Assembly: GCF_023380205.1 (NCBI RefSeq)
Contig: NZ_CP093361.1
Location: 806,001 to 870,000 of the forward strand
Source of the DNA: Nicoliella spurrieriana
Lineage (GTDB): Bacteria; Bacillota; Bacilli; Lactobacillales; Lactobacillaceae
Reading direction: 5' to 3'
Length of the DNA stretch: 64,000 nt
The notes beneath the pieces are model-generated. The model ran no database searches. It worked only from the letters and a program-made list of their open reading frames with translations, and was not told the origin of the DNA. Position 1 is the first letter of the stretch; each line of letters opens with the position of its first letter. Both the position numbers and the translations under genes were made by a program. Positions 1 to 64,000 of the stretch are shown one piece after another.

Positions 1-1877
1 GTTTGGTGCAATATATCAATGGTCAGTTAGTTTATACTACGGTTGAACCTAACAATAGTTTGATTGCTAGTTATAATTTATCTAACAACGTTAAAAATCC
101 CATTCTGGTTGGAAATAATAATAAATTGGATTTGTCGTTTGCTGATTCAAATTCAGATAAGGTTATTACATTGGATCGTTCTAATTCAAAAATTAAGATT
201 AAAATTAGTAATGGAAAATTAACTGTAAACCGTTATAATGATTTAAAATCATTACTTACAAAAAAAGATACGACTCCAATTTCATTGAATAATATTTCAA
301 AAGCTGAATTATATATTGATAATTCTACAATTGAGCTATATCTACCTGAAGCAAACAAATCATATAATATCGTTAACCTTAATGATATTCAAAATGAACC
401 ATATAAATTGACCGTGAATACTGACGCAAGGGTTGATAATTATGAATTTAATACTAATGCACCTGCACTAACTTCTGATAAAATTAATTTAGTTGTTAAA
501 AATATGAATGCTTATGTTCAGAACGATATTAGTAGTGTAAATTCACTTAATAGTATTATTAATAGTTATTATGCTAATCGGACTAAGGATGCTGACTACG
601 ATGATCTTAGTGGGAAAGCTAGTGCTGCTGCTAGTGGTTTGAGTGATGCACAAAGTTCACTTTCATTAGCTAACAGTTATGCATCTAAAGCCGATTCATT
701 ATCTAGTGCCAGTGATGCCAGGGCTGATTTATATTTAGCATTAGCTAGTTCAGCATATGCTAGTGCTTCAAATGCTGAAGACTATGCAACTCAAGATATT
801 ATGATTGCTAACAATTCAATGGCTGCAAAGGCACCAAGTGCATTTACAAGTGTTGATAATTTAAATACGATAAATGGACGTAATGTTAAGTTTATCAATG
901 GTCAACAGGTTAATGGTAAGATTATTACTGATCAAGATGGTAATGCACACTATTACGATCCGATTAATGGAAATGAAGTTAAGAATGCTTTTTATGCTAA
1001 TAATGGAAAAACGTATTATTTTGATGAGAATGGTAACATGGTCAAGAACCAACAGTTGCAAATCAATAACTACTACTATTCATTTAATCAAAATGGTGAA
1101 GCATTAACCGGACAGCAAACAATTAATAAACAGGAATATCTCTTTGATAGTAGTGGGGCTCAGATTAGAAATCAAATTGTTAAGAATAATAGTGGTCATT
1201 TCTACTACTACGGTTCAAATGGAGCTTTAGTTACTAAAAGTAGAAATATAAACGGCCAAAAGCTAACAATTAAAAAGAATGGCCAAATCACAAGTAGTAA
1301 TAAGGTACTAACGTTAAATGATTCGATTACAGGTAGAACTGTAGATTACTATATTGGGAAGAACGGGAAAGCAGCTGGTGGAGTTAAGCAAATTGGTAAC
1401 CTACTCTATGATTTTGACAAAGATGGTAAATCAATTAATGGTGTTTTTGTATTGAATTCTAAAAATAATGTTATTGGTTATCGTGATGCTTATGGAGTAA
1501 CTGCAAGAAATACTTATGGACATAGTTTTACAAATGATGACTACTATTTCTTTAATAAGAATGGAAGACCAGTTATTGGGAACTTCACTGGTAATGGAGT
1601 TGAACAATATTATAATAAAAAGGGTGTTTTAGTTGTTAGTGCATTCTTACATTACAGTGGTGGTCGTCTTAAGTATGCTGACCGAAATGGTACGATTGCT
1701 CAAAATCTATTATTTGAAGTTAATGGTAAAAAGTATGTAGCAATTAACGATGGATACTTATTACAAAATAGTAAGTTAACAATTAATGGAACTTGGTATT
1801 CTGCCGATAAGAATGGGGTATTAACGAAAATTAAGAAGCCTAAGGATATTAATACCCAGCCTAAGCAATCAGTTTAA
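1..1877 (+). CDS. C-terminal part of a large surface protein with glucan-binding-type repeats (cut by window start)
   Basis: The reading frame is open from the first bases, so the true start probably lies outside the window. The visible 624 residues fall into three parts. Residues 1-170 are Asn/Asp-rich and probably beta-strand. Residues about 200-265 are an Ala/Ser-rich helical stretch, similar in style to the giant protein at 15.7-34.7 kb. From about residue 290 to the end there are roughly ten repeats with aromatic-Gly-Asn signatures (for example YYFDENGNMV, YYYGSNGALV), typical of the cell-wall/glucan-binding repeats of glucansucrases and related adhesins. No LPXTG motif is visible, so attachment would be through the repeats. 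The gene is far more AT-rich than most genes here. Function inferred: cell-surface binding to glucan or wall polymer. The catalytic or adhesive part, if any, is not in the window. Confidence 0.75.
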   Translation, partial: LVQYINGQLVYTTVEPNNSLIASYNLSNNVKNPILVGNNNKLDLSFADSNSDKVITLDRSNSKIKIKISNGKLTVNRYNDLKSLLTKKDTTPISLNNISKAELYIDNSTIELYLPEANKSYNIVNLNDIQNEPYKLTVNTDARVDNYEFNTNAPALTSDKINLVVKNMNAYVQNDISSVNSLNSIINSYYANRTKDADYDDLSGKASAAASGLSDAQSSLSLANSYASKADSLSSASDARADLYLALASSAYASASNAEDYATQDIMIANNSMAAKAPSAFTSVDNLNTINGRNVKFINGQQVNGKIITDQDGNAHYYDPINGNEVKNAFYANNGKTYYFDENGNMVKNQQLQINNYYYSFNQNGEALTGQQTINKQEYLFDSSGAQIRNQIVKNNSGHFYYYGSNGALVTKSRNINGQKLTIKKNGQITSSNKVLTLNDSITGRTVDYYIGKNGKAAGGVKQIGNLLYDFDKDGKSINGVFVLNSKNNVIGYRDAYGVTARNTYGHSFTNDDYYFFNKNGRPVIGNFTGNGVEQYYNKKGVLVVSAFLHYSGGRLKYADRNGTIAQNLLFEVNGKKYVAINDGYLLQNSKLTINGTWYSADKNGVLTKIKKPKDINTQPKQSV

Positions 1878-1903
1878 ACAAAATAAAAAATATTAATCTA
1901 AAT

Positions 1904-1943
1904 TAAAAAGCTTATTCCTAGTAATTATAGGAATGAGCTTTTT
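1904..1943. terminator. bidirectional rho-independent terminator
   Basis: A 16-nt inverted repeat (arms 1905-1920 and 1928-1943, loop about 7 nt) has A runs on the left and T runs on the right. It can end both the surface-protein gene and the converging TetR gene, whose stop codon lies at its edge. Confidence 0.85.
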
Positions 1944-2487
1944 AAATAATTGATTTTAATTTGACATCAAAGAGGTGGTAGTAGACATCTTTAAATCGTT
2001 CCGGTGGGATTGGTAGCGGGCTGGTGATCCAGATTTCAATGATTGCCAGTGAAAACTTCACGATTAATCGGAGGTAGTTTGCGTATTTTCCGTTCGGATC
2101 CAATAGGCGTCTGATTAACTTGAGGTACTTATGCTTTAGGTAGCGTTGCCAATCACCATTAATCGATGAATTGTAGAGGATCCGGATTTTCTCACGGTAG
2201 GTGTATATTTCAGGAATCGTGGTGTCGGAAACACACTTTAATAGGACGTCTAACGACTGGGTCGCTTGGATGTAATGGCCATGGTCTACGATGGAATGGA
2301 TAATATTACTGTCGATTTCATGGAAAATGAATTGTTGAATGTGGCGCTGATCATTAAAGTGGTTGTAAAACGTCCCCTTGGAAATGCCAGCCTCGGTAAT
2401 GATGTCATTATTAGTAATGTCGTTTGCATTCTGGGTATCGAGCAGAATTAGATATGCATCTGCTATTTTGGACTTGGTTTGATTAAT
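1942..2487 (-). CDS. TetR-family transcriptional regulator with an apparent ATT start codon
   Basis: Translation gives 181 residues. The N-terminal helix-turn-helix is clear (ITNNDIITEAGISKGTFYNHF at about residues 23-43), followed by a helical ligand/dimer domain. This is a normal length for a TetR regulator. No ATG, GTG or TTG precedes the HTH: the frame reads from an upstream TAA through ACT ATT GTA ATA AGA GGT GTA ATT ATT AAT CAA. An AAGAGGTG ribosome site (2493-2500) lies 5 nt before the ATT at 2485-2487, and starting there gives the usual ~8 residues before helix 1. It may be a pseudogene that lost its ATG, but the frame is otherwise intact. Operator-like repeats lie just upstream and suggest autoregulation. 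Confidence 0.75.
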   Translation of the reverse strand: MNQTKSKIADAYLILLDTQNANDITNNDIITEAGISKGTFYNHFNDQRHIQQFIFHEIDSNIIHSIVDHGHYIQATQSLDVLLKCVSDTTIPEIYTYREKIRILYNSSINGDWQRYLKHKYLKLIRRLLDPNGKYANYLRLIVKFSLAIIEIWITSPLPIPPERFKDVYYHLFDVKLKSII

Positions 2488-2500
2488 AATTACACCTCTT

Positions 2501-2534
2501 ATTACAATAGTTTAACAGTAATATTACAATATTA
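2501..2534. promoter_or_regulatory. probable operator of the TetR gene
   Basis: The 9-mer ATTACAATA occurs at 2501-2509 and 2523-2531, 22 bp (two helical turns) apart. The second copy is inside a near-palindrome TAATATT-ac-AATATTA (2519-2534). The position directly upstream of the regulator is typical of TetR autoregulation. Assignment to this regulator is inferred. Confidence 0.5.
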
Positions 2535-2633
2535 TAACACGGAATTCACTACCGGTATAATTTATTGGACAATTTGAGTCATTTTGGGTTGAAAATTGAA
2601 CTATTTTATAACCGGGGTTCAATTCTAACTAAT

Positions 2634-2662
2634 TTGTTAAGTTCTAAATATTTAGTTAAGAT
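2634..2662 (+). promoter_or_regulatory. sigma-70-type promoter of a candidate noncoding RNA
   Basis: TTGTTA (2634-2639), a 17-nt spacer and TAAGAT (2657-2662) predict a start near 2669, ten bases before the left arm of the long inverted repeat described in the next entry. Confidence 0.4.
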
Positions 2663-2668
2663 AATAGT

Positions 2669-2906
2669 ACATATCAAACGATATTGCCATTCAATTGATT
2701 CCTAATTTAGTAGCGTACCTGATCGATTCGCTGCTGAAATCCTAACTGACCATTAGCATTCCTTTAAAATCAAGGCGTTAATTGAATGGCTGAATATCGT
2801 GGACTTAAAAGATATTTTATCTCTTTTATAATTATTCACATAGCATATCAGAATCTCTCATTCTTAATAAATCCATCAGTCAATTGATTGATGGATTTAT
2901 TTTTAT
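2669..2906 (+). ncRNA. candidate structured RNA (sRNA or leader)
   Basis: This gene-free stretch holds a two-part inverted repeat. CGATAT plus GCCATTCAATT (2679-2696) can pair with AATTGAATGGC plus ATATCG (2780-2799), leaving a small bulge. It encloses about 83 nt with an internal stem (AGTAGCG with CGCTGCT). A strong terminator follows at 2866-2906. Promoter, fold and terminator together argue for a discrete transcript of about 235 nt. I do not recognise the family. 6S RNA and a T-box were considered, but no diagnostic motif was found. It could instead be an attenuating leader of the gene at 3032. Confidence 0.4.
2866..2906 (+). terminator. rho-independent terminator
   Basis: An 18-nt inverted repeat with one G-T pair (arms 2866-2883 and 2884-2901) runs into a T tract. 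It lies upstream of the promoter of the next gene, so it ends a separate short transcript. Confidence 0.75.
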
Positions 2907-2947
2907 ACTAGTGGTTCGAAACGGTCTAACCGTCCAAATATTACAAA

Positions 2948-2977
2948 TTGTCACAAACAATCGGCATGGATTATACT
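2948..2977 (+). promoter_or_regulatory. promoter of the secreted propeller protein gene
   Basis: TTGTCA (2948-2953), 18 nt, TATACT (2972-2977). Upstream, ACGGT-cta-ACCGT (2921-2933) is a small inverted repeat that could be a regulator site. Confidence 0.5.
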
Positions 2978-3031
2978 AATCACAGTTATGAATTAGTTAT
3001 GAATTCTATTTTAAAATGGCGGTGAATATTC

Positions 3032-4846
3032 ATGAAACGATGGGGATTGATCACGACCCTAATGGCAGCGACAGTGTGTTGGTGTGGCTTGACACATCAG
3101 CATGCTTCAGCAGCCCAGCAATACTATGCTAATTTCAATCAAAATTCAGTGGCAAATCCGCCCGAGTTACAATCGGGAAACGGGTTAACGCCCACGAATC
3201 AACCGGCCACGACGGTGGGCAGCATCCCACCGACCGTGGTCTATAACGGCAAGTTCAATCAGACCCAATACCAGATGGACCAGCAAAACCCCAGTCACAG
3301 CTACACCGATCAACAGGGGACGACGACCTTTAATACCGACTACTACCTCCCGAACGGCTTCCACGTTGATTCGCGGGAGTACGGCAATTACCAAAGCAGT
3401 GCCCAGATCGGTGATAATATGTATTTTGTTGAATCATTAGGCGACAAGGTCAAGCAGGGGGCGATTGCGAAGTACAATACGACCGACTTGACGAACCTAG
3501 GGGTCCTGGGTGGCAACGGTGACGGGCGTGATTTAATTTGGAAGGCATATACATATACCTCCCCATACACGGCCTATGGGCAAGCCAACTTAAAGCTGGC
3601 TGCTAACTACCAATCGGTGTTAAACGATGCGCAAAACAGCGATAATGACTCGCAAAATGCGGTCCAGAATGCAAGTGCGCAGGTGGCTAGTGACCAACAG
3701 GATAATCAGGCGTACCAAGCCGCGTTGCAAAAGATTACGAATGCTGCTGACCAATATGCTGCTAAGGTCCAATCAGCATTGGTCAAGCAACGCCTGTTCA
3801 ATGCGAAGATTACGAAGCGGCTCGCGGCTAGTAACTACGTGGCCTACTTTAACCAGGTCACGGCTACGAGCCTGAAAACCGCCAATCAAGTCACTACCAA
3901 GCGCAAGCAGGTGGTCAAACGCTTGCGGAAGGCTAAGCCGGCCCAACGCAAGGCGCTTATGAAGCAGTTAAAGCAACTGACGGGGCGCCAAACACAGCTA
4001 AGGGCGACCGTTAAGGCGGCCAAGGTGGCGTTAAAGCAGTTCAATCAGGGGATCGGGAAACGGTATTTGACTGCGACCCAGAACGTGAACGACTCGAACC
4101 AGTTGGTCAACCAGGACCAATTAGACGTGCAAACGGCTGAGCAGAACGTGACCCATAACGTGCAGTCGCTAGAGGCCGAACACGCCCAGTATTTGAAATA
4201 CATGGCAATCGTAGATGCGGCGCAGGTGAGTCCGTTGTTAAATATCGGCCACGGTCAGACGTTGTCGTATAATCCGGTCACGCAGAACCTCTATTTGGTC
4301 CAAGACGATACGCTGGCCAATCTGCCGGCGGGCGGGACGAATACGATTACCGAAATCAATCCGACCACGTTGCAGCCGATTAAGCAGTTCAACTTCCCGT
4401 TGATCAATGGAAATGCAAATTACAGCATTAATACGCTGACCTTTGATACGGCCGGGAACGCCTACTTTGGCCGCAAGGAGTCGGTCGTTGAAGCCGGGCA
4501 GAAGAGTTTTTCGACCTACCAGATCTACAAGGGGACGCTGAATGAAACCACCGGGGCGGCCAATTTTAGCGCCGTACCGCAAAACATTAACTGGGGTGGG
4601 TATAGTAACCAAAACCTTGATTATGATGCATATAACAACCGGATGTACATTGTTTCTGATAATATCATCACCTCGGTCCCATTAGACAAGCTGGTGGCGG
4701 GGACGCTCCAGCCAAGTGACGTGCACTACATGTCGTTTGGGATTAACCGTGAATTTGAGGACCTGTCGTTTGATGCGCAGGGGTACGGGTACCTACTGAC
4801 GCTGTGGAGTCCGGAAGTGATGAAGTCACAGGCGCCGTTGGATTAA
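3032..4846 (+). CDS. secreted beta-propeller-like protein with an inserted coiled coil
   Basis: A protein of 604 residues. A signal peptide is clear: Lys-Arg near the start, a hydrophobic core, and likely cleavage after ASA at about residue 28. A Gln/Asn-rich linker follows. Residues about 110-185 and 395-600 contain blade-like segments (aromatic-Gly-Asn-rich, such as LSYNPVTQNLYLV and LDYDAYNNRMYIV). The two halves are separated by about 200 residues of Lys/Arg/Gln/Ala-rich helix, likely coiled coil. There is no LPXTG or membrane anchor at the C-terminus, so the product is probably released or held non-covalently. GGCGGTG serves as ribosome site. Function is not recognised; a role in wall or polysaccharide binding would be a guess. 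Confidence 0.7.
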   Translation: MKRWGLITTLMAATVCWCGLTHQHASAAQQYYANFNQNSVANPPELQSGNGLTPTNQPATTVGSIPPTVVYNGKFNQTQYQMDQQNPSHSYTDQQGTTTFNTDYYLPNGFHVDSREYGNYQSSAQIGDNMYFVESLGDKVKQGAIAKYNTTDLTNLGVLGGNGDGRDLIWKAYTYTSPYTAYGQANLKLAANYQSVLNDAQNSDNDSQNAVQNASAQVASDQQDNQAYQAALQKITNAADQYAAKVQSALVKQRLFNAKITKRLAASNYVAYFNQVTATSLKTANQVTTKRKQVVKRLRKAKPAQRKALMKQLKQLTGRQTQLRATVKAAKVALKQFNQGIGKRYLTATQNVNDSNQLVNQDQLDVQTAEQNVTHNVQSLEAEHAQYLKYMAIVDAAQVSPLLNIGHGQTLSYNPVTQNLYLVQDDTLANLPAGGTNTITEINPTTLQPIKQFNFPLINGNANYSINTLTFDTAGNAYFGRKESVVEAGQKSFSTYQIYKGTLNETTGAANFSAVPQNINWGGYSNQNLDYDAYNNRMYIVSDNIITSVPLDKLVAGTLQPSDVHYMSFGINREFEDLSFDAQGYGYLLTLWSPEVMKSQAPLD

Positions 4847-4851
4847 ATGAA

Positions 4852-4888
4852 TAAAAGCGTGGTTAATTTTACATTGACCACGTTTTTA
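4852..4888 (+). terminator. rho-independent terminator
   Basis: AAAGCGTGGTT pairs with GACCACGTTTT across an 11-nt loop, followed by T residues, just after the stop codon at 4846. Confidence 0.75.
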
Positions 4889-4960
4889 TTTTGGAATGAA
4901 AAATCAAGGGGGGCTTTTAGGTTGGCTACTTACTATGCTATACTCAGGTTACTTAATTAA

Positions 4961-5045
4961 CTGCAAGGGGAGCCGTTTGGCTGAGAGTAGGTCCGTCCTT
5001 AACCCTTATGAACCTGATCTGGTTAGTACCAGCGTAGGAATGCAG
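4961..5045 (+). promoter_or_regulatory. TPP (THI-box) riboswitch
   Basis: The diagnostic elements appear in order: GGGGAGCC, GGCTGAGAG, ACCCTTATGAACCTGATCTG, and GTTAGTACCAGCGTAGGAA, closed by CTGCA/TGCAG at the ends. This matches the thiamine pyrophosphate aptamer. An extended -10 (TGCTATACT, 4937-4944... ending at 4944) lies just upstream. Between aptamer and gene, the hairpin 5106-5113/5120-5127 ends beside the AAGGAG ribosome site (5129-5134), and no U-tailed terminator is visible, so control is probably at translation initiation. Known behaviour of the family: expression falls when TPP is abundant. Confidence 0.95.
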
Positions 5046-5144
5046 CGACTTTGATTTTAAATGGAAACTTTTTCAATTTGCGGTGGTGAATTGGGTTCTC
5101 AGTTTAATTAAGCCAAATTGCTTAATTTAAGGAGAGATGTTTTC

Positions 5145-6461
5145 ATGGAAAATGATCAAGCAACCACTGATTTGTCCACCAATGACTTAAAATGGGGACA
5201 AACATTTCTTGCTAGTATTCAACATATTTTTGTTTCAAACGTGTGGTTAGACCCGATTTTTGTTGCGTCCACTGCGGGGCTATCACTAACACTATCCACT
5301 AACTTAGTGAATGCAATTTTTATTGCATCTGGGTTGGTGACCATTATTCAAGCGACCAAATTAGTACGACTTCCAATCGTTCAGGGGCCCTCTGCAGCTT
5401 TTGATGCATTGATGATCAATGCGGGAAAGACGGGGACCCTGCCAGCTGCAGGCGGATCGATTTTACTGAGTGCTATTTTGGCGTTTTTTTTAGCAATTAC
5501 GGGATTATTGGGGAAGCTGACCAAGTGGTTAACGCCCGCAATTACCGGGACCATTATTTTTCTTGTGGGGATTTCACTAGCCAGCTTCACGTTAGAAGAA
5601 TTTTTGGGCGGGAATCCGACTGCTGCAAGCTTTGCTGCCCCTAAGACACTGTTAGTAGCGATTGTCACCGCTGCCATTGTGGTGGGGCTCTCCATCTTTG
5701 GCCGGGGCTTTTGGCACCGCTATTCATTCTTGATTGCGCTTGTGGTGGGGGATGGATTGGCCTTTGCGACTGGGATGATCGACCTCTCGGGACTGGCGCA
5801 TAAGCCCCTCTTTGGGTTCCCACAATTATTGCCGTACGGAATGTTACGGTTCAACTGGACGTTATTTATTACCTTCTTCATTGCCTATTGTGTGGCAATC
5901 ATCGAAGCCATTGGGGTGTATGAGGCCTCGGCGGATGTGACCAAGACTAAAATTGACCAAAAGCGAATTGAAAAGGGGATTGCTGGTGAAGCAGCGGGTT
6001 CGATTCTTTCTTCAATGATCGGTGGGTTCCCAACAACGGCCTTTGCTCAAAACCTTGGGGTAATGAAGCTGACCGGGATTCATTCACGCAAGCCAATCCT
6101 ATTGGCTGGGAGCTTGTTATTAGTGTTCGGCTTTATTCCTAAATTAGGGGCCTTTCTATCACTAACCCCGGCACCAGTAATTGGTGGAATGTTCTTACCA
6201 GCCGCAGCAACGCTGATCACGACTGGCTTTGCGATTTTAAAACGGGCTGAGAGTAACGATACGAATAATTTGATCATTGGGTTATCGATTATGTTGGCAA
6301 TCGGCATCCCTGCCTATGCGACTAATTATTCGGGGGCACTGAGACCACTATTAACGAATAACATTTTGCTTGGGGCAATTGCTTCCGTATTACTACACAT
6401 TTTGTTAGTGGCAGTGCCTAAAGCGTTTCAACGGCGGGAGGTCAATCATGAATCAAATTAA
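5145..6461 (+). CDS. NCS2-family (nucleobase-type) permease under TPP control
   Basis: A polytopic membrane protein of 438 residues. The NCS2 signature Q-N-x-G-x-x-x-x-T-G is present (QNLGVMKLTG, near residue 302), as is the QGPSAAFDAL segment near residue 80. NCS2 carriers import xanthine, uracil and similar ring compounds by cation symport. The start is ATG 5145, 10 nt after AAGGAG; an upstream in-frame TTG is less likely. It is the first gene of the riboswitch operon and overlaps the next gene by 14 nt. Because of TPP control, the substrate is inferred to be a thiamine-related ring compound (pyrimidine or thiazole) and not a common purine. Substrate identity is not shown by sequence. Confidence 0.85.
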   Translation: MENDQATTDLSTNDLKWGQTFLASIQHIFVSNVWLDPIFVASTAGLSLTLSTNLVNAIFIASGLVTIIQATKLVRLPIVQGPSAAFDALMINAGKTGTLPAAGGSILLSAILAFFLAITGLLGKLTKWLTPAITGTIIFLVGISLASFTLEEFLGGNPTAASFAAPKTLLVAIVTAAIVVGLSIFGRGFWHRYSFLIALVVGDGLAFATGMIDLSGLAHKPLFGFPQLLPYGMLRFNWTLFITFFIAYCVAIIEAIGVYEASADVTKTKIDQKRIEKGIAGEAAGSILSSMIGGFPTTAFAQNLGVMKLTGIHSRKPILLAGSLLLVFGFIPKLGAFLSLTPAPVIGGMFLPAAATLITTGFAILKRAESNDTNNLIIGLSIMLAIGIPAYATNYSGALRPLLTNNILLGAIASVLLHILLVAVPKAFQRREVNHESN

Positions 6462-7566
6462 AAATGATGTCTTAACATTTATTCAACAGCATCCAGCAAT
6501 TGGGACTCCTAATGACGACCAAGACTTTAATCAGCTTGCGTTAAAAATTTTTAAATATCAGTTTGAGCATAACTTACCATTTAAAAGCTATGCGAAGCAC
6601 CAGCGCAAAACACCGCTGTTGGTACATGACTGGACTCAAATTCCGTTGATGCCGATTCGGGGGTATAAATACCTGTCGTTATCCGCTACTCCGATTACTC
6701 CTGATGAGCCGGTATTTATGTCCAGTGGGACCACGGATCCGACCCACCGGAGCCGGAATTATCATCCGACGTTTGAGACCTGGGATGCCTCGATGAAGGG
6801 GCCGTTCAAGCAATTTGTGATGCCCGATCGAGACCGGATGCGCATCATCGGATTATTTCCGGGGGCAGATGTGAATCCACACTCCTCGCTGTCAAGATAC
6901 GTTAGTAAGGCACTGGCGTTCTTTGGTGATGATCAGAGCCACATTTACGTTAATGAGCACGCCATGGACTTTTCCAGCATCGTCGGCGCCTTGCAAACAG
7001 CGATTAAGCAGAACGAGCCGGTAATGTTATTGGGGGCTAGTTTCTCGTACGTGCACCTATTGGACTACCTAAGGCAACACGACCTGCACTTTCAGTTGCC
7101 CGCTGCGAGTCGCATCTTTGATACCGGGGGCTTTAAGGGCCAATCCCGGGAATTGGGCTTGAATGACTTATTACAACAGCTTAGTGCAACGTTTGGGGTC
7201 GCACGGGACCACCATATTAATATGTATGGGATGACCGAGGTTTGTTCGCAGTGTTACGACCGCAATCTTTTTGATATGGCTCACCATCAGCCCGTTCATG
7301 ATACTAAGTTGGCTCCCGCCTGGGTCCGGATTCGGATTCTAGACCCAGACACCTTGGCGCCAGTTCAGGCTGGACAAACGGGCTTAATTGCCTACTATGA
7401 CCTGACTAATTGGAATTCATGTGTGGGGATTTTAACTGAAGATCTGGGGGTGCAATCTGCTGCTGGGTTTAAATTACTGGGGCGGATTAAGGGGGCCGAG
7501 GCCAAGGGCTGTTCAATTGCGATTGATCAACTATTGACTGCGACTAACGCCAGGGGGCAAAAGTAA
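6448..7566 (+). CDS. LuxE-like acyl-protein synthetase / carboxylate-activating enzyme
   Basis: A 372-residue relative of LuxE, the adenylate-forming enzyme that activates a carboxylic acid with ATP and passes the acyl group to a cysteine and on to LuxC. Visible features are the nucleotide-binding SSGTTDPT motif (about residues 92-99), YGMTEVCSQ (about 256-264) and the C-terminal GRIKGAEAKGCS with Cys355, which corresponds in position to the acyl-accepting cysteine of LuxE. A GGGAGG ribosome site lies inside the end of the permease gene. The stop overlaps the LuxC start (TAATG). No luciferase genes are nearby, so bioluminescence is not implied; the acid substrate is probably thiamine-related. 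Confidence 0.85.
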   Translation: MNQIKNDVLTFIQQHPAIGTPNDDQDFNQLALKIFKYQFEHNLPFKSYAKHQRKTPLLVHDWTQIPLMPIRGYKYLSLSATPITPDEPVFMSSGTTDPTHRSRNYHPTFETWDASMKGPFKQFVMPDRDRMRIIGLFPGADVNPHSSLSRYVSKALAFFGDDQSHIYVNEHAMDFSSIVGALQTAIKQNEPVMLLGASFSYVHLLDYLRQHDLHFQLPAASRIFDTGGFKGQSRELGLNDLLQQLSATFGVARDHHINMYGMTEVCSQCYDRNLFDMAHHQPVHDTKLAPAWVRIRILDPDTLAPVQAGQTGLIAYYDLTNWNSCVGILTEDLGVQSAAGFKLLGRIKGAEAKGCSIAIDQLLTATNARGQK

Positions 7567-9035
7567 TGCCAGCAACCATTAAAATCATCCCGCTTGATAT
7601 CTTTAAATTACCGGATTCAATTAGCGTTCAATCATTTCGGTATCAATCAGTCACGGTGGGGACCACGGTGTATTCACTCCGGTATCCGGTAATCGATGCG
7701 GATGCGATTGCCCACACCGCCCGCTTAATTGAAGCCCACCAACAAAGCGATTTAGCCAAACGCACCGTTGCTGAAATCATTGACGTGATCGACCGCGCCA
7801 TTCAGCTCTGGACGCAGCCCCAATATCCACAGCGTTGCCTAGCAATGCAGTTGATTCCAGTATTGACTGGGTATAATGCTGAAACAGTTGCATTAGAAAT
7901 GAAGCGCTTTGTGCGGGTCTTTCGGAAGAAGGAACTCCTGCGGTTCGTGGATACGGAGCTAGACCAGCCCGGGATTTTGGATCAATTTCATCCACAGAAA
8001 ATTGGAAGTAGCACCAAGGCGTTTGGCCCGAACGGGATTTTCCACGTTTTCTCAGGGAATATTCCGGGGTTGCAAATTTGGCCGCTAGTGATGGGGATGC
8101 TAGTTAAGTCAGCGAACCTAGGGAAGACGTCATTAGCTGAACCGCTCTTCCCAATTTTATTCATGCAATCCATTGCAGCAATCGATCAGCGCCTCGCGGA
8201 TTGCGTTGCAATTATGCCATGGCAGGGGGGAACGACTGCATTAGAACGAGCCGCAATTGACAATACCGATGCCACGATTGTTTATGGCTCCAATCGAGCT
8301 GTTGAGGGCATCCGGAAGCTGGTTCCGACTGAAAAACGCTTTCTCCACTATGGATATAAGATTAGCTTTGCAATGGTTGGTAAAGAGGCGCTCACTGCTG
8401 AATACTATCCTAAAACCGTCAAGCGCGCCGTGGAAGACGTTGCGGTGTATGACCAACAGAGTTGTTTATCCGCGCAAGCGATTTTTGTGGAACGCAATGG
8501 TGCGGTGACGCCCCATCAATTTGCTAAGTTAGTGGCGACTGAATTACAAAATTACCAGCTAAAACGGCCGCGGGCGCAGTTGACGACCGAAGAAGCGGCT
8601 GCAATTGTGCGCCTGCGGAATGAATATCAACTAAAGCGGGTTCAAGGGGCTTCCGTAGATGTGATTGAAAGTGCGCATGATACTAGTTGGACCGTTATTT
8701 TTCATGACCATCCGGGCTTTGCGAATTCACCGTTGAACCGGACGGTCAATATCTTTGCCATTGGCCACCTGGAAGATGTGAATCAATACCTAGCGCAATA
8801 TCAACAGTTCCTGCAAAGCTGCGGCCTAGCGGTGGCCCCGGAACGGGTGTTTCCGCTTGCAAATCAATTAGGCCGCATCGGTGTTGACCGCGTCTCTGCA
8901 CTGGGTGAAATGACCCGTGCAAAACCGGGCTGGCACCATGACGGGGGCTTTAACCTATTAAGCCTGTTGCACTTTGTGGATGTTGAACGCAATGCTGAGG
9001 ACTTAGCTGAACACTATGATCCAGATGTCGAATAG
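7566..9035 (+). CDS. LuxC-like acyl reductase (aldehyde-forming)
   Basis: A 489-residue LuxC-family enzyme. It reduces an activated acyl group to an aldehyde with NAD(P)H, through a covalent thioester. The family core is seen: VFSGNIPGL and KSANLGKTS (nucleotide-binding part, residues about 160-185), the catalytic segment YDQQSCLS with Cys300, and a C-terminal WHHDG. The gene overlaps luxE-like by 1 nt, so the two are translationally coupled, as expected for partners that hand over an acyl group. It is followed 11 nt later by an SDR. LuxC together with LuxE forms a carboxylate reductase; the natural acid here is not known. Confidence 0.87.
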   Translation: MPATIKIIPLDIFKLPDSISVQSFRYQSVTVGTTVYSLRYPVIDADAIAHTARLIEAHQQSDLAKRTVAEIIDVIDRAIQLWTQPQYPQRCLAMQLIPVLTGYNAETVALEMKRFVRVFRKKELLRFVDTELDQPGILDQFHPQKIGSSTKAFGPNGIFHVFSGNIPGLQIWPLVMGMLVKSANLGKTSLAEPLFPILFMQSIAAIDQRLADCVAIMPWQGGTTALERAAIDNTDATIVYGSNRAVEGIRKLVPTEKRFLHYGYKISFAMVGKEALTAEYYPKTVKRAVEDVAVYDQQSCLSAQAIFVERNGAVTPHQFAKLVATELQNYQLKRPRAQLTTEEAAAIVRLRNEYQLKRVQGASVDVIESAHDTSWTVIFHDHPGFANSPLNRTVNIFAIGHLEDVNQYLAQYQQFLQSCGLAVAPERVFPLANQLGRIGVDRVSALGEMTRAKPGWHHDGGFNLLSLLHFVDVERNAEDLAEHYDPDVE

Positions 9036-9046
9036 GGGGAAATGAA

Positions 9047-9808
9047 ATGTTACTTGATAATAAAGTGGCCCTGGTCACCGGGAGTAGCCGTGGAATTGGG
9101 GCTGAGATTGCAAAACAGTTCGCGAAACAGGGGGCGATCGTTGCAATTAACTACCTCCATAGTAAGACCCGTGCAGAACGGGTGGTAGCTGAGATTAATG
9201 CTGATGGTGGGACCGCATTTGCGGTGCAGGCTGATGTCCAAGATTCAGCTGCGGTGGATGCCATGTTGGCCCTAATCAATGATCAATTTGACGGGGTGGA
9301 TATTGTGGTTAATAACGCCCTCAAGCACTACCGCTTTAATCCAAAAACTAGAAAAACGAGTCAAGCGATGGACTGGACTGATTATCAATCCCAATTGGAT
9401 GGGAGTCTAAAGGGCGCCTTTAATGTTTGCCACGCTGCGGTTCCACTGATGAACGGCGAAGGGCGCATTATTAACATGGTCAGTAATTTAATCGAATCGC
9501 CGGTGATCCCTTACCATGACTACATTACCGCTAAGAGCGCGTTAATGGGCTTTACCCGGTCGCTAGCGGCTGAAGTGGGGCGGTTGGGCATCTTGGTGAA
9601 CGCAATTGCCCCAGGGTTAACGTATCCTACTGATTCCAGTATTGAAACGCAGAATGATGTTCGTGAATCCATCGTTAGTAACACCCCGACCGGCCGGCTC
9701 ACCGTGCCACAAGATATTGCCGGGACTGCGACCTTCTTGGCTTCGCCACTAGCTAGTAACATTACCGGTCAGTGTTTATATGTCGATGGTGGCTTGGTGA
9801 TGCATTAG
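9047..9808 (+). CDS. short-chain dehydrogenase/reductase (FabG-like)
   Basis: A classical SDR of 253 residues: TGSSRGIG cofactor loop near the N-terminus, NNA near residue 88, catalytic Ser146, Tyr159 and Lys163 (YITAK), and the C-terminal GQCLYVDGG typical of FabG-like enzymes. An AGGGGGA ribosome site precedes ATG 9047. As last gene of the TPP operon it plausibly reduces the aldehyde made by the LuxC-like enzyme to an alcohol. A fatty-acid role is less likely because no other fab gene is present. Confidence 0.85.
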   Translation: MLLDNKVALVTGSSRGIGAEIAKQFAKQGAIVAINYLHSKTRAERVVAEINADGGTAFAVQADVQDSAAVDAMLALINDQFDGVDIVVNNALKHYRFNPKTRKTSQAMDWTDYQSQLDGSLKGAFNVCHAAVPLMNGEGRIINMVSNLIESPVIPYHDYITAKSALMGFTRSLAAEVGRLGILVNAIAPGLTYPTDSSIETQNDVRESIVSNTPTGRLTVPQDIAGTATFLASPLASNITGQCLYVDGGLVMH

Positions 9809-9818
9809 TTGAATAAGT

Positions 9819-9853
9819 AAAAAAATGACTACCATTACCGGTGGTCATTTTTA
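9819..9853 (+). terminator. terminator of the TPP operon
   Basis: AAAAATGACTACC pairs with GGTGGTCATTTTT across 6 nt, with a T-rich tail. It marks the operon end. Confidence 0.85.
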
Positions 9854-9867
9854 ATTTCAAAGATGTT

Positions 9868-10091
9868 CTAATCATAATTGTTATTAGCAATTTTAAAAGT
9901 AAATTTATCTATATCTTTGATTATCTTACTTGCATTTCTATTTTTGTTTCGTACTTTTCCTACCAATGTAAGTGAGTTAAATCTAATTTATTGAAATCAA
10001 TATCATTTACTGATCCGATAATTAACTTTTTTCCGTTGATATATGATAGTTACCAGTTAATAAGACTAAAAAAGGTACAGCAAATAGCCAT
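9868..10091 (-). pseudogene. decayed small-protein gene
   Basis: Part of a ~640-bp AT-rich gap (9854-10490). On the minus strand AAGGGAGG precedes an ATG at 10091. Three frames read in sequence give protein-like text: a hydrophobic stretch (FAVPFLVLLTG), then INGKKLIIGSVNDIDFNKLD, then VGKVRNKNRNASKIIKDID ending at TAG 9868. No single frame is open, so at least two frameshifts are needed. I read it as the remains of a small membrane-linked protein of unknown family. The rest of the gap (10100-10380) has only short interrupted frames on both strands. Confidence 0.4.
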
Positions 10092-10395
10092 ACCTCCCTT
10101 ATATGAGCACTGAGTAATTAGATGTCAATTACCGCGACTAGTGATCGGATATAGGCCTCCGTCAGGCAATATTACGTGCTCCAGTAATAATTTATCAATC
10201 AGGAAACGATCAGTTCATCAATAGACAAACCTTCGCATATTTCCTCAAAGTTATCTTAACAGTTTTTATATCTATTTCAATAAATTAGTTGTGCTAAAAT
10301 AATTGAAGAAGAAATCTATAGCGTTTAATATATTCGATATGGTTAAATTATGTTAATATTACTTTGATTTAAAAGCGTAAATTTTATTTAATAGC

Positions 10396-10424
10396 TTGAA
10401 ATTTATTGAATTAAATGATATTAT
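10396..10424 (+). promoter_or_regulatory. promoter of the Asn-rich protein gene
   Basis: TTGAAA (10396-10401), a 17-nt spacer, TATTAT (10419-10424). Confidence 0.55.
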
Positions 10425-10490
10425 ATTTATAATCAATAAGTTATTTAAAAGCTTTTTGATTTTAATTTTATAAAAATGGAGTTGATAATC

Positions 10491-10925
10491 ATGGAACATA
10501 CATGGTTAATGCAGGAAGATGTGTTTGCTTACTATGTTGCAAAATTTGAATTTAAGAATTTGAATTTAAATAACTATTCAATTGCCGCTAATCAGATTCA
10601 AACAACATCTGATAGTCTTAGGGCAAGAGTTCAAAATGCTAGATATGTAATCAATAGTATTAAAAATAACAAAAATAACAACAATAATAACAACAATAAC
10701 AACAATAACAACAACAAAAACAATAACAACAACAATAACAACAATAACAACAATAACAACAAAAACAATAACAACAATAATAATATCAAGGGATTAAGTC
10801 ATGCTGCAAATCAAACAGAATCAGTAGTAGTTTTTATGGAGGAAATGGAAAAACATTATCAACCTACAAATGCTAATGATACTTTTGAACAACATTTACA
10901 AAAATTCTTAAATGCTACCTTGTAA
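10491..10925 (+). CDS. small protein with a 40-residue asparagine tract
   Basis: A protein of 144 residues from ATG 10491 (TGGAG ribosome site; an ATG at 10476 overlaps that site and is unlikely). Residues 1-58 resemble small HTH/Myb-like proteins that start with a Trp and an acidic pair and contain a SLRARVQNARYV-type recognition helix. Residues 59-98 are 37 Asn and 3 Lys. Residues 99-144 (KGLSHAANQTE and on) resume what looks like the same domain family, so the tract appears to be inserted into an ordinary small domain. The domain assignment is from memory of the family's look and is moderate at best. Function unknown. Confidence 0.65.
   Translation: MEHTWLMQEDVFAYYVAKFEFKNLNLNNYSIAANQIQTTSDSLRARVQNARYVINSIKNNKNNNNNNNNNNNNNNKNNNNNNNNNNNNNNKNNNNNNNIKGLSHAANQTESVVVFMEEMEKHYQPTNANDTFEQHLQKFLNATL
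10665..10784 (+). repeat. in-frame AAC/AAT/AAA microsatellite (poly-Asn)
   Basis: 120 bp of AAC, AAT and AAA codons. The three Lys codons are spaced 15 codons apart (K-N14-K-N14-K-N7), so the tract also has a 45-bp period. Such a tract can expand or contract in 3-bp steps without breaking the frame. Confidence 0.9.
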
Positions 10926-10946
10926 AAAACAGCTTAATCAACATTA

Positions 10947-10992
10947 ACCCCCGATTGATTGGACAGAAAATGTTCAAACAATCGGGGGTTTT
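10947..10992 (+). terminator. rho-independent terminator
   Basis: ACCCCCGATTG (10947-10957) pairs with CAATCGGGGGT (10979-10989) and is followed by T residues. Confidence 0.85.
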
Positions 10993-11006
10993 GCTTGCAC
11001 AGGATA

Positions 11007-11035
11007 TTGACAAATATTAAAAACAAAAATAGAAT
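11007..11035 (+). promoter_or_regulatory. strong promoter of a candidate small RNA
   Basis: A perfect TTGACA (11007-11012), exactly 17 nt, then TAGAAT (11030-11035). The -10 overlaps the left arm of a 13-bp inverted repeat (11031-11043 with 11059-11071) that could be an operator. Confidence 0.6.
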
Positions 11036-11041
11036 CTCAAT

Positions 11042-11113
11042 TACAAAATCGATGGTTATAATTGAGATTCTAGCAAAAAAGGCAGATGCTAATTACTAGC
11101 ATCTGCCTTTAAT
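11042..11113 (+). ncRNA. candidate ~70-nt small RNA
   Basis: It is bounded by the promoter 11007-11035 and the terminator hairpin 11076-11113, with no room for a gene. A terminator also closes off upstream transcription at 10992. The RNA would be about 72 nt. Alternatively the promoter could read against the 3' end of the gene on the other strand if termination is partial. Expression not shown. Confidence 0.4.
11076..11113. terminator. bidirectional terminator
   Basis: AAAGGCAGATGCT and AGCATCTGCCTTT form a 13-bp stem with A and T runs on either side. It serves the minus-strand gene ending at 11126 and the candidate small RNA. Confidence 0.85.
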
Positions 11114-11125
11114 TTATGAAGCGAA

Positions 11126-11512
11126 TTACTTAAGAACTTTGTCAACGACCCCTTCAACGGAATCCTTAGCTAATGGCTTGTATTCATTCTTCTTTTCGTC
11201 AAGTTCATATGCGTCGACGTCGTTTAAGCCGTCCACATCGATGTCCTTGTAGTCCTTACTATCGTTTACGGCTTGCTTAACTTCTTTTCCAGTTCCGTAA
11301 AGTAAGAAGCCACGGGAATCCTTTTTGGAAAGTAATTCTACCAACGTCTTACGGTAGTCTTCAGCCTTGGATTCACTGTGATCGATGGTTTCAGCAAGGT
11401 TTAATAAGGTGTTCCAGCCATCAGTAGGGGTGATGGTATCTTCCTTAGCACTCTTTTTAACGTCGTTTAAACGATGTTCAACTTCTTTAGCAGCATATTT
11501 CTTTTCACTCAT
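11126..11512 (-). CDS. hypothetical acidic helical protein, 128 aa
   Basis: A soluble, highly charged protein (Lys, Glu and Asp throughout) with no signal peptide or membrane segment. AGAGGG lies 8 nt before the ATG. TTGACT (11570-11575) and TAAATT (11548-11553) form a likely promoter in the gap after the dehydrogenase gene. The family is not recognised. The gene shares strand and terminator with the upstream ldh-like gene, so partial cotranscription is possible. Confidence 0.75.
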   Translation of the reverse strand: MSEKKYAAKEVEHRLNDVKKSAKEDTITPTDGWNTLLNLAETIDHSESKAEDYRKTLVELLSKKDSRGFLLYGTGKEVKQAVNDSKDYKDIDVDGLNDVDAYELDEKKNEYKPLAKDSVEGVVDKVLK

Positions 11513-11584
11513 AAATAATACCCTCTTTAGTTATTTAATATATCACTAATTTACCACATGCTTATGAAGAGTCAAGCAATACGC

Positions 11585-12574
11585 CTAGTTAACCGGACTG
11601 AACGGTGTTTCACCATCGAGGATTTGCTTAGTGTTATTCAGTGAGATCTGGACCATGTTCTTGACCGCCATGTCGGTGTAAAAGGCGATGTGGGGAGTCA
11701 AGACCACGTTCTTCATTGGTAATAAGGTGTCGATGTATGGATTCCCCGTCTTTTCACCGGGGAGCTTGTGGGAGAAGTAGGCGTCTTCGTCTTCGACCGT
11801 ATCGAGGCCGGCGGATTGAATTTCACCCGTCTTTAGGGCTTCGATCAAGTCCGGGGTGTTGACGACCTTTCCCCGGGAGGCGTTAATGAAGATGGCACTC
11901 TTCTTCATCTGGGCAAAGCGCTTTTGGTCCATGAAGTGGTACATATCATCGGTCAATGGCGTGTGCATCGTGACCACGTCGGCCGTGGATAGTAGCGTGT
12001 CGTAATCAACGTATTCGAGGGTGTCGCCTAGTTCCGGACGGTGAATCGGATCGGTAGCGATGACGGTCGAACCGAGGGCCTTGAAGATGCGGGCTACGGT
12101 GCTGCCGATCTTTCCGGCCCCGATGATCCCAATCGTAAGGTTGTGGATCTCAGGAGCTTCCACGCCGGCCCAACTGAAGTCGTTGTGGTGTTCGTTGACT
12201 TCGATCATGTGGACCTTTCTAAGTAGGTTCATGGTCAACGTCAGGGTGTGTTCTGCGACTGAGCGGGGCGAGTAAGCCGGCACGTTGGTCACGGTAATTC
12301 CGTTGTCGCGGGCCGCTTTTAGATTGTAGGATTCATAACCGGTACTGCGCACCGCTAGGTTCTTGATGCCGTGGTCGGCTAGGGCTTTGTAGACGGCGGG
12401 GTCTTCAAGTGGTTCTAATTGTAGGACCGAGACGCCATCGTAGCCGTCGACTAAATCAACGTTGTCCAGGCTGAGTTGGGCGGGATTGGTATCGACGGTT
12501 ACGCCGTTGGCCTTAGCCCATTCGTCAGCTGCTGGTTGTTCATCCGGTCTTGCACCGAGCATTAAAATTTTCAT
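11585..12574 (-). CDS. ldhD: D-2-hydroxyacid dehydrogenase (D-lactate dehydrogenase type)
   Basis: A 329-residue cytoplasmic NAD-dependent enzyme that interconverts a 2-keto acid (pyruvate or a branched-chain keto acid) and the D-2-hydroxy acid. Family features: nucleotide-binding GAGKIG (152-157), catalytic Arg234 (NASRGKVV), Glu263 (VEDED) and His295 (TPHIAFYT). Length is typical (about 330). AGGAGG lies upstream of ATG 12574. A 235-nt leader with a terminator precedes it, so expression is probably controlled in the 5' region. Whether lactate or a larger hydroxy acid is the main product cannot be told from sequence, hence the tentative symbol. Confidence 0.85.
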   Translation of the reverse strand: MKILMLGARPDEQPAADEWAKANGVTVDTNPAQLSLDNVDLVDGYDGVSVLQLEPLEDPAVYKALADHGIKNLAVRSTGYESYNLKAARDNGITVTNVPAYSPRSVAEHTLTLTMNLLRKVHMIEVNEHHNDFSWAGVEAPEIHNLTIGIIGAGKIGSTVARIFKALGSTVIATDPIHRPELGDTLEYVDYDTLLSTADVVTMHTPLTDDMYHFMDQKRFAQMKKSAIFINASRGKVVNTPDLIEALKTGEIQSAGLDTVEDEDAYFSHKLPGEKTGNPYIDTLLPMKNVVLTPHIAFYTDMAVKNMVQISLNNTKQILDGETPFSPVN

Positions 12575-12810
12575 GAATAAATCCTCCTAAATAAAAAGCC
12601 ACCCACTGATTTTCATCATGGGTGGCAGATTGTTATGCGCACCCGCGCTAAGCTGCATGGCGAAATTGCGCGAGTGGTTTGAAATCAAATCGAAAGGACC
12701 TTGACAGCTCGCGATGACGTCGATGCACCGGCAAACTGCCAAAATCGGTCACTAATATTTAATTGAGTGTGTTTAATAATCATGATTACCAAACCCCTTC
12801 GATATTAGTT
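12575..12810 (-). promoter_or_regulatory. long structured leader of ldhD with a terminator
   Basis: Minus-strand promoter TTGACT (12839-12844), 16 nt, TATGAT (12817-12822) gives a start near 12810. The leader contains GGCA-gtt-TGCC, a CGCGAG/CTCGCG helix, a GCGC-gggt-GCGC hairpin and, 20 nt before the gene, a terminator (GCCACCCA with TGGGTGGC, then TTTTTATT; 12591-12626). GGGTG of the preceding hairpin could pair with CACCC of the terminator arm as an antiterminator. A 32-codon frame starting at ATG 12783 behind GAAGGGG could be a leader peptide. No T-box or S-box consensus was found. Confidence 0.55.
12591..12626 (-). terminator. leader terminator/attenuator of ldhD
   Basis: An 8-bp GC-rich stem followed by TTTTTATT on the minus strand lies between promoter and coding sequence. 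It would stop transcription before the gene unless relieved. Confidence 0.7.
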
Positions 12811-12880
12811 ATCCTTATCATACAATTTTTGCGTTAAAAGTCAAGATTTTCTTTATTTTATTGAGTTCTGTTAAAGTCCG

Positions 12881-12909
12881 TTGCGTACCACTTCTAAATG
12901 TAAGATAAT
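12881..12909 (+). promoter_or_regulatory. promoter of galE
   Basis: TTGCGT (12881-12886), 17 nt, GATAAT (12904-12909). Confidence 0.5.
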
Positions 12910-12953
12910 TGAAACATTAATTACTTAGAGCAGAGAAAGTGAGATGCATTACT

Positions 12954-13946
12954 ATGGCAATCTTGGTTACAGGTGGCGCTGGTTACATTGGTTCACAGAC
13001 CGTCGCAACGTTAATTAAGGATGGCTACGAAACCGTCGTGGTCGATAATTTATCCACTGGGCACCGCGCCGCAGTGGCTCCCGCAGCAGAATTTTACGAA
13101 GGGGACGTTCGCGACCGCGAATTTTTGGACTATGTCTTCGCCCATGAATCCATCGATGCAGTGATTCATTTCGCTTCTGATTCGATCGTGGCGGATTCGA
13201 TGAAGGATCCATTGAAGTACTTTGATAATAACGATGGTGGGATGATTTCACTTCTGGAATCAATGCGCGACCATGAAATTAACCGGCTGGTCTTTTCATC
13301 AACGGCGGCGGTGTATGGCCAGCCCGACCAGATGCCGATTAAGGAAACGACGCCAAAGCACCCGACGAATGCGTACGGGCAAAGTAAGTACATTATGGAA
13401 CAAATGGCCAAGTGGGCTGATTCCGCCTACGGCATCAAGTTCACGGCGTTACGCTACTTTAACGTCGGTGGGGCGAGTGCTGACGGTTCGATCGGTGAGG
13501 ACCACAATCCAGAGACACACTTGATTCCGATCATCCTCCAGGTCGCCAGTGGCAAGCGGGCGGTCTTTAAGATGTTCGGTGATGACTACCACACCCCCGA
13601 TGGGACCAACGTGCGGGATTACGTCCACGTCGTTGACCTCGCCGCCGCCCACGTGTTGGCAATGAAGCGCCTATTAAATGGTGGTGATTCACAGGCCTTT
13701 AACCTCGGGTCTTCGCACGGCTTTTCGAACTCCCAGATTTTAGCGGCAGCCCGCAAGGTCACCGGTGATGCGATCGAGACCGAAAAGGCACCACGGCGTC
13801 CCGGCGACCCCGACGAATTAGTCGCCGATTCGACCAAGGCGCGGACCGAACTGGGTTGGCAGCCCCAATATGAAAATATTGAGACGATTATTGCCGACGC
13901 CTGGCGCTTTATGGAGAAACACCCACGGGGATTTAAACGCGACTAA
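12954..13946 (+). CDS. galE: UDP-glucose 4-epimerase
   Basis: A 330-residue extended SDR that interconverts UDP-glucose and UDP-galactose with tightly bound NAD, feeding galactose use and sugar-polymer synthesis. It shows the N-terminal TGGAGYIGS cofactor loop, SSTAAVYG, the catalytic pair Tyr141/Lys145 (YGQSK) and RYFNVGGA. The start is ATG 12954; an in-frame GTG at 12939 overlaps the ribosome-site region. It is monocistronic by context: no leloir-pathway genes are adjacent. Confidence 0.93.
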
Positions 13947-14016
13947 GCAAGTTAATTGCAGGCAGCTCCTGATTATTCTACAATGGTGTTGTAAATTAAT
14001 TTAAGGAGGTACCATC

Positions 14017-14916
14017 ATGGAAGGATTAACTACCACCACAAAGTTAAATAACGGTGTGGAAATGCCTAGACTTGGAATGGGGGTTTGGAAGAGCGATAAC
14101 ACGACTGCTAAACACTCCGTGATCGAAGCACTCAAGCACGGTTACCGGATGATCGATGTTGCAAAGCAATACGGAAATGAAGCCGGGACCGGTGAAGGGA
14201 TTAAGGAAGGCTTAGCCGCCCTTAAGATGAACCGTAAGGACCTCTTCGTTACGACGAAGGTTTTTAACGGCGACCAAGGCTACGACACGACGTTGCATGC
14301 ATTTGAAGGGCAGTTAAAGCGCCTCCAATTGACCTACGTGGATCTACTTTTGATTCACTGGCCAGTTGACGGGAAGTACATTGACACCTGGAAGGCAATG
14401 GAAAAGCTCTACCATGATGGCAAGGTCCGCGCGATTGGGGTTTCTAATTTCAATAACGAACGGATGGACGACCTATTGGCCCACGCCACTGTGACGCCCG
14501 CTGTTAACCAAATGGAATTTAACCCAATTTGCCAAGACCAAGACATCGTTGAACACGATAACCACCTAGGGATTCAAGTCGAAGCTTGGTCACCACTTGG
14601 TGGCGGGGAATCACTGAGTGACCCTGAAATTAACAAGTTGGCTGAAAAGTACGGCAAGTCCGCTGCCCAAGTCATCCTACGGTGGGACTGGCAACGTGGC
14701 ATCGTAACGATTCCAAAGTCATCCCATGAAAAACGGATCGTTGAAAACAGCGACATCTTTGACTTCGAACTTTCGGATGAAGATGTCGAAACGATTAACA
14801 AGTTAGACAAGGACAAGCGTTCATTAACTTACGATATGTTCCAATGGCACAATCCTAAGGGTGCGCCTGATGACGTTGATAAGTGGGACGATTCACCTGC
14901 TGACTACAAAGCTTAA
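14017..14916 (+). CDS. aldo/keto reductase
   Basis: A 299-residue cytoplasmic NADPH-dependent reductase of AKR type. The catalytic tetrad is complete: Asp47, Tyr52, Lys81 and His114 (LLIHWP), with the C-terminal IPKSSHEKRI cofactor-binding signature. AAGGAGG precedes ATG 14017. The substrate is unknown; related enzymes in lactobacilli act on small aldehydes, ketones or 2,5-diketogluconate-like sugars. A stand-alone gene with its own terminator. Confidence 0.9.
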   Translation: MEGLTTTTKLNNGVEMPRLGMGVWKSDNTTAKHSVIEALKHGYRMIDVAKQYGNEAGTGEGIKEGLAALKMNRKDLFVTTKVFNGDQGYDTTLHAFEGQLKRLQLTYVDLLLIHWPVDGKYIDTWKAMEKLYHDGKVRAIGVSNFNNERMDDLLAHATVTPAVNQMEFNPICQDQDIVEHDNHLGIQVEAWSPLGGGESLSDPEINKLAEKYGKSAAQVILRWDWQRGIVTIPKSSHEKRIVENSDIFDFELSDEDVETINKLDKDKRSLTYDMFQWHNPKGAPDDVDKWDDSPADYKA

Positions 14917-14933
14917 TTGAACATCAATTTATA

Positions 14934-14969
14934 AAAATCGGTTCTCTTCACGGAGGGACCGATTTTTTT
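14934..14969 (+). terminator. rho-independent terminator
   Basis: AAAATCGGTTCTC pairs with GAGGGACCGATTTT, followed by a T run. Confidence 0.85.
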
Positions 14970-15001
14970 GCGTATTTAGCAGGGAGTAAGGAGGGATGAC
15001 G

Positions 15002-15148
15002 ATGGCAGAACCGAACCATTTGGATACCGAAGGTTTCTTCGCAGCAATCGACCAATTAAAGGAAGATATAGCCCGGATCGATAGTCAATTTCCGGATGAT
15101 CCGGACCGCGCAGCAGAAGAATTGCGCAAGCTCTGGGAAACCGAGTAA
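15002..15148 (+). CDS. small acidic protein, 48 aa
   Basis: A short gene with a very good AAGGAGGG ribosome site, ATG 15002 and TAA 15146-15148, closed by its own terminator. The product is acidic and probably one or two helices (FFAAIDQLKEDIARID, then AAEELRKLW). No membrane segment or signal peptide. Family not recognised. Confidence 0.6.
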   Translation: MAEPNHLDTEGFFAAIDQLKEDIARIDSQFPDDPDRAAEELRKLWETE

Positions 15149-15154
15149 TGACTA

Positions 15155-15183
15155 GGAGAGTCGCTATTTAGCGGCTCTTTTTT
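15155..15183 (+). terminator. rho-independent terminator
   Basis: GAGAGTCGCT-attt-AGCGGCTC followed by a T run. Confidence 0.85.
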
Positions 15184-15317
15184 GTTGCAATTTTTGTAAT
15201 ATTCTTGGCTTTCAAACTACCTTTCGTTAGTGGTATGATATAAGGGAGTATTTTTAAAATTGTTTAATGGGATTACTACCTAAAAAATTAGTCTAATGGA
15301 TAAAGGAAGTGTTAGTC

Positions 15318-15584
15318 ATGACAGAAAAATCAAGGAATCACGAAGCGAGTGCGGGGGTGCCATCCCTGACTGCTAAAAAAGCAGCGCTTCGTAAATTCGT
15401 GGCGCTTTCTGACATTCAGTTACAGGCGCTCATTGACCGGATTGCCCCAGACGATCGCAATCGCAAGGTTTTACAAGCGAACCTGGAGCAGCAAAGTAAC
15501 CTCATGAAATCGCAGATCGATAAGGTGACCACCATTGAAGAGGCGGATCAGCTTTACGATCGCTTTGAAAAAGAATTTAAATAA
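15318..15584 (+). CDS. 88-aa protein resembling a single module of the adjacent giant protein
   Basis: ATG 15318 follows AAAGGAAG. Residues 18-88 read as three helices with the pattern L..Q.....I......R......L......L...I..VTTIEEAD..Y..FE. This is the layout of the three-helix modules near the C-terminus of the giant protein (for example LEPNDKRGANSAID..., then a second helix, then TPTVVDKTKQSIEK). It also shares the SLTAK string with the start of the giant protein. It ends 72 nt before the giant gene, with no terminator between, so both are probably in one transcript. Possible roles: module donor, chaperone or partner. No signal peptide. Confidence 0.7.
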   Translation: MTEKSRNHEASAGVPSLTAKKAALRKFVALSDIQLQALIDRIAPDDRNRKVLQANLEQQSNLMKSQIDKVTTIEEADQLYDRFEKEFK

Positions 15585-15656
15585 CTACTAAAACCATGAT
15601 TAAAAACGTTGACCAAAATAAGCATTATCAATCACGTTAAGGAAGGTGCAATATTG

Positions 15657-18600
15657 ATGGGATCAGAATCTAATAAAATCGATGCCAAGGCACAATCAAT
15701 GCAATCTGACGGCCCCGCTGCCGCCCACCAAGCAGATGCAGTTAGTTCCCTGACTGCTAAGTCTGAATTATTGGTTAATTCAGTTGCTAAAAAGGTGGTG
15801 TTGGAATACGCCCGTTCAGCGATTGCAGCTGCCGTCGATTCAGCCAGCCAGCGCGCTGACCAATTAGCCGCTCCCGCTAGGAGTAGTGCCAGCGTTGCAC
15901 TCTCACAATTCGCGGATTCGGCATATACCAATGCGGTAAACTACGCAAATCCATCCGAAGCAGTTGCAGGGGTGGAAGCATTCACTGCGAATGTCGACCA
16001 TGCCATCGACACCGCTAATTTTTCGTCTGCCAATGACGTGGTCATGCATGCGGCGAACTCACTGGTTAATAAGACCACGGTGTTAGGGGCCTCTGCTGCC
16101 GATGACACTAAGCTAACGATTAACAGCGCCTTTGATCAAATCAGCACTGAATTAAGTCAGCAGGCTGACAACATTGCCGGTGCCGATTCGTTAGCCCAAA
16201 GTGGGGTGGACCACCTAGAATCACTGACCAGTGCGGCCGTGTTATCGTTTGCTAAGCACGAAATGGAAGCGACCTACCTCCAGTTCAAAGACGAATTGTT
16301 CCAATTATCCGACGCCGTGGCTCAGGATGCGATCGCAGAAATTCACAGCGTGACCGACCCGACCTATGCGTGGGTCCAATCCAACGCCGCAGCGCCTGCA
16401 AGCGCCAGTGCCCAGGTTAGTACGGCGATTACTTCCATGAATTCGATCTTCGCCAGTTACGGAAACGTCCTAGTATCAGCCGGAGTTGCTGAATACGCTA
16501 GTAACGCCTATTCCGCAGTGGCTTATTTAAGTGGCGATCAGTTATTGAACGCCAACCGGATGATCGATAGTGCCGCCCGGGTACTGTTGAACAATTCGAT
16601 TGCTACCAGTAACATCGATGCCCAATCGATTAATCAAATCTACGGCTTGATTCCAGTGGCTTCGAATGCCATCAAGAGCATTACCGACGAGGTGAACCAC
16701 TCGTTTGCCGACCGGCAGTTAAGTGCAGCTACCGTTTCAGCGGCTGCTACGACCAGTTCGTTGACGCCCGCCGGGAAGGTCCACGTCGACTTCTCGATCA
16801 ATTCATACGTTCAACAGGCGCAAAGCGAAGTCGCCGCAGTCGTTAACGACCCCGCCACGTTGAACGCCACCCTGAGTTCGGCCACCAGTACGATTGCTTC
16901 GATGGCGACCGCTGCCATGGTTGCCGATCCATACGCATCCGCTGCCCACCAGTTGCAAACGACGGTGGCAAGCGCCGATGAACAGCTGAGCCGGCTAAGT
17001 GGGGTGGCCCAGTTAAACGCCACCAGTGCGGTCCATGTCGCCACCACCAGTGCGTCCGCAGCGTTAGATGCGAACCACTTTGATGCTGCGCAATTGACGG
17101 AGACGGTGCAGACGATTGGTGAACAGGTCGACGGAATTATCGACCACTACGCGAATTCGGCTGCCGTTGACCAGCTAAATGGGGCCTATTCCGCAGCTGA
17201 TTCGATGGTGGTCCAGTTGGGGACCAAGGCTGAGCGCAGTGCCGCCCGGACTCAAATCGAAGCCATTCGTGACTCCGCTGCCCAGGTGATTGCAGCGCAA
17301 AGCGACGTGGATTCGGTCGTTGCTTCCGCTACGGATACGCTCCATTCGACTGCCGTGCAGTTGATTCAAAGTGATCCGAACCGTTCGGCCCACTACGCCG
17401 TCCAAATGGTCTTGCGTTCAGCGACTGACAAGGGCGCCTACCTGGATGCCATCAGCCGCGATAACGCTGTCAGTGAGGTTGCGATGGTCGCAACCCGGGC
17501 CAGTTCGGCGATGGTGAAAAACGCCGGGCGCGCCAGTGCGTTAGCCAATGACGTTGAGCAGGCCTCGCTTGCTGCCGACCGGATCATTGACCACTATGCG
17601 GTCGAAGATGCCCGCTCGAAGACCCACAGCATGGCCAGCAGCGCCCACCAGCAAATGCAATTCGTCAGTGACGTGGCCTTTGCTGACCAAGCGGCGAGCC
17701 AGGTGGCGGCCGTGCAAAATTCAATGAACATGACGCTTTTCCATAATAGCGACCAACTAGCGGTTGTTTCACAAGCAGTTGTTGATGCCCAAGCTAATTT
17801 GACGAGCATTGCGGACTACTACGTCCAAACCGACGCGGTGGCCGCTGCCCACGCCAAGCTAGCTTCGTTGGCCAGTACCGCTGCTGTTACCACTGCGGAT
17901 CTAGATGAGGCTAATCGTGGCAACGCCAATCGTGAAGTCGCCCACACGCTCCAAAGCGCCCAGGCGGCGTTAAGCGCCACCAGTGGCCACCACCAAGTTG
18001 CTGAGCAGGCCGCTGCTTCCGTGACGGCGACATTGAACCACTACACGCTCGCCTATACTAGCGTGGCGGTTAGTAGCGCCGCTAGTTCTGCTAATCAGCA
18101 CTTAGCCCAAGTCGGCATTGGTGACGATCAAACGGCGCGTGAGATTGCAAGCTTCGTGCAGGCAACTGATGCTAACATCGCAACGGACCGTGATAACTTT
18201 GCCAACGTCTTGTTGGACGTCCGCAATGGGATTGCACAGGTCAATTCCTACGTGGATGCAGCGGTCAAAAAGAACCCGCATGCCTCGGCGGTCAACACCG
18301 TCCAGAGCACGGCGGCGCGCCTAACTGCTGAACGCTCAGCTGCCAACTACGACTTTGCGAACTTCAGCAGTGCGGTGGCCAAGACGACCAGCGTGAACTG
18401 CAAAACGATTAGTCAAATTAATGATACCGCCACGATCGACCAGTTAATGTCGGTCGCGGATACTGAAAACATGCACCACTACCAAAGCAACGTGGCTGCG
18501 TCAGCTACTGCAGCGCTGTCCGCCGTGGCTAAGTCCGTTCGGCAAAAATTAATTGCCGTCGGGGTCACGATTGACGATCCGTTGGATGAATTGATGGCAG

Positions 18601-21600
18601 AATACGCTGAAATCATCAACCGGGATGCAAGTGATGCCCGCTTTGCTGCCATTGACCAGCAGTTGGGGACGCTTGAGCTCCAATCGCTATTTGATAATAC
18701 GATCAAGGACCATCCGCAGGCTGCTAAGCGCTACGAACTAGAATCGATGGCCAGTGCCGCCAGTTCCGTGGCGGCTGAATACCTTGCTGAATCAGTCGAA
18801 TTAGACCGTGATCTCTACCGGGTCGTTAGTTCGGCTACGCAGCAGGTGAATGCCTCTGCCGATGAAGCGGGGATGGCCAGTGCGGTTGCGACCGCCAGTG
18901 CCGCAATGGATGCGGTCGTGAATGAAAACGTGGCCGCCAGTGCGCTTCAATTGATCGATTCAGCTGCTGACAGTGCGAACCGCCGGGTAGCCAACATCAA
19001 GGACACCGGGAAGTCGATCGATGCGCAAAGTGAAATTCGCTTTAATGCCGAAACCGGGATCAAACTCGTCAAGGCCGATGCGCAGACACCTAAGTTAGTC
19101 AACATCGACGTGCGGAACACGTTAATGAAGCTGACCTCGATGACCAGCGCCGCCGTTGGTGATGATACGGTCGCCGCTACGTTAGACCAGATCAATTCGA
19201 TGGTCGCAAGTGCCCGGGCCAGCGTTAGCTTTGCTGATTCCACCGCTGACTTACGATTTGCTAGCCAAGTCGATCAATACGTGGACCAGGCCCGTTCTGC
19301 GGTTGCTGGGGTTGAAGACCGCAATAATGTCGCTCCCCACCTTGCAGGGCTTGAAGTCCAGTTAACGACGTTGACCGACCAGGTCAAGCGCGATTCCGTG
19401 AATGCGCAAATGATTGATGCCAAGGCCGATGCCAAGCGCAGTTTGGCGACCTTGCGTGGTCAAGACCAATTAGCATTGAACGGCGAATTGGATGCGATTA
19501 CGGACCGCGTTGCTGATGCGATCGATCACGATTTAAACGATCCTGAAAACTTAAAAACTGATATTCAAAACGGCTTAACGGCCATTGCCCAGTTGGTGGC
19601 GGACGCGATCCAAAAGGATCCGTATGCGACTGCCCACCAGTTGGTTCAATCTGCCGTGGCCACTACGACCAGCACTGCAGATGCATTAAGCGGCAGTGTT
19701 GCTAATAATCTCCGCAGTGAAATTGCAAGTGCCAATAGCCACTATGCAGACCAATTGCCCGCCGCTGACGATGCGTCCGTGTCAGCAGTTGCCAGTGGGG
19801 CGGTGCAGGCACTGACGATGACGACCAATAATTACGTGGCGGCATACGCTGCCAACGTCATCAATGTAGCACGGGAACGGATTTTAAATGCGTCCCGGGC
19901 TTATTCAGGTGTGTCTACTAATACGTTAGAACGCCGTTTCTCTGCAATTTTAGGGATGGCAATGGGGGTCATTCAAAGTGACTTCAACGACTTGAACCTC
20001 ATTCATTTAGATATTCAAAACATCATTGCCCAACTCGAAGCCGCATTTGAAGAGGCGGTCGCTGCTGATCCAAATGGTCAATACCAATTAGCGGTCACTA
20101 AATTAAAGCAATCCGCCACTGCTGCGGCAAACGTTAGCGACCAGCTTACAGCAGCGAACCTCTCCAGTGCGTTAAATAGTGTGGCCAGTGCAGCTGATGG
20201 GAATTCATTAGCTGCAAGTGCCCAGATGCAAAGCGTGGTCAATGCATACCACGCTGACCGTGCCGTAGCGGCCGTTAGTAGCGCCGCAACGGCTGCGCAA
20301 CTCCGCGTTCTGCGCTTGAACGACGTTAGCAAGATCAGTACGTCGGCTGCCATTGATGATTTGGTCAGTTCTGCAAACGGTGAAATCAGCGCAGATGCTG
20401 ATTATCCACGCTACACCAGCTTGGATGCTGCCGAGGGGATTCAAGCCATCAACGCCCGCTTGGCTTCCGCCGTGGCTAACGATGCCACTGCGGTCACCAG
20501 TAGCGTTGCTGCTAGTGCCACCAGCGTTGCGTTCGAACGGATGGGGTCAATGACAGCTGCCGCTTCATTAGTTGCTACGAACCAAATTAAGCGGGTCGTC
20601 GACCGGGCCGTTACGAACCAACAACCGACTGAAACGCTGGTTCACCAGATCGACCAAGTTGCCGATCGCTACCTAATCGATTCAGCCCAAGCGCGGTTGA
20701 ACCAAACTGCCGATGCGGTCAACGACCAATTGGACACCAATCCAGACCAAGAACCAATTATCAAACGGATTCAAACGATTACCAAGGAAACGATGGCAAA
20801 GGTCAGGGCGGACGTGAAGATGCCGGCCTACCTCGCATTAGACGTTACCGACGGGGTCGCTGCATTGAACGAGCTCGTATCCGAATACCAAACTGATCCG
20901 TTAGTTTCAATCAAAGCCGAGATTAACTCCGCTGCTCAGGACCTGACCACGATGGTTCCTGCAACCGGGAGCGTGAATAGTAATGTCAGCAGTGCAGCCG
21001 CCAGCGTTGCGCGGACTGCCATTCAAAACATTGCTAACGTGGCTGATGATTCGAACGCCGTTGCGGCCTTTACGCAGTCGGCCGCCGATCAATTTGACTT
21101 GCTCCGCCAATCCTACGTTGCCGAATCCGCAACGGCGGTGGTGCAAAGTGCCATCAGTAGTGCGCAGGTAAGTGCGGCCATGATCGCTGATGAATCGATT
21201 GCAGCCCAGTATCACGACCAGTTCTCAGGGATTGCGGACAGCTTTAACCGTCAATTACAAGCTGACGCCAGAAATGCTAGTTTGACCGCGCTCGATATTG
21301 AAAACGCAGTCCTTGAAATTAACCAGATTACCGACCAGGCCGTTGCCAGCGACTCGCAGGCTTCCGCTGCCACTACGTACAGTACGGCGGTGAGCGGGGC
21401 GCTAAGCGCTGCCTTTAGGAACACCGCTTTAATGACGACCAGTCAAGTGGATAACTACCACAGCGCAATGGCCAAGGTCTTACCAGATTCAGAGGAGGTC
21501 CTAAATGCCTCCCAAAGTGCCGTGGCTGACCAGGTCAGTGCGGTCCAGACTGCCATTGCTTCGGTAGCCAACCGCTACTACGGGCTATGGGCCGTTAGTG

Positions 21601-24600
21601 CCGTCGATCAAGCCGCCAGTGACCTCCTGAGCGGGGCCGCTAATTATAACGGCAGCGTCGCTAGTTGGGCTGCTTCACAGGCGACGAATTACCAAAGCAG
21701 CTTTAATGCAAACCTTGCGAAGGATTCGGCCGCGACCGATTTAATCATCCTAGACGCCCAAAACGCGGTCAGTGCCATCAGCGCGACTGCTTCCAAGGCG
21801 GCTGAACAGGATTCGACCGCCTTTGCGAACATTGAGATCAATGCGCAGATCAGCAGTGCTAATTCAGTCCTCAGCGAATTAACGGGGCATACCGACAGTA
21901 CCGCTGACATGCAAATGAACAGTGTCGCCCACCAGGCGAACGCTAGTTTGAACTCCGTTTCGAACAACTTAAATACGGTCATGAAGATCGTTAGCTCGAC
22001 TGCGGTCGCCATTGATACCGTAGCCAACATGACGATTGCTAGTTCCGCCCATTCGCTAGTGGCCAGTGCGGCTGATTCATTAATGCAACGCGCCGGTCAT
22101 TTATCGCGGGGGACCACCCAGGCCGAATTGATCGACTTGGTTAAGCAAACCGCATTGACGATCGATGATGCCATCGATTCGAACGCTAGTTACCTGGTCT
22201 CCGTGTCGATGGCCGCTGAAGCCGGCGTCGAATCCATGGGGTCCGCAATGCTTGCTGATTTGAAGCAGGACCGCTCCGCCAGCGCCCAAATTGCGTTTGA
22301 ATCACTAGCATCCTCCGCAGCTGATCAAGTGGGGGCGCTCGATTCGTTCGCCAGTGCGAACTTCAGTAGTGCCGTGGGCAGCATTAGTAACCGCACGACG
22401 GCCTACTTAGCGGACCAATTAGACAAGCCCAAACGGGTCAATTCTGAAATTAGATACGCCGGGAAGACGATTCAAAAATTAATGCGGCGTGCGATTGCGC
22501 AATCCGCGACCGATTGGGTGACCAGTCAGGCCGCCGGGATTCGTGAACAACTAAGCACGATTGCCGACCAACCGCTCCGTGACCGGGTCGATAGCCAGAT
22601 CGCAGCGCAGTTAGCAAAGGCCGAGGTCATGATTACAAGCGATGCGTTTGATTATCAGCTTGCAAGCCTGGATGCCGACAACCACTTAAGCGCCATTAAT
22701 TCGCTGGCTGCGTCTGCATTTGCTAGTGATACAGCGGCCGTCCAATCTACGGCCCATCAACAAGCGTTAGACTCTGCCTATGCCAAGGTGGGTTCCCTTA
22801 GTGGCACCCGTTCGGTCGCCTTTGATAGTCAAATTGCGGCGCTTGATGCCAGTGCTGCCGATTACGCCGCCCAATTGGATGCGGTCGGCAACCACTTCAT
22901 CATGACGTCTGCCAACGCCGTGTTGGATGCGACGGTTGCCAGTGCAAATCACCGCTTGGCGGTCATTAACGATGTCAATGCCCAAGCCGAAGTATTGAAG
23001 GACATTGAGCACCGCCAGTCCCAAGCTAGCGTTGCAATCAGTGCGGACGCTCATCATTCTAAGTTTGCCTCCCTGGATGCCAATAACGCCGCCAGTGCGA
23101 TTGATTTAATGGTCAACAAAGCGGTTGCTAACGATTCAATTGCAAGCGCCACCGTCATGATCGACCAGGCGGCTAGTTCGGTCACCGCTGAAATGCAGGC
23201 GGCTTCGATTGACCAACTGCTCCGCTTTGAAAAGCAGGTCCAGATGTTGACTAACAATGCCGAACAGGCGCTCTTAGGACCATTTACCGACAATGACAGC
23301 TTGGTATCACAGGCCGAAAGCCAGTTGGTCAGGTTAGCGAACAACTACATGGTGAGTTCGGCTTACAGTGCCGTGGGTTCATTGGCCAGTGCCGCCAGTG
23401 ACTGGACCAGTGACCTTGCGGTTGCCGATTCATTGAACGTGAAGGCCTACATCGATAGTGCGCTCAATTCCGCTGATTCACAGATTAGCGTGCATAGTGC
23501 TGCACCATCACTAGTGGCCGATGCGGTCAATAACGTTGCGAACACGGTTGAACACCTAGCCAGTGACGCGGTCAATAATTCACCAATGGCTGCCGCTAAG
23601 CATAGTTTGGCACACTTAAAGAGTAGCGCTGCCACCATTGACCAATCGCTGAGTGGGCTGGATGCGCAAAACTTCAGCAGTGCCATTAATAGTGTGGCCC
23701 AAAGTGCAGTCGAACGCTTCACTGAAAACGGGGCTACGATTAACCAACAGGCATTGCAAAAAGCAGCACACTTAATGACCAACCTTTCGAACCTCCACGC
23801 AGCGCAGGGGGCAATGGACCAATTGCTACGTGCGGCTGAAAATGCCGAACACAAGATTGACTACCTCGCTGATAATGAAAAGCGGGGCTTGGCATTTACT
23901 GACGTTGCCAACACGATTGAGAAATACCGGGACTTGATTGAATTTGATATTGACCACCTCGCCCTAATTAATTTGGATGTAATTAACGGGAAGGCCAAAC
24001 TAGCAGCAATTGCTAGTGCCGCCGTTAAGGACGATGTGGTGGCCCGTGCAATCGATCGAATGGATCGCCACGCCAGTTCCGTTACCAGTCAAGCCAGTGG
24101 ATTGGATAGCTTAGCTAGCGCTAATTTAAGCAGTGCAATCAACGACTTGACCGCCCGGGCGATGACTATGATTCAATCCACCGATGACCATCCGGATACG
24201 CTGAACAGCCTTAGCCAATCGGCCACCGCGAAAATGGATTCACTGCTGGGGAGCTACGTAACCGCTGCCGCCCACGAACAATTAGCAAATGTGCGGGCCC
24301 GTGTCGATGAGCAAGCCGCGCTAATTGTTGATGTGGACCGCGCCAGTTCGCTTAGTACCGAATTGGACGCGCTGCAAAGTAGTGCTGCCGCCCAGGTTAG
24401 CCATGATGCCAACCATGCGGCGTTCATTGATTTAGACATTGCAAATGCGGACAGCGCCATGCAACGGGTTGCTAGAAATGCGGTCAATGGTGACGTAAGC
24501 GCCAGTGCCGCCGCTCAAGTGCAGGGATTATTAGCCACCGCCACCAGCAGAGCCCAACCGTTGGTCGGCTCTGCTGCCGCCAACTTCAGTAGTGCGATGA

Positions 24601-27600
24601 AGAGCATGGCGAGCCGGGCCAACCGTGAGACCAGTGGGGTTTATGACTACCAGGATCTAGACAGCATCCTAGCTGCCACTAGTAAGGAGGTCAGTTCGAC
24701 GGTTATCACCTACCTCGTTGACTCCGCCCATGAACGATTGTCTGCCACCGTAAACGTTGCCAGTACGGCCGTGAACGTGATCGACGGGCAACTGCGCGCG
24801 GATGCTAATCGACTGATCGCATCGGCCGCTAACTCCGCTACGCAGATGGTAACTACTGATTCGCATGATGACCAGTTGGTCAGCTTAGATGCGAAGGAGG
24901 CCAGTCAAACGATTCTGGACCTTGCAGACTCAGCCGTGGCCAGTCAACCATTTGCAAGCGCTAGTTCGGTCATTGCAAGTACGGCCACGGTCGCAATGCA
25001 GCGCGTGGGGAGCTTAACTTCCTTTGCCGCCGCAAACTTAAGCAGTACCATGAACCGCTTGAACACCCAGGCCCGTGCGAGCCTAATCGCCAACGGTGCC
25101 GATAGTAAGTCGGCCCAACGGGTCCAATCCAGTGCGATCATGGCAATTAACGAAGTGGCCAATAGCTACGTCGCTAGTTCCGCTTCGCAATTGATTGCGT
25201 CTGCGACCGATTCCGCTTCGGCCATCATCGCGCGCTTTGATAATCAAGATGCCGCTTCGACGGCCAATGACGCCATTGATAGTGCTCTTGCGACGGTTGC
25301 AAATGACTTCGCAAAGGACCGGAACCAACCGGACTTGATGGCCCTCGATGCCACCAATGCGATTAATGCGATTCAATCGGCAGCGCTCTTTATTACCACG
25401 ACCGATGAAGTGGCTTCGGGTAACATTTCGATCAGTAACGCGGCTGAATCAGCCTACGCGGTTGCGGACGAATGGGGCCGGACCACGCAGTTCGATAAGC
25501 AGGTCCGCGATATTATTGCCGATTCAACGGGCCGGTTTGCGAGTGGCGAAGACGTTGACATCGTGGTGAGTGAGGCATCTGATGCGATCGCAAACGTGGT
25601 CAGCTACCTCATCTTAGCCGTTGCCAACGCCCGCTTAGCCGCATTGATTGCCAATGTGGGAAATAATTTGAAGCGCTTGTTAAATGACAAGCAGTATCAA
25701 GCCGCCCAATTACGGTTGTTAGAATTTAACGAAGTTGCTAAGCATACGATTCAAAAGGACGTTGCTAGTAGCCAGTTGATCCAATTAGACCTCACCAATA
25801 TCGAACGGGATTTGACCCGCTTGCAAGCCGAGCTAGTAGCCGTGGACGGCAACGCGGTTGCGTTGAGCGCCGTGGCTGACCATGCCAGTGCAGCGACGAC
25901 CAATCCTTACGTGCACGGCAGCAGTGACGACTACCTGAACTTTGTGAGTGCCGTTAATACGGTTGTCCGCGACTTCGGGGCCGAGCTCGATCAAGCCACT
26001 AGTGCTGCGGCGATCAACCAAATTGATTCATTGACCCAGTCCTACGTTACCAGCCAAGCCACCAATGCAATTGATGCCACGGTGGCCAGCTTAGACGATC
26101 AGGTCAGGGATTTGAATAACTTCGTAATCCAATCATCTGCTTACCGGGTCGTTCATTCGATCGCCAGTCAAGCCAGCGTTAACGTGCAAAGTGATTACGC
26201 TGACTTTAGCGCGGTCTCATTGGATGCCGATAACGCAATTAGTGCCGCCACTTCCGTGATGGATAATGCGGTCACAAACGACTCGGTCGCCTCCGGGAAA
26301 CGGGCTGCCCGTTCGATTTACTCGTCGGCAGCAAGCTTTGCCGTTGGCCTGAGTTGGTCCGATTCAGTGGAATTTAGCATGGCGCTTGCCAGTCAATCCG
26401 CTGCGACTTCCTACGGGCCAAATGCCAATAATAGTTACTTAGCGAATTCAACGGCTCGCTTTGTGGACCAAATGACCGCAAGCTACGTTGCAAGTTACGC
26501 TAATACGGCCTTGCATAACGCAGCCAGTCAGGCGCTTGCTAACCTGGGGCCCGTGAACGCCCAGACGAAGACAAACTTTACCACCGTGTTGCATAACGTG
26601 GTGGGTGATTTGATCGACAACGTCGCAAGCGATAACGCCGATCAGGAATTGGTCGATCTCGACGTGCAAAACGGGATCACCATGATTGACAGCCTCGCTG
26701 ATTCGGTCGTCCGTGCCGATCCTGGCGCAGCCGGCCAATACATCATTGCCAGTGCAGCTAATTCCGCTACCAGCGGGATGGCCTTGGGCGCTGAAATGGA
26801 TGAGGCGAACTTCACCAGTGCCATCAATAGTGTGGCCAACCAAGCCAGCATTTCCGTTAACCTGGTCAAAAAGGACCTCCGGTTAGTCAACAAGGCGGCT
26901 AACTCAGCTGCCCGGAAGATGAACCACCTGGCGACCGAATATCGGAATTCACTCGCCCAATCGACGTTGTACAGTACCTTTGATTCGGCTGCGCTGGTCG
27001 CCGAAAGCTTTGCCAATCCTGCAGTTCAATCACAAGCGGCCAATGACGTTCAATCGGCGACCGAACACTTCAGTTCGCTGCTCGATGCCGATGCTGCTAA
27101 CGCTAGTTATGTCGACTTGGACCTAGCTAATGGGACCGGTGAAATCGACCGGTTAGTGGCCAGTGCTGCGAGCCAGGACCCAGCGGTTCGGACCCACCTA
27201 TATCTGGATTCAATCGCCAGTGATGCTGCGCAACGCTTGGTCACGTTTGCCGATGATGTTCAATTGAACTTCACCAGTGCTGCCAGTCGGATTACTAATC
27301 AGACCGTGGGACTCGTTTCCTACGCTGATGATCCAACCATCGTTTCCGCTGCAATGAGTTCGACGGCTACGACGTTCTACCGGATGGCCAACAGTGCGGT
27401 CGTTGATTCTGCATCTGCGACCGTTAGTACGATTGCCTCCGATGCGAGTCGGGCCCTTCAGCTGTTCACCGATGATAACGTGCGTCAACAATTGCGTGCA
27501 GACATTCTACGCGTCGAATCCGCTGGACTTGCAAACATCAATAACGATGTGGCCGACGATGACTTGTTGGCCCTAGATATTCGGAATGTACAACGGGATG

Positions 27601-30600
27601 CATCCGCAGCGGTCAGCTCCGCAATTGACGGGGATCGCCATGCTGCTGCAATCCACCACGTTCAATCAGTGGCGGCTTCATTGAGCGCCGCTAATTCCAT
27701 CCACGACCAAGTGGAACGGACTCGGATGGGACTGCAGTTGGATAGTGCTGCGCAAAGCGCCCGTGCTGACATCGTAAACGCTGGTTCGAACACCGATTTG
27801 ATCAACGTAACGGTGGAAGCAACGGCTGCTTCAATGGGGAGCATTGCCCAGACCTTCATGGTCAACGATGCACAAAGTCAGGTGGCCGCACTTACCGCCA
27901 GCGCTAATTCAGCGCTCGGCTGGTTTAGCGGTGACCGGCGAGCTTCGCTGGCTGCCAATGTCGACCAGTTAGCTACCGTCATGAATAGTCAGATCGACCG
28001 TTACGCCCTAGATCAAAATGCGCGGCAATTAATGGTCCAACGGGGGCAAGCATCCCTTAGTGCATACGTGGATAACGTCATCACCAATGACCATCAAGCC
28101 GCTACGAGTGCAGCGATTGGTGACTTGGCAGCCTCGACGGTTGCCAATGTGCACCATCTGTCAGGCACCCACCAGGCTAATTTTGCTAGTGAGGTTGCCA
28201 TGACGACCAGCAGCGCCAATGCGTTGAACCGGCAAATGGTGAGCGATGCCAAAACCGCCACTGAGTTGCAGGCTTCCACCGCCGATGCGTTCGATCAGGT
28301 CGCAAGAAAGTATGTAGCCGAATCCGGTTACGCGGCCTTAGACGCAGTGGCGAGCTCCGCCAATGCACGCTTTACCCAGTACGGAATTGACTTAGACCAG
28401 GTTGCAGAACCAGTCCAAAGCCTCCTCCGCGATTACAACAGTATGGTCGACAGTGACGCCGGTGTTGAAGCAACGGTGGCGTTAGATTGCCATAATGCGA
28501 GCCTGGAAATGAATCAAATGCTGGCTGAATTTACCGCTGAGGACGTTACCACTAACGCTAAGTGGTCGGTCCAACAGGGGGCCGCTTCATTTGCCACTAG
28601 CCTGGGGGTTCCAAGTGACGCCAGCGTTGCTGCTAACTACAGTAGCGCGGTCGCTTCCGTGGTGCATTCTGCTAACGTGGCGCTCGATGAAGCCGCCGTG
28701 GACCCAGATGAGGTCAACCAACGGGTCGTTTCAGCTTACCAAGCACTGGGCTCGTTGACCGACCAAGTCGTGGCCGATTCTGCGAACGCCCAGTTGAACA
28801 GTGCTTATTCCAGTGCTGCCCAGCTGGTCAGCGCCGTTGCGGCTGATGATACGATTAATGCGGTCTTTAATTCATACGCTAATTTAATTACTACGGATAT
28901 TGCCAACCGGCGCTTTGCTTCACTAGATGCCGATAACGGGGCGGCTGCGTTGCATCAAGTGGTCGTAAATACGATCAACCAAGACGTGCAAGCGGCCTTT
29001 CGGTACCGGGTGGCATCCGATGCAGCCACCATTAGTGCGGCCAGTCACTTGAACCGTGACGACCAGGTCCGCTTTAGTAGTGCGATTGCCAGTGTGGCGA
29101 GTGCTGCGACCGTAAGTTCCGTGGCTAATATTAGTCAGATGAACCAGGTGGCCGTCGTTACTAGCCAACAAATGCAATCGGTTGCCGATTACTACGCCGG
29201 GCAATCAGCAGTGAATGCCGTTTCCGCAGCCGTTTCCAGTGCAACCGTAAGAATTGCTGAATTTAGTGATGCGGCTGTCAATGCGGTGTTGCAAAACGTT
29301 ACCAAGAGCGTGGTCAGTGCAATTAGCGTTGATCCGCAAAATCAATTGGCGACTTCACTCTACGCCCATGATGGCGTGGCTGCTGCCGAATCGATTACCG
29401 CTAGTTTGATTGCCGATCACCCATTGGTATCGGCCACTGAGCGGGTCAACTCGATGGTGGACCTAGCCACGCACGATGTCTTAATGAGTGACAGCTTAGC
29501 CGACATGAACTTCTTAAGTGCGGTCGCTAAGCAGAGCCTGCAGGCTAGTGATGCGTTCGTGACCGCCGAATCCGATGCCCAGGCATTGGATGAGTTGACC
29601 AGCCAAACCAGTGCTGCGATTACTTCGATCGCAAATAGCTATGCGTTAGCCTCCGCTACGAGTGCCCTACACCGTGCCAATAATTCGGCAATGATGATCG
29701 CCAACCAAATTAGCGATGAACAAGCCCGCTCGCGTGCTGATCAGGGCATTGTCGAACAGGTAAGCTTGGCAAGCAGCGTGATTGCCAATGACGTTGCTGA
29801 TAAATCACGATTGAACTTGGATATTGCAAACGCAACGGCCAATCTCGATTCAGTGGTGACTGAAGCTGCCGCCGCTGATCCGCAGACGGCGTTTAATAAC
29901 GAAGTGGTAAGTGCCTTTAATGCGGCGACTTCAAAGGCCCAATCATTGACCGGCAGCCTGGCTGCGAACTATGATAGTGCGATCAATAGTGCTAGTTCTG
30001 CGGTCCGCTTCGAAAACGCCTCCGTCAGTTCCGTTGATCCAAGCGCAGTTAGTTCCGCTGCTAAGCGCTTCCAGTCGATTACGCGTGACTACATTACCAC
30101 ATCGGCTGAACAGGTCGTAAGCGCCCACGTGGCGGAAGTCAAGGCCCGGGGGCACTTCAAGGACGACTTTATGAATGAATTGAACTTTGCATTCACGAAG
30201 GCCCAACAAACGATTGCACTAGATGCCCACGATGTGGAATTGACCACGTTAGACGTTCACAATGCAATTGATGCAATCGATCGCTTGTACGACAGTAAGA
30301 TGGCCAAGGAGCCCCAGACGGCATTTGACCACCACTTTGCTAGTCAAGCCGCTTCAGCCAGTGAAAAGATTGGCAAGCTCGATTCCCACAGTGCTGCGAA
30401 CTTTAGCAGTGCTGCGAACTGGATCGCAAACGAGAACCGCAAGCAGATTGCGACCTTCGATAATTTAGCACCGGCCGTTAAGAACGCTGCTAAGGAAATG
30501 AACCGCTTGGCCAACGAATACGTGCGCGGTTCGGCTGCGAACGCGTTGCGGGGAATGTTAGACTCTGCCAACGCCCAGATCGAATTAGTGCATAATTACG

Positions 30601-33600
30601 TCCAAGTGGAACGGTCCTTCGATCAGGTGGCATCCGCTACGAACTCGGTAGTTGCAACGACTAGTGATGATCCAGCAATCGTTTCGCTCCACGTCGCATC
30701 CGCTAACCGCCGGATTGCGTCGATGGCGACGGCTGCCGTGGCTGCTGATTCGCGCGCATCCGCAATGACGCAAATTCATCAATTTGCCGATTCGTTGCAA
30801 AGTGCCGCTGATTTCCACGGGGCGCCACAGCAATCGTTTGCTGCAGTCGTTGCAAGCGTTGCTAGTCAGGCCAACGACCAACTATTGGAACACCGGTCAG
30901 CAGGCGCCACGATTGCAGATGTTGAACAACGGCTGCAGGCGGCCGCAGGTGACTTGGTAGTCCAAATTGCTGATCAAATGGTGACCGAGGCGCTTGACGT
31001 TGCCAATACGCAGGCGATTGAAATTGAGGACATTCACAGTCGTAACCGGACCATCTCCGAAATTGGTCGTCTGGTCAATTCCGCTCGTGAGTTAATTAAA
31101 CAACACGCGCACCGGCCGTTCTTTGCGTACCTAGATGCCCAAAATGCGGTTGAAGCGGTTGCTAAGGTCACTGGGCATGCGATTGATGCCGATTCGATTG
31201 CAAATGCAATCTTGTCGCTCAACCGGATTGCCGACCAAGTCGTAGCTAAGTTACAGTCATTGCTTAAGGCTACCGCCTTAACGCACTTGGATAACGAAGT
31301 CCATTCCGTTGCCAGTGCTGCCCGACAGGCAATTAAGGCCTCGACTGCCGACTTGGTCGCGGTGAACGTGAAGTTTGCGTCTGCTGAAAGCCAGGTCGCA
31401 TCGATTGCCAATAGCTATGTGGCGGCTTCTGCTAACTCCATCGTGGCCAGTGCGGACCAATCCGCCGCTACGCAAATTGAGCAGTTGAGTAACGCCGACG
31501 CTAGAAATACCGCTAGTCGCGATATTTTGATGCTAGTTGGTTCTGCCGGGGCCGCGATCGAAAGCGATGCTGCCCACTTCTCCTACGCCTCATTGGATGC
31601 CGATAATGCTTCGGCTGCCATTAGCAGTGTGACTGACAAGGCGATTGCAAATGATCCACGGGCATCGGCGAACGTAATGATTGCTACGCAAATTGCCTCG
31701 ACTGCCGATATGTTGAACGGGATGGGACTTGATGATCAGGCTGCATTTAGTGCGGCTGTGATGCCAATCAAGGCCTCCGCTACGGACCGCTTCGAACGTG
31801 CTAGTGGGGATGCGATTACGATTGCCCAGGCTGCTGACCAGTCGAACCTTGAGTTGACCAGCGTTGCCCAAACGTTCATTATGACCTCTGCGAAGGCAGT
31901 CGTTAGTTCGGCCGCTGATTCCGCAATCGCCCTTCTAGGTGAGATGTTTGCCGATTCAGTTGCCGTCGTTTATGGTTCCGTTGCCAGTGCAGTCGATGAA
32001 GCATTGACGAGACTGGATGGGGACCAAAGCGACTTTGCGACCGTTTCACTGGATGCCTACAATGCTAAGGATGACCTGGCGCGGATCGTTCGGGAAAACC
32101 AGAATAGTTACGCCCACTCCGCAATCGATTCGCAGGCCAGTCATGCAGCTTCCATGGCCGGGATTTTGAACGCCCGGTTGAGATCAGTTGCAATTAACGG
32201 CATTACCAGGCACGCCAACGCTGCGCACAGTACCGTTGACCTGCACTTTGGGCAAACGGCAGCAACATTATCGGATGTTGCCGCTACTTCTGCGACGATG
32301 GATAGTTTGATCAATGAATACGTCATCAAGGATCCGGTAACGTCCGCTAATTCAGTCGTGGCCAGCGCTGCGTCATCTGCGAATGCGAAGGCTGCGAACT
32401 TGAATGCAGAATACGTTACTGAAATTGACACTTCGGTCGCTAGCGCCGTTTCACAGGCCAACTCATTGATTGCGATGAATCCTGCTAATTCACTGTTAGA
32501 TTCACAATTAGCTAGTGATACCGCTAGTTCGATGAATAGTTTCGTGAACATGTACCAGGCAATGGCCGCAAACAAAATCACGACGAGTTACGCGGCTTCC
32601 GCCTATGCTGAAATTGACGTGATGGATACCAAGTTCAAGCTATTAGCCAATAGCGCGGTCGCAACCGAAGTGGATAACGTTAAACACGTGCTCTTGGACC
32701 ATGTCGATGAACCGGACGTAATCTTTGATAACGTTAGCAGCGCTGCTACCAACATGGATTCGTTGGTTGCCGAATACGGTGGCCAAAACAGCAGCGCCGT
32801 TGTCGATGCTAAGCAGTCGTTTGCAACGCGGATGTCTGACATGGCTGACGACGTTTATAGTCAAGCACAGGTCCTAAGTATCAATAATCGGGGCCAGATC
32901 AACCGTTTGAACAGCTCGGTCGCCAATTCAGCGAGCGTAAGCGTCAGCGGGGCAACGACCATCAGTGGCGTTGGCTCCGTCTTTACCAGCGCTAGTTCGT
33001 TGGTCGGCAGTGTGGTCGCAATCGCGGTCGGCTTTGCTCGTGAAACCGCTCGGGCTGAATTAGCCAATGCGGTTCACGACGCCGATAAATCACTGGGGAC
33101 CTTGGAACCAAACGACAAGCGCGGTGCCAATTCGGCGATTGATACGATCATGGCTGAAACGTACGGTCAACTAACGATTGCAAGCGACACGCCAACGGTT
33201 GTGGATAAGACCAAGCAGTCGATCGAAAAGATTCAAGCCGCCGTCAACGCCGCACTATCCAATAACCTGATGAACATTAAGGATAGCTATAAGGCCCAAA
33301 TTAACAGCGCTGCCCAAGCTGCTTACCAAGAAGAGACCGGCTTTAATGCGAAGGCCAATTCGTTTACGAACGAAACGATCAACCAGGCTGCCAGTGCCGC
33401 CAATGCGAATATTGACGGGACGAACAACTTGGCTGAGATTCAAAGGCTCACCAATGCTGGCATTAATTCGATCGATGAGGCCAACAGCGTTGCCGTAACG
33501 AACTTCAAGACCAGCGGGAGCTCGATGCTTGCGAGTGCTGCCAATTCGGCAACCGACCGGACGAACACGTTGGATTCTGATGAACGTGCAGCTGTAAATA

Positions 33601-34739
33601 GCATGATCGGTTCGTTAGTCAATGGTGCTAACTTCGGGTTAGATAGTGCAAGCAACGTTGCCGAAGCTTCAGCTGCCGTGGCATCTGGCACTGCAGCGAT
33701 TGGCTCGGCAGTTGAATCAACGATTGCAAGTGTAATTAGTAGTGCCATGGCAATGGCCAGTGATTTGAAGGCTGAGACCAAGCGTGACTCCATTCGGATG
33801 CAAATTAGCGCTGCGGCCGAAAAGGCGCGGACGTTTGCTACGAGCTTCGAGAGTGGAGCTGCGAGTGCGGTCGATAACTACATTGACCAAACCGCAAGTA
33901 GTGCGGCCCAATTGATTATTGATGCGGATAACGATGATGATGCAGAGCAAATTGCTAGTTCGGGGGCCGTGAACCTTCAAATGGCTGCGACTTACTCAGT
34001 TGCTGATTCATACGCTGCGTCAATGCAAAGGAGTGCCAATTCAGTGGCTGATTCACTCGCTGATTCTGCCGCTTCGTTCAGCCAAGCTACGGACCACGCG
34101 GACGTTACGAGTGCCATCACCGCTGCTACGAATGAGACTAAGGATAAGATCAATGGGAGCAGGGACACCAAGCGAATCAATAGCTTAGTGAACCTGTTGG
34201 TTAAGAATTTAAACAAGTTGATCGGTAATGATAACCACGATCAATTTGATATTGACCGGATCGATGCCAAGGCGAAGATTGACCAAACGGCCCACGCATT
34301 GCTTGCTAAACTGGGGCCGATGACACATGGGGTTAAGCAAAAGATCACTGCATCGATTCAAAGTGAGACTGAACAGTTGAACGCTCGCATTGATCAATCG
34401 ACCAGTGCAGAAAAAATTAACCGGGTCGTCGAAGGGGCGAAGAGTCGTTTTGAAGCCCAGATGGTAACGATTAACAACGCCGAGGTCAAGAATGCTAAGG
34501 CCGAGGCTAAACAAGTAATTAGTAGTAATTCACAAAATGCATTAGTGAAGTTATCTGGAATTGGGGAGGTCTTCTTGGAAACTGCGACCGAAACGATTAG
34601 TGAAGTGATTGAACGGGCATACCGGGATATTGATGCCGCTGAGACTTTTGATCGCGTGACCGAATTGACCAATCAGACCAGTGGTGAAATTAACCACATC
34701 GTATCTGAAGCGATTTCGATGAACCAAAAGATGCATTAA
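15657..34739 (+). CDS. giant Ala/Ser-rich helical-repeat protein, 6,360 aa
   Basis: One uninterrupted 19-kb frame. ATG 15657 follows GGAAGGTG; an upstream in-frame TTG at 15609 has no such site. The protein is almost wholly Ala, Ser, Asp, Val, Gln and Asn with very few Trp and only two Cys that I saw, and should be all-helical. Three motifs recur in fixed order at ~50-residue spacing: (F/Y)xSLDAdNAxxAI followed by AVAxDxxASA; ANFSSAIxSvA; and NSYVxxSA. The full unit is about 145-154 residues. From about residue 5,790 the modules change to ~65-residue units like DUF1542/GA-type bundles of Gram-positive giant surface proteins such as Ebh. No signal peptide, LPXTG or wall-binding repeat is visible; only one moderately hydrophobic segment occurs (about residues 5,768-5,792). 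Function unknown; structural, adhesive or intracellular scaffold roles are all open. Confidence 0.85.
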   Translation: MGSESNKIDAKAQSMQSDGPAAAHQADAVSSLTAKSELLVNSVAKKVVLEYARSAIAAAVDSASQRADQLAAPARSSASVALSQFADSAYTNAVNYANPSEAVAGVEAFTANVDHAIDTANFSSANDVVMHAANSLVNKTTVLGASAADDTKLTINSAFDQISTELSQQADNIAGADSLAQSGVDHLESLTSAAVLSFAKHEMEATYLQFKDELFQLSDAVAQDAIAEIHSVTDPTYAWVQSNAAAPASASAQVSTAITSMNSIFASYGNVLVSAGVAEYASNAYSAVAYLSGDQLLNANRMIDSAARVLLNNSIATSNIDAQSINQIYGLIPVASNAIKSITDEVNHSFADRQLSAATVSAAATTSSLTPAGKVHVDFSINSYVQQAQSEVAAVVNDPATLNATLSSATSTIASMATAAMVADPYASAAHQLQTTVASADEQLSRLSGVAQLNATSAVHVATTSASAALDANHFDAAQLTETVQTIGEQVDGIIDHYANSAAVDQLNGAYSAADSMVVQLGTKAERSAARTQIEAIRDSAAQVIAAQSDVDSVVASATDTLHSTAVQLIQSDPNRSAHYAVQMVLRSATDKGAYLDAISRDNAVSEVAMVATRASSAMVKNAGRASALANDVEQASLAADRIIDHYAVEDARSKTHSMASSAHQQMQFVSDVAFADQAASQVAAVQNSMNMTLFHNSDQLAVVSQAVVDAQANLTSIADYYVQTDAVAAAHAKLASLASTAAVTTADLDEANRGNANREVAHTLQSAQAALSATSGHHQVAEQAAASVTATLNHYTLAYTSVAVSSAASSANQHLAQVGIGDDQTAREIASFVQATDANIATDRDNFANVLLDVRNGIAQVNSYVDAAVKKNPHASAVNTVQSTAARLTAERSAANYDFANFSSAVAKTTSVNCKTISQINDTATIDQLMSVADTENMHHYQSNVAASATAALSAVAKSVRQKLIAVGVTIDDPLDELMAEYAEIINRDASDARFAAIDQQLGTLELQSLFDNTIKDHPQAAKRYELESMASAASSVAAEYLAESVELDRDLYRVVSSATQQVNASADEAGMASAVATASAAMDAVVNENVAASALQLIDSAADSANRRVANIKDTGKSIDAQSEIRFNAETGIKLVKADAQTPKLVNIDVRNTLMKLTSMTSAAVGDDTVAATLDQINSMVASARASVSFADSTADLRFASQVDQYVDQARSAVAGVEDRNNVAPHLAGLEVQLTTLTDQVKRDSVNAQMIDAKADAKRSLATLRGQDQLALNGELDAITDRVADAIDHDLNDPENLKTDIQNGLTAIAQLVADAIQKDPYATAHQLVQSAVATTTSTADALSGSVANNLRSEIASANSHYADQLPAADDASVSAVASGAVQALTMTTNNYVAAYAANVINVARERILNASRAYSGVSTNTLERRFSAILGMAMGVIQSDFNDLNLIHLDIQNIIAQLEAAFEEAVAADPNGQYQLAVTKLKQSATAAANVSDQLTAANLSSALNSVASAADGNSLAASAQMQSVVNAYHADRAVAAVSSAATAAQLRVLRLNDVSKISTSAAIDDLVSSANGEISADADYPRYTSLDAAEGIQAINARLASAVANDATAVTSSVAASATSVAFERMGSMTAAASLVATNQIKRVVDRAVTNQQPTETLVHQIDQVADRYLIDSAQARLNQTADAVNDQLDTNPDQEPIIKRIQTITKETMAKVRADVKMPAYLALDVTDGVAALNELVSEYQTDPLVSIKAEINSAAQDLTTMVPATGSVNSNVSSAAASVARTAIQNIANVADDSNAVAAFTQSAADQFDLLRQSYVAESATAVVQSAISSAQVSAAMIADESIAAQYHDQFSGIADSFNRQLQADARNASLTALDIENAVLEINQITDQAVASDSQASAATTYSTAVSGALSAAFRNTALMTTSQVDNYHSAMAKVLPDSEEVLNASQSAVADQVSAVQTAIASVANRYYGLWAVSAVDQAASDLLSGAANYNGSVASWAASQATNYQSSFNANLAKDSAATDLIILDAQNAVSAISATASKAAEQDSTAFANIEINAQISSANSVLSELTGHTDSTADMQMNSVAHQANASLNSVSNNLNTVMKIVSSTAVAIDTVANMTIASSAHSLVASAADSLMQRAGHLSRGTTQAELIDLVKQTALTIDDAIDSNASYLVSVSMAAEAGVESMGSAMLADLKQDRSASAQIAFESLASSAADQVGALDSFASANFSSAVGSISNRTTAYLADQLDKPKRVNSEIRYAGKTIQKLMRRAIAQSATDWVTSQAAGIREQLSTIADQPLRDRVDSQIAAQLAKAEVMITSDAFDYQLASLDADNHLSAINSLAASAFASDTAAVQSTAHQQALDSAYAKVGSLSGTRSVAFDSQIAALDASAADYAAQLDAVGNHFIMTSANAVLDATVASANHRLAVINDVNAQAEVLKDIEHRQSQASVAISADAHHSKFASLDANNAASAIDLMVNKAVANDSIASATVMIDQAASSVTAEMQAASIDQLLRFEKQVQMLTNNAEQALLGPFTDNDSLVSQAESQLVRLANNYMVSSAYSAVGSLASAASDWTSDLAVADSLNVKAYIDSALNSADSQISVHSAAPSLVADAVNNVANTVEHLASDAVNNSPMAAAKHSLAHLKSSAATIDQSLSGLDAQNFSSAINSVAQSAVERFTENGATINQQALQKAAHLMTNLSNLHAAQGAMDQLLRAAENAEHKIDYLADNEKRGLAFTDVANTIEKYRDLIEFDIDHLALINLDVINGKAKLAAIASAAVKDDVVARAIDRMDRHASSVTSQASGLDSLASANLSSAINDLTARAMTMIQSTDDHPDTLNSLSQSATAKMDSLLGSYVTAAAHEQLANVRARVDEQAALIVDVDRASSLSTELDALQSSAAAQVSHDANHAAFIDLDIANADSAMQRVARNAVNGDVSASAAAQVQGLLATATSRAQPLVGSAAANFSSAMKSMASRANRETSGVYDYQDLDSILAATSKEVSSTVITYLVDSAHERLSATVNVASTAVNVIDGQLRADANRLIASAANSATQMVTTDSHDDQLVSLDAKEASQTILDLADSAVASQPFASASSVIASTATVAMQRVGSLTSFAAANLSSTMNRLNTQARASLIANGADSKSAQRVQSSAIMAINEVANSYVASSASQLIASATDSASAIIARFDNQDAASTANDAIDSALATVANDFAKDRNQPDLMALDATNAINAIQSAALFITTTDEVASGNISISNAAESAYAVADEWGRTTQFDKQVRDIIADSTGRFASGEDVDIVVSEASDAIANVVSYLILAVANARLAALIANVGNNLKRLLNDKQYQAAQLRLLEFNEVAKHTIQKDVASSQLIQLDLTNIERDLTRLQAELVAVDGNAVALSAVADHASAATTNPYVHGSSDDYLNFVSAVNTVVRDFGAELDQATSAAAINQIDSLTQSYVTSQATNAIDATVASLDDQVRDLNNFVIQSSAYRVVHSIASQASVNVQSDYADFSAVSLDADNAISAATSVMDNAVTNDSVASGKRAARSIYSSAASFAVGLSWSDSVEFSMALASQSAATSYGPNANNSYLANSTARFVDQMTASYVASYANTALHNAASQALANLGPVNAQTKTNFTTVLHNVVGDLIDNVASDNADQELVDLDVQNGITMIDSLADSVVRADPGAAGQYIIASAANSATSGMALGAEMDEANFTSAINSVANQASISVNLVKKDLRLVNKAANSAARKMNHLATEYRNSLAQSTLYSTFDSAALVAESFANPAVQSQAANDVQSATEHFSSLLDADAANASYVDLDLANGTGEIDRLVASAASQDPAVRTHLYLDSIASDAAQRLVTFADDVQLNFTSAASRITNQTVGLVSYADDPTIVSAAMSSTATTFYRMANSAVVDSASATVSTIASDASRALQLFTDDNVRQQLRADILRVESAGLANINNDVADDDLLALDIRNVQRDASAAVSSAIDGDRHAAAIHHVQSVAASLSAANSIHDQVERTRMGLQLDSAAQSARADIVNAGSNTDLINVTVEATAASMGSIAQTFMVNDAQSQVAALTASANSALGWFSGDRRASLAANVDQLATVMNSQIDRYALDQNARQLMVQRGQASLSAYVDNVITNDHQAATSAAIGDLAASTVANVHHLSGTHQANFASEVAMTTSSANALNRQMVSDAKTATELQASTADAFDQVARKYVAESGYAALDAVASSANARFTQYGIDLDQVAEPVQSLLRDYNSMVDSDAGVEATVALDCHNASLEMNQMLAEFTAEDVTTNAKWSVQQGAASFATSLGVPSDASVAANYSSAVASVVHSANVALDEAAVDPDEVNQRVVSAYQALGSLTDQVVADSANAQLNSAYSSAAQLVSAVAADDTINAVFNSYANLITTDIANRRFASLDADNGAAALHQVVVNTINQDVQAAFRYRVASDAATISAASHLNRDDQVRFSSAIASVASAATVSSVANISQMNQVAVVTSQQMQSVADYYAGQSAVNAVSAAVSSATVRIAEFSDAAVNAVLQNVTKSVVSAISVDPQNQLATSLYAHDGVAAAESITASLIADHPLVSATERVNSMVDLATHDVLMSDSLADMNFLSAVAKQSLQASDAFVTAESDAQALDELTSQTSAAITSIANSYALASATSALHRANNSAMMIANQISDEQARSRADQGIVEQVSLASSVIANDVADKSRLNLDIANATANLDSVVTEAAAADPQTAFNNEVVSAFNAATSKAQSLTGSLAANYDSAINSASSAVRFENASVSSVDPSAVSSAAKRFQSITRDYITTSAEQVVSAHVAEVKARGHFKDDFMNELNFAFTKAQQTIALDAHDVELTTLDVHNAIDAIDRLYDSKMAKEPQTAFDHHFASQAASASEKIGKLDSHSAANFSSAANWIANENRKQIATFDNLAPAVKNAAKEMNRLANEYVRGSAANALRGMLDSANAQIELVHNYVQVERSFDQVASATNSVVATTSDDPAIVSLHVASANRRIASMATAAVAADSRASAMTQIHQFADSLQSAADFHGAPQQSFAAVVASVASQANDQLLEHRSAGATIADVEQRLQAAAGDLVVQIADQMVTEALDVANTQAIEIEDIHSRNRTISEIGRLVNSARELIKQHAHRPFFAYLDAQNAVEAVAKVTGHAIDADSIANAILSLNRIADQVVAKLQSLLKATALTHLDNEVHSVASAARQAIKASTADLVAVNVKFASAESQVASIANSYVAASANSIVASADQSAATQIEQLSNADARNTASRDILMLVGSAGAAIESDAAHFSYASLDADNASAAISSVTDKAIANDPRASANVMIATQIASTADMLNGMGLDDQAAFSAAVMPIKASATDRFERASGDAITIAQAADQSNLELTSVAQTFIMTSAKAVVSSAADSAIALLGEMFADSVAVVYGSVASAVDEALTRLDGDQSDFATVSLDAYNAKDDLARIVRENQNSYAHSAIDSQASHAASMAGILNARLRSVAINGITRHANAAHSTVDLHFGQTAATLSDVAATSATMDSLINEYVIKDPVTSANSVVASAASSANAKAANLNAEYVTEIDTSVASAVSQANSLIAMNPANSLLDSQLASDTASSMNSFVNMYQAMAANKITTSYAASAYAEIDVMDTKFKLLANSAVATEVDNVKHVLLDHVDEPDVIFDNVSSAATNMDSLVAEYGGQNSSAVVDAKQSFATRMSDMADDVYSQAQVLSINNRGQINRLNSSVANSASVSVSGATTISGVGSVFTSASSLVGSVVAIAVGFARETARAELANAVHDADKSLGTLEPNDKRGANSAIDTIMAETYGQLTIASDTPTVVDKTKQSIEKIQAAVNAALSNNLMNIKDSYKAQINSAAQAAYQEETGFNAKANSFTNETINQAASAANANIDGTNNLAEIQRLTNAGINSIDEANSVAVTNFKTSGSSMLASAANSATDRTNTLDSDERAAVNSMIGSLVNGANFGLDSASNVAEASAAVASGTAAIGSAVESTIASVISSAMAMASDLKAETKRDSIRMQISAAAEKARTFATSFESGAASAVDNYIDQTASSAAQLIIDADNDDDAEQIASSGAVNLQMAATYSVADSYAASMQRSANSVADSLADSAASFSQATDHADVTSAITAATNETKDKINGSRDTKRINSLVNLLVKNLNKLIGNDNHDQFDIDRIDAKAKIDQTAHALLAKLGPMTHGVKQKITASIQSETEQLNARIDQSTSAEKINRVVEGAKSRFEAQMVTINNAEVKNAKAEAKQVISSNSQNALVKLSGIGEVFLETATETISEVIERAYRDIDAAETFDRVTELTNQTSGEINHIVSEAISMNQKMH
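18200..32150 (+). repeat. degenerate ~450-bp tandem coding repeats inside the giant gene
   Basis: Using the LDAxNA-type motif as a ruler, successive copies fall near 20,413, 20,825, 21,288, 21,745, 22,205, 22,670, 23,065, 23,510, 23,965, 24,425, 24,880, 25,341, 25,783, 26,218, 26,654, 27,112, 27,570, 28,030, 28,480, 28,920, 29,355, 29,813, 30,246, 30,684, 31,129, 31,590 and 32,047. Spacing is mostly 433-465 bp. Copies are recognisable mainly in protein; DNA identity is low, so the array is old. Weaker copies extend upstream to about 16,400. Confidence 0.8.
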
Positions 34740-34758
34740 TTAAGCTTCAATTTGAATC

Positions 34759-34792
34759 ACAAAAAACGGGAATTCAGTTCCCGTTTTTTTGT
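34759..34792 (+). terminator. terminator of the giant gene
   Basis: AAAAAACGGGAA-ttcag-TTCCCGTTTTTTT, a long stem with a T run, 20 nt after the stop codon. Confidence 0.9.
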
Positions 34793-34835
34793 GTGTTATA
34801 CTAATAGTGATTAATTCGATTAAGGAGCGGTTTTT

Positions 34836-35744
34836 TTGCAAGTCAAACGAGAGGGAATCGGTGCGATCCTGGCAATCATTGGTGCGGTGTGCTGGGGGAT
34901 TCAAGGCCCCATTTCCCAATTCTTATTTCAAGACGATAGCTACTCACCGGAGTGGCTAATGGGGGTCAAAATGACCATCGCCGGCGTCTTGATTTTATTA
35001 TTTACGACCGGCGTAAAGCACCAACCACTGTTGAAGGTCTGGCAGACGCCAAGGGATGCATGCTTATTGTTAGTGTATTCATTGTTCGGCCTGGCTGCCG
35101 TGCAGTACTTCTACCTAGTGACGGTCAGTGCCAGTAACGCCGGGACGGCTACGATCTTACAAAGCCTCGGGACGATCATCATCGTGATTTTAACGGCAAT
35201 GATTTACCACCACCTCCCATCACGTAATGAGGGGGTTGCGATCGGGTTGGCCCTAATTGGGACCTGGTTATTGGTGACGCGGGGGAATTTGTTCCACCTT
35301 GCAATTAGTGGGGAAGCCTTAACGTTAGGCCTATTATTGGCGCTAGCGGGGGCGTTGCAGACGATGCTACCGGTCAGCCTATTAAAACGCCATGACGTTA
35401 TGATCGTCGTGGGCTGGGGGATGGTCATCGGAGGCGGGTTATTCTCGATCATCCACCCGTTTTGGGTCGATCCACCCCACTTTACCGTTGGCGGGGTGAT
35501 TGGGGTCGCCTCAATTGTCATTTTAGGCACGATGGTGTCATTCGTGTGTTTTACGACGAGTTTGAAGTACGTTTCGCCGACGGTGGCGGGGATGTTAGAT
35601 ACCTTTGAGCCGCTATCAGCAACGTTAGGGTCGGTCGCCTTTTTGAACACCAGTTTTAACTTCGCAGAGATTTGCGGTGGGGTGTTAATTCTAAGTACCG
35701 TCTTTGTGTTAGCACTGCCGACCCTCAAGCCAAATCTAAAATAA
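34836..35744 (+). CDS. DMT-superfamily (EamA) transporter
   Basis: A 302-residue membrane protein with about ten hydrophobic segments in two homologous halves, the EamA layout. An N-terminal CWGIQGPISQFL loop and a central GGGLFSI region are typical. It starts at TTG 34836, 9-10 nt after AAGGAG; no ATG is close enough to keep the first membrane span. Substrate unknown; family members export amino acids or metabolites. Two related genes lie 2-4 kb downstream around an APC permease. Confidence 0.85.
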   Translation: MQVKREGIGAILAIIGAVCWGIQGPISQFLFQDDSYSPEWLMGVKMTIAGVLILLFTTGVKHQPLLKVWQTPRDACLLLVYSLFGLAAVQYFYLVTVSASNAGTATILQSLGTIIIVILTAMIYHHLPSRNEGVAIGLALIGTWLLVTRGNLFHLAISGEALTLGLLLALAGALQTMLPVSLLKRHDVMIVVGWGMVIGGGLFSIIHPFWVDPPHFTVGGVIGVASIVILGTMVSFVCFTTSLKYVSPTVAGMLDTFEPLSATLGSVAFLNTSFNFAEICGGVLILSTVFVLALPTLKPNLK

Positions 35745-35758
35745 TTGTAATGAAACAA

Positions 35759-35787
35759 TTGTAATTAGATAATAAATAGGTTAAAAT
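35759..35787 (+). promoter_or_regulatory. promoter of the APC permease leader
   Basis: TTGTAA (35759-35764), 17 nt, TAAAAT (35782-35787); predicted start near 35794. Confidence 0.45.
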
Positions 35788-35793
35788 AGGATT

Positions 35794-35993
35794 AATTAAT
35801 TTCGAATCGGGAGTTTGTGACATGGATGGAACGGGTTTAAATGCAATGCCATTTGATTAATGCATCCACTCGCTCAGCGCTACCATTTTGCTGGTCCGGG
35901 TGGGGTTGCTTTTCATGCGCAATCTTCAACCACTGGGAATCTGAAGTATTTCTAGGTGGAAAAGAGCCATACTAGAATTGTATGGCTCTTTTT
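35794..35993 (+). promoter_or_regulatory. ~200-nt leader with mini-ORF and terminator before the APC permease
   Basis: A GGGAG ribosome site precedes ATG 35822 and a 12-codon frame (MDGTGLNAMPFD). A GC-richer folded stretch follows (35863-35930), then a terminator (AAAGAGCCATAC with GTATGGCTCTTT, 35960-35993) just before the permease. This is the layout of an attenuated or riboswitch-controlled gene, or of a separate small RNA. No known riboswitch consensus was recognised. Confidence 0.45.
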
Positions 35994-36024
35994 GTTTTCG
36001 GAAGATAGTTAAGGAGGAATACCA

Positions 36025-37416
36025 TTGAGTTTAGTTTCTAAGATGTTTAGAAAAGAATCGCTGGACAATTACATGGATCAAGACAGTAATTTAAAGCGGA
36101 CCATGGGAGCATGGGATTTAATTGCGATGGGGGTCGGAACCGTGATCGGGGCCGGAATCTTCATCCTACCCGGGACGGTGGCTGCCACGACGGCTGGGCC
36201 TGGAATTATCTTTTCGTTTATCGTGGCTACGATTGTCTGTTCACTCAGTGCAATGTGTTATGCTGAATTTTCGTCTTCAATGCCGGTCGCCGGAAGTGCG
36301 TATTCATATGGAAACGTCGTCTTCGGTGAAATCGTGGGTTGGGTGTTAGGCTGGGCGTTAGTCCTTGAATATACACTATCGGTGGCTACGGTCGCTGTGG
36401 GGTGGTCAGCCTACTTCCAAACCTTTTTAGGTGGATTTGGGATTCACATTCCAAAGGCGTTGAGTGGCTTTTATGACCCTAGCAAGGGGACGTACGTGAA
36501 CCTATTCGCGATTTTAATCGTCCTTTTGATTTCATTTATTTTAACGCGGGGGACGAAGTCATCGACGCGCTTGAATAACATTATCGTGGTCATTAAGGTC
36601 TTGATCATTATCTTATTCCTAGTGGTCGGGGCATTCTACGTGAAGCCAAGTAACTGGAACCCGTTACTACCATTTGGAACAGCAGGAATCTTCCATGGAG
36701 CTTCGGCGGTCTTTTTTGCCTACCTCGGGTTTGACTGTGTGTCATCAGCAGCATCCGAAGTTAAGAACCCGAAGAAGAACATGCCGATCGGGATTTTAGG
36801 AACGCTATTTATCTGTACGATCTTGTATGTTTTAGTATCATTAGTCCTGACTGGAATGGTGCACTACAAGGAATTGAACGTTGCGGATCCCGTATCATTT
36901 GCCTTGCAATTAGTGAACCAAAACGCCGTTGCCGGCATCATTGCGGTCGGAGCGTTAGCCGGGATGTTCACCATGATGTTGACCATGATCTACGGTGGTT
37001 CCAGATTGCTCTATTCGATGGGGCGGGATGGTTTACTACCAAGACACCTGCACAAGGTGAACCACAATAACGTGCCCCACCACAGTGTGTTGATCGTAAC
37101 GATTGTGATTGCCGTGATGAGTGGCTTTGTGTCATTGGATAAGTTAGCCAGTTTGGTTAACATTGGGACTTTGATCGCCTTCATCGTGATTTCACTCGGG
37201 ATCTTACCACTGCGGAAGCGCAACGACATTCCGAACCAAGGGTTCCAGGTACCATGGTATCCATACTTACCGATCATCTCAGCTGCATTGAGTTTTCTAA
37301 TTGCGACCCAATTACCATTGGATACGGTCTTGACCGCATTGGTTTGGTTCGCGCTAGGGTTGGTCCTCTACTTCTCGTATGGGATGCGCCACAGTACCAT
37401 GAATAAAAATGAGTAA
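36025..37416 (+). CDS. APC-family amino acid permease
   Basis: A 463-residue carrier with about 12 membrane spans. The GTVIGAGIFILPG segment (first span, substrate-binding Gly-rich loop), AFFAYLGFD (sixth span) and GGSRLLYSMGRDGLLP are hallmarks of the cationic-amino-acid/YfnA group. TTG start at 36025, 7 nt after AAGGAGG. Function inferred: uptake or exchange of an amino acid. It is flanked by EamA transporters, which may export the same kind of compound. Confidence 0.88.
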   Translation: MSLVSKMFRKESLDNYMDQDSNLKRTMGAWDLIAMGVGTVIGAGIFILPGTVAATTAGPGIIFSFIVATIVCSLSAMCYAEFSSSMPVAGSAYSYGNVVFGEIVGWVLGWALVLEYTLSVATVAVGWSAYFQTFLGGFGIHIPKALSGFYDPSKGTYVNLFAILIVLLISFILTRGTKSSTRLNNIIVVIKVLIIILFLVVGAFYVKPSNWNPLLPFGTAGIFHGASAVFFAYLGFDCVSSAASEVKNPKKNMPIGILGTLFICTILYVLVSLVLTGMVHYKELNVADPVSFALQLVNQNAVAGIIAVGALAGMFTMMLTMIYGGSRLLYSMGRDGLLPRHLHKVNHNNVPHHSVLIVTIVIAVMSGFVSLDKLASLVNIGTLIAFIVISLGILPLRKRNDIPNQGFQVPWYPYLPIISAALSFLIATQLPLDTVLTALVWFALGLVLYFSYGMRHSTMNKNE

Positions 37417-37491
37417 ATTTCTCCTCTAAATTTAATTTTAATCGTGTAAAATAAATCGCGAGATTAATTATTGATTATTTGAGGTGTAACA

Positions 37492-38472
37492 ATGCAAGAT
37501 AAGCAACAAGGAAGGGAAAACGTTGCCCGCGGAATTTTTTGGTCAGCAATGGCTTCGTCGCTATGGGCGTTTTCCGGAATTTTAATGCAAATGGTCGCTA
37601 AGAACGGTGCAATCCCAGTTGATTGGTTCATTTCTGCCAGAACTTCAGTGGCGGGAATCTTACTGTTGATTATTGGGGCGTTCCACGTTAAAAAGGATAT
37701 CTTTAAGGTCTTTAAGGATCGGCATTCGATCATGTTATTATTGATCTATAGTTTGTTCGGACTCGCGGTGAACATGTCGACGTTCTACATGGCAATTCAA
37801 ACCGGGAACGCACCGACGGCCACGCTATTACAATACATGGCACCGATCTTTATCGTTCTTTACAAGTTCATCTTTCAGGGGAACAAGCCCCTAAAGGCTG
37901 ACGTGTTGGTCTTCTTTATCGCATTAGTCGGGATCGTGTTGTCCGTTACCAAGGGGAACTTAAACGAATTGGCGATTCCATTCGTTTCGATCCTATGGGG
38001 ATTGGGTTCGGCCGTTTCAGCTGCCATCTACTACTCGGTTCCACAACCACTGTCCCGTGAAAATTCACCGTTCGTGGTCTTGGGCTGGGGAACGTTGATT
38101 GCCAGTGTGCCGTTTAACATCTTCTACGTAGCCGTGCACCACGCACCATTCTTCATCGCCGCACCAAAGCAAGTGACCGCTAGTCCATTGGTATTAGTGG
38201 GACTAGGTGGAGTTATCTTGGTCGGGACGATCGGAGCATTCTCATCCATGATTTACAGTTTGAAGTTTGCTTCTTCAGAAGTGCTCAGTATCGTGGATGC
38301 CGTTGAACCAGCAATGACGTTCATCTTGAGTTTGATTTGTACGTTGATTCCAATTGCTTTGATTCAGTCGTTAGGGGTTCCGTTCGACCTGATCGAATGT
38401 ATTGGTGCAGCGTTGGTAATCTATTCAATTTACCTCCTGCAACGGATTCATCGGAACCACGCGGGAAACTGA
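37492..38472 (+). CDS. DMT-superfamily (EamA) transporter
   Basis: A 326-residue ten-span EamA protein: SSLWAFSGILMQ in span 1, LQYMAPIFI in span 4, the repeated second half, and a C-terminal ERI-like basic tail. GAGGTG precedes ATG 37492. It is closely similar to the frameshifted copy that follows 77 bp later (for example TGNAPTATLLQYMAPIFIV against EGNAAASTILQYLAPIFIV), so the two come from a tandem duplication. Substrate unknown. Confidence 0.87.
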   Translation: MQDKQQGRENVARGIFWSAMASSLWAFSGILMQMVAKNGAIPVDWFISARTSVAGILLLIIGAFHVKKDIFKVFKDRHSIMLLLIYSLFGLAVNMSTFYMAIQTGNAPTATLLQYMAPIFIVLYKFIFQGNKPLKADVLVFFIALVGIVLSVTKGNLNELAIPFVSILWGLGSAVSAAIYYSVPQPLSRENSPFVVLGWGTLIASVPFNIFYVAVHHAPFFIAAPKQVTASPLVLVGLGGVILVGTIGAFSSMIYSLKFASSEVLSIVDAVEPAMTFILSLICTLIPIALIQSLGVPFDLIECIGAALVIYSIYLLQRIHRNHAGN

Positions 38473-38549
38473 TAGTAATTTTAAAGCGCCTTGACCAGTT
38501 GGTTCGGGGCGCTTTTGATGTGAAGCATAATATTAATGGGGTGAATTGA

Positions 38550-39531
38550 ATGGAAAATCAAAGGGAGCAATCCGTTAGGACTCAGACCATGACGGGAATT
38601 ATTTGGGCAATTTTTGCATCAACGCTGTGGGGGATTTCAGGAACGATTCTGCAGTTAATTTCCAATCCCAAGACCGGTTTTTCGATGCCGGCACCATGGT
38701 TTCTATCGGTCCGGACGCTAACTTCCGGGGGTGTTGTTATTGATCATTGCCGCGTGCATGTACCGGGGCGCCATCTTTAACGTCTTTAAAACCGGCCGGC
38801 AATTACTTTGGTTAATTGCATACGGCATCTTTGGGATTGGCGCGAACCTACTGATCTTCTACATTAGTGTGCAGGAGGGGAACGCCGCTGCTTCGACGAT
38901 TTTGCAGTACCTTGCACCGATCTTCATTGTGGTCGGCAGCATCTTGTTCCAACACAAACGCCCAGAATTAAGCGACCTAGTGGTATTTGCAATTGCATTG
39001 GTTGGGGTGTTGCTCTCGATCACCCAGGGGGACCTATCGAAGCTTTCGATCTCGCTCAGTTCATTGCTGTGGGGAATTGGTTCCGGAATCACCGCCGCCT
39101 TTTACGTCGTGTTACCGCGGCCGGTGTTAAGGGATAACCCGCCAATCGTGGTGTTAGGCTGGGGGACGTTAATTGCCGGGGTCGTCTTTAATGCCGACTT
39201 TATCATCCGCAACCACGCGCCGTTTTGGAATGCAGCTCCTAAGCTGCCTGCCGTGAGCTTTTTGGGCGTTAACGTGGCGTTAATTGCCATCGGTGGGGTG
39301 GTATTGTTAGGAACCGTCTTTCCGTTCCTATCACTACTCCACGCCTCTAAATTTGCCAGTTCTGAGGTGGTCAGCCTAGTGGATGCGACCCAACCGGTCG
39401 TGACCTTTATTTTAAGTATCATCTTTTTTGCACTCCGGCCGAAGCTAGTTGAGATCATCGGGGCGGTCTTGGTAATCGTGGCAATTTCACTACTGCAATA
39501 TTTCCATAGTCGCCAGGGGGCTAAAAGTTAA
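38550..39531 (+). pseudogene. frameshifted DMT/EamA transporter (tandem copy)
   Basis: Residues 1-60 are in one frame from ATG 38550 and the remaining ~266 in the next frame, ending at 39531. The break falls in a run of five G (38728-38732). With four G the text reads TSGVLLLIIAACMYRG, matching TSVAGILLLIIGAFHVKK of the upstream paralogue. The rest of the frame is intact and well conserved, so the change is recent, a phase-variable slip, or a sequencing error. If read through it would be a normal ~326-residue transporter. Confidence 0.85.
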
Positions 39532-39572
39532 GAATTGAGATTATTACCATTTTGAAAATGATTTTAAGCTAT

Positions 39573-39612
39573 AATAAGAATACCCACTTTTGATCAGTGG
39601 GTATTCTTATTT
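39573..39612 (+). terminator. rho-independent terminator
   Basis: A 15-16-bp stem (AATAAGAATACCCAC with GTGGGTATTCTTATT). A TATAAT at 39570-39575 overlaps its foot, but no matching -35 was found. Confidence 0.8.
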
Positions 39613-39639
39613 AATTTGAAGTTAAGGAGTTTTTATTGG

Positions 39640-41367
39640 ATGGCTAACCAAAAGTGGCGTCAGCTGTGGCCATATTTGATTATCGCAATCGTTGCGGTGG
39701 TCGAAATCTTACCACAGATACTGACTAAATCTTACATTGTAGGGATTGATTCGATTTTTCACATGAACCGCTTTTATGATGCGGCAATGCAGATTAAAAC
39801 CGGTCATTTTAACTACTTCCAGTCCTTTTTCGGCTACCAACAAACCGGTCGGGTGATTAATGCACTCTATGGGCCATTATTTGCTTATTTTAACGGGATA
39901 CTACTGCTGATTGCTGGGACGTGGTTCAAATTCCAGCTCTTGACCAGTTGGCTCTACCTTTCAATTTCAGGCTGGTTAATGTATCGCCTGGCGATTAAGA
40001 ATCGGGTGGCACCGGGGCCGGCAGTCGTGGTCAGCGCGATGTATTTACTATCATCGCCCATGCTCTCGTGGGTTTCTGGAACGCAGTTTACCGGCCTGGG
40101 CGCCATGTTTACTCCGCTAGTCATGCTAGCCGGGACGAACATGATGCGCAGGGACAAAATTACCGTGATTCCATTGGCCCTTTCGATGACGTTGGTCATT
40201 CAAATGCACTTGATGACGAGTATCATCTGTGCGACAGCTTTGATTCCATTCTTCATCGTGGCGTTCATTTACAGTCACCACCGGGGCCAGCTCTGCTTAG
40301 ACCTATTGAAGGCGGTGGGGCTAACGCTGCTTTTGACCGCCAACGTCTGGGGGGCAATGTTAGAACTATTTAAATCCAATACGTTACTGCCGGTTGCACC
40401 CCAGTTAGTAATGAGTGAAAATGCGTTCAACGTCATTAACACCCATTCATACGTTTTAGTGCCGGTTTATACCATCTTATACTTATTAGTGACGATCTAT
40501 GTAGTTAAGCACTGGCGGCAGTTAAACCTGTTTACGAAGGTGATTTTTGGCAATTCAATGCTGTTCTTATGGTTGTCATCGTACTTCTTCCCGTGGAACT
40601 GGATTCAAAAAATGGTTCCAGGAGTGGCGTATTACATTCAAATGCCAGCCCGCTTCTACGTCGTATCGTTTGCGCTGTTGTTTTTAATGGTCGGGATCAT
40701 CTTGACTCACCAAGCCCCGCACTGGTTGCAAGTTACCAAGTGGTGGCTGGCTACTTTGGCGTTTTTGGGCATCTTTGGGGTGGCTGCCGGGACCGTGATT
40801 TTAGGAACGGTGTCATACCATGCCGACCGGGTGGTTGATAACCCTACGAACCTGAAGTTTCACACTAAGCGGCCGCAAAAATTGCGGGCGGCGTTGCACT
40901 CGGCGCACCTAAAGACGGCGCTAACGGATATGACCAAGTCGACTCCGGACTACCTCCCGATTAAACGGGCGCTAGCGCCAGATCAATACTTTCCATTTCA
41001 TCCGTACCATGCTTACACCGTTACGGCGATTAAGAAGAACCATCACCATGTCCGCAAACAAGTGACGCAAAACGGGCTGCGGGTGACGTGGGTGAATTCC
41101 GCTAAGCATGCGAAAATGATTCGCATACCGGTCTTCAAATACGCCCATACGAGCGTGGCCCGGGACGGCAAACCATTTACGGCCTATCGGACCTCAAAGG
41201 TGGGGGCGCTAATTGTGAAGTCGCACCCAGGTAAGAACCACCTCACGATTGGCTATCGGGCTAGTCGCTGGTTCAAAGCGTTGATTTTGATCCAAGTCCT
41301 AGGCGTGATCGGGCTGATTGGCCTGCTGGGCTATCGAGGCCTTAAAAATAACCATCAAAAAAGTTGA
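39640..41367 (+). CDS. polytopic membrane protein, GT-C/PTPS-related type
   Basis: A 575-residue protein from ATG 39640 (AAGGAG upstream; an in-frame TTG at 39616 overlaps the ribosome site). About 10-11 membrane spans are followed by a 180-residue soluble C-terminal part and a last span near the end. The N-terminal GIDSIFHMNRFYDA and INALYGPLFAYFNG segments resemble the PTPS-related membrane family, which shares the GT-C glycosyltransferase layout, with an acidic residue in the first external loop. Probable role: transfer of a sugar or modification of a wall polymer. Monocistronic between two terminators. Confidence 0.7.
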   Translation: MANQKWRQLWPYLIIAIVAVVEILPQILTKSYIVGIDSIFHMNRFYDAAMQIKTGHFNYFQSFFGYQQTGRVINALYGPLFAYFNGILLLIAGTWFKFQLLTSWLYLSISGWLMYRLAIKNRVAPGPAVVVSAMYLLSSPMLSWVSGTQFTGLGAMFTPLVMLAGTNMMRRDKITVIPLALSMTLVIQMHLMTSIICATALIPFFIVAFIYSHHRGQLCLDLLKAVGLTLLLTANVWGAMLELFKSNTLLPVAPQLVMSENAFNVINTHSYVLVPVYTILYLLVTIYVVKHWRQLNLFTKVIFGNSMLFLWLSSYFFPWNWIQKMVPGVAYYIQMPARFYVVSFALLFLMVGIILTHQAPHWLQVTKWWLATLAFLGIFGVAAGTVILGTVSYHADRVVDNPTNLKFHTKRPQKLRAALHSAHLKTALTDMTKSTPDYLPIKRALAPDQYFPFHPYHAYTVTAIKKNHHHVRKQVTQNGLRVTWVNSAKHAKMIRIPVFKYAHTSVARDGKPFTAYRTSKVGALIVKSHPGKNHLTIGYRASRWFKALILIQVLGVIGLIGLLGYRGLKNNHQKS

Positions 41368-41391
41368 TTCCAAGCGGAATCAACTTTTTTT
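41356..41391. terminator. bidirectional terminator
   Basis: AAAAAAGTTGATTCC-aagc-GGAATCAACTTTTTT between converging genes. Confidence 0.9.
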
Positions 41392-42067
41392 AATGGACGC
41401 GGTCACGCGCATTGAAGTTATGGACTAGCCTAGGGCAGATGATGCGATCAGCTAACCCGATCAACACTCCGTTACCCAGAAATGAATAAACGGTCCCGAT
41501 GTTCACTGCGTAAATCCGTCCCTGGTAGCTGGCACAAGCGATTAGGATTAGGATCGGAATCGCCATGTCTAAAAATTGCGAAAGGACTGCGCTATGATGG
41601 CAATACTTGAAGCGTAAAATGTTGCTCATGTCATCATTCGGGTGCATAAACAAATTGGCGCGTTGGTATAACGAAATCCCGATACAAAAGAGGGTGACCC
41701 CAAAGAGGGCCATCATGATTCTGACACCGACGCTGGCATCTTGGAAGTGCCAGTGGTGAAATAAATTGGTCACAAGGTCGATTAAATAGCTAAAACAAAG
41801 GATGTAGCTAAACTCCTCGCAGAGCCGGAGCCAGTCGAAATGCCGAATTAAAAGCTGGTTGGCAATGATGTTGAAGATGCCAAAGGCCATTATGTAAGTT
41901 CCGATTGGCAACCCCGTGATGAGGTGTAAATTGACCGCTGAAGCAGTCCAAATTCCGGCACCCTCCCCAGAGATGATCGTGAATGCATTGCCAATTGCGT
42001 TGATCAATAGGCCCGCAATGAGGGCGCTGATTCTGATGTGAATGCCGTTATTGTGATTGGAATAAAT
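41390..42067 (-). CDS. YczE-family membrane protein with an apparent ATT start codon
   Basis: A 225-residue protein with about five to six spans. The N-terminal text ALIAGLLINAIGNAFTI and IWTASAVNLH matches the YczE family pattern. Only a TTG at 42007 exists downstream, and it would remove half of the first span. GGGAGG (42075-42080) lies 7 nt before ATT 42065-42067, and the frame from that ATT contains the missing family sequence. No ATG, GTG or TTG occurs between. Function of the family is unknown; some members are found near transporters or antibiotic genes. Converges with the upstream membrane protein gene. Confidence 0.75.
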   Translation of the reverse strand: MYSNHNNGIHIRISALIAGLLINAIGNAFTIISGEGAGIWTASAVNLHLITGLPIGTYIMAFGIFNIIANQLLIRHFDWLRLCEEFSYILCFSYLIDLVTNLFHHWHFQDASVGVRIMMALFGVTLFCIGISLYQRANLFMHPNDDMSNILRFKYCHHSAVLSQFLDMAIPILILIACASYQGRIYAVNIGTVYSFLGNGVLIGLADRIICPRLVHNFNARDRVH

Positions 42068-42140
42068 ATGAAGACCTCCCGAATGGTAATATTATCTTGT
42101 AGCAAATGATGGTATGATAGAAACAAAATGAGGTGATTGA

Positions 42141-42455
42141 ATGAAGGGCAAGTACAAGGTCAACCGCTACGTCGGGGTCCCGGTGGAAACCGATAATTCT
42201 GGAAATTATCAAATTAAACGGGATGGCGATGGGGGCTTTAAGCTCCATGATTGGCGCACCGGTAAGCATACGAACGGTAAGTTTAAGCAGGTCGGCCAGA
42301 TTTTTCTGACTGAAAATAACCTGAAGGTCGCAGTGGTCGCTTACGAACCGGTGGCGTTTAACCATCGTCATGCGTACACCCCACTACAACGGTTCACGTC
42401 CGAAACGGTACCGACAGCTTTGATTGAAACTGCAAAAAAGGCACTTAATTCATAA
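42141..42455 (+). CDS. hypothetical basic protein, 104 aa
   Basis: GAGGTG precedes ATG 42141. The product is soluble, basic and rich in Lys, Tyr and Asn, with beta-strand-like text in the first 70 residues and a short C-terminal helix. Family not recognised. It is transcribed divergently from the YczE-type gene. A 9-bp inverted repeat at the gene end (42444-42466) lacks a T tract. Confidence 0.7.
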   Translation: MKGKYKVNRYVGVPVETDNSGNYQIKRDGDGGFKLHDWRTGKHTNGKFKQVGQIFLTENNLKVAVVAYEPVAFNHRHAYTPLQRFTSETVPTALIETAKKALNS

Positions 42456-42504
42456 GAATTAAGCACCCTGATGAGTAAAATATTGAGTGTTGGAGGAACA
42501 ATGA

Positions 42505-42720
42505 CTATTTCTTCAATACCTTTTCGGCATTAGCCTTGACTTCGTCGTCTGACATGGCTTCATATTTGTCCATTTCATCAGAAGTCTTGATAGTGTCGTG
42601 ATTATTGTGTTCCATAAAGTAGTCCCACAATGCGTCTCTAACTGGGGTATCTGAATCGCTCCAGTCGTAAACTTCACTCATTTTTCTATCTAAAGTAGTA
42701 TCTTCTTCAAAATCTGCCAT
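42505..42720 (-). CDS. small acidic protein, 71 aa
   Basis: GGGAG precedes ATG 42720. The product is strongly acidic, with many Asp and Glu and a basic Lys-Lys end, and no membrane segment. It resembles in composition the acidic protein at 11126-11512 (both end in KVLK or KVLKK), which may reflect a shared small family. Function unknown. Confidence 0.7.
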
Positions 42721-42865
42721 AATAAGATCTCCCTTTCAATATATAAGACTCAATCTTATTATATAGCATTAGTGCAAAAAAATGTTGAATAATGCTCAAT
42801 AAATTTAATCATTTGAAATTTAGGCGATTGTAATATAAGATTGCAGAATAAGGGAAAAGTGGTGG

Positions 42866-43396
42866 ATGAACAAGATGAGAGATAAATTGGCGACCAAACG
42901 GAAAATTGTCGCTGGAATGATTAAATTGATGGACACGATGGCCTACCGCGACATTACGGTCAAGGAGATCTGCCAAGAGACCGGCGTGTCTCGAATGACG
43001 TATTACCGCAATTTTCATGATAAAAAAGAGTTGTTGACCTACCACTTTGATGGTTTATTTACTGACTTTATTCAGCAGGTCTCATCTAGTCATTCTAGGA
43101 CCTTTTTTGACATTGCAACCATTTTCTTTAACTTGATCAAGGCTGACCAACACTTTATGGAGTTATTGATTCAAAACGATTTAACGATCGTATTACGAGA
43201 ACGCCTCCGGTACTACATTGGAGGATTAGTCGACCAACGGGTCTTAAGGGTGCGCGAACGCTCATCCAAACTATTGATTTCGATGATTTCGGGGGGCTTG
43301 ACTGAGCTCTTGATTACCTGGACTCAAGATGGGATGCAAGAACCCGTGGAGTCGCTAGTCATTTTTGCTTCTAAGTACATGCATTTTAAAAATTAA
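42866..43396 (+). CDS. TetR-family transcriptional regulator
   Basis: A 176-residue protein. N-terminal HTH: ITVKEICQETGVSRMTYYRNF at about residues 31-51, then a helical domain resembling the DhaS/TetR_C_8 type common in lactobacilli. ATG 42866 follows a GTGG-rich weak ribosome site. Target unknown. Neighbours include a cold-shock gene on the other strand and a flavodoxin-like reductase downstream; neither is clearly linked. Confidence 0.85.
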   Translation: MNKMRDKLATKRKIVAGMIKLMDTMAYRDITVKEICQETGVSRMTYYRNFHDKKELLTYHFDGLFTDFIQQVSSSHSRTFFDIATIFFNLIKADQHFMELLIQNDLTIVLRERLRYYIGGLVDQRVLRVRERSSKLLISMISGGLTELLITWTQDGMQEPVESLVIFASKYMHFKN

Positions 43397-43403
43397 ACCA
43401 ACA

Positions 43404-43438
43404 AAAAAACGGTGTGGATAAAATCCACACCGTTTTTA
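43404..43438. terminator. bidirectional terminator
   Basis: AAAAACGGTGTGGAT-aaa-ATCCACACCGTTTTT between the converging TetR and cold-shock genes. Confidence 0.9.
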
Positions 43439-43454
43439 TTAAGTTAGTTAAAGA

Positions 43455-43658
43455 TTAACCTTCAACTGGAGTAACGTTAGCAGCTTGTGGGCCACGGTCG
43501 CCTTGTTCAACATCAAGGGTAACCTTTTCGCCTTCGTCTAAGGTCTTGAAGCCATCCTTGTTGATTGCTGAATAGTGAACAAAAACGTCACCGTTATCAG
43601 TAGTAATAAATCCGTATCCCTTGTCAGCGTTAAACCATTTTACAGTACCTTGTTCCAT
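43455..43658 (-). CDS. csp: cold-shock protein (CspA family)
   Basis: A 67-residue OB-fold RNA chaperone. RNP1 (KGYGFIT) and RNP2 (VFVHYSAI) are intact and the length is typical. It binds single-stranded RNA and melts secondary structure. The start is ATG 43658, behind GGAGG; a longer in-frame extension has no ribosome site. A promoter at 43779-43807 leaves a ~110-nt 5' leader, as usual for cold-shock genes regulated by mRNA folding. Confidence 0.95.
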
Positions 43659-43778
43659 AATGTAGAACCTCCATATAAATAAAAATATTAAATGTATCAT
43701 TAAGCTTGAATCAGATTAAGGAAGTTTTATGAAAAACAAGAACCTTAAAAACTCGAAACTACGTAACACATTAATGTT

Positions 43779-43807
43779 ATAGTACCAGTGTTCTTAAAAA
43801 TTGTCAA
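43779..43807 (-). promoter_or_regulatory. promoter of csp with long 5' leader
   Basis: On the minus strand, TTGACA (43802-43807), 17 nt, TACTAT (43779-43784). The region 43659-43772 would be an untranslated leader. Confidence 0.65.
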
Positions 43808-43862
43808 CAATGCACGCTTGTCTTTTTTAAGTTAAAATGGGGATAAAGATTGATAAAAGGGG

Positions 43863-44582
43863 ATGGCACTTCAATTGAAAACATTAATCATTATTTCGCA
43901 TCCAGAAATTAAGGATTCCGGGACCCAGGCATTCCTAAAGGGAGCGTTACGGAATTTAAATGGCGTGACGTGGCATGGACTAGACACAAAATATCCAGAC
44001 TACCAAATCGACGTGGCTGCGGAGCAAAAGCAATTAGTCGCAGCCGACCGGATTATTTTTCAATTTCCGCTCTATTGGTATAGTTCTCCGGCGCTATTGA
44101 AACAGTGGGAGGATGACGTTTTAACACGTAACTTCACCCAAGTAAATCAAGATGGTCGGCTTGCGGGGAAGCAGTTAGGCATCGTCGTGACGCTCGGGAC
44201 TGCCGCTAAGAATTACACCGTCGGCGGCAGCGAAGGGGTGTCGATTTCGGAACTGATGAAGCCGTTTCAAGCGGTTGCCAAGCAGGCGGGGATGGACTTT
44301 TTGCCTCCATTCGTCGTGGACCGCTTTAAGTATCAAACCGCGCAGCAAAAGGCGCACTTATTGTTTGATTACCAAAACTACGTTAATAATCCCCACCCAG
44401 CCACATTTAAGGGCCAACAGGACTGGGTGATCGAACGCTTGCGTGATAAAGCCAGTCGGGAGGGTGATGCGACCCGCCAAACGTTGTTGAACCTGACAAT
44501 CGATCAAATCGAGCAAAATGAAGCGGAACTAGCTAGTTTGAAGGATCAAATCGAAATGATCAAACGGGGGGATGATGAATAA
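43863..44582 (+). CDS. NAD(P)H:quinone oxidoreductase-like flavoprotein
   Basis: A flavodoxin-2-fold protein of about 239 residues: LIIISHPEIKDSGTQAF at the N-terminus (FMN/FAD phosphate loop), FQFPLYWYSSPALLKQWEDDVL (flavin-contact loop typical of the YwrO/NQO1 group) and VVTLGTAAKNY. It has an extra C-terminal helix of about 45 residues. Start is uncertain: ATG 43863 abuts the GGGG ribosome site, so TTG 43875 is a real alternative. It overlaps the next small gene by 1 nt. Likely two-electron quinone reduction. Confidence 0.85.
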   Translation: MALQLKTLIIISHPEIKDSGTQAFLKGALRNLNGVTWHGLDTKYPDYQIDVAAEQKQLVAADRIIFQFPLYWYSSPALLKQWEDDVLTRNFTQVNQDGRLAGKQLGIVVTLGTAAKNYTVGGSEGVSISELMKPFQAVAKQAGMDFLPPFVVDRFKYQTAQQKAHLLFDYQNYVNNPHPATFKGQQDWVIERLRDKASREGDATRQTLLNLTIDQIEQNEAELASLKDQIEMIKRGDDE

Positions 44583-44758
44583 TGGAAAATAATGAATGGT
44601 TGTTAGAGCAATTACAAAAATTTGCAAAAACGGAACCGGACTTTCCTGACCGCTGCCTATTCGAAGCGGCCCAACGGATGGTTGTCGAACAGGCAAAGCG
44701 GATTCAACAGGCCAATGACGAATTGGATGGCCGGATTTGGAGCCCCGATAAGTGGTAA
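44582..44758 (+). CDS. small protein coupled to the quinone reductase, 58 aa
   Basis: ATG 44582 overlaps the stop of the reductase (TAATG), so translation is coupled. The 58-residue product is helical, with a Trp near each end (NNEWLLEQLQ, WSPDKW) and no membrane segment. Family not recognised. The tight coupling suggests a partner or regulator of the reductase, which is an inference. Confidence 0.6.
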   Translation: MENNEWLLEQLQKFAKTEPDFPDRCLFEAAQRMVVEQAKRIQQANDELDGRIWSPDKW

Positions 44759-44860
44759 TCCAACGGATTTATTTTTAGATTTGATTTTGAATGGTCTTTT
44801 GTATTATAATTAAATGGTATATTTCAAAGACAGACTAACAAGCAAAGGAGCGATAAAGTT

Positions 44861-44983
44861 ATGCGTATTTGTCATCCAAACGGTGTTCAAGGCCGTCGTC
44901 CAGTTAACCAAAAGAAGGACAAGAAGAAGAACAAAGAAATTTCTGCATTACAAAAATTCTTAAAGCAAAGTCCTGCTAAATAA
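44861..44983 (+). CDS. very basic small protein, 40 aa
   Basis: AAAGGAG lies upstream of ATG 44861, the stop is at 44981-44983, and a terminator follows at once. Twelve of 40 residues are Lys or Arg, with a KKDKKKNK run at about residues 23-30 and a short C-terminal helix. It looks like a small nucleic-acid- or ribosome-associated protein, but no family is recognised. Confidence 0.65.
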   Translation: MRICHPNGVQGRRPVNQKKDKKKNKEISALQKFLKQSPAK

Positions 44984-44989
44984 TAACAA

Positions 44990-45017
44990 TGCCCAGTAGA
45001 TTATACTGGGCTTTTTT
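44990..45017 (+). terminator. rho-independent terminator
   Basis: GCCCAGTA-gattа region: GCCCAGTA pairs with (T)ACTGGGC across about 6 nt, followed by six T. Confidence 0.85.
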
Positions 45018-45027
45018 ATTTGCTAAT

Positions 45028-45462
45028 TTAGTTGTTTAAATCGGCAGCTTCACGTGGGATGTGCTTGTGCTTTGACTTCTTACGGAGCTGATCCTTAAAT
45101 TCATTAATGTCATCCAAGTGGTTACTCTTCCATTGTTGGTAGGATGAGTGGATATCCATGTCATTCGTCTTAAGCCCGGTGTCTAACCAGAACAAGGCTG
45201 CTGAAAGACTGGGAAAGTTATGCAACCACAGGGTCTGACCATTATCAGAGTCAAACGCAACGTAGGAACGGGCATGGCGTTTTAAGAACGTCCGCTTACG
45301 AATCTTAAAGGCCTCACGCTTTCGGGTCAGTTTGTAATCAGGTAAAATGAACTTACCATTTTTCTCGAACTGGGGAAAACGTTCATTTTGCTGGTTCTTC
45401 TTATCCTTGAGCATTGCCCAAGCATCCTGAACGGTGATTAATGTTGTATTTAACTTAGTCAT
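45028..45462 (-). CDS. hypothetical basic protein, 144 aa
   Basis: The start is ATG 45462, behind AAAAGGAG; a longer in-frame extension has no ribosome site and would run into the divergent rnhA region. A soluble protein with a basic core (LTRKREAFKIRKRTFLKRHARSY) and a Lys/His-rich tail (KKSKHKH). Family not recognised. Divergent from rnhA; the 78-bp gap holds both ribosome sites and, presumably, both promoters. Confidence 0.7.
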   Translation of the reverse strand: MTKLNTTLITVQDAWAMLKDKKNQQNERFPQFEKNGKFILPDYKLTRKREAFKIRKRTFLKRHARSYVAFDSDNGQTLWLHNFPSLSAALFWLDTGLKTNDMDIHSSYQQWKSNHLDDINEFKDQLRKKSKHKHIPREAADLNN

Positions 45463-45540
45463 CACAAAATCTCCTTTTACTTTTATTTTCTCACAAAATG
45501 GTTCAAAATCAAAGTCAAAACCCTTACAGGAGGCGATATT

Positions 45541-46479
45541 ATGGCTCATAAATACTATGCTGTTCGAAGGGGCCGCAATCCCGGAATTTACAATAGTTGG
45601 CCAGAGTGTTTAGAACAGGTCAAGGCATTTCCCAAAGCGCGGTTCAAAAGTTTTTTAACTAGGGCCGATGCCGAGGAATTTCTAAAGGGCAACGATCCGA
45701 CGTTGCCGAACGCACCGTCCGAAGCGCCCGCAACCGGCGGACAAGATGTGATTACCGTCTATACCGATGGGGGTTCTAGAAACCACGGCAATCAAAAGGG
45801 CGGCCACGTTAAGGACAATGATAAGGCCGCCTGGGCGTATCTAATTCAAATGCCGGACGGGAGCAAACGCAGCGCTGCCGACGGTGAATTGGGCGCCACC
45901 AATAATCGCATGGAAGTCATGGCACTGCTAAAGGCGCTGAGCGATTTGGCACAACACGGGTTAGCTGATCACGAAATCGAAGTGGTTTCTGATTCTAAGT
46001 ACGTCTTAGATGCCATCACTAAGCACTGGTTAGCCGGTTGGAAGCGCCGCGGTTGGCAGACTAGTGCTGGCCAACCAGTTAAAAACGAAGCGCTTTGGAA
46101 GCAGATTGACCAAATCATGGGCCAATTCAAAGCCCTTCATTTTCACTGGACCAAGGGGCATGCTGACAATGCCGGCAATGTCTTTGTGGATGAGAAATTA
46201 AACGAGGCGATGGATCAAATGGGGAGTTCGGGAACGATTAAGGTGGCCCGCCATAAACAAGCGGCACCGGTGCCCCAGGTAAATGAGACCGTTAAGCAGA
46301 ACGCCCTTTCCAGCATTGATGGAATTTTGAATGGTGATCAACCGAAAGCATCGGCAGCACCGGGGCCGACTGTTCATCGTGACCGGCTCCACGAACACCC
46401 GGTTTCGCCTGATAAATCGGTTAATGATATCGAAAATGAACTCCACCAACTGCACCTCTTTGATGATAATGATGAATAG
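45541..46479 (+). CDS. rnhA: ribonuclease HI with viroplasmin-type N-terminal domain
   Basis: A 312-residue enzyme that cuts the RNA strand of RNA-DNA hybrids. Residues 1-50 (KYYAVRRGRNPGIYNSWPEC) are the caulimovirus-viroplasmin/HBD domain that binds hybrids. Residues about 72-225 are the RNase H fold with the acidic set YTDGG, NNRME, VSDSKYV and a final Asp in NVFVDE. About 80 residues of low-complexity C-terminal extension follow, longer than in the usual bacterial enzyme. GGAGG lies before ATG 45541. Confidence 0.92.
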   Translation: MAHKYYAVRRGRNPGIYNSWPECLEQVKAFPKARFKSFLTRADAEEFLKGNDPTLPNAPSEAPATGGQDVITVYTDGGSRNHGNQKGGHVKDNDKAAWAYLIQMPDGSKRSAADGELGATNNRMEVMALLKALSDLAQHGLADHEIEVVSDSKYVLDAITKHWLAGWKRRGWQTSAGQPVKNEALWKQIDQIMGQFKALHFHWTKGHADNAGNVFVDEKLNEAMDQMGSSGTIKVARHKQAAPVPQVNETVKQNALSSIDGILNGDQPKASAAPGPTVHRDRLHEHPVSPDKSVNDIENELHQLHLFDDNDE

Positions 46480-46515
46480 AAGTGTTACTATGGACCCCAT
46501 AAGGATGGTGGAAGC

Positions 46516-47067
46516 ATGACAACAGAACGTGACAAAATGACGGCTGGCCAAAATTATGACCAGTTCGATCCAGAATTACAGGCCCAAAGAACGAAGATGC
46601 GTAAGGCATTGGGGGCTTTGAACCAGATTTATGATAATCGGGAATTTAACAAGCAATTAAAGCCGCTCCTAGCCGAGAGTGGCGACCATTTATTCGTAGA
46701 AAATGGGATTGCGTTTGACTATGGCTTTAACATCCATGTCGGTAATGATTTCTACGCGAATTACCACCTAACGCTACTGGATACCTGCCCAATTACAATT
46801 GGTGATAATTGTTACTTTGGTCCGGACTGTGGATTGTACACGCCGGTCCATCCGATTGACCCGGTCCAACGCAAAAACGACGTTGAATTGGGCGCACCAA
46901 TCACGATTGGTGATAACGTCTGGCTAGGAGGGCACGTGACCATCTTGCCCGGCGTAACGTTAGGTAATAACGTAGTCGTAGGCGCTGGTTCGGTAGTGAC
47001 CAAGTCATTCGGCGATAACGTGGTGATCGTGGGGAATCCTGCACACGTAATTAAAACCGTGGATTAA
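46516..47067 (+). CDS. maltose/galactoside-type O-acetyltransferase
   Basis: A 183-residue left-handed beta-helix (hexapeptide) acetyltransferase. The N-terminal Maa domain is followed by hexapeptide turns (ITIGDNCYFGPD, ITIGDNVWLGGH, LGNNVVVGAGSVV) and the catalytic His in YTPVHPID. It transfers acetyl from acetyl-CoA to a sugar hydroxyl. AAGGATGG serves as ribosome site. It follows rnhA by 36 bp without a terminator, so the two may be cotranscribed by readthrough. Confidence 0.9.
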   Translation: MTTERDKMTAGQNYDQFDPELQAQRTKMRKALGALNQIYDNREFNKQLKPLLAESGDHLFVENGIAFDYGFNIHVGNDFYANYHLTLLDTCPITIGDNCYFGPDCGLYTPVHPIDPVQRKNDVELGAPITIGDNVWLGGHVTILPGVTLGNNVVVGAGSVVTKSFGDNVVIVGNPAHVIKTVD

Positions 47068-47082
47068 ATTTCAACCCAAAAT

Positions 47083-47115
47083 GATTTTAGCCGTTGTGGT
47101 TAAAATCTTTTTTTA
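47083..47115 (+). terminator. rho-independent terminator
   Basis: GATTTTAGCC-gttgt-GGTTAAAATC followed by a T run. Confidence 0.85.
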
Positions 47116-47116
47116 G

Positions 47117-47175
47117 TTGACAAGGAGTAAAATTTTTTTATATACTTTTAAAAGTGCTTACTTTTAGTTAAGTAA
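47117..47175 (+). promoter_or_regulatory. promoter and possible operator of the MFS exporter
   Basis: TTGACA (47117-47122), 18 nt, TATACT (47141-47146). The inverted repeat TTACTT-ttagtt-AAGTAA (47158-47175) lies at about +7, where a repressor would block transcription. The regulator is not identified. Confidence 0.55.
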
Positions 47176-47209
47176 AATTTATAAGGAGACGAAATACAAT
47201 GATTATTTA

Positions 47210-48577
47210 ATGGAAAAGAAAATATCATCAAGTGTTTTATTAGCAATTATTGCATCAGGAGTTATGACGTTTAGTGGGGTGACGGTGGAGACATCGATGA
47301 ACATCACGTTCCCCACGTTGATTAAGGAATTTGGCATCGGCCTCAGTGTCGTGCAGTGGATGACCACGATTTACCTACTGGTACTATCTAGCATCATTCC
47401 ACTTTCGCGGTTCTTAAAGGCCCGCTTTAAAATGAGTACGCTGTTTATTGTCGCCAACTTATTGTTCCTAGCGGGATTAGTGGTGGATGCGTTTGCACCA
47501 TCGTTTATCTTTCTGCTATTGGGGCGGGTGATTCAGGGCCTTGGGACCGGAATTGCGTTGCCACTAATGTTCAACATCATTTTAGAAAACGTGCCACAGG
47601 AAAGATTGGGGGTGATGATGGGCTTTGGCTCCTTGATTACCGCCGCTGCTTCCGCAGTGGGACCAACCTTTGGTGGAATTATTGTTAATACGCTTGGCTG
47701 GCGGTTTATTTTTATTATTTTAATGCCAGTGCTATTGATTTCATTATTGATGGGGATCTTTTCAATTCCCCACTTACGGAAGAATGAGCTCAGCTCAGAA
47801 CGCTTTGATTTAAAGAGCTTCTTATTGATCGTAGCCACTTTCGCAGGGTTAATCATTGGGATTGACACCATTAGTACCAGCAGCTTCTGGAATCCAATGG
47901 TGCTCATTCCGATTGTAATCGGGTTGGTCGCATTATTTACATTCATCCGGGTGCAAAATCACTCTGCCCAACCACTATTGCGGGTACACATCTTAAAGAA
48001 CACCGCCTATGCTAAGTACGTGGTAGCATTTTTCATTAACCAGCTCATCATCTTAGGACTAGCGTTTGTAGTGCCGAACTACGTCCAATTAATTAACCAC
48101 AGTAGCTCCAGTGTTGCTGGGTTACTGTTATTACCAGGGGCTGTAATTGGGGCGGTCGTATCACCGTTCTCAGGAGCCCTTCTGGACCGCTTTGGTGCTA
48201 AGAAGCCGATTTTAAGCGGGATTGCGGTCATGGTGGTATCGCTACTGCTGCTAAGTATCTTTTCGAGCCACCTTGCTAATTCAGTGATCATGATTTTATA
48301 CAGTTTGATTATGATTGGGGTCGGGTTAGCCTACGGTAACATCATGACCAAGGGGTTAAGTTACCTATCAGGTGAATTACAAGCCGATGGGAACGCCATC
48401 ATTACCACGGTGCAACAATTTGCCGGGGCGATTGGGACCGTAATCGTTGCGACCATCATTACGAAGGTCGGCGCCATTGGTGGCGGCAACGGTTTATTAG
48501 GGTACACTGCAGCCCTGATCTTCCTATTGGTAATTAGCATCATTCAATTGATAACGATTAAAACTACAAAAGAATAA
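47210..48577 (+). CDS. MFS exporter, DHA2/EmrB type
   Basis: A 455-residue carrier with about 14 hydrophobic segments. Motif C-like ETSMNITFPTL in span 1, QWMTTIYLL in span 2 and GRVIQGLGTGIALPL are typical of DHA2 drug-proton antiporters. ATG 47210 overlaps the stop of a three-codon frame (ATG ATT ATT TAA, from 47200) that owns the AAGGAG site, so initiation seems to need re-initiation after that mini-ORF. Substrate unknown. It resembles the exporters at 50575 and 53855. Confidence 0.88.
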   Translation: MEKKISSSVLLAIIASGVMTFSGVTVETSMNITFPTLIKEFGIGLSVVQWMTTIYLLVLSSIIPLSRFLKARFKMSTLFIVANLLFLAGLVVDAFAPSFIFLLLGRVIQGLGTGIALPLMFNIILENVPQERLGVMMGFGSLITAAASAVGPTFGGIIVNTLGWRFIFIILMPVLLISLLMGIFSIPHLRKNELSSERFDLKSFLLIVATFAGLIIGIDTISTSSFWNPMVLIPIVIGLVALFTFIRVQNHSAQPLLRVHILKNTAYAKYVVAFFINQLIILGLAFVVPNYVQLINHSSSSVAGLLLLPGAVIGAVVSPFSGALLDRFGAKKPILSGIAVMVVSLLLLSIFSSHLANSVIMILYSLIMIGVGLAYGNIMTKGLSYLSGELQADGNAIITTVQQFAGAIGTVIVATIITKVGAIGGGNGLLGYTAALIFLLVISIIQLITIKTTKE

Positions 48578-48582
48578 ATACG

Positions 48583-48623
48583 ACGGGAACGTTAGCAATG
48601 CTTAGCCAACGTTCCCGTTTTTA
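48583..48623 (+). terminator. rho-independent terminator
   Basis: ACGGGAACGTT pairs with AACGTTCCCGT, followed by T residues. Confidence 0.9.
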
Positions 48624-48664
48624 CGACTTCTTTTTAGGGATGCCTAAAAATGTTTCAAATATAT

Positions 48665-48693
48665 TTCACCTTCTCCCCAAGTTGTTCTATAAT
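48665..48693 (+). promoter_or_regulatory. promoter of the BCCT transporter
   Basis: TTCACC (48665-48670), 17 nt, TATAAT (48688-48693). The ~160-nt leader to 48858 contains two small hairpins but no clear terminator or known riboswitch. Confidence 0.5.
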
Positions 48694-48858
48694 AAATGAT
48701 AGAAAATGAAAACGGGAAATTTGATAATCATTTTTAAACCCACCATTAATGAGTGTGGTGCATTATACATACTGGTTTGGCGAGCTTTTTTGTTTCAAAT
48801 TTTACTATGTTGTCGCTGCGGAGCGGCTGCATTTTTAACTATTTGAGGAGGATTTTTT

Positions 48859-50508
48859 ATCTTTAGAAATAAAAAAATCAACAAGATTATTTTTATTCCG
48901 ACAGTAATTTTATTTATTTGTGTTTCTGCAGTCTTGATGATTGGCGGTGCTTCGATCAAGGGCGTTTTAAATTCGATTTTAGCATGGGTCTCCGGCGAAA
49001 TGGGCTGGGGGTACATGTGGATCTACGTCATTAACTTCGTCTTTTTCATCTTCATCATCTTAAGTAAGTATGGTGGCATCAAGCTGGGTGACAAGGAAGA
49101 CAAGCCCGCTTATGGTAATTTTCAATGGGGCGCAATGGTCTTTGCAACCGCCATTGATGCTAGTATTTTAATGCTGAGCATGGTCGATCCACTTCGTTAC
49201 ATTCAAGACCCACCATTCGGGACGAAGCCATATTCCGAACAAGCATACGGGCTCGCCCACATGCTGGGGCAATATAATTGGGGCCCGATGGCTTGGATGA
49301 TGTTTGCCGCCCCAACGATTGCGATTGGTTATATTCTATATGTAAAGAAGATCAAGGTGCAGTCGCTAAGTGACTCGATCATCATGTTAAATGGAAATAA
49401 ACCCTGGCAACGGTTCTTCAAAACGGTGGTCAACATCCTGGTTGTTTTGGGGATCATGGGCGGGGTCGGCGCCTCGGTCGGCTTGGAAATTCCGATTATT
49501 TCGAAGGTCTTGAGCTCGTTGACCGGGATTCCAGATAACCTACTGCTTAAATTAGTGCTGTTTACGATTTTATTCATCATCTTTACCTTTACCGTCTTTA
49601 AGGGGCTCAAGGGTGGAATTGATAAGTTGAGTAACATGCATATCTGGACGGCGGTCATCTTCTTAGCAATTGTGTTAGCAATTGGGCCGACCGTTTACAT
49701 CTTAAATTCTGAGACCAACAGTATCGGGTTATTGATTCAAAAATTTATCCCACTAAGTACCAATACGATTCCGAACGGGACGCCCGATACGACCCAACAA
49801 GAAACCATCTTTTATTGGGGCTGGTGGTTGTCCTATATGCCATTTATGGGATTGTTCATTGCCCGCATCTCACGGGGCCGGACGATTCGACAGGTCGTAA
49901 TCGGGATGTTAACTTATGGAGCATTAGGGTGTATGAGTTTTTACGCCATCTTAGGGGGCTATTCCCTCTGGTTACAAAAAACCGGCGAAGTCAATTTAAT
50001 CCACATCCTAAGTACCCAGGGGCAATCTGCAGTGATTGCGGCGGTTCTTTCTACGCTGCCATTGAAGTACATCATGTTTGCCCTCTATTGTATTTCCTGT
50101 TTTATCTTCCTGGCGACGACGATTTCATCGTCAGCATTCGTGCTCTCATCGTTTACCAGTTTACCGTTGGCTCGTGGCGAACAACCCAGTCGGGCGAACC
50201 GGATGACCTGGGTGGTAATCTTCATCATCTTCTCGTTTAGTTTGGTGATGGTCGGAGGTTTTGAAACGATTCAAACCTTCTGTACGTTGGCTGGTTTTCC
50301 ACTCATGTTTGTGGTGCCATTCATCCTCTATTCGATCTGGAAGATGCTGCGAAATGATGAATCAATCAAAACGATTAAAATTAAACGCTCCGAACTTCGG
50401 GATGTTAGACGGCAGAATCGGATTCGCCGTAAGAAAATTACGGTCGAGCGGAAAAACGCCGTTGATGGGGATTTGATCCTGTCACCGGATGATCATCATG
50501 ATGATTAA
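48859..50508 (+). CDS. BCCT-family (betaine/carnitine/choline) transporter with an apparent ATC start codon
   Basis: A 549-residue sodium- or proton-coupled carrier with 12 spans. Family text: LAWVSGEMGWGYMWIY, GIKLGDKEDKPAYG, and FYWGWWLSYMPFMGLFIARISRGRTIRQ (the Trp-rich BCCT signature at about residue 315). The C-terminus is basic. The first recognisable span (KIIFIPTVILFICVSAVLMIGG) lies before the first ATG/TTG (48934). GAGGAGG (48845-48851) is followed 7 nt later by ATC 48859-48861, and this start gives the expected ~10-residue lead. No ATG, GTG or TTG exists in any frame between. Likely role: uptake of a compatible solute. Confidence 0.8.
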   Translation: MFRNKKINKIIFIPTVILFICVSAVLMIGGASIKGVLNSILAWVSGEMGWGYMWIYVINFVFFIFIILSKYGGIKLGDKEDKPAYGNFQWGAMVFATAIDASILMLSMVDPLRYIQDPPFGTKPYSEQAYGLAHMLGQYNWGPMAWMMFAAPTIAIGYILYVKKIKVQSLSDSIIMLNGNKPWQRFFKTVVNILVVLGIMGGVGASVGLEIPIISKVLSSLTGIPDNLLLKLVLFTILFIIFTFTVFKGLKGGIDKLSNMHIWTAVIFLAIVLAIGPTVYILNSETNSIGLLIQKFIPLSTNTIPNGTPDTTQQETIFYWGWWLSYMPFMGLFIARISRGRTIRQVVIGMLTYGALGCMSFYAILGGYSLWLQKTGEVNLIHILSTQGQSAVIAAVLSTLPLKYIMFALYCISCFIFLATTISSSAFVLSSFTSLPLARGEQPSRANRMTWVVIFIIFSFSLVMVGGFETIQTFCTLAGFPLMFVVPFILYSIWKMLRNDESIKTIKIKRSELRDVRRQNRIRRKKITVERKNAVDGDLILSPDDHHDD

Positions 50509-50512
50509 AGCT

Positions 50513-50542
50513 AAAAGGATTGGATTAATTCCAATCTTTTTT
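50513..50542 (+). terminator. rho-independent terminator
   Basis: AAGGATTGGA-ttaa-TTCCAATCTTTTTTT. Confidence 0.85.
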
Positions 50543-50574
50543 TCTAACCAATTATGAATTAGGGGGGGATGACA

Positions 50575-51930
50575 ATGGATGACAAACGGGTCCCAATCAA
50601 GACCGTGTTAGCAATTATTGCGGTCGCACTGGTGTCGTTTTCCGGCATCATGGCTGAAACTTCAATGAACGTGACGTTTACGACCCTTGCGCAGACGTTC
50701 GGGAGTAATTTGAACACGATTCAGTGGGTAACTGCGGGCTACCTTTTGGCGGTAACGATTGCGATTACCACCAGCGCCTACACGACCAAGCGCTTTAGCA
50801 TCCGGGCGGTTTGGTTAGTTAGTATCTTGCTATTTATTGTTGGGTCATTAGTGGGTGCCTGTGCTTTGAACCTACCGATGTTGATTTTAGGACGGGTGCT
50901 TGAGGGGACCGCATCTGGAATTGCAATGCCGCTCTCCTTTAACATTGTTATTTATACCGTCCCGAGCGAACGAATCGGGACCTGGCTAGGTTTTTCCTCG
51001 TTGGTGGTTAGTTTGGCACCATCATTTGGGCCCAGCTACGGGGGCTTAATTTTAGATCACTTTGGTTGGCGCGCCATCTTTATCATCCTATTGATTGCAC
51101 CGGCACTATCGTTAATGATGGGCTGGCAGACGATCAACCATATTGATAACCGTTCGAAAACGAGCGGATTCGATTGGGGCGCATTTAGCCTGTTTGCAAT
51201 CATCTTAATGACGAGTTTACTCTTGGTGAACCAGTTTGAACAACACGGCTTTAACTGGCCGCTGGGAATTTTGATGGTGGTAGCCATAGTGGCCTTGGTC
51301 TGGCATTATCAGCACTCGAGGAAGTCGTTTTTGAACTTTACTCTGTTTAGGCAGGGGCGGTTTTTAGCGTTGTTGGTTCCAGTCGCGTTATACATGTTCT
51401 CGATGTTGGGATTAAATTTAATCATCCCGACCCTGGCTGAAAATGAATTACACACGTCCAGTTTTATCGCTGGCTTTGCGTTGTTGCCCGGGGCATTGAC
51501 CGGGGCCCTGTTGAATCCGTACTTCGGGCGGATGTATGACCACCGTGGCGGGAAGTTACCCATGTACTTGGGGAATTGGATTTTGCTAGGTGCAGTCAGC
51601 ATCATGGCCACCTTTAAGCTGCAATGGGGCCTAAGCTTTTTGATCGGAATCTACATCGTGTACATTATTGGTCGGAATATGGCCTACTTTGGGGCCCAAA
51701 CGGCGGCGATTGATGACCAACCCCCGGTCAATCAATCCGATGCGACCGCAATTATCCAGACGTTCCAGATGTTCATGGGGTCAATGGGAACGACGGTCGG
51801 GGCTTTGTTTCAGACCCAGTTTGGCATCTTAAATGGTTTCAAAACGTTTAGCTGCTTTTCAATTGGCATCGCAGTGGTAAACGGACTATTAATGTGGGGT
51901 TATTATAGAAGTAAAAAGAGATCGCGCTAA
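50575..51930 (+). CDS. MFS exporter, DHA2/EmrB type
   Basis: A 451-residue protein related to that at 47210 (shared ETSMNVTFTTL, NTIQWVTAGYLL and GRVLEGTASGIAMPLSF). About 14 hydrophobic segments. The start is ATG 50575, 6 nt after a run of seven G; ATG 50569 directly abuts that run and is unlikely. Its stop codon is inside the terminator stem. Substrate unknown. Confidence 0.87.
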   Translation: MDDKRVPIKTVLAIIAVALVSFSGIMAETSMNVTFTTLAQTFGSNLNTIQWVTAGYLLAVTIAITTSAYTTKRFSIRAVWLVSILLFIVGSLVGACALNLPMLILGRVLEGTASGIAMPLSFNIVIYTVPSERIGTWLGFSSLVVSLAPSFGPSYGGLILDHFGWRAIFIILLIAPALSLMMGWQTINHIDNRSKTSGFDWGAFSLFAIILMTSLLLVNQFEQHGFNWPLGILMVVAIVALVWHYQHSRKSFLNFTLFRQGRFLALLVPVALYMFSMLGLNLIIPTLAENELHTSSFIAGFALLPGALTGALLNPYFGRMYDHRGGKLPMYLGNWILLGAVSIMATFKLQWGLSFLIGIYIVYIIGRNMAYFGAQTAAIDDQPPVNQSDATAIIQTFQMFMGSMGTTVGALFQTQFGILNGFKTFSCFSIGIAVVNGLLMWGYYRSKKRSR

Positions 51931-51955
51931 GCTTAGTTAGCACGATCTCTTTTAT
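51913..51955. terminator. bidirectional terminator
   Basis: AAAGAGATCG-c-GCTAA pairs with TTAGC-a-CGATCTCTTT between converging genes. Confidence 0.88.
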
Positions 51956-51956
51956 T

Positions 51957-52751
51957 TTAAAGCATGTATTTTTGATCCGCTTCATGGTCTTGCGAAGTTA
52001 AGATCTTAGGGCCATCCTTAGTAATTGCTAGGGTGTGTTCGTACTGCGCAGATGGGGTTCCATCGGCAGATACGTAGTAGGTCCAATCGTCCTTCTTGTC
52101 ATAGCGATCAGTGATTTGCCAGGTCCCGGTATTGACCATGGGTTCGATCGTAATCGTCATCCCTTCACGGAGCCGCATGCCCTGACCGGCATTCCCGTAG
52201 GCGGGGACGTTAGGGGCTTCGTGGATCGATGGTTGGATGCCGTGACCGATTAATTCACGAACGTCACCAAAGCCGTTTTGCTTTTCAACGTATTCTTGAA
52301 TGGCAGCACCAATGTCACCGATCCGATTCCCAATGACCGCCTGGTCGATGCCAATGTATAGTGCATCGTGGGTCACCTGCATTAACTTCTTGATTTCATC
52401 AGAAACGTTACCAACGGCGTAGCTCCAACATGAATCACTTTCAAAGCCGTCCTTATCGACACACATGTCGACCTTGACGATGTCGCCATCCTTTAACTTT
52501 AAGCCCTTCCGGGGAATCCCGTGGGCCACTTCTTCATTTACTGAGATACAAGTAGCAAACTTGTAGCCGTCAAAACCCTTTTCTGAAGGGTAGCCACCGT
52601 GGTCTTTAATGTACTTATCAGCAAATTCTTCAATTTCCCAGGTATCCAGACCGGGCTTGATTAATTTCTGAAGGCCCTTATGAACCCCCGCTAAAATGGC
52701 TCCTGATTCAGCCATTTTTTCGATTTCACGAGGTGATTTTAATGTAATCAT
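51957..52751 (-). CDS. map: methionine aminopeptidase, type I
   Basis: A 264-residue cytosolic metalloenzyme that removes the initiator Met from new proteins. Residues of the pita-bread fold are visible: ISVNEEVAHGIP (active-site His), DGDIVKVDMCVDKDGFESDSCWSY (two metal-binding Asp), GHGIQPSIHEAPNVP (metal His) and TIEPMV (metal Glu). Start is chosen at ATG 52751 (MITLKSPREIEKM, the family start); GGGAG also fits TTG 52754, and ATG 52757 is very close to it. A short linker insertion follows DKKDDWTYYV. Confidence 0.92.
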   Translation of the reverse strand: MITLKSPREIEKMAESGAILAGVHKGLQKLIKPGLDTWEIEEFADKYIKDHGGYPSEKGFDGYKFATCISVNEEVAHGIPRKGLKLKDGDIVKVDMCVDKDGFESDSCWSYAVGNVSDEIKKLMQVTHDALYIGIDQAVIGNRIGDIGAAIQEYVEKQNGFGDVRELIGHGIQPSIHEAPNVPAYGNAGQGMRLREGMTITIEPMVNTGTWQITDRYDKKDDWTYYVSADGTPSAQYEHTLAITKDGPKILTSQDHEADQKYML

Positions 52752-52905
52752 CAACATTCGCTCCCTTACTTTATTCTCTCAGTATCTAATTTACTACTTT
52801 TAGCGCTAGCATGCTAATGAAATCATTTAAATCCGCTTTTTTTAATGAAATCGGGGGTAATTTCTAGTATTCTTATATTTAGATATACAAAGGAGAATGA
52901 TTTTT

Positions 52906-53772
52906 GTGAGCAAACATTTAAAACAGACCATCATGTTAGTGGTGGCGTTAGTCGTTTTACTGGGCGCTGCGATATTTGTGAGCGTTAGTAATAACAATAA
53001 TAATTCTGGGAAGAACGCTAAGCAGGCGGATAAGCCAGTGCCTACGTTGTATATTAACGGCGCGGATGCCCCGACGAATGCTGCGAATCACTTGTTGACG
53101 ATGGGTGAACGAGACGGGGGGACCCGGTCATTATCAGTGACCTTTAAAAATGACAAACCCGTTTACAAGGGGAAGTTGACCAAAAAGACCCAACAACCAA
53201 TGATCAAAGTCACGTTTGGGCAGAAGACGACCGTGTTTGAACAGATGCGTGGGACCTACCAAGTCTTACAATACTTAAAGCAGCATTACGATTATGATAA
53301 TTATAATGCCGTCGGCTTTAGTGGTGGGGCGATTGCAGCGCTTGCGACCTCTAGTGATAAGGATTCTAGTATTCCTAGAATGAGTCAGTTGATTTCGATT
53401 GCGGCCGGTTATGACGGTGTCATGAAGACCAATGATAAGCCGAATTCCAATCACTTGACCAGTACTGGGAAGCCATTGGTCCTGCATAAAGCGACCGCTA
53501 AATATCCAGCTTACCAAGACCTTCTTTACAATACCGAGACGATGCCTAAGAACGTTAAGGTGTTAAATATTTATGGAAATAGTGCTGGGAAGGGTAATAA
53601 CGACGGGGTCATTACGAACGTGTCTTCTGAATCGTTGAAGTACCTGGTCAAAAAACGGACTGATAGTTACCAAGCCGTTAAGGTAAGCGGTTCCGATGCT
53701 AACCACACCGGTTTATTTAACCATCCGGTCGTTGATCGCTTTGTCGAACGGGCATTATATGATAAACGCTAA
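52906..53772 (+). CDS. DUF915-type alpha/beta hydrolase, membrane-anchored or secreted
   Basis: A 288-residue protein from GTG 52906, 9 nt after AAAGGAG (ATG 52897 is too close). An N-terminal hydrophobic segment (residues about 9-25) is followed by an Asn-rich linker, so the domain is outside the cell. PTLYINGADAPTNAANHLL corresponds to the family's oxyanion region. The nucleophile elbow is GFSGGA, an acidic NNDGVIT segment follows, and His is in SDANHTGLFNHP. Family members in lactobacilli are numerous and act on unknown esters or peptides. Confidence 0.82.
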   Translation: MSKHLKQTIMLVVALVVLLGAAIFVSVSNNNNNSGKNAKQADKPVPTLYINGADAPTNAANHLLTMGERDGGTRSLSVTFKNDKPVYKGKLTKKTQQPMIKVTFGQKTTVFEQMRGTYQVLQYLKQHYDYDNYNAVGFSGGAIAALATSSDKDSSIPRMSQLISIAAGYDGVMKTNDKPNSNHLTSTGKPLVLHKATAKYPAYQDLLYNTETMPKNVKVLNIYGNSAGKGNNDGVITNVSSESLKYLVKKRTDSYQAVKVSGSDANHTGLFNHPVVDRFVERALYDKR

Positions 53773-53854
53773 TTTATTTTACTTTTGTAAGTAATTGTTA
53801 TAAAATTGATATTGTTATTAATTTATAATGATTATAATTTGAGGTGATTATATT

Positions 53855-55285
53855 ATGAGCCAAGAAGCACAAAAGGACGTCAGTTATGATTTAAACGGCA
53901 AGCCATTTAACCGGCCGTGGTTTATCTTTGTTTTGCTATTCGGTAGCTTTACAATGTCGATTAGCCAATCATCACTGTCCACGGTCTATCCGACCTTTAT
54001 GCGTTACTTCCATATTTCCGCAACCACGGTCCAGTGGTTGACCACGGCATTCATGTTAGTAATGTGTATTATGATGCCGGTTAGTCCCTGGTTATTAAAT
54101 AATATCGGGTTTCGGACCCTATTCATTAGCGTCATTGTTTTATTTGATATTGGATCGTTGATAATTTTATTTGCACCGACCTTTCCGATTATGATGTTCG
54201 GGCGGATTTTAAAGGCGATTGCAGTGGGAATCTTGTTCCCATCCTATCAATCAGTATTACTCTACATTACCCCGAAGGAAAAGCGGGGGTCGACGATGGG
54301 AATGGCTGGATTAGTAATGGGGTCAGCCCTTGCGGTCGGGCCCATTATTTCCGGAGTCGTGCTTAAGTTTACCGACTGGCACGGATTGTTCGTCTTCTTT
54401 ATCGCATCGGCAACGTTGATTTTATTCCTTAGTTTCCATGCGATTAAGGACGTGATGCCCCACAAGCAAAGTAGTTTAGACTACGTTTCGACCTTCTTAT
54501 TAGTTGGGTTTGCCGGGATTTTATACGTAGTTAACATGATTGGAAAGCCGAACGTAAACGTGGGCCAGGCAATGTTGATCTTAGCAATTAGTATCATCTT
54601 CGTAGCCGTCTTCGTTTATCGGCAATGGACAATGAAGCACCCATTACTCCAATTGAAGGTGTTAAAGACCTTTAACTACGACTTATCGGTGCTATTGACC
54701 GGAATTTCATACATTGCATTGATCGTAACGACGATTGTATTCCCACTTTACTACCAAGATATTTTAGGCGTGTCACCATTTATTTCAGGGATGGCATTGG
54801 TTCCCGGAGCCGCATTCCTTAGTTTCTTGAACCCGTTGACCGGAAAGTTAGCCGATCGAATTGGGTTTAAGAAGACGATGTTATCTGGGATGAGCATGAT
54901 CGTTCTGGGGTGGTTATTACTATCGATCATTCCTGGAACGCCAAATATTTGGATCATGATCGTATTAGCAATGTTGATCGAAGGTGGGAACGCCTTTGTA
55001 ATGATGCCAGCCGTTACGTTGGGAGCTAATTCCTTACCTAAGGAAGTGGTTGCTGATGGAACGGCCGTAACGACGACTGCACGGCAAATCTTAGGTTCAG
55101 TCGGAGTTGCGGTCTCAACGTTAGTGTTAACTAACGTTGCCCGTAGTCAACAAGCCAGTGGCGTGTCAGCTGCACTTGCTAACCACAACGCTTACCACGT
55201 TGTCTTTATTACGATGTTCATTTTAGAAGTGGTTGGATTATGCTTAGCATTTATGATTCGGTCCACCCAAAATCAAACTAAATAA
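53855..55285 (+). CDS. MFS exporter, DHA2 type
   Basis: A 476-residue carrier with 14 predicted spans: QSSLSTVYPTFMRYF in span 1, QWLTTAFMLV in span 2, GRILKAIAVGILFPSYQSV in span 4, and GMALVPGAAFLSFLNPLTGKLADRIG. GAGGTG precedes ATG 53855. It is followed by a small membrane protein 14 bp later, probably in the same mRNA. Substrate unknown. Confidence 0.88.
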   Translation: MSQEAQKDVSYDLNGKPFNRPWFIFVLLFGSFTMSISQSSLSTVYPTFMRYFHISATTVQWLTTAFMLVMCIMMPVSPWLLNNIGFRTLFISVIVLFDIGSLIILFAPTFPIMMFGRILKAIAVGILFPSYQSVLLYITPKEKRGSTMGMAGLVMGSALAVGPIISGVVLKFTDWHGLFVFFIASATLILFLSFHAIKDVMPHKQSSLDYVSTFLLVGFAGILYVVNMIGKPNVNVGQAMLILAISIIFVAVFVYRQWTMKHPLLQLKVLKTFNYDLSVLLTGISYIALIVTTIVFPLYYQDILGVSPFISGMALVPGAAFLSFLNPLTGKLADRIGFKKTMLSGMSMIVLGWLLLSIIPGTPNIWIMIVLAMLIEGGNAFVMMPAVTLGANSLPKEVVADGTAVTTTARQILGSVGVAVSTLVLTNVARSQQASGVSAALANHNAYHVVFITMFILEVVGLCLAFMIRSTQNQTK

Positions 55286-55299
55286 AAGAGGGCTTTACC

Positions 55300-55482
55300 A
55301 TGTGTAATTCCAAGTTAGTTTCAGTTTTATTTCTAGTTTTTTATGCGGTTTTGTTGTACTTCTCATTCAATACCGATATGAACGCCCAGATGATTGCAAT
55401 GCGCATGATGGGAATTGGAATGTTCCTAGAAGCTGCGGTGGGCGTTTATTCCGCCTTTAAGAAGCATGATCATAAAAAATAG
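55300..55482 (+). CDS. small two-span membrane protein, 60 aa
   Basis: AGAGGG precedes ATG 55300. Two hydrophobic segments (SVLFLVFYAVLLYFSF and IAMRMMGIGMFLEAAVGVYSAF) are followed by a His/Lys-rich tail (KKHDHKK). It starts 14 bp after the MFS exporter and shares its terminator, so it may be an accessory subunit of that exporter. Family not recognised. Confidence 0.75.
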   Translation: MCNSKLVSVLFLVFYAVLLYFSFNTDMNAQMIAMRMMGIGMFLEAAVGVYSAFKKHDHKK

Positions 55483-55490
55483 GGTCAACT

Positions 55491-55531
55491 AAAAAATCCT
55501 CCTGATGATTAATTCATCGGGAGGATTTTTT
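55491..55531. terminator. bidirectional terminator
   Basis: AAAAAATCCTCCTGATGA-ttaat-TCATCGGGAGGATTTTTT between converging genes. Confidence 0.92.
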
Positions 55532-55533
55532 GC

Positions 55534-57528
55534 TTATGCGTTTGCAGCATCGTTTTTGTAGCGGTTGAACCATTCTAATAGATCTGCGATGCGTTGAATT
55601 CTTAAGTTCGGCAGTCCATTTCTGGAAAAGCCGTGGAATGATTGGGGATAACGAATGTAATCACAGTCGGTGCCGGTCTGCTTAACGGCCGTAAACAGCG
55701 CCTCGCTTTGGTTGGTGGGACAACGCATGTCGTATTCACCGTGTTGAATCCGCACCGGCGTTTTAATGTTGTGGGCGTATTTAAGCGGGGATTTATCCCA
55801 GTAGACCTTTGGAGCATCGGGATCTTCAAAGAGGTCTAGCCCTAATTCGGTCCGGTTGAACCAAAAACCGATGTCACTAGTGCCATAGAGCGCTTGCCAA
55901 TCGGTCACTGGTCTTTGGACGCTGGCAGCGGTAAAGCGGTCAGAATGGCCCAAAATCCAGCTAGAAAGGAAGCCCCCGTACGAACCACCGGCAACGAATA
56001 ACTTAGTGGCGTCTAAATCGGCATAGCGATTTAACGCATGGTCTAAACCAGTTAGGACGTCTGAAAAGTCGTGTTCACCGTAATGGCCGATCACATCTGA
56101 TTGAAAGGCCTGACCGTAGGTGGTCGAACCACGGGGGTTCACGAAGACGACGGCATACCCGTGGTTAGCTAGGGTTTGAAATTCATGGAAGAACGTTTCC
56201 CCGTATGCAGCATGGGGACCACCGTGAATGTATAGGATGACCGGACTCTTTTGGCCGGCAGCAAGGTGGTTAGCGTGAACCGTCCAGCCGTCAAGTTGGA
56301 CGGTTTGGTCCGCAGCTTCATAGGTAAAGTGGTCCACCTTTGCGTATTCATGGTCACGCTCATAACTGGCGTTCGGGTTAAAGATGGTCGTGGCATCCAC
56401 CTGCTCACCATTAATGGTGAGGACCCGCAGTTCGGATGGGAGCTGTGGGTTAGAAACGCTCATTACGATTTGGTGGTCATCAATGACGCTAAAGTCATAG
56501 ATTTCTACGGGTTCATCATAGAGTACGTGGTAGTTGCCAGCAGTTCCCGTAAGCAGGACGCTTCGGCCGTGGTGATAGGCATGAACGACATAGTGATCAT
56601 TATCGAACCATTGAATTGCCTTAGCACGCCGTTGTTGGACAAAATCAGCGACCAGGTTTAATTCGCTCCCACAGTCGTATTGATCATCGGGTTGGGTCAC
56701 GTTGGTCAACTTAGCATCCGCAAATGAGTACAGCCAGAAGTTATTGACCGTACAATTGGGGTGCTCGTTGGTGTTACCAGTCAATGCTAAGTGCTTACCG
56801 TCAGGGGCAAATTGGGCGTCGGAGAAAATCCCACCATCTACGGATGCGGTGATGTAAGTCTCTTGTTTCGTGTCGACGTCGTATAGGTACACGCCCTGGG
56901 TCGGATCGAAGTCCGTTTTTAATTCGGGATGGTTGGCCTTGGTGTAGACGATCTTCGTGTTATCAGCACTGATCGTTTTAATATCAAAGTCATCCTTAGT
57001 GTCCATCAGTGTGATTGTTTCGTGGGTGTGGACATCGAAATAAACTAGTTGGTAGCTTAGATCATTTGGGAGCCAACCGGTCCCATCCAACCGGTTAAAA
57101 ATTTTAGTTACGTGCCTAGGCACCGGAAAATCAGTGGTGGCATACTTGGCCTTAACTCGTGACTTAGCCAGTTTTAAGACCAAAGTTTGTTCATCATTTG
57201 ATTTTTTAATTTGTTGGATGTTATCGCCATGCGTGATTTGTTTGGCAGTCCCACCGGTCAGTGGCATTGCCATGATTTGGAAGTGCTTGTCAGCATCTTG
57301 GTGGAGGTAGAATAACTGATTGCCACAGACGATGGGGTCAACATTGATTCCATCATCCGCCCAGACAGATTTATTCTGGTCTTCATCGACACTGACGATT
57401 GCACTGCGATACTGGTTACTGGCTTCGTCGATGCGATTTTCAACGAAGAAGTAGCGGTTGCCAATTACCGTGGGTTGGGTGATTGACTTTAGTTGGAATA
57501 AATCATGATTAGCAACTCCTGGTTTCAT
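55534..57528 (-). CDS. S9-family peptidase (acylaminoacyl/prolyl oligopeptidase type)
   Basis: A 664-residue cytoplasmic serine peptidase. Residues 1-400 form an N-terminal beta-propeller (for example YLYDVDTKQETYI). The C-terminal alpha/beta-hydrolase domain has YIHGGPHAAYG (oxyanion), the nucleophile in GGSYGG (near residue 515), Asp in HGEYDMRCP and His in SFHGFSRNG. GAGGAGG lies before ATG 57528. It likely degrades short peptides after oligopeptide uptake. It precedes no gene on its strand, and pepO lies just upstream. Confidence 0.92.
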   Translation of the reverse strand: MKPGVANHDLFQLKSITQPTVIGNRYFFVENRIDEASNQYRSAIVSVDEDQNKSVWADDGINVDPIVCGNQLFYLHQDADKHFQIMAMPLTGGTAKQITHGDNIQQIKKSNDEQTLVLKLAKSRVKAKYATTDFPVPRHVTKIFNRLDGTGWLPNDLSYQLVYFDVHTHETITLMDTKDDFDIKTISADNTKIVYTKANHPELKTDFDPTQGVYLYDVDTKQETYITASVDGGIFSDAQFAPDGKHLALTGNTNEHPNCTVNNFWLYSFADAKLTNVTQPDDQYDCGSELNLVADFVQQRRAKAIQWFDNDHYVVHAYHHGRSVLLTGTAGNYHVLYDEPVEIYDFSVIDDHQIVMSVSNPQLPSELRVLTINGEQVDATTIFNPNASYERDHEYAKVDHFTYEAADQTVQLDGWTVHANHLAAGQKSPVILYIHGGPHAAYGETFFHEFQTLANHGYAVVFVNPRGSTTYGQAFQSDVIGHYGEHDFSDVLTGLDHALNRYADLDATKLFVAGGSYGGFLSSWILGHSDRFTAASVQRPVTDWQALYGTSDIGFWFNRTELGLDLFEDPDAPKVYWDKSPLKYAHNIKTPVRIQHGEYDMRCPTNQSEALFTAVKQTGTDCDYIRYPQSFHGFSRNGLPNLRIQRIADLLEWFNRYKNDAANA

Positions 57529-57560
57529 AAGCGTTCCTCCTCTTTACAGTCCCTTTTAAA

Positions 57561-59480
57561 TTACCAGATATTAACTCGGTCCTTTGGAGCTAGGTACATC
57601 CCATCGCCAGCAGTAACGTCGAACGTGATGTAGAAATCGGCAAGGTTTTTGACCTGGACCGTGGCACGGAGTTCGGAAGGGGCGTGGACGTCAATTGAGA
57701 GTAGTAGTTGTTCGCGTTGTTGAGTGGACTTGTTCCGCCAGATGCGGGCCCAATTAATGAAGAATTGGTGTAAGTCGCAATCAGCTTCGGCCTTGGCAGC
57801 CTCTTCGGCACAGCTTAACCCACCGGCATCGGCGATATTTTCCGAAACGGTTAGTTTACCGTTAACCTTGCCACCAGCAAATGGGAGGCCGTCGAATTCC
57901 TTGATCATGTTTTGGGCGAGCTGGTCGAAGTGTTCGTGGTCTTCCTTACTCCACCAGTTGTTCATGTTCCCAAATTCGTCAAATTGGGAACCGTTGTTAT
58001 CAAATGCGTGCGAAATTTCGTGTGCAATGACGGCTCCAATCCCCCCAAAGTTTTCACTTGAAGATTGATCCAAGCCATAAAACGGTGCTTGAAGGATGGC
58101 TGCTGGGAAGACGATGATGTTTTTGAACGGGTGGTAGTAAGCATTGACTGTGTCAGCACTCATTTCCCATTTTTCACGATCGACCGGTTGGTTCCACTTA
58201 CTAAATTGATCTTGAATCGCAATGCGATCGAACGCTTGGACGTTATTGACCAAGGTGCCACCATCCGCTGCTACCTTGACTTTGAACTGCTTGTAAAGCG
58301 GATCGATGCGGTCGGGATAGCCCACTAGGATCTTAAGGGAGTTTAACTTCACGATTGCCTTCTTGCGGGTCGCTTCACCCAACCAGTCATTATTGGTCAA
58401 GCGTTGTTTATAAACGTTGATCATCTTAACGACCATGTCATGAACGTCTTGTTTGGCTTGTTCACCGAAGTACTTCTTACCGTAGTAATCACCGACAACC
58501 TGGCTAAAGGTCCCAGTGGCTAGGTAGTAAGCAGCCCGGTCTTGGCTAGCTGGTTCCTTTTGTCCCGAAATGGCCCGACTGTAGGTTCCACCTAGAACCC
58601 GGAGTTCTTCTGAGAGGAGGTTACTGTACGAGACAACGGTTTTAACGATCATCCAGCTCTTCATGAGCGTGAAGTTGTTATCGTCCAATAGGTCGCTCAA
58701 AAAGGCAAAGTAGTTTGGTTCGGTGTCGATGACCTGATCGGGAGTCTTGCCGATCAATTCAGTGAGGGCGCGCTTTAAGTCCAATTGGTTAGTGGCTTTG
58801 ACAAAGTCGGTAAATTTTTCTGGATTGTAGTTTTTAACCATGTCGGCACTTTCCTCGGCGGACTTGACGTTCGGTGCAATTTGGGCATCGTAGTGCTTAG
58901 CTTCTTCAACCATCGCTTCAGCTTCATCAGCAGAGTAGCCGACTTTTTCTAACAGAGTCCGAACCATCTGGGTGTAGATGGGCATTAACTGCTTGGCAGC
59001 CTGATTATCAGGTTCATAGTAGGTCTTGTCGGGTAGGATCAAACTAGGGGCGCCAGAAAAGAGGGCGTTGACCTTAGCGTTCTTCATGTCCGCATCGATA
59101 TCGAAGTTAAATGGAAGTGGTAATCCAGATAGCATCCAGTCACTGAGTTGTTCGTCGAGGTCTTGGTAGGACTCCAATGCTTCGATGCGCTTTAAGACGG
59201 GCTTGAGTGGTTCGGCCCCCAATTGTTCACGTTGCTTGAAATCAAAGACTAATTGGTAGAACTTCTTGAATTCAGTCATCTCATCATTTGCAGGTTGCAT
59301 TTCACCGTTGGCGAGGGCTTTAAAATCAGCCCGCAACGTTTTTTCAATGCCATCGACTAGGTCCATAAAGCCACCGGTAGAGGAGTGGTCCGCTGGAATC
59401 TTAGCATCCTTTAACCATTCGCCGTTAACGGCCTTATAGATGTCGTCTTTGAGCATTGCAGTATTTACTTCATCACTCAT
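57561..59480 (-). CDS. pepO: M13 metallopeptidase (PepO)
   Basis: A 639-residue neprilysin-type zinc endopeptidase. HEISH (near residue 487) gives two zinc ligands and the general base; ENIADAGGL gives the third ligand; NAYYHPFKNIIVFPAAILQ is the substrate-binding NAY motif; the C-terminal W closes the family core. The start is ATG 59480, behind GGAGGG; an in-frame extension upstream is a chance frame. There is no signal peptide, as in other lactic acid bacteria, where PepO is cytosolic and cuts oligopeptides. Confidence 0.95.
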   Translation of the reverse strand: MSDEVNTAMLKDDIYKAVNGEWLKDAKIPADHSSTGGFMDLVDGIEKTLRADFKALANGEMQPANDEMTEFKKFYQLVFDFKQREQLGAEPLKPVLKRIEALESYQDLDEQLSDWMLSGLPLPFNFDIDADMKNAKVNALFSGAPSLILPDKTYYEPDNQAAKQLMPIYTQMVRTLLEKVGYSADEAEAMVEEAKHYDAQIAPNVKSAEESADMVKNYNPEKFTDFVKATNQLDLKRALTELIGKTPDQVIDTEPNYFAFLSDLLDDNNFTLMKSWMIVKTVVSYSNLLSEELRVLGGTYSRAISGQKEPASQDRAAYYLATGTFSQVVGDYYGKKYFGEQAKQDVHDMVVKMINVYKQRLTNNDWLGEATRKKAIVKLNSLKILVGYPDRIDPLYKQFKVKVAADGGTLVNNVQAFDRIAIQDQFSKWNQPVDREKWEMSADTVNAYYHPFKNIIVFPAAILQAPFYGLDQSSSENFGGIGAVIAHEISHAFDNNGSQFDEFGNMNNWWSKEDHEHFDQLAQNMIKEFDGLPFAGGKVNGKLTVSENIADAGGLSCAEEAAKAEADCDLHQFFINWARIWRNKSTQQREQLLLSIDVHAPSELRATVQVKNLADFYITFDVTAGDGMYLAPKDRVNIW

Positions 59481-59528
59481 ATTAAAAATCCCTCCATTGT
59501 ATAATTGCTTAATTACTTTATAGTATAC

Positions 59529-59564
59529 AAAAAAGCGGTTCACATGTAACGTAAACCGCCTTTT
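59529..59564 (-). terminator. terminator of the opu operon
   Basis: On the minus strand, AAAAGGCGGTTTACG pairs with GTGAACCGCTTTTTT. Confidence 0.85.
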
Positions 59565-59572
59565 GCTAAGGA

Positions 59573-60475
59573 TTATTTATTAACTAAATCATCGATGGAA
59601 TTGATGTTCTTCATGTATTTCGGAACTGCCAATCCGACCCGCGCTCCGTTTAGGTTGACGCCGGCATCATCAATTTGATTTTTATATTGCTTGTAATAGA
59701 TTCCAGAAGTGGTGGGGAGCCATGCTGATACGGTCGCATCCGCAGAGCCCTTCGCCACTGATAACCACATTGGTTGGGCTTCCATTGCCTGAATCGTGGT
59801 CTTATAACCCATTGAGTCTAAGACTTGGGAAATGACGTTGGTGGAAGCAATTTCAGAATCCCAGGCCACGTAGGTCATTTTAAGGGTCTTACCATTTCCC
59901 TTTGGCACGCCCTTCGTCCATTCAGCAACGCGTTTTGGATTCTTTTTGATCCAATTTTTAGCAGCCTGAGCTGGATCGACACCAGCGTTGGTCTGTAGCA
60001 TTACGTCGGACATTTCGGATGGGGTCCAGTGGAATTGACTCAAGAGCTTATAGGCGCCCGGGTCCTTCTTCTTTAAGTTCTTATTGGTAATTGTGTGAAT
60101 CTGTTCGGCCTTGCCATAGACGTTTTTAGGATCCTTTAGAAACTTGATCGGATACTTTTTGAACATCCAGTGGGGTTGCCAACCAGTGATGACGATTGGT
60201 TGTTTGTACTTAATGGCCTTATCCAAGGTACTGGTCATGGCAGCCGTAGAACTAGTCTGGAGTTGCCATTTGTTTTTGGCCAGTGGATATTCCGTAAGTG
60301 CCTTTTGGGTCGAAGCCATGATTCCGGCCCCGGCATCGATCCCGGTGATCGTGTAATTAATCTGGGGACCGAGCTTTTCCTTTGGATTATAAGGAGCAGT
60401 CACACTTTGACAGGCGGTTAAAATGAGGGTGACCAGCATGACTGGGACGATCATCATTAAATGCTTACGCTTCAT
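59573..60475 (-). CDS. opuAC: glycine-betaine ABC transporter substrate-binding lipoprotein
   Basis: A 300-residue lipoprotein: N-terminal basic segment, hydrophobic core and the lipobox LTAC at about residues 18-21. The mature part is an OpuAC-type periplasmic-binding fold with Trp residues (GWQPHWMF, YVAWDSE, QPMWLSV, SAWLP) that would form the aromatic cage for a quaternary ammonium group. Last gene of the opuAA-AB-AC operon, 13 bp after the permease gene. Confidence 0.92.
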   Translation of the reverse strand: MKRKHLMMIVPVMLVTLILTACQSVTAPYNPKEKLGPQINYTITGIDAGAGIMASTQKALTEYPLAKNKWQLQTSSTAAMTSTLDKAIKYKQPIVITGWQPHWMFKKYPIKFLKDPKNVYGKAEQIHTITNKNLKKKDPGAYKLLSQFHWTPSEMSDVMLQTNAGVDPAQAAKNWIKKNPKRVAEWTKGVPKGNGKTLKMTYVAWDSEIASTNVISQVLDSMGYKTTIQAMEAQPMWLSVAKGSADATVSAWLPTTSGIYYKQYKNQIDDAGVNLNGARVGLAVPKYMKNINSIDDLVNK

Positions 60476-60488
60476 TGTGTGGACCTCC

Positions 60489-61352
60489 TTATTTCGATGC
60501 TTTTTGACTACGGTTAAATGCCTGGGTGATCCGATCCAATACGATGGCTAGGATTACAATTGCCAACCCGGCGGTAAACCCAGCTCCGGCATTGTTTCGC
60601 CCAACGGCAAAGTAGACCTGTGAACCTAATCCCATTGCACCGATCATAGAAGCAATTACGACCATTGAAAGGGTCAACATCATTCCTTGGTTGACTCCAG
60701 ACATTAAGGTCGATTTAGCTAGTGGGAGTTCTACCTTGATCAATTTTTGCCAACTCGTGGTCCCAAATGAATCAGCAGCTTCGATTAGGTCACCTGGGAC
60801 TTGCAGCAATCCGAGGTTGGTCATTCGAACGACTGGGGGGAGCGCAAAGATAAATGATGCGATGACCCCGGGCACCATCCCGATCCCGAATAACGCAACT
60901 GCTGGGATCAAGTATACGAATGCAGGCATCGTTTGCATAAAGTCCAAAATCGGCTTGACCACCGCAGCCACCGGCTTACTCTTGGCCATCCAAATGCCCA
61001 GTGGCACCCCAATGATGACGATCAAGAGGCTAGACGTTAATACTAACGATAGCGTTTGCGTCATGTCGCGCCAAAAGCCCTGGTTCCAAATGAAGAGCAG
61101 CCCGATTAACTCAAACGTCATTAGTCCGATGAACTTAGCACCACGCAGCGCGTAGAACGTAATTGCGAGGACCAAGATGATGAATAACCAGATCGGTAGT
61201 AGATCGAACACCCATTGAAAGGCGTTAATGATCGCACCGATAAAATTAGTAATGCCGTTGAAAAAGCCAACGAATTGGGTTAACCAGTTTACGAATTTAT
61301 TGATCCAATCGGCAACTGGGAGCGGTTGGATTTGTGATAGTAATAAGTTCAT
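60489..61352 (-). CDS. opuAB: glycine-betaine ABC transporter permease
   Basis: A 287-residue inner-membrane subunit with about seven spans. The ABC-contact EAA loop is seen as EAADSFGTTSWQKLIKVELPLAKS at about residue 196-219. The N-terminal amphipathic part (WINKFVNWLTQFVG) is usual for OpuAB. It overlaps the ATPase gene stop (ATAATG), so the two are translationally coupled. Confidence 0.93.
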   Translation of the reverse strand: MNLLLSQIQPLPVADWINKFVNWLTQFVGFFNGITNFIGAIINAFQWVFDLLPIWLFIILVLAITFYALRGAKFIGLMTFELIGLLFIWNQGFWRDMTQTLSLVLTSSLLIVIIGVPLGIWMAKSKPVAAVVKPILDFMQTMPAFVYLIPAVALFGIGMVPGVIASFIFALPPVVRMTNLGLLQVPGDLIEAADSFGTTSWQKLIKVELPLAKSTLMSGVNQGMMLTLSMVVIASMIGAMGLGSQVYFAVGRNNAGAGFTAGLAIVILAIVLDRITQAFNRSQKASK

Positions 61353-62545
61353 TATTTAGCCACCTGACTTCCTGAAAGTGATTCGAGAATCGAACTCCGG
61401 ATGATGATTCCGCGGAGCTGCTTTTGATCGTCTAAGACCGCAATTGGCACGGGCGATTTCGAAATGGTCTTGAACAATTCCTTAATCGGCGTGTTCAGGT
61501 CGGTAGTAGGGATGTCCTTACGCAGGGCGTGCCTTAAATCCCGGTCGTTATTTTCGATTAGTTGGTCAACGGCTTGGGCGTCCACTAACCCAATCAAATG
61601 GTGGTCGTTATCAATGGCATAGATACTAGAAATTTCTTCTTCACGCATCCGCCGCAGTGCTAAGCGTGGCCCATCCTTTTCGACGTTGACCGTGTTCGGT
61701 CTGACCATTACGTTTTCGGCCGTTAGGATCTTAGTCCGGTCAACCCCTTGAATGAAGGCTTCAACGTAGTCGTTCTTCGGGTGTTGGAGGATGTCTTCAG
61801 GTGTCCCGATTTGAACGATCTCACCGTCCTTCATGATCATGATTCGATCACCAATTCGAAGCGCTTCGTTTAGGTCGTGGCTGATGAAGATGATCGTTTT
61901 CTTCACTGATTCTTGCAGGTCTAAGAGTTCGTCTTGCATTTCCTTTCTGTTCAATGGGTCCAAAGCAGAAAAGGCTTCGTCCATTAACAGGATTTCAGGA
62001 TCGTTCGCAAGCGCTCTGGCGAGGCCGACTCTTTGTTGCATCCCACCTGATAACTGGCTTGGTAACTCATTGTCATAGCCATGGAGGCCCACTAATTCTA
62101 GTGCTTCGTGCGCCTTTTTGAGCCGGTTTTCCTTCGCAACGCCTTGCACTTCTAGTCCGAAGGCGGTGTTTTCGATAATCGTGCGGTTCGGAAAGAGGGC
62201 AAAGTTTTGAAAGACCATGTCCATCTTAGTCCGTCGAATTTGGCGGAGCTCCTCTTTAGAAGCCTTGGTCACGCTACTACCATCCAGGGTGATTTCACCC
62301 TCGGTCGGTTCTATCAAGCGGTTCAACATCCGAATTAAAGTCGATTTTCCACTTCCGGATAGTCCCATGATGACGAAAATTTCGTTATCATCGACCGTAA
62401 ACGAGGCCTGGTCGACCCCAACCGTACTACCGGTTTCTTTTAAAATATCAGCTTTGGAACGACCATTTTTCATCATTTCCGCAGCCTTACCAACGTGTCT
62501 GCCAAAGATCTTAGTTAAGCCTTTGACTTCAATTTTGCTGGTCAT
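61352..62545 (-). CDS. opuAA: glycine-betaine ABC transporter ATPase with CBS domains
   Basis: A 397-residue ATPase: Walker A GLSGSGKST (near residue 62), Q-loop FQNFALFP, signature LSGGMQQRVGLARAL, Walker B ILLMDEAFSALDP and H-loop ISHD. Residues about 275-397 form a CBS pair, which in OpuA senses ionic strength or cyclic-di-AMP. ATG 62545 lies 6 nt after AAGGAGG. First gene of the operon; salt or osmotic control is expected from the family. Confidence 0.95.
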   Translation of the reverse strand: MTSKIEVKGLTKIFGRHVGKAAEMMKNGRSKADILKETGSTVGVDQASFTVDDNEIFVIMGLSGSGKSTLIRMLNRLIEPTEGEITLDGSSVTKASKEELRQIRRTKMDMVFQNFALFPNRTIIENTAFGLEVQGVAKENRLKKAHEALELVGLHGYDNELPSQLSGGMQQRVGLARALANDPEILLMDEAFSALDPLNRKEMQDELLDLQESVKKTIIFISHDLNEALRIGDRIMIMKDGEIVQIGTPEDILQHPKNDYVEAFIQGVDRTKILTAENVMVRPNTVNVEKDGPRLALRRMREEEISSIYAIDNDHHLIGLVDAQAVDQLIENNDRDLRHALRKDIPTTDLNTPIKELFKTISKSPVPIAVLDDQKQLRGIIIRSSILESLSGSQVAK

Positions 62546-62608
62546 CAAATTCCTCCTTATTGGGTAAAATAATAGATAGGACGGCGGCCCTATCTAATTG
62601 GGTATAAT

Positions 62609-62707
62609 AAAAAAGGGCCGAAATGGGTCCTTTTATTTTGACAGGACGTACGTCCTAATTAGATAAACACTACCTAATAGGTTAAAGAAAATTAAAGATT
62701 ATGTCAA
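62609..62707 (-). promoter_or_regulatory. promoter, palindrome and leader terminator of the opu operon
   Basis: On the minus strand, TTGACA (62702-62707), 17 nt, TAACCT (62679-62684), start near 62672. A perfect 14-bp palindrome AGGACGTACGTCCT (62643-62656) lies at about +17 to +30. It is followed by a hairpin with a T tail (AAAAGGACCC with GGCCCTTTTTT, 62609-62634) before the gene. A repressor site plus attenuator, or a small riboregulator, are both possible. Confidence 0.6.
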
Positions 62708-62770
62708 ATTAGTCACCAAATATTACTAACTATTGGTTAGCTATAAACGTGATAACGTGAGTATGTTAGA

Positions 62771-63919
62771 ATGAATTATAAATTTTTTAAAAACGAGATG
62801 AAAATGATGCAAAAATTAATTGATCGAATTCCCTGGAAGTTAATCTGTGGATTAATCATTGGGAGCATTTTAATCATGGTGGGGGTCATGCACGATGATG
62901 GTTTTTATAAGCAACCAATTATGCAGGTCCAACGCGTGAGTGAGCAACAAACGACCACGACCACCGATGAGTTCCAAAATGCCGATACGCAGACTAACCA
63001 GACGCTTTACGGAGTGGTTTTGAATGGGAAATATAAGGGCCGCCACCTAACGGTTCCAAACACCTATTCCACTTCGACGACGATGGACCATGACTACCGG
63101 GTCGGTGAAAAGGCGTTCGTTGTGATCCACCCCAGTGAGAACTACCGGGCCACGATCAAGGACTACAAGCGCGACGCCCCGGTAGTCGCATTGATCTTAA
63201 TTGCGGTGTGTTTGTTGCTAGTGTTCTTGAAATTAAGCGGATTGACGGCGTTACTAAGCATTGCAATCAACACGATCTTATTCGTGGCGACGGTATTATT
63301 GAACGGGCATAGTCAAGGGACCCAGGTGTTGTGGCTGTTTGCCCTCTTAACGGGGTTGTTTTCGGTGATTACCCTAGTCTTGATCCTAGGGTTTACTAGG
63401 CAAATGGTCGTCACGTTATTGTCCACTTTGCTCGGGACCGCCGCTTCGATCTTAATTGCGCTTGTGGCATTTATGATGACCCACGAACGCGGGGTATCGT
63501 ATGAATCGATGCAATACGTGACCCAACTGCCACGGCCGTTGTTCCTAGCTGAAAGCATGATTGGTTCACTGGGGGCGGTAATGGATGAATCAACGGATAT
63601 CGTGTCATCACTGTTTACGCTAAAACGCGAACGGCCCAATCTTTCCCGCCGGCAGATTTTTCTGTCCGGGCGCAACATCGGTAAATCGATCATGGGCCCG
63701 TTGATCAACGTATTGTTCTTTATCTTTATGGGGGCCACGATTCCAATGGCCCTGCTATTTCTAAAGAATGGTAATACCTGGGGCTATTCGTTCTCAATGA
63801 ATATGTCATTAGGGGTGGTCCAAAGTTTAATTAGTGGGATTGGAATCGTAATCGCAATTCCACTGGCCAGTGGATTGACCAGTTTAATGATTGAAAAACG
63901 GGGAGGCAGAGTCAAATGA
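62771..63919 (+). CDS. YibE/F-family membrane protein
   Basis: A protein of up to 382 residues. It has an N-terminal span, an extracytoplasmic beta-rich domain (residues about 45-135) and about seven further spans containing the family core GSLGAVMDESTDIVSSL and GRNIGKSIMGPL. The start is uncertain: ATG 62771 has no ribosome site, while GAGATG suits ATG 62804 or 62807. The stop overlaps the next gene (ATGA). Function of the family is unknown; it is usually a two-gene unit, as here. Confidence 0.85.
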   Translation: MNYKFFKNEMKMMQKLIDRIPWKLICGLIIGSILIMVGVMHDDGFYKQPIMQVQRVSEQQTTTTTDEFQNADTQTNQTLYGVVLNGKYKGRHLTVPNTYSTSTTMDHDYRVGEKAFVVIHPSENYRATIKDYKRDAPVVALILIAVCLLLVFLKLSGLTALLSIAINTILFVATVLLNGHSQGTQVLWLFALLTGLFSVITLVLILGFTRQMVVTLLSTLLGTAASILIALVAFMMTHERGVSYESMQYVTQLPRPLFLAESMIGSLGAVMDESTDIVSSLFTLKRERPNLSRRQIFLSGRNIGKSIMGPLINVLFFIFMGATIPMALLFLKNGNTWGYSFSMNMSLGVVQSLISGIGIVIAIPLASGLTSLMIEKRGGRVK

Positions 63920-64000
63920 GTACAATTACCATGCTAGGATTGATATTATTAATATTGATGGTGGTCGTAGGTGGTAAGCAGGGGCTGCAATCATTCCTGA
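63916..64000 (+). CDS. second YibE/F-family membrane protein (cut by window end)
   Basis: ATG 63916 overlaps the previous stop by 4 nt. The 28 visible residues are a hydrophobic first span (MLGLILLILMVVVGG). Assignment rests on the usual pairing of YibE/F genes and the overlap. Confidence 0.6.
   Translation, partial: MSTITMLGLILLILMVVVGGKQGLQSFL

Follow-up and report, generated by a model that had tools for sequence, protein, structure and literature searches.

The closest described relatives of the enzymes considered here come from luminous bacteria, whose LuxC-LuxE fatty acid reductase (PDB 7xc6) carries a GCS cysteine in LuxE and a DQQxC cysteine in LuxC. A second parallel is EphF/EhpF, which we take to be the phenazine antibiotic biosynthesis protein of PDB 3hgu, 3hgv and 3l2k. 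It activates a heteroaromatic acid for reduction, as we propose for the LuxE protein below, but it belongs to secondary metabolism and is not known to be under TPP control. Salvage of the two halves of thiamine (vitamin B1) is known from other gene sets. TenA and YlmB recover 4-amino-5-hydroxymethyl-2-methylpyrimidine (HMP) from the damaged pyrimidine of base-degraded thiamine by hydrolysis and under TPP regulation, and ThiXYZ/ThiY take up HMP and base-degraded thiamine, as set out in sections of PMC5627462. ThiW, annotated as a thiazole transporter in Table 1 of PMC6593275, and ThiM together take up and activate the thiazole half.

We analysed a 64,000-nt stretch of Nicoliella spurrieriana DNA (GCF_023380205.1, contig NZ_CP093361.1, positions 806,001-870,000 of the forward strand; “the window” hereafter), together with 42 further loci of the same LuxE-LuxC clade from four phyla. 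The operon in the window shares both protein families and both cysteine motifs with the 7xc6 system; unlike that system, it has a TPP riboswitch, a permease and a short-chain dehydrogenase (SDR), and its LuxE and LuxC score far below the fatty-acid equivalog cut-offs. Like TenA/YlmB it is predicted to recover HMP from a damaged pyrimidine under TPP regulation, but the predicted chemistry is reductive, and only 20 of the 35 genomes carrying the operon have a TenA match (at E 1e-15). It resembles ThiW/ThiM in the predicted uptake and activation of one half of thiamine, whereas those proteins serve the thiazole branch and use no reduction step.

Gene order and protein families of the operon

The window contains a tight operon of four genes, with a riboswitch ahead of it and a terminator hairpin behind it.

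4956-5057, + strand: full-length TPP riboswitch aptamer (RF00059; 74.1 bits, cut-off 54.3)
5129-5136, + strand: likely ribosome-binding site for the permease (AAGGAGAG, 8 bases 5' of ATG 5145, by eye)
5145-6461, + strand: NCS2-family permease (xanthine/uracil permease superfamily), predicted pyrimidine-acid importer (PF00860, 255.7 bits; TIGR03173, 327.4 bits)
6448-7566, + strand: LuxE-type acid-activating, acyl-transferring enzyme with Cys355 (PF04443, 88.7 bits)
7566-9035, + strand: LuxC-type thioester reductase with Cys300 (PF05893, 364.4 bits)
9047-9808, + strand: FabG-like SDR, predicted aldehyde-to-alcohol step (PF13561, 191.9 bits)
9821-9852, + strand: intrinsic terminator, a hairpin of 13 pairs with a T-rich tail behind it (-16.6 kcal/mol, z -4.87)

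An earlier reading of this DNA from its sequence alone had described four genes joined by overlaps or an 11-bp gap and closed by one terminator. The coordinates agree, with overlaps of 14 bases between the permease and LuxE genes and 1 base between LuxE and LuxC, and a spacing of 11 bases between LuxC and the SDR; folding likewise supports the single terminator, despite its absence from the list of a simple terminator scan. A promoter scan found 16 candidates against a shuffle mean of 12.2 (sd 4.1), an excess that is not clear. The permease frame as listed starts at TTG 5118, but the start at ATG 5145 is preferred, given the likely ribosome-binding site upstream of it.

All four proteins exceed their Pfam cut-offs (27 bits for the permease, 24.9 for LuxE and 21 for LuxC), whereas more specific models were not matched. 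The permease falls under the cut-off for the PbuX xanthine permease (414.15 bits for TIGR03173), LuxE reaches 82.4 of the 550 bits set for long-chain fatty acid ligases (NF052244), and LuxC 111.9 of the 750 set for long-chain fatty-acyl reductases (NF052251). The sequence-only reading had named Cys355 as the acyl-accepting cysteine of LuxE and Cys300 as the catalytic cysteine of LuxC, and conservation supports both assignments. The triplet G354-C355-S356 is the same in all 33 aligned rows, the window counted, and the LuxE profile aligns with 7xc6_E, with GCS common to both. Cys300 is invariant in 34 of 34 rows, again counting the window, and aligns with the DQQxC of 7xc6_A, which is also the closest structure to the LuxC model. 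The LuxE clade is separate from seven other LuxE proteins compared, none of which is a luminous LuxE. Among the nearest folds of the LuxE model are PaaK and ClxA, which adenylate aromatic acids (TM-scores near 0.6), while the best fold match is a putative acyl-CoA ligase whose substrate is unstated, and a 2-hydroxyisobutyryl-CoA ligase, which acts on an aliphatic acid, is also among the matches. The phenazine protein structures rank 25 to 40, and 7xc6_E, though the sole sequence match, is not among the best 50. The structure models confirm the predicted families and identify no substrate.

For the SDR, 27 aligned rows (the window plus 26 loci out of the 33 that have this SDR) show Y159 and K163 to be invariant, and a stretch HYxFNPKTRKT to be conserved, with F97 and R102 invariant. 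One locus (L030) lacks the SDR and has a zinc alcohol dehydrogenase gene between the riboswitch and LuxE, which fits an aldehyde-to-alcohol final step. The 2002 thiamine survey by Rodionov and others reportedly lists a THI-controlled reductase, oarX; this could be the SDR of the operon, which by itself may then have been recognised before.

Linkage to TPP riboswitches and thiamine genes

The aptamer in the window covers positions 1-105 of the 105 in the Rfam model (E 1e-12) and is the sole Rfam match at gathering scores in the whole window. The sequence-only reading was correct in calling it full length, and its start at 4961 is revised to 4956, five bases earlier. That reading had also held that its interpretation would fail if homologous clusters mostly lacked a TPP riboswitch. 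An upstream TPP aptamer was found in 42 of 42 testable loci (those with readable upstream DNA, the window included), 40 of them above the Rfam cut-off and 2 just under it, and in none of seven distant LuxE relatives, one of which has little upstream DNA. A chance pairing of lux-type genes with a riboswitch is rejected on this count. An ordinary LuxC/LuxE fatty-aldehyde or wax system carrying its riboswitch by chance would explain why both enzymes match lux families, and why the fatty acid reductase 7xc6 is their only solved relative by sequence; given the riboswitch in every testable locus across four phyla, and equivalog scores far under their cut-offs, such a system is very improbable. The operon is best read as being under TPP-riboswitch control, with a response to TPP predicted from the aptamer sequence. 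The leader (5040-5160) folds only modestly more stably than shuffled sequences (z -1.94), and almost every invariant column in an alignment of five leaders falls inside the aptamer, so no claim is made for transcriptional or translational control.

Clusters beside other thiamine-related genes, which the earlier reading had left to be counted, make up 17 of the 42 further loci if NMT1-type binding proteins are included; the stretches fetched for the remaining 25 showed no further thi gene. At loci L019 + L039, from a genome without thiC, the module sits among thi genes, with ThiE/TenI-like and ThiO-like genes, thiG and thiF before it and thiD and thiE after it, and in Comamonadaceae the module comes after thiD. 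ThiD and ThiE are each linked in 9 of 42 loci. ThiM is nearby in 4 and ThiW in 5: in three Niallia loci and one Neobacillus locus ThiW follows the riboswitch and precedes the permease or LuxE, and in L059 it comes after the SDR.

The importer also varies. An NMT1/THI5-type (ThiY-type) ABC transporter, akin to ThiXYZ/ThiY, is present in 8 of the 42 further loci, whereas the window and 28 of the 42 have an NCS2 permease instead; no locus has both. Replacement of NCS2 by THI5/ThiY-type transporters points to a pyrimidine rather than a thiazole as substrate. The list of B1 transporters in Table 1 of PMC6593275, taken by itself, includes no NCS2 kind.

Thiamine gene inventories and candidate products

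Thiamine genes were inventoried in 35 genomes carrying the operon. ThiD, which requires a hydroxymethyl pyrimidine, and ThiE are present in all 35, full-length ThiG in 33 and ThiC in only 18, where the salvage route would be optional. Among the 33 carriers with ThiG, 15 lack ThiC, whereas a phylum sample gave 18 of 132 (p = 1.5e-4, with no correction for relatedness). ThiM over the cut-off was found in 29 genomes and TPK in 30. Six genomes (G015 and G023-G027) have no ThiC, no ThiM over the cut-off and no TenA at E 1e-15, and G023-G027 have no TPK match either, in a search that covered ThiM and TPK among the kinases. An HMP-type product fits best in these genomes, although metagenome assemblies make up five of the six decisive ones and the absences could be gaps. 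The genome of the window itself has ThiM, TenA, TPK and ThiW and lacks ThiC and ThiG, and so does not discriminate between the branches.

The sequence-only reading had proposed import of an oxidised thiamine precursor and its reduction to the alcohol, which is supported by the aptamers and the neighbouring thi genes, and had left several candidate routes. In one, 4-methylthiazole-5-acetate would be reduced to hydroxyethylthiazole and phosphorylated by ThiM. The frequency of ThiM in carrier genomes, the ThiM and ThiW genes near some loci, and the presence of both in the genome of the window are consistent with such thiazole salvage. It is nevertheless unlikely, since full-length ThiG would allow nearly all carriers to make their own thiazole, six carriers have no ThiM over the cut-off to use the product, and the alternative transporters indicate a pyrimidine. 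About equally doubtful is repair of the whole vitamin, in which imported thiamine acetic acid, a reported animal metabolite according to the title of one paper, would be reduced to thiamine and pyrophosphorylated by TPK. Most carriers, including the window's genome, have TPK, but five have no match to it (in a search that covered TPK and ThiM among thiamine-related kinases), and linkage to ThiD and ThiE fits a precursor. NCS2-type importers, moreover, suit a single-ring substrate. The gene inventories favour the route from a pyrimidine carboxylate to HMP over those from thiazole acetate or thiamine acetate. There is also a small chance that the three enzymes make or repair a different aldehyde or alcohol in thiamine metabolism, such as another substituted pyrimidine, or serve an acid used in a step not yet known. 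Regulation and linkage indicate only a thiamine role, and the sequence does not single out one acid; the substrate requirement of ThiD argues against this idea, as does the pyrimidine being the missing part in 15 of the 33 carriers with ThiG.

Predicted salvage of the pyrimidine half

The operon is probably a TPP-riboswitch-controlled route for salvage of the pyrimidine half of B1, for which we infer the sense of regulation, the substrate, product and cofactors, and the direction of each step. At low TPP the riboswitch would permit expression, and the NCS2 permease would import a pyrimidine carboxylate; the likeliest is 4-amino-2-methylpyrimidine-5-carboxylate, a compound named as a thiamine metabolite in the title of a 1964 paper. 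LuxE would adenylate the acid using ATP and transfer the acyl group to Cys355; the group would then be handed to Cys300 of LuxC, which would use NAD(P)H to reduce it to the aldehyde, from which the SDR would produce HMP. Phosphorylation by ThiD and coupling to the thiazole by ThiE would complete the route.

No description of the gene set was found among the matches listed in the literature searched, which did not extend to older subscription papers, and a recycling route for an oxidised B1 piece has probably not been described. We know of no recycler for this thiamine breakdown acid. On balance, we favour the wider reading that LuxE-LuxC, with an SDR or alcohol dehydrogenase and NCS2 or THI5-type importers, converts 4-amino-2-methylpyrimidine-5-carboxylate, as the oxidised pyrimidine from spent thiamine, to HMP for B1 salvage across four phyla, and stands in for ThiC in some lineages. 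If so, those lineages would make their own thiazole and obtain the pyrimidine by recycling acid that other organisms leave behind, a B1 breakdown acid named in 1964 would have a bacterial user, and an enzyme pair known from light production would serve a vitamin-repair route. Predictions of B1 need in gut and food microbes would then change, since “HMP auxotrophs” that have ThiG and lack ThiC may live on the acid.

Architecture of the operon and its surroundings

The sequence-only reading described a TPP-riboswitch operon of NCS2 permease, LuxE, LuxC and SDR genes closed by a terminator. Database searches confirmed this architecture, with the following elements:

4956-5057, + strand: full TPP aptamer (Rfam, 74.1 bits; cut-off 54.3)
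5145-6461, same direction as LuxE, LuxC and SDR: NCS2 permease
6448-7566, same direction as NCS2, LuxC and SDR: LuxE
7566-9035, same direction as NCS2, LuxE and SDR: LuxC
9047-9808, same direction as NCS2, LuxE and LuxC: SDR
9821-9852, operon end: terminator hairpin of 13 pairs with a T-rich tail (-16.6 kcal/mol, z -4.87)

The aptamer is the sole Rfam match at gathering scores within the window. The model nearest to the permease is that of xanthine permeases, yet the score lies below its cut-off (327.4 vs 414.15 bits). On the fatty-acid equivalog models, LuxE reached 82.4 of 550 and LuxC 111.9 of 750, both far below cut-off.

Two long frames lie ahead of the operon, at 3-1877 (+) and 3032-4846 (+); the former carries repeats that by eye resemble cell-wall or glucan-binding repeats, and the latter has no Pfam or NCBIfam match. 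A small frame at 10476-10925 (+), with a long asparagine run and no Pfam match, overlies a microsatellite at 10665-10783. The stretch 15609-34739 (+) is a single open frame of 6376 codons with a TTG start, rich in alanine, serine and aspartate, that perhaps encodes a giant repetitive protein; Tandem Repeats Finder gave four rows for 9800-36000, none of them within this frame.

Riboswitch linkage and gene content of related loci

The sequence-only reading had proposed counting how many similar clusters sit behind TPP riboswitches. A LuxC protein scan of genome contigs, limited in reach by its use of six short peptide patterns, gave 34 loci, spread over Bacillaceae and relatives, Paenibacillus, Leuconostoc, Weissella, Fructobacillus, Bifidobacterium, Staphylococcus, Comamonadaceae and NC10. 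In the window's family, a LuxE profile matched 9 of 301 genomes, a count that takes in the window itself and Weissella and Fructobacillus loci; among 398 genomes of the phylum it gave three further strong matches besides the window. Eight of these 11 other loci were new and three were repeats, as judged by identical match figures, bringing the total to 42 further loci, or 43 with the window. One locus (L014) starts within LuxC, its upstream DNA absent, and was left out of the riboswitch count. In all 42 readable loci, the window included, a TPP aptamer lies upstream, on the strand of the module, and because loci were picked by LuxC or LuxE similarity alone, this count is not circular. The aptamer scores at or above the Rfam cut-off in 40 loci, and at 53.6 vs 54.3 bits in L027 and L029. 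For L019 it is found in L039, about 6 kb before LuxC and at the start of a series of thi genes. A tandem pair of TPP aptamers, which may sharpen the response, precedes the operon in L005, L006, L009, L020, L035, L036, L058 and L059.

Distant LuxE relatives served as a control: seven of the 19 weaker matches in the phylum sample (L064-L070), 27-29% identical. None of the seven has a TPP aptamer (for L068, the upstream sequence is limited to about 174 bases), and their fetched stretches hold no LuxC, SDR or NCS2 relatives at E 1e-8. A tree built from 48 LuxE proteins has one fully supported branch that parts 41 TPP-linked proteins from these 7. The seven represent a second LuxE group in the same phylum, several of whose members lie in frames of at least 900 codons.

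LuxC is present in all 42 further loci, LuxE in 41 (L014 is cut, and the L020 copy is split) and an SDR in 39. The SDR stands behind ABC transporter genes in Neobacillus niacini (L024) and the Comamonadaceae loci. No SDR was seen in L062 and L063, whose fetched stretches end inside the NMT1 gene; it may lie beyond them. The NC10 locus (L030), also without an SDR, has a zinc-binding alcohol dehydrogenase (ADH) frame (3241-4527, +) between its riboswitch and the LuxE gene; this frame as predicted starts ahead of the aptamer, and the ADH domain itself is downstream of it. NCS2 is present in 28 loci; another 8 have a binding protein of the NMT1/THI5 type, the two never sharing a locus (0/42), and six loci have neither (L006, the cut L014, three from Staphylococcus, and L061). 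From these counts, activation and the first reduction are constant across loci, the last reduction is nearly so, its enzyme being replaced once, and the importer varies in kind. At least one additional thiamine-related gene accompanies the module in 17 of the 42 loci (ThiD 9, ThiE 9, NMT1 8, ThiW 5, ThiG 5, ThiM 4, ThiF 1, YkoE 1), with none in the fetched stretches of the other 25.

Individual loci vary further. L006, from Niallia, has two TPP aptamers, ThiW, LuxE, LuxC and SDR and lacks the NCS2 permease, in contrast to its close relative L005. LuxE matches in L020 and its repeat L060 (Leuconostoc holzapfelii) fall in two pieces in different frames; LuxE is whole in L058 and L059, from two genomes of the same genus.

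Thiamine gene inventories

Evidence on which half of the vitamin is served came from profiling 35 genomes, the window's and 34 from the LuxC scan. ThiD and ThiE occur in all 35, full-length ThiG in 33, TPK in 30, ThiM above cut-off in 29, TenA (E 1e-15) in 20 and ThiC in 18. ThiC is absent from 15 of the 33 ThiG genomes of the operon set vs 18 of 132 ThiG genomes in the phylum sample (searched at E 1e-60, two operon-holding genomes removed), with a Fisher p = 1.5e-4 that ignores relatedness, the operon set spanning more phyla and the control including incomplete genomes.

Six genomes are key: Paenibacillus nasutitermitis (G015), a named strain, and five metagenome bins (G023-G027), where each absence may be a gap. 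ThiG, ThiD and ThiE are present in all six; the profile inventories found no ThiC, no ThiM above cut-off and no TenA in any, and no TPK in the bins. By this gene content the cells would make thiazole and lack only the pyrimidine. They appear to have no ThiM for free hydroxyethylthiazole (HET), and the bins no TPK for free thiamine; for these two compounds the kinases covered by the inventories were ThiM and TPK. The order in G015 is TPP aptamer, ThiE/TenI-like, ThiO-like, thiG, thiF, NCS2, LuxE, LuxC, SDR, thiD, thiE. The Comamonadaceae order is TPP aptamer, thiD, LuxE, LuxC, ABC genes, SDR, thiE, with thiG facing away, as does the ThiO-like gene of L041. In both operons the module sits where a pyrimidine source is otherwise missing.

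The riboswitch count and these inventories support the earlier interpretation of the operon as reducing an oxidised thiamine precursor. Its candidate routes, which had also included reduction of thiazole or thiamine acetates, can be narrowed: the genomes with ThiG and no ThiC, and the six without ThiC, ThiM above cut-off and TenA, favour the pyrimidine branch.

The window's genome (2.05 Mb, two contigs) has three more TPP switches elsewhere, adjoining YkoE-like (PF09819), TenA and ThiW genes; ThiD, ThiE and ThiM follow TenA, and TPK is present. Since the profile inventory found no full-length ThiC or ThiG match, the host would be unable to make either thiamine half and would live by salvage.

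Predicted chemistry and precedent

LuxE enzymes activate an acid by adenylation and then bear its acyl group on a cysteine. The acyl group passes to LuxC for reduction to an aldehyde, which an SDR or ADH is able to reduce further to an alcohol. Taking the chemistry from these families, LuxE of the operon would adenylate a pyrimidine acid and carry the acyl group on its cysteine, LuxC would take it and produce the aldehyde, and the SDR or ADH would yield the alcohol. The residues needed for this are present: LuxE G354-C355-S356 is invariant in 33 of 33 aligned rows and LuxC Cys300 in 34 of 34, and alignment pairs Cys355 and Cys300 with cysteines in the Photobacterium complex 7xc6. The SDR keeps Y159 and K163, and its conserved stretch HYxFNPKTRKT, in which F97 and R102 do not vary, may contribute to the shape of the pocket. 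The AlphaFold model of LuxE (pLDDT 89.0) is nearest to the putative acyl-CoA ligase 4r1m, followed by PaaK and then ClxA with bound aminohydroxybenzoate adenylate (TM-scores about 0.6 for all three), with an aliphatic-acid ligase and a phenazine biosynthesis protein lower; the LuxC model (88.3) is nearest to 7xc6_A. Fold neighbours of predicted models are no proof of substrate. ThiD requires a hydroxymethyl group on the pyrimidine, and the matching acid would therefore be 4-amino-2-methylpyrimidine-5-carboxylate, whose identity is the weakest link of the mechanism.

The title of Neal and Pearson 1964 (reference list of PMC7780320) describes this acid as a metabolite of thiamine in the urine of rats, and that of Amos and Neal 1970 (reference list of PMC7575681) names thiamine acetic acid and a formylaminomethyl pyrimidine. 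Table 1 of PMC6593275 covers 2,228 gut genomes and sets out their B1 pathway variants and transporters, with HET and 4-amino-5-hydroxymethyl-2-methylpyrimidine (HMP) as vitamers; the words LuxE, LuxC, NCS2 and carboxylate are absent from its main text, as is LuxE from the main text of PMC3766115, a survey of TPP regulons. Neither LuxE nor LuxC occurs in PMC5627462, on thiamine metabolism of paenibacilli, or in PMC12442306, and among the matches listed, no title or abstract opening was recognised as tying either to thiamine salvage. The LuxE-LuxC module may thus be new within thiamine-precursor salvage; some of its parts may already appear in a subscription paper or a regulon database. We consider it reasonably likely that the module turns the pyrimidine carboxylate into HMP by way of LuxE, LuxC and SDR.
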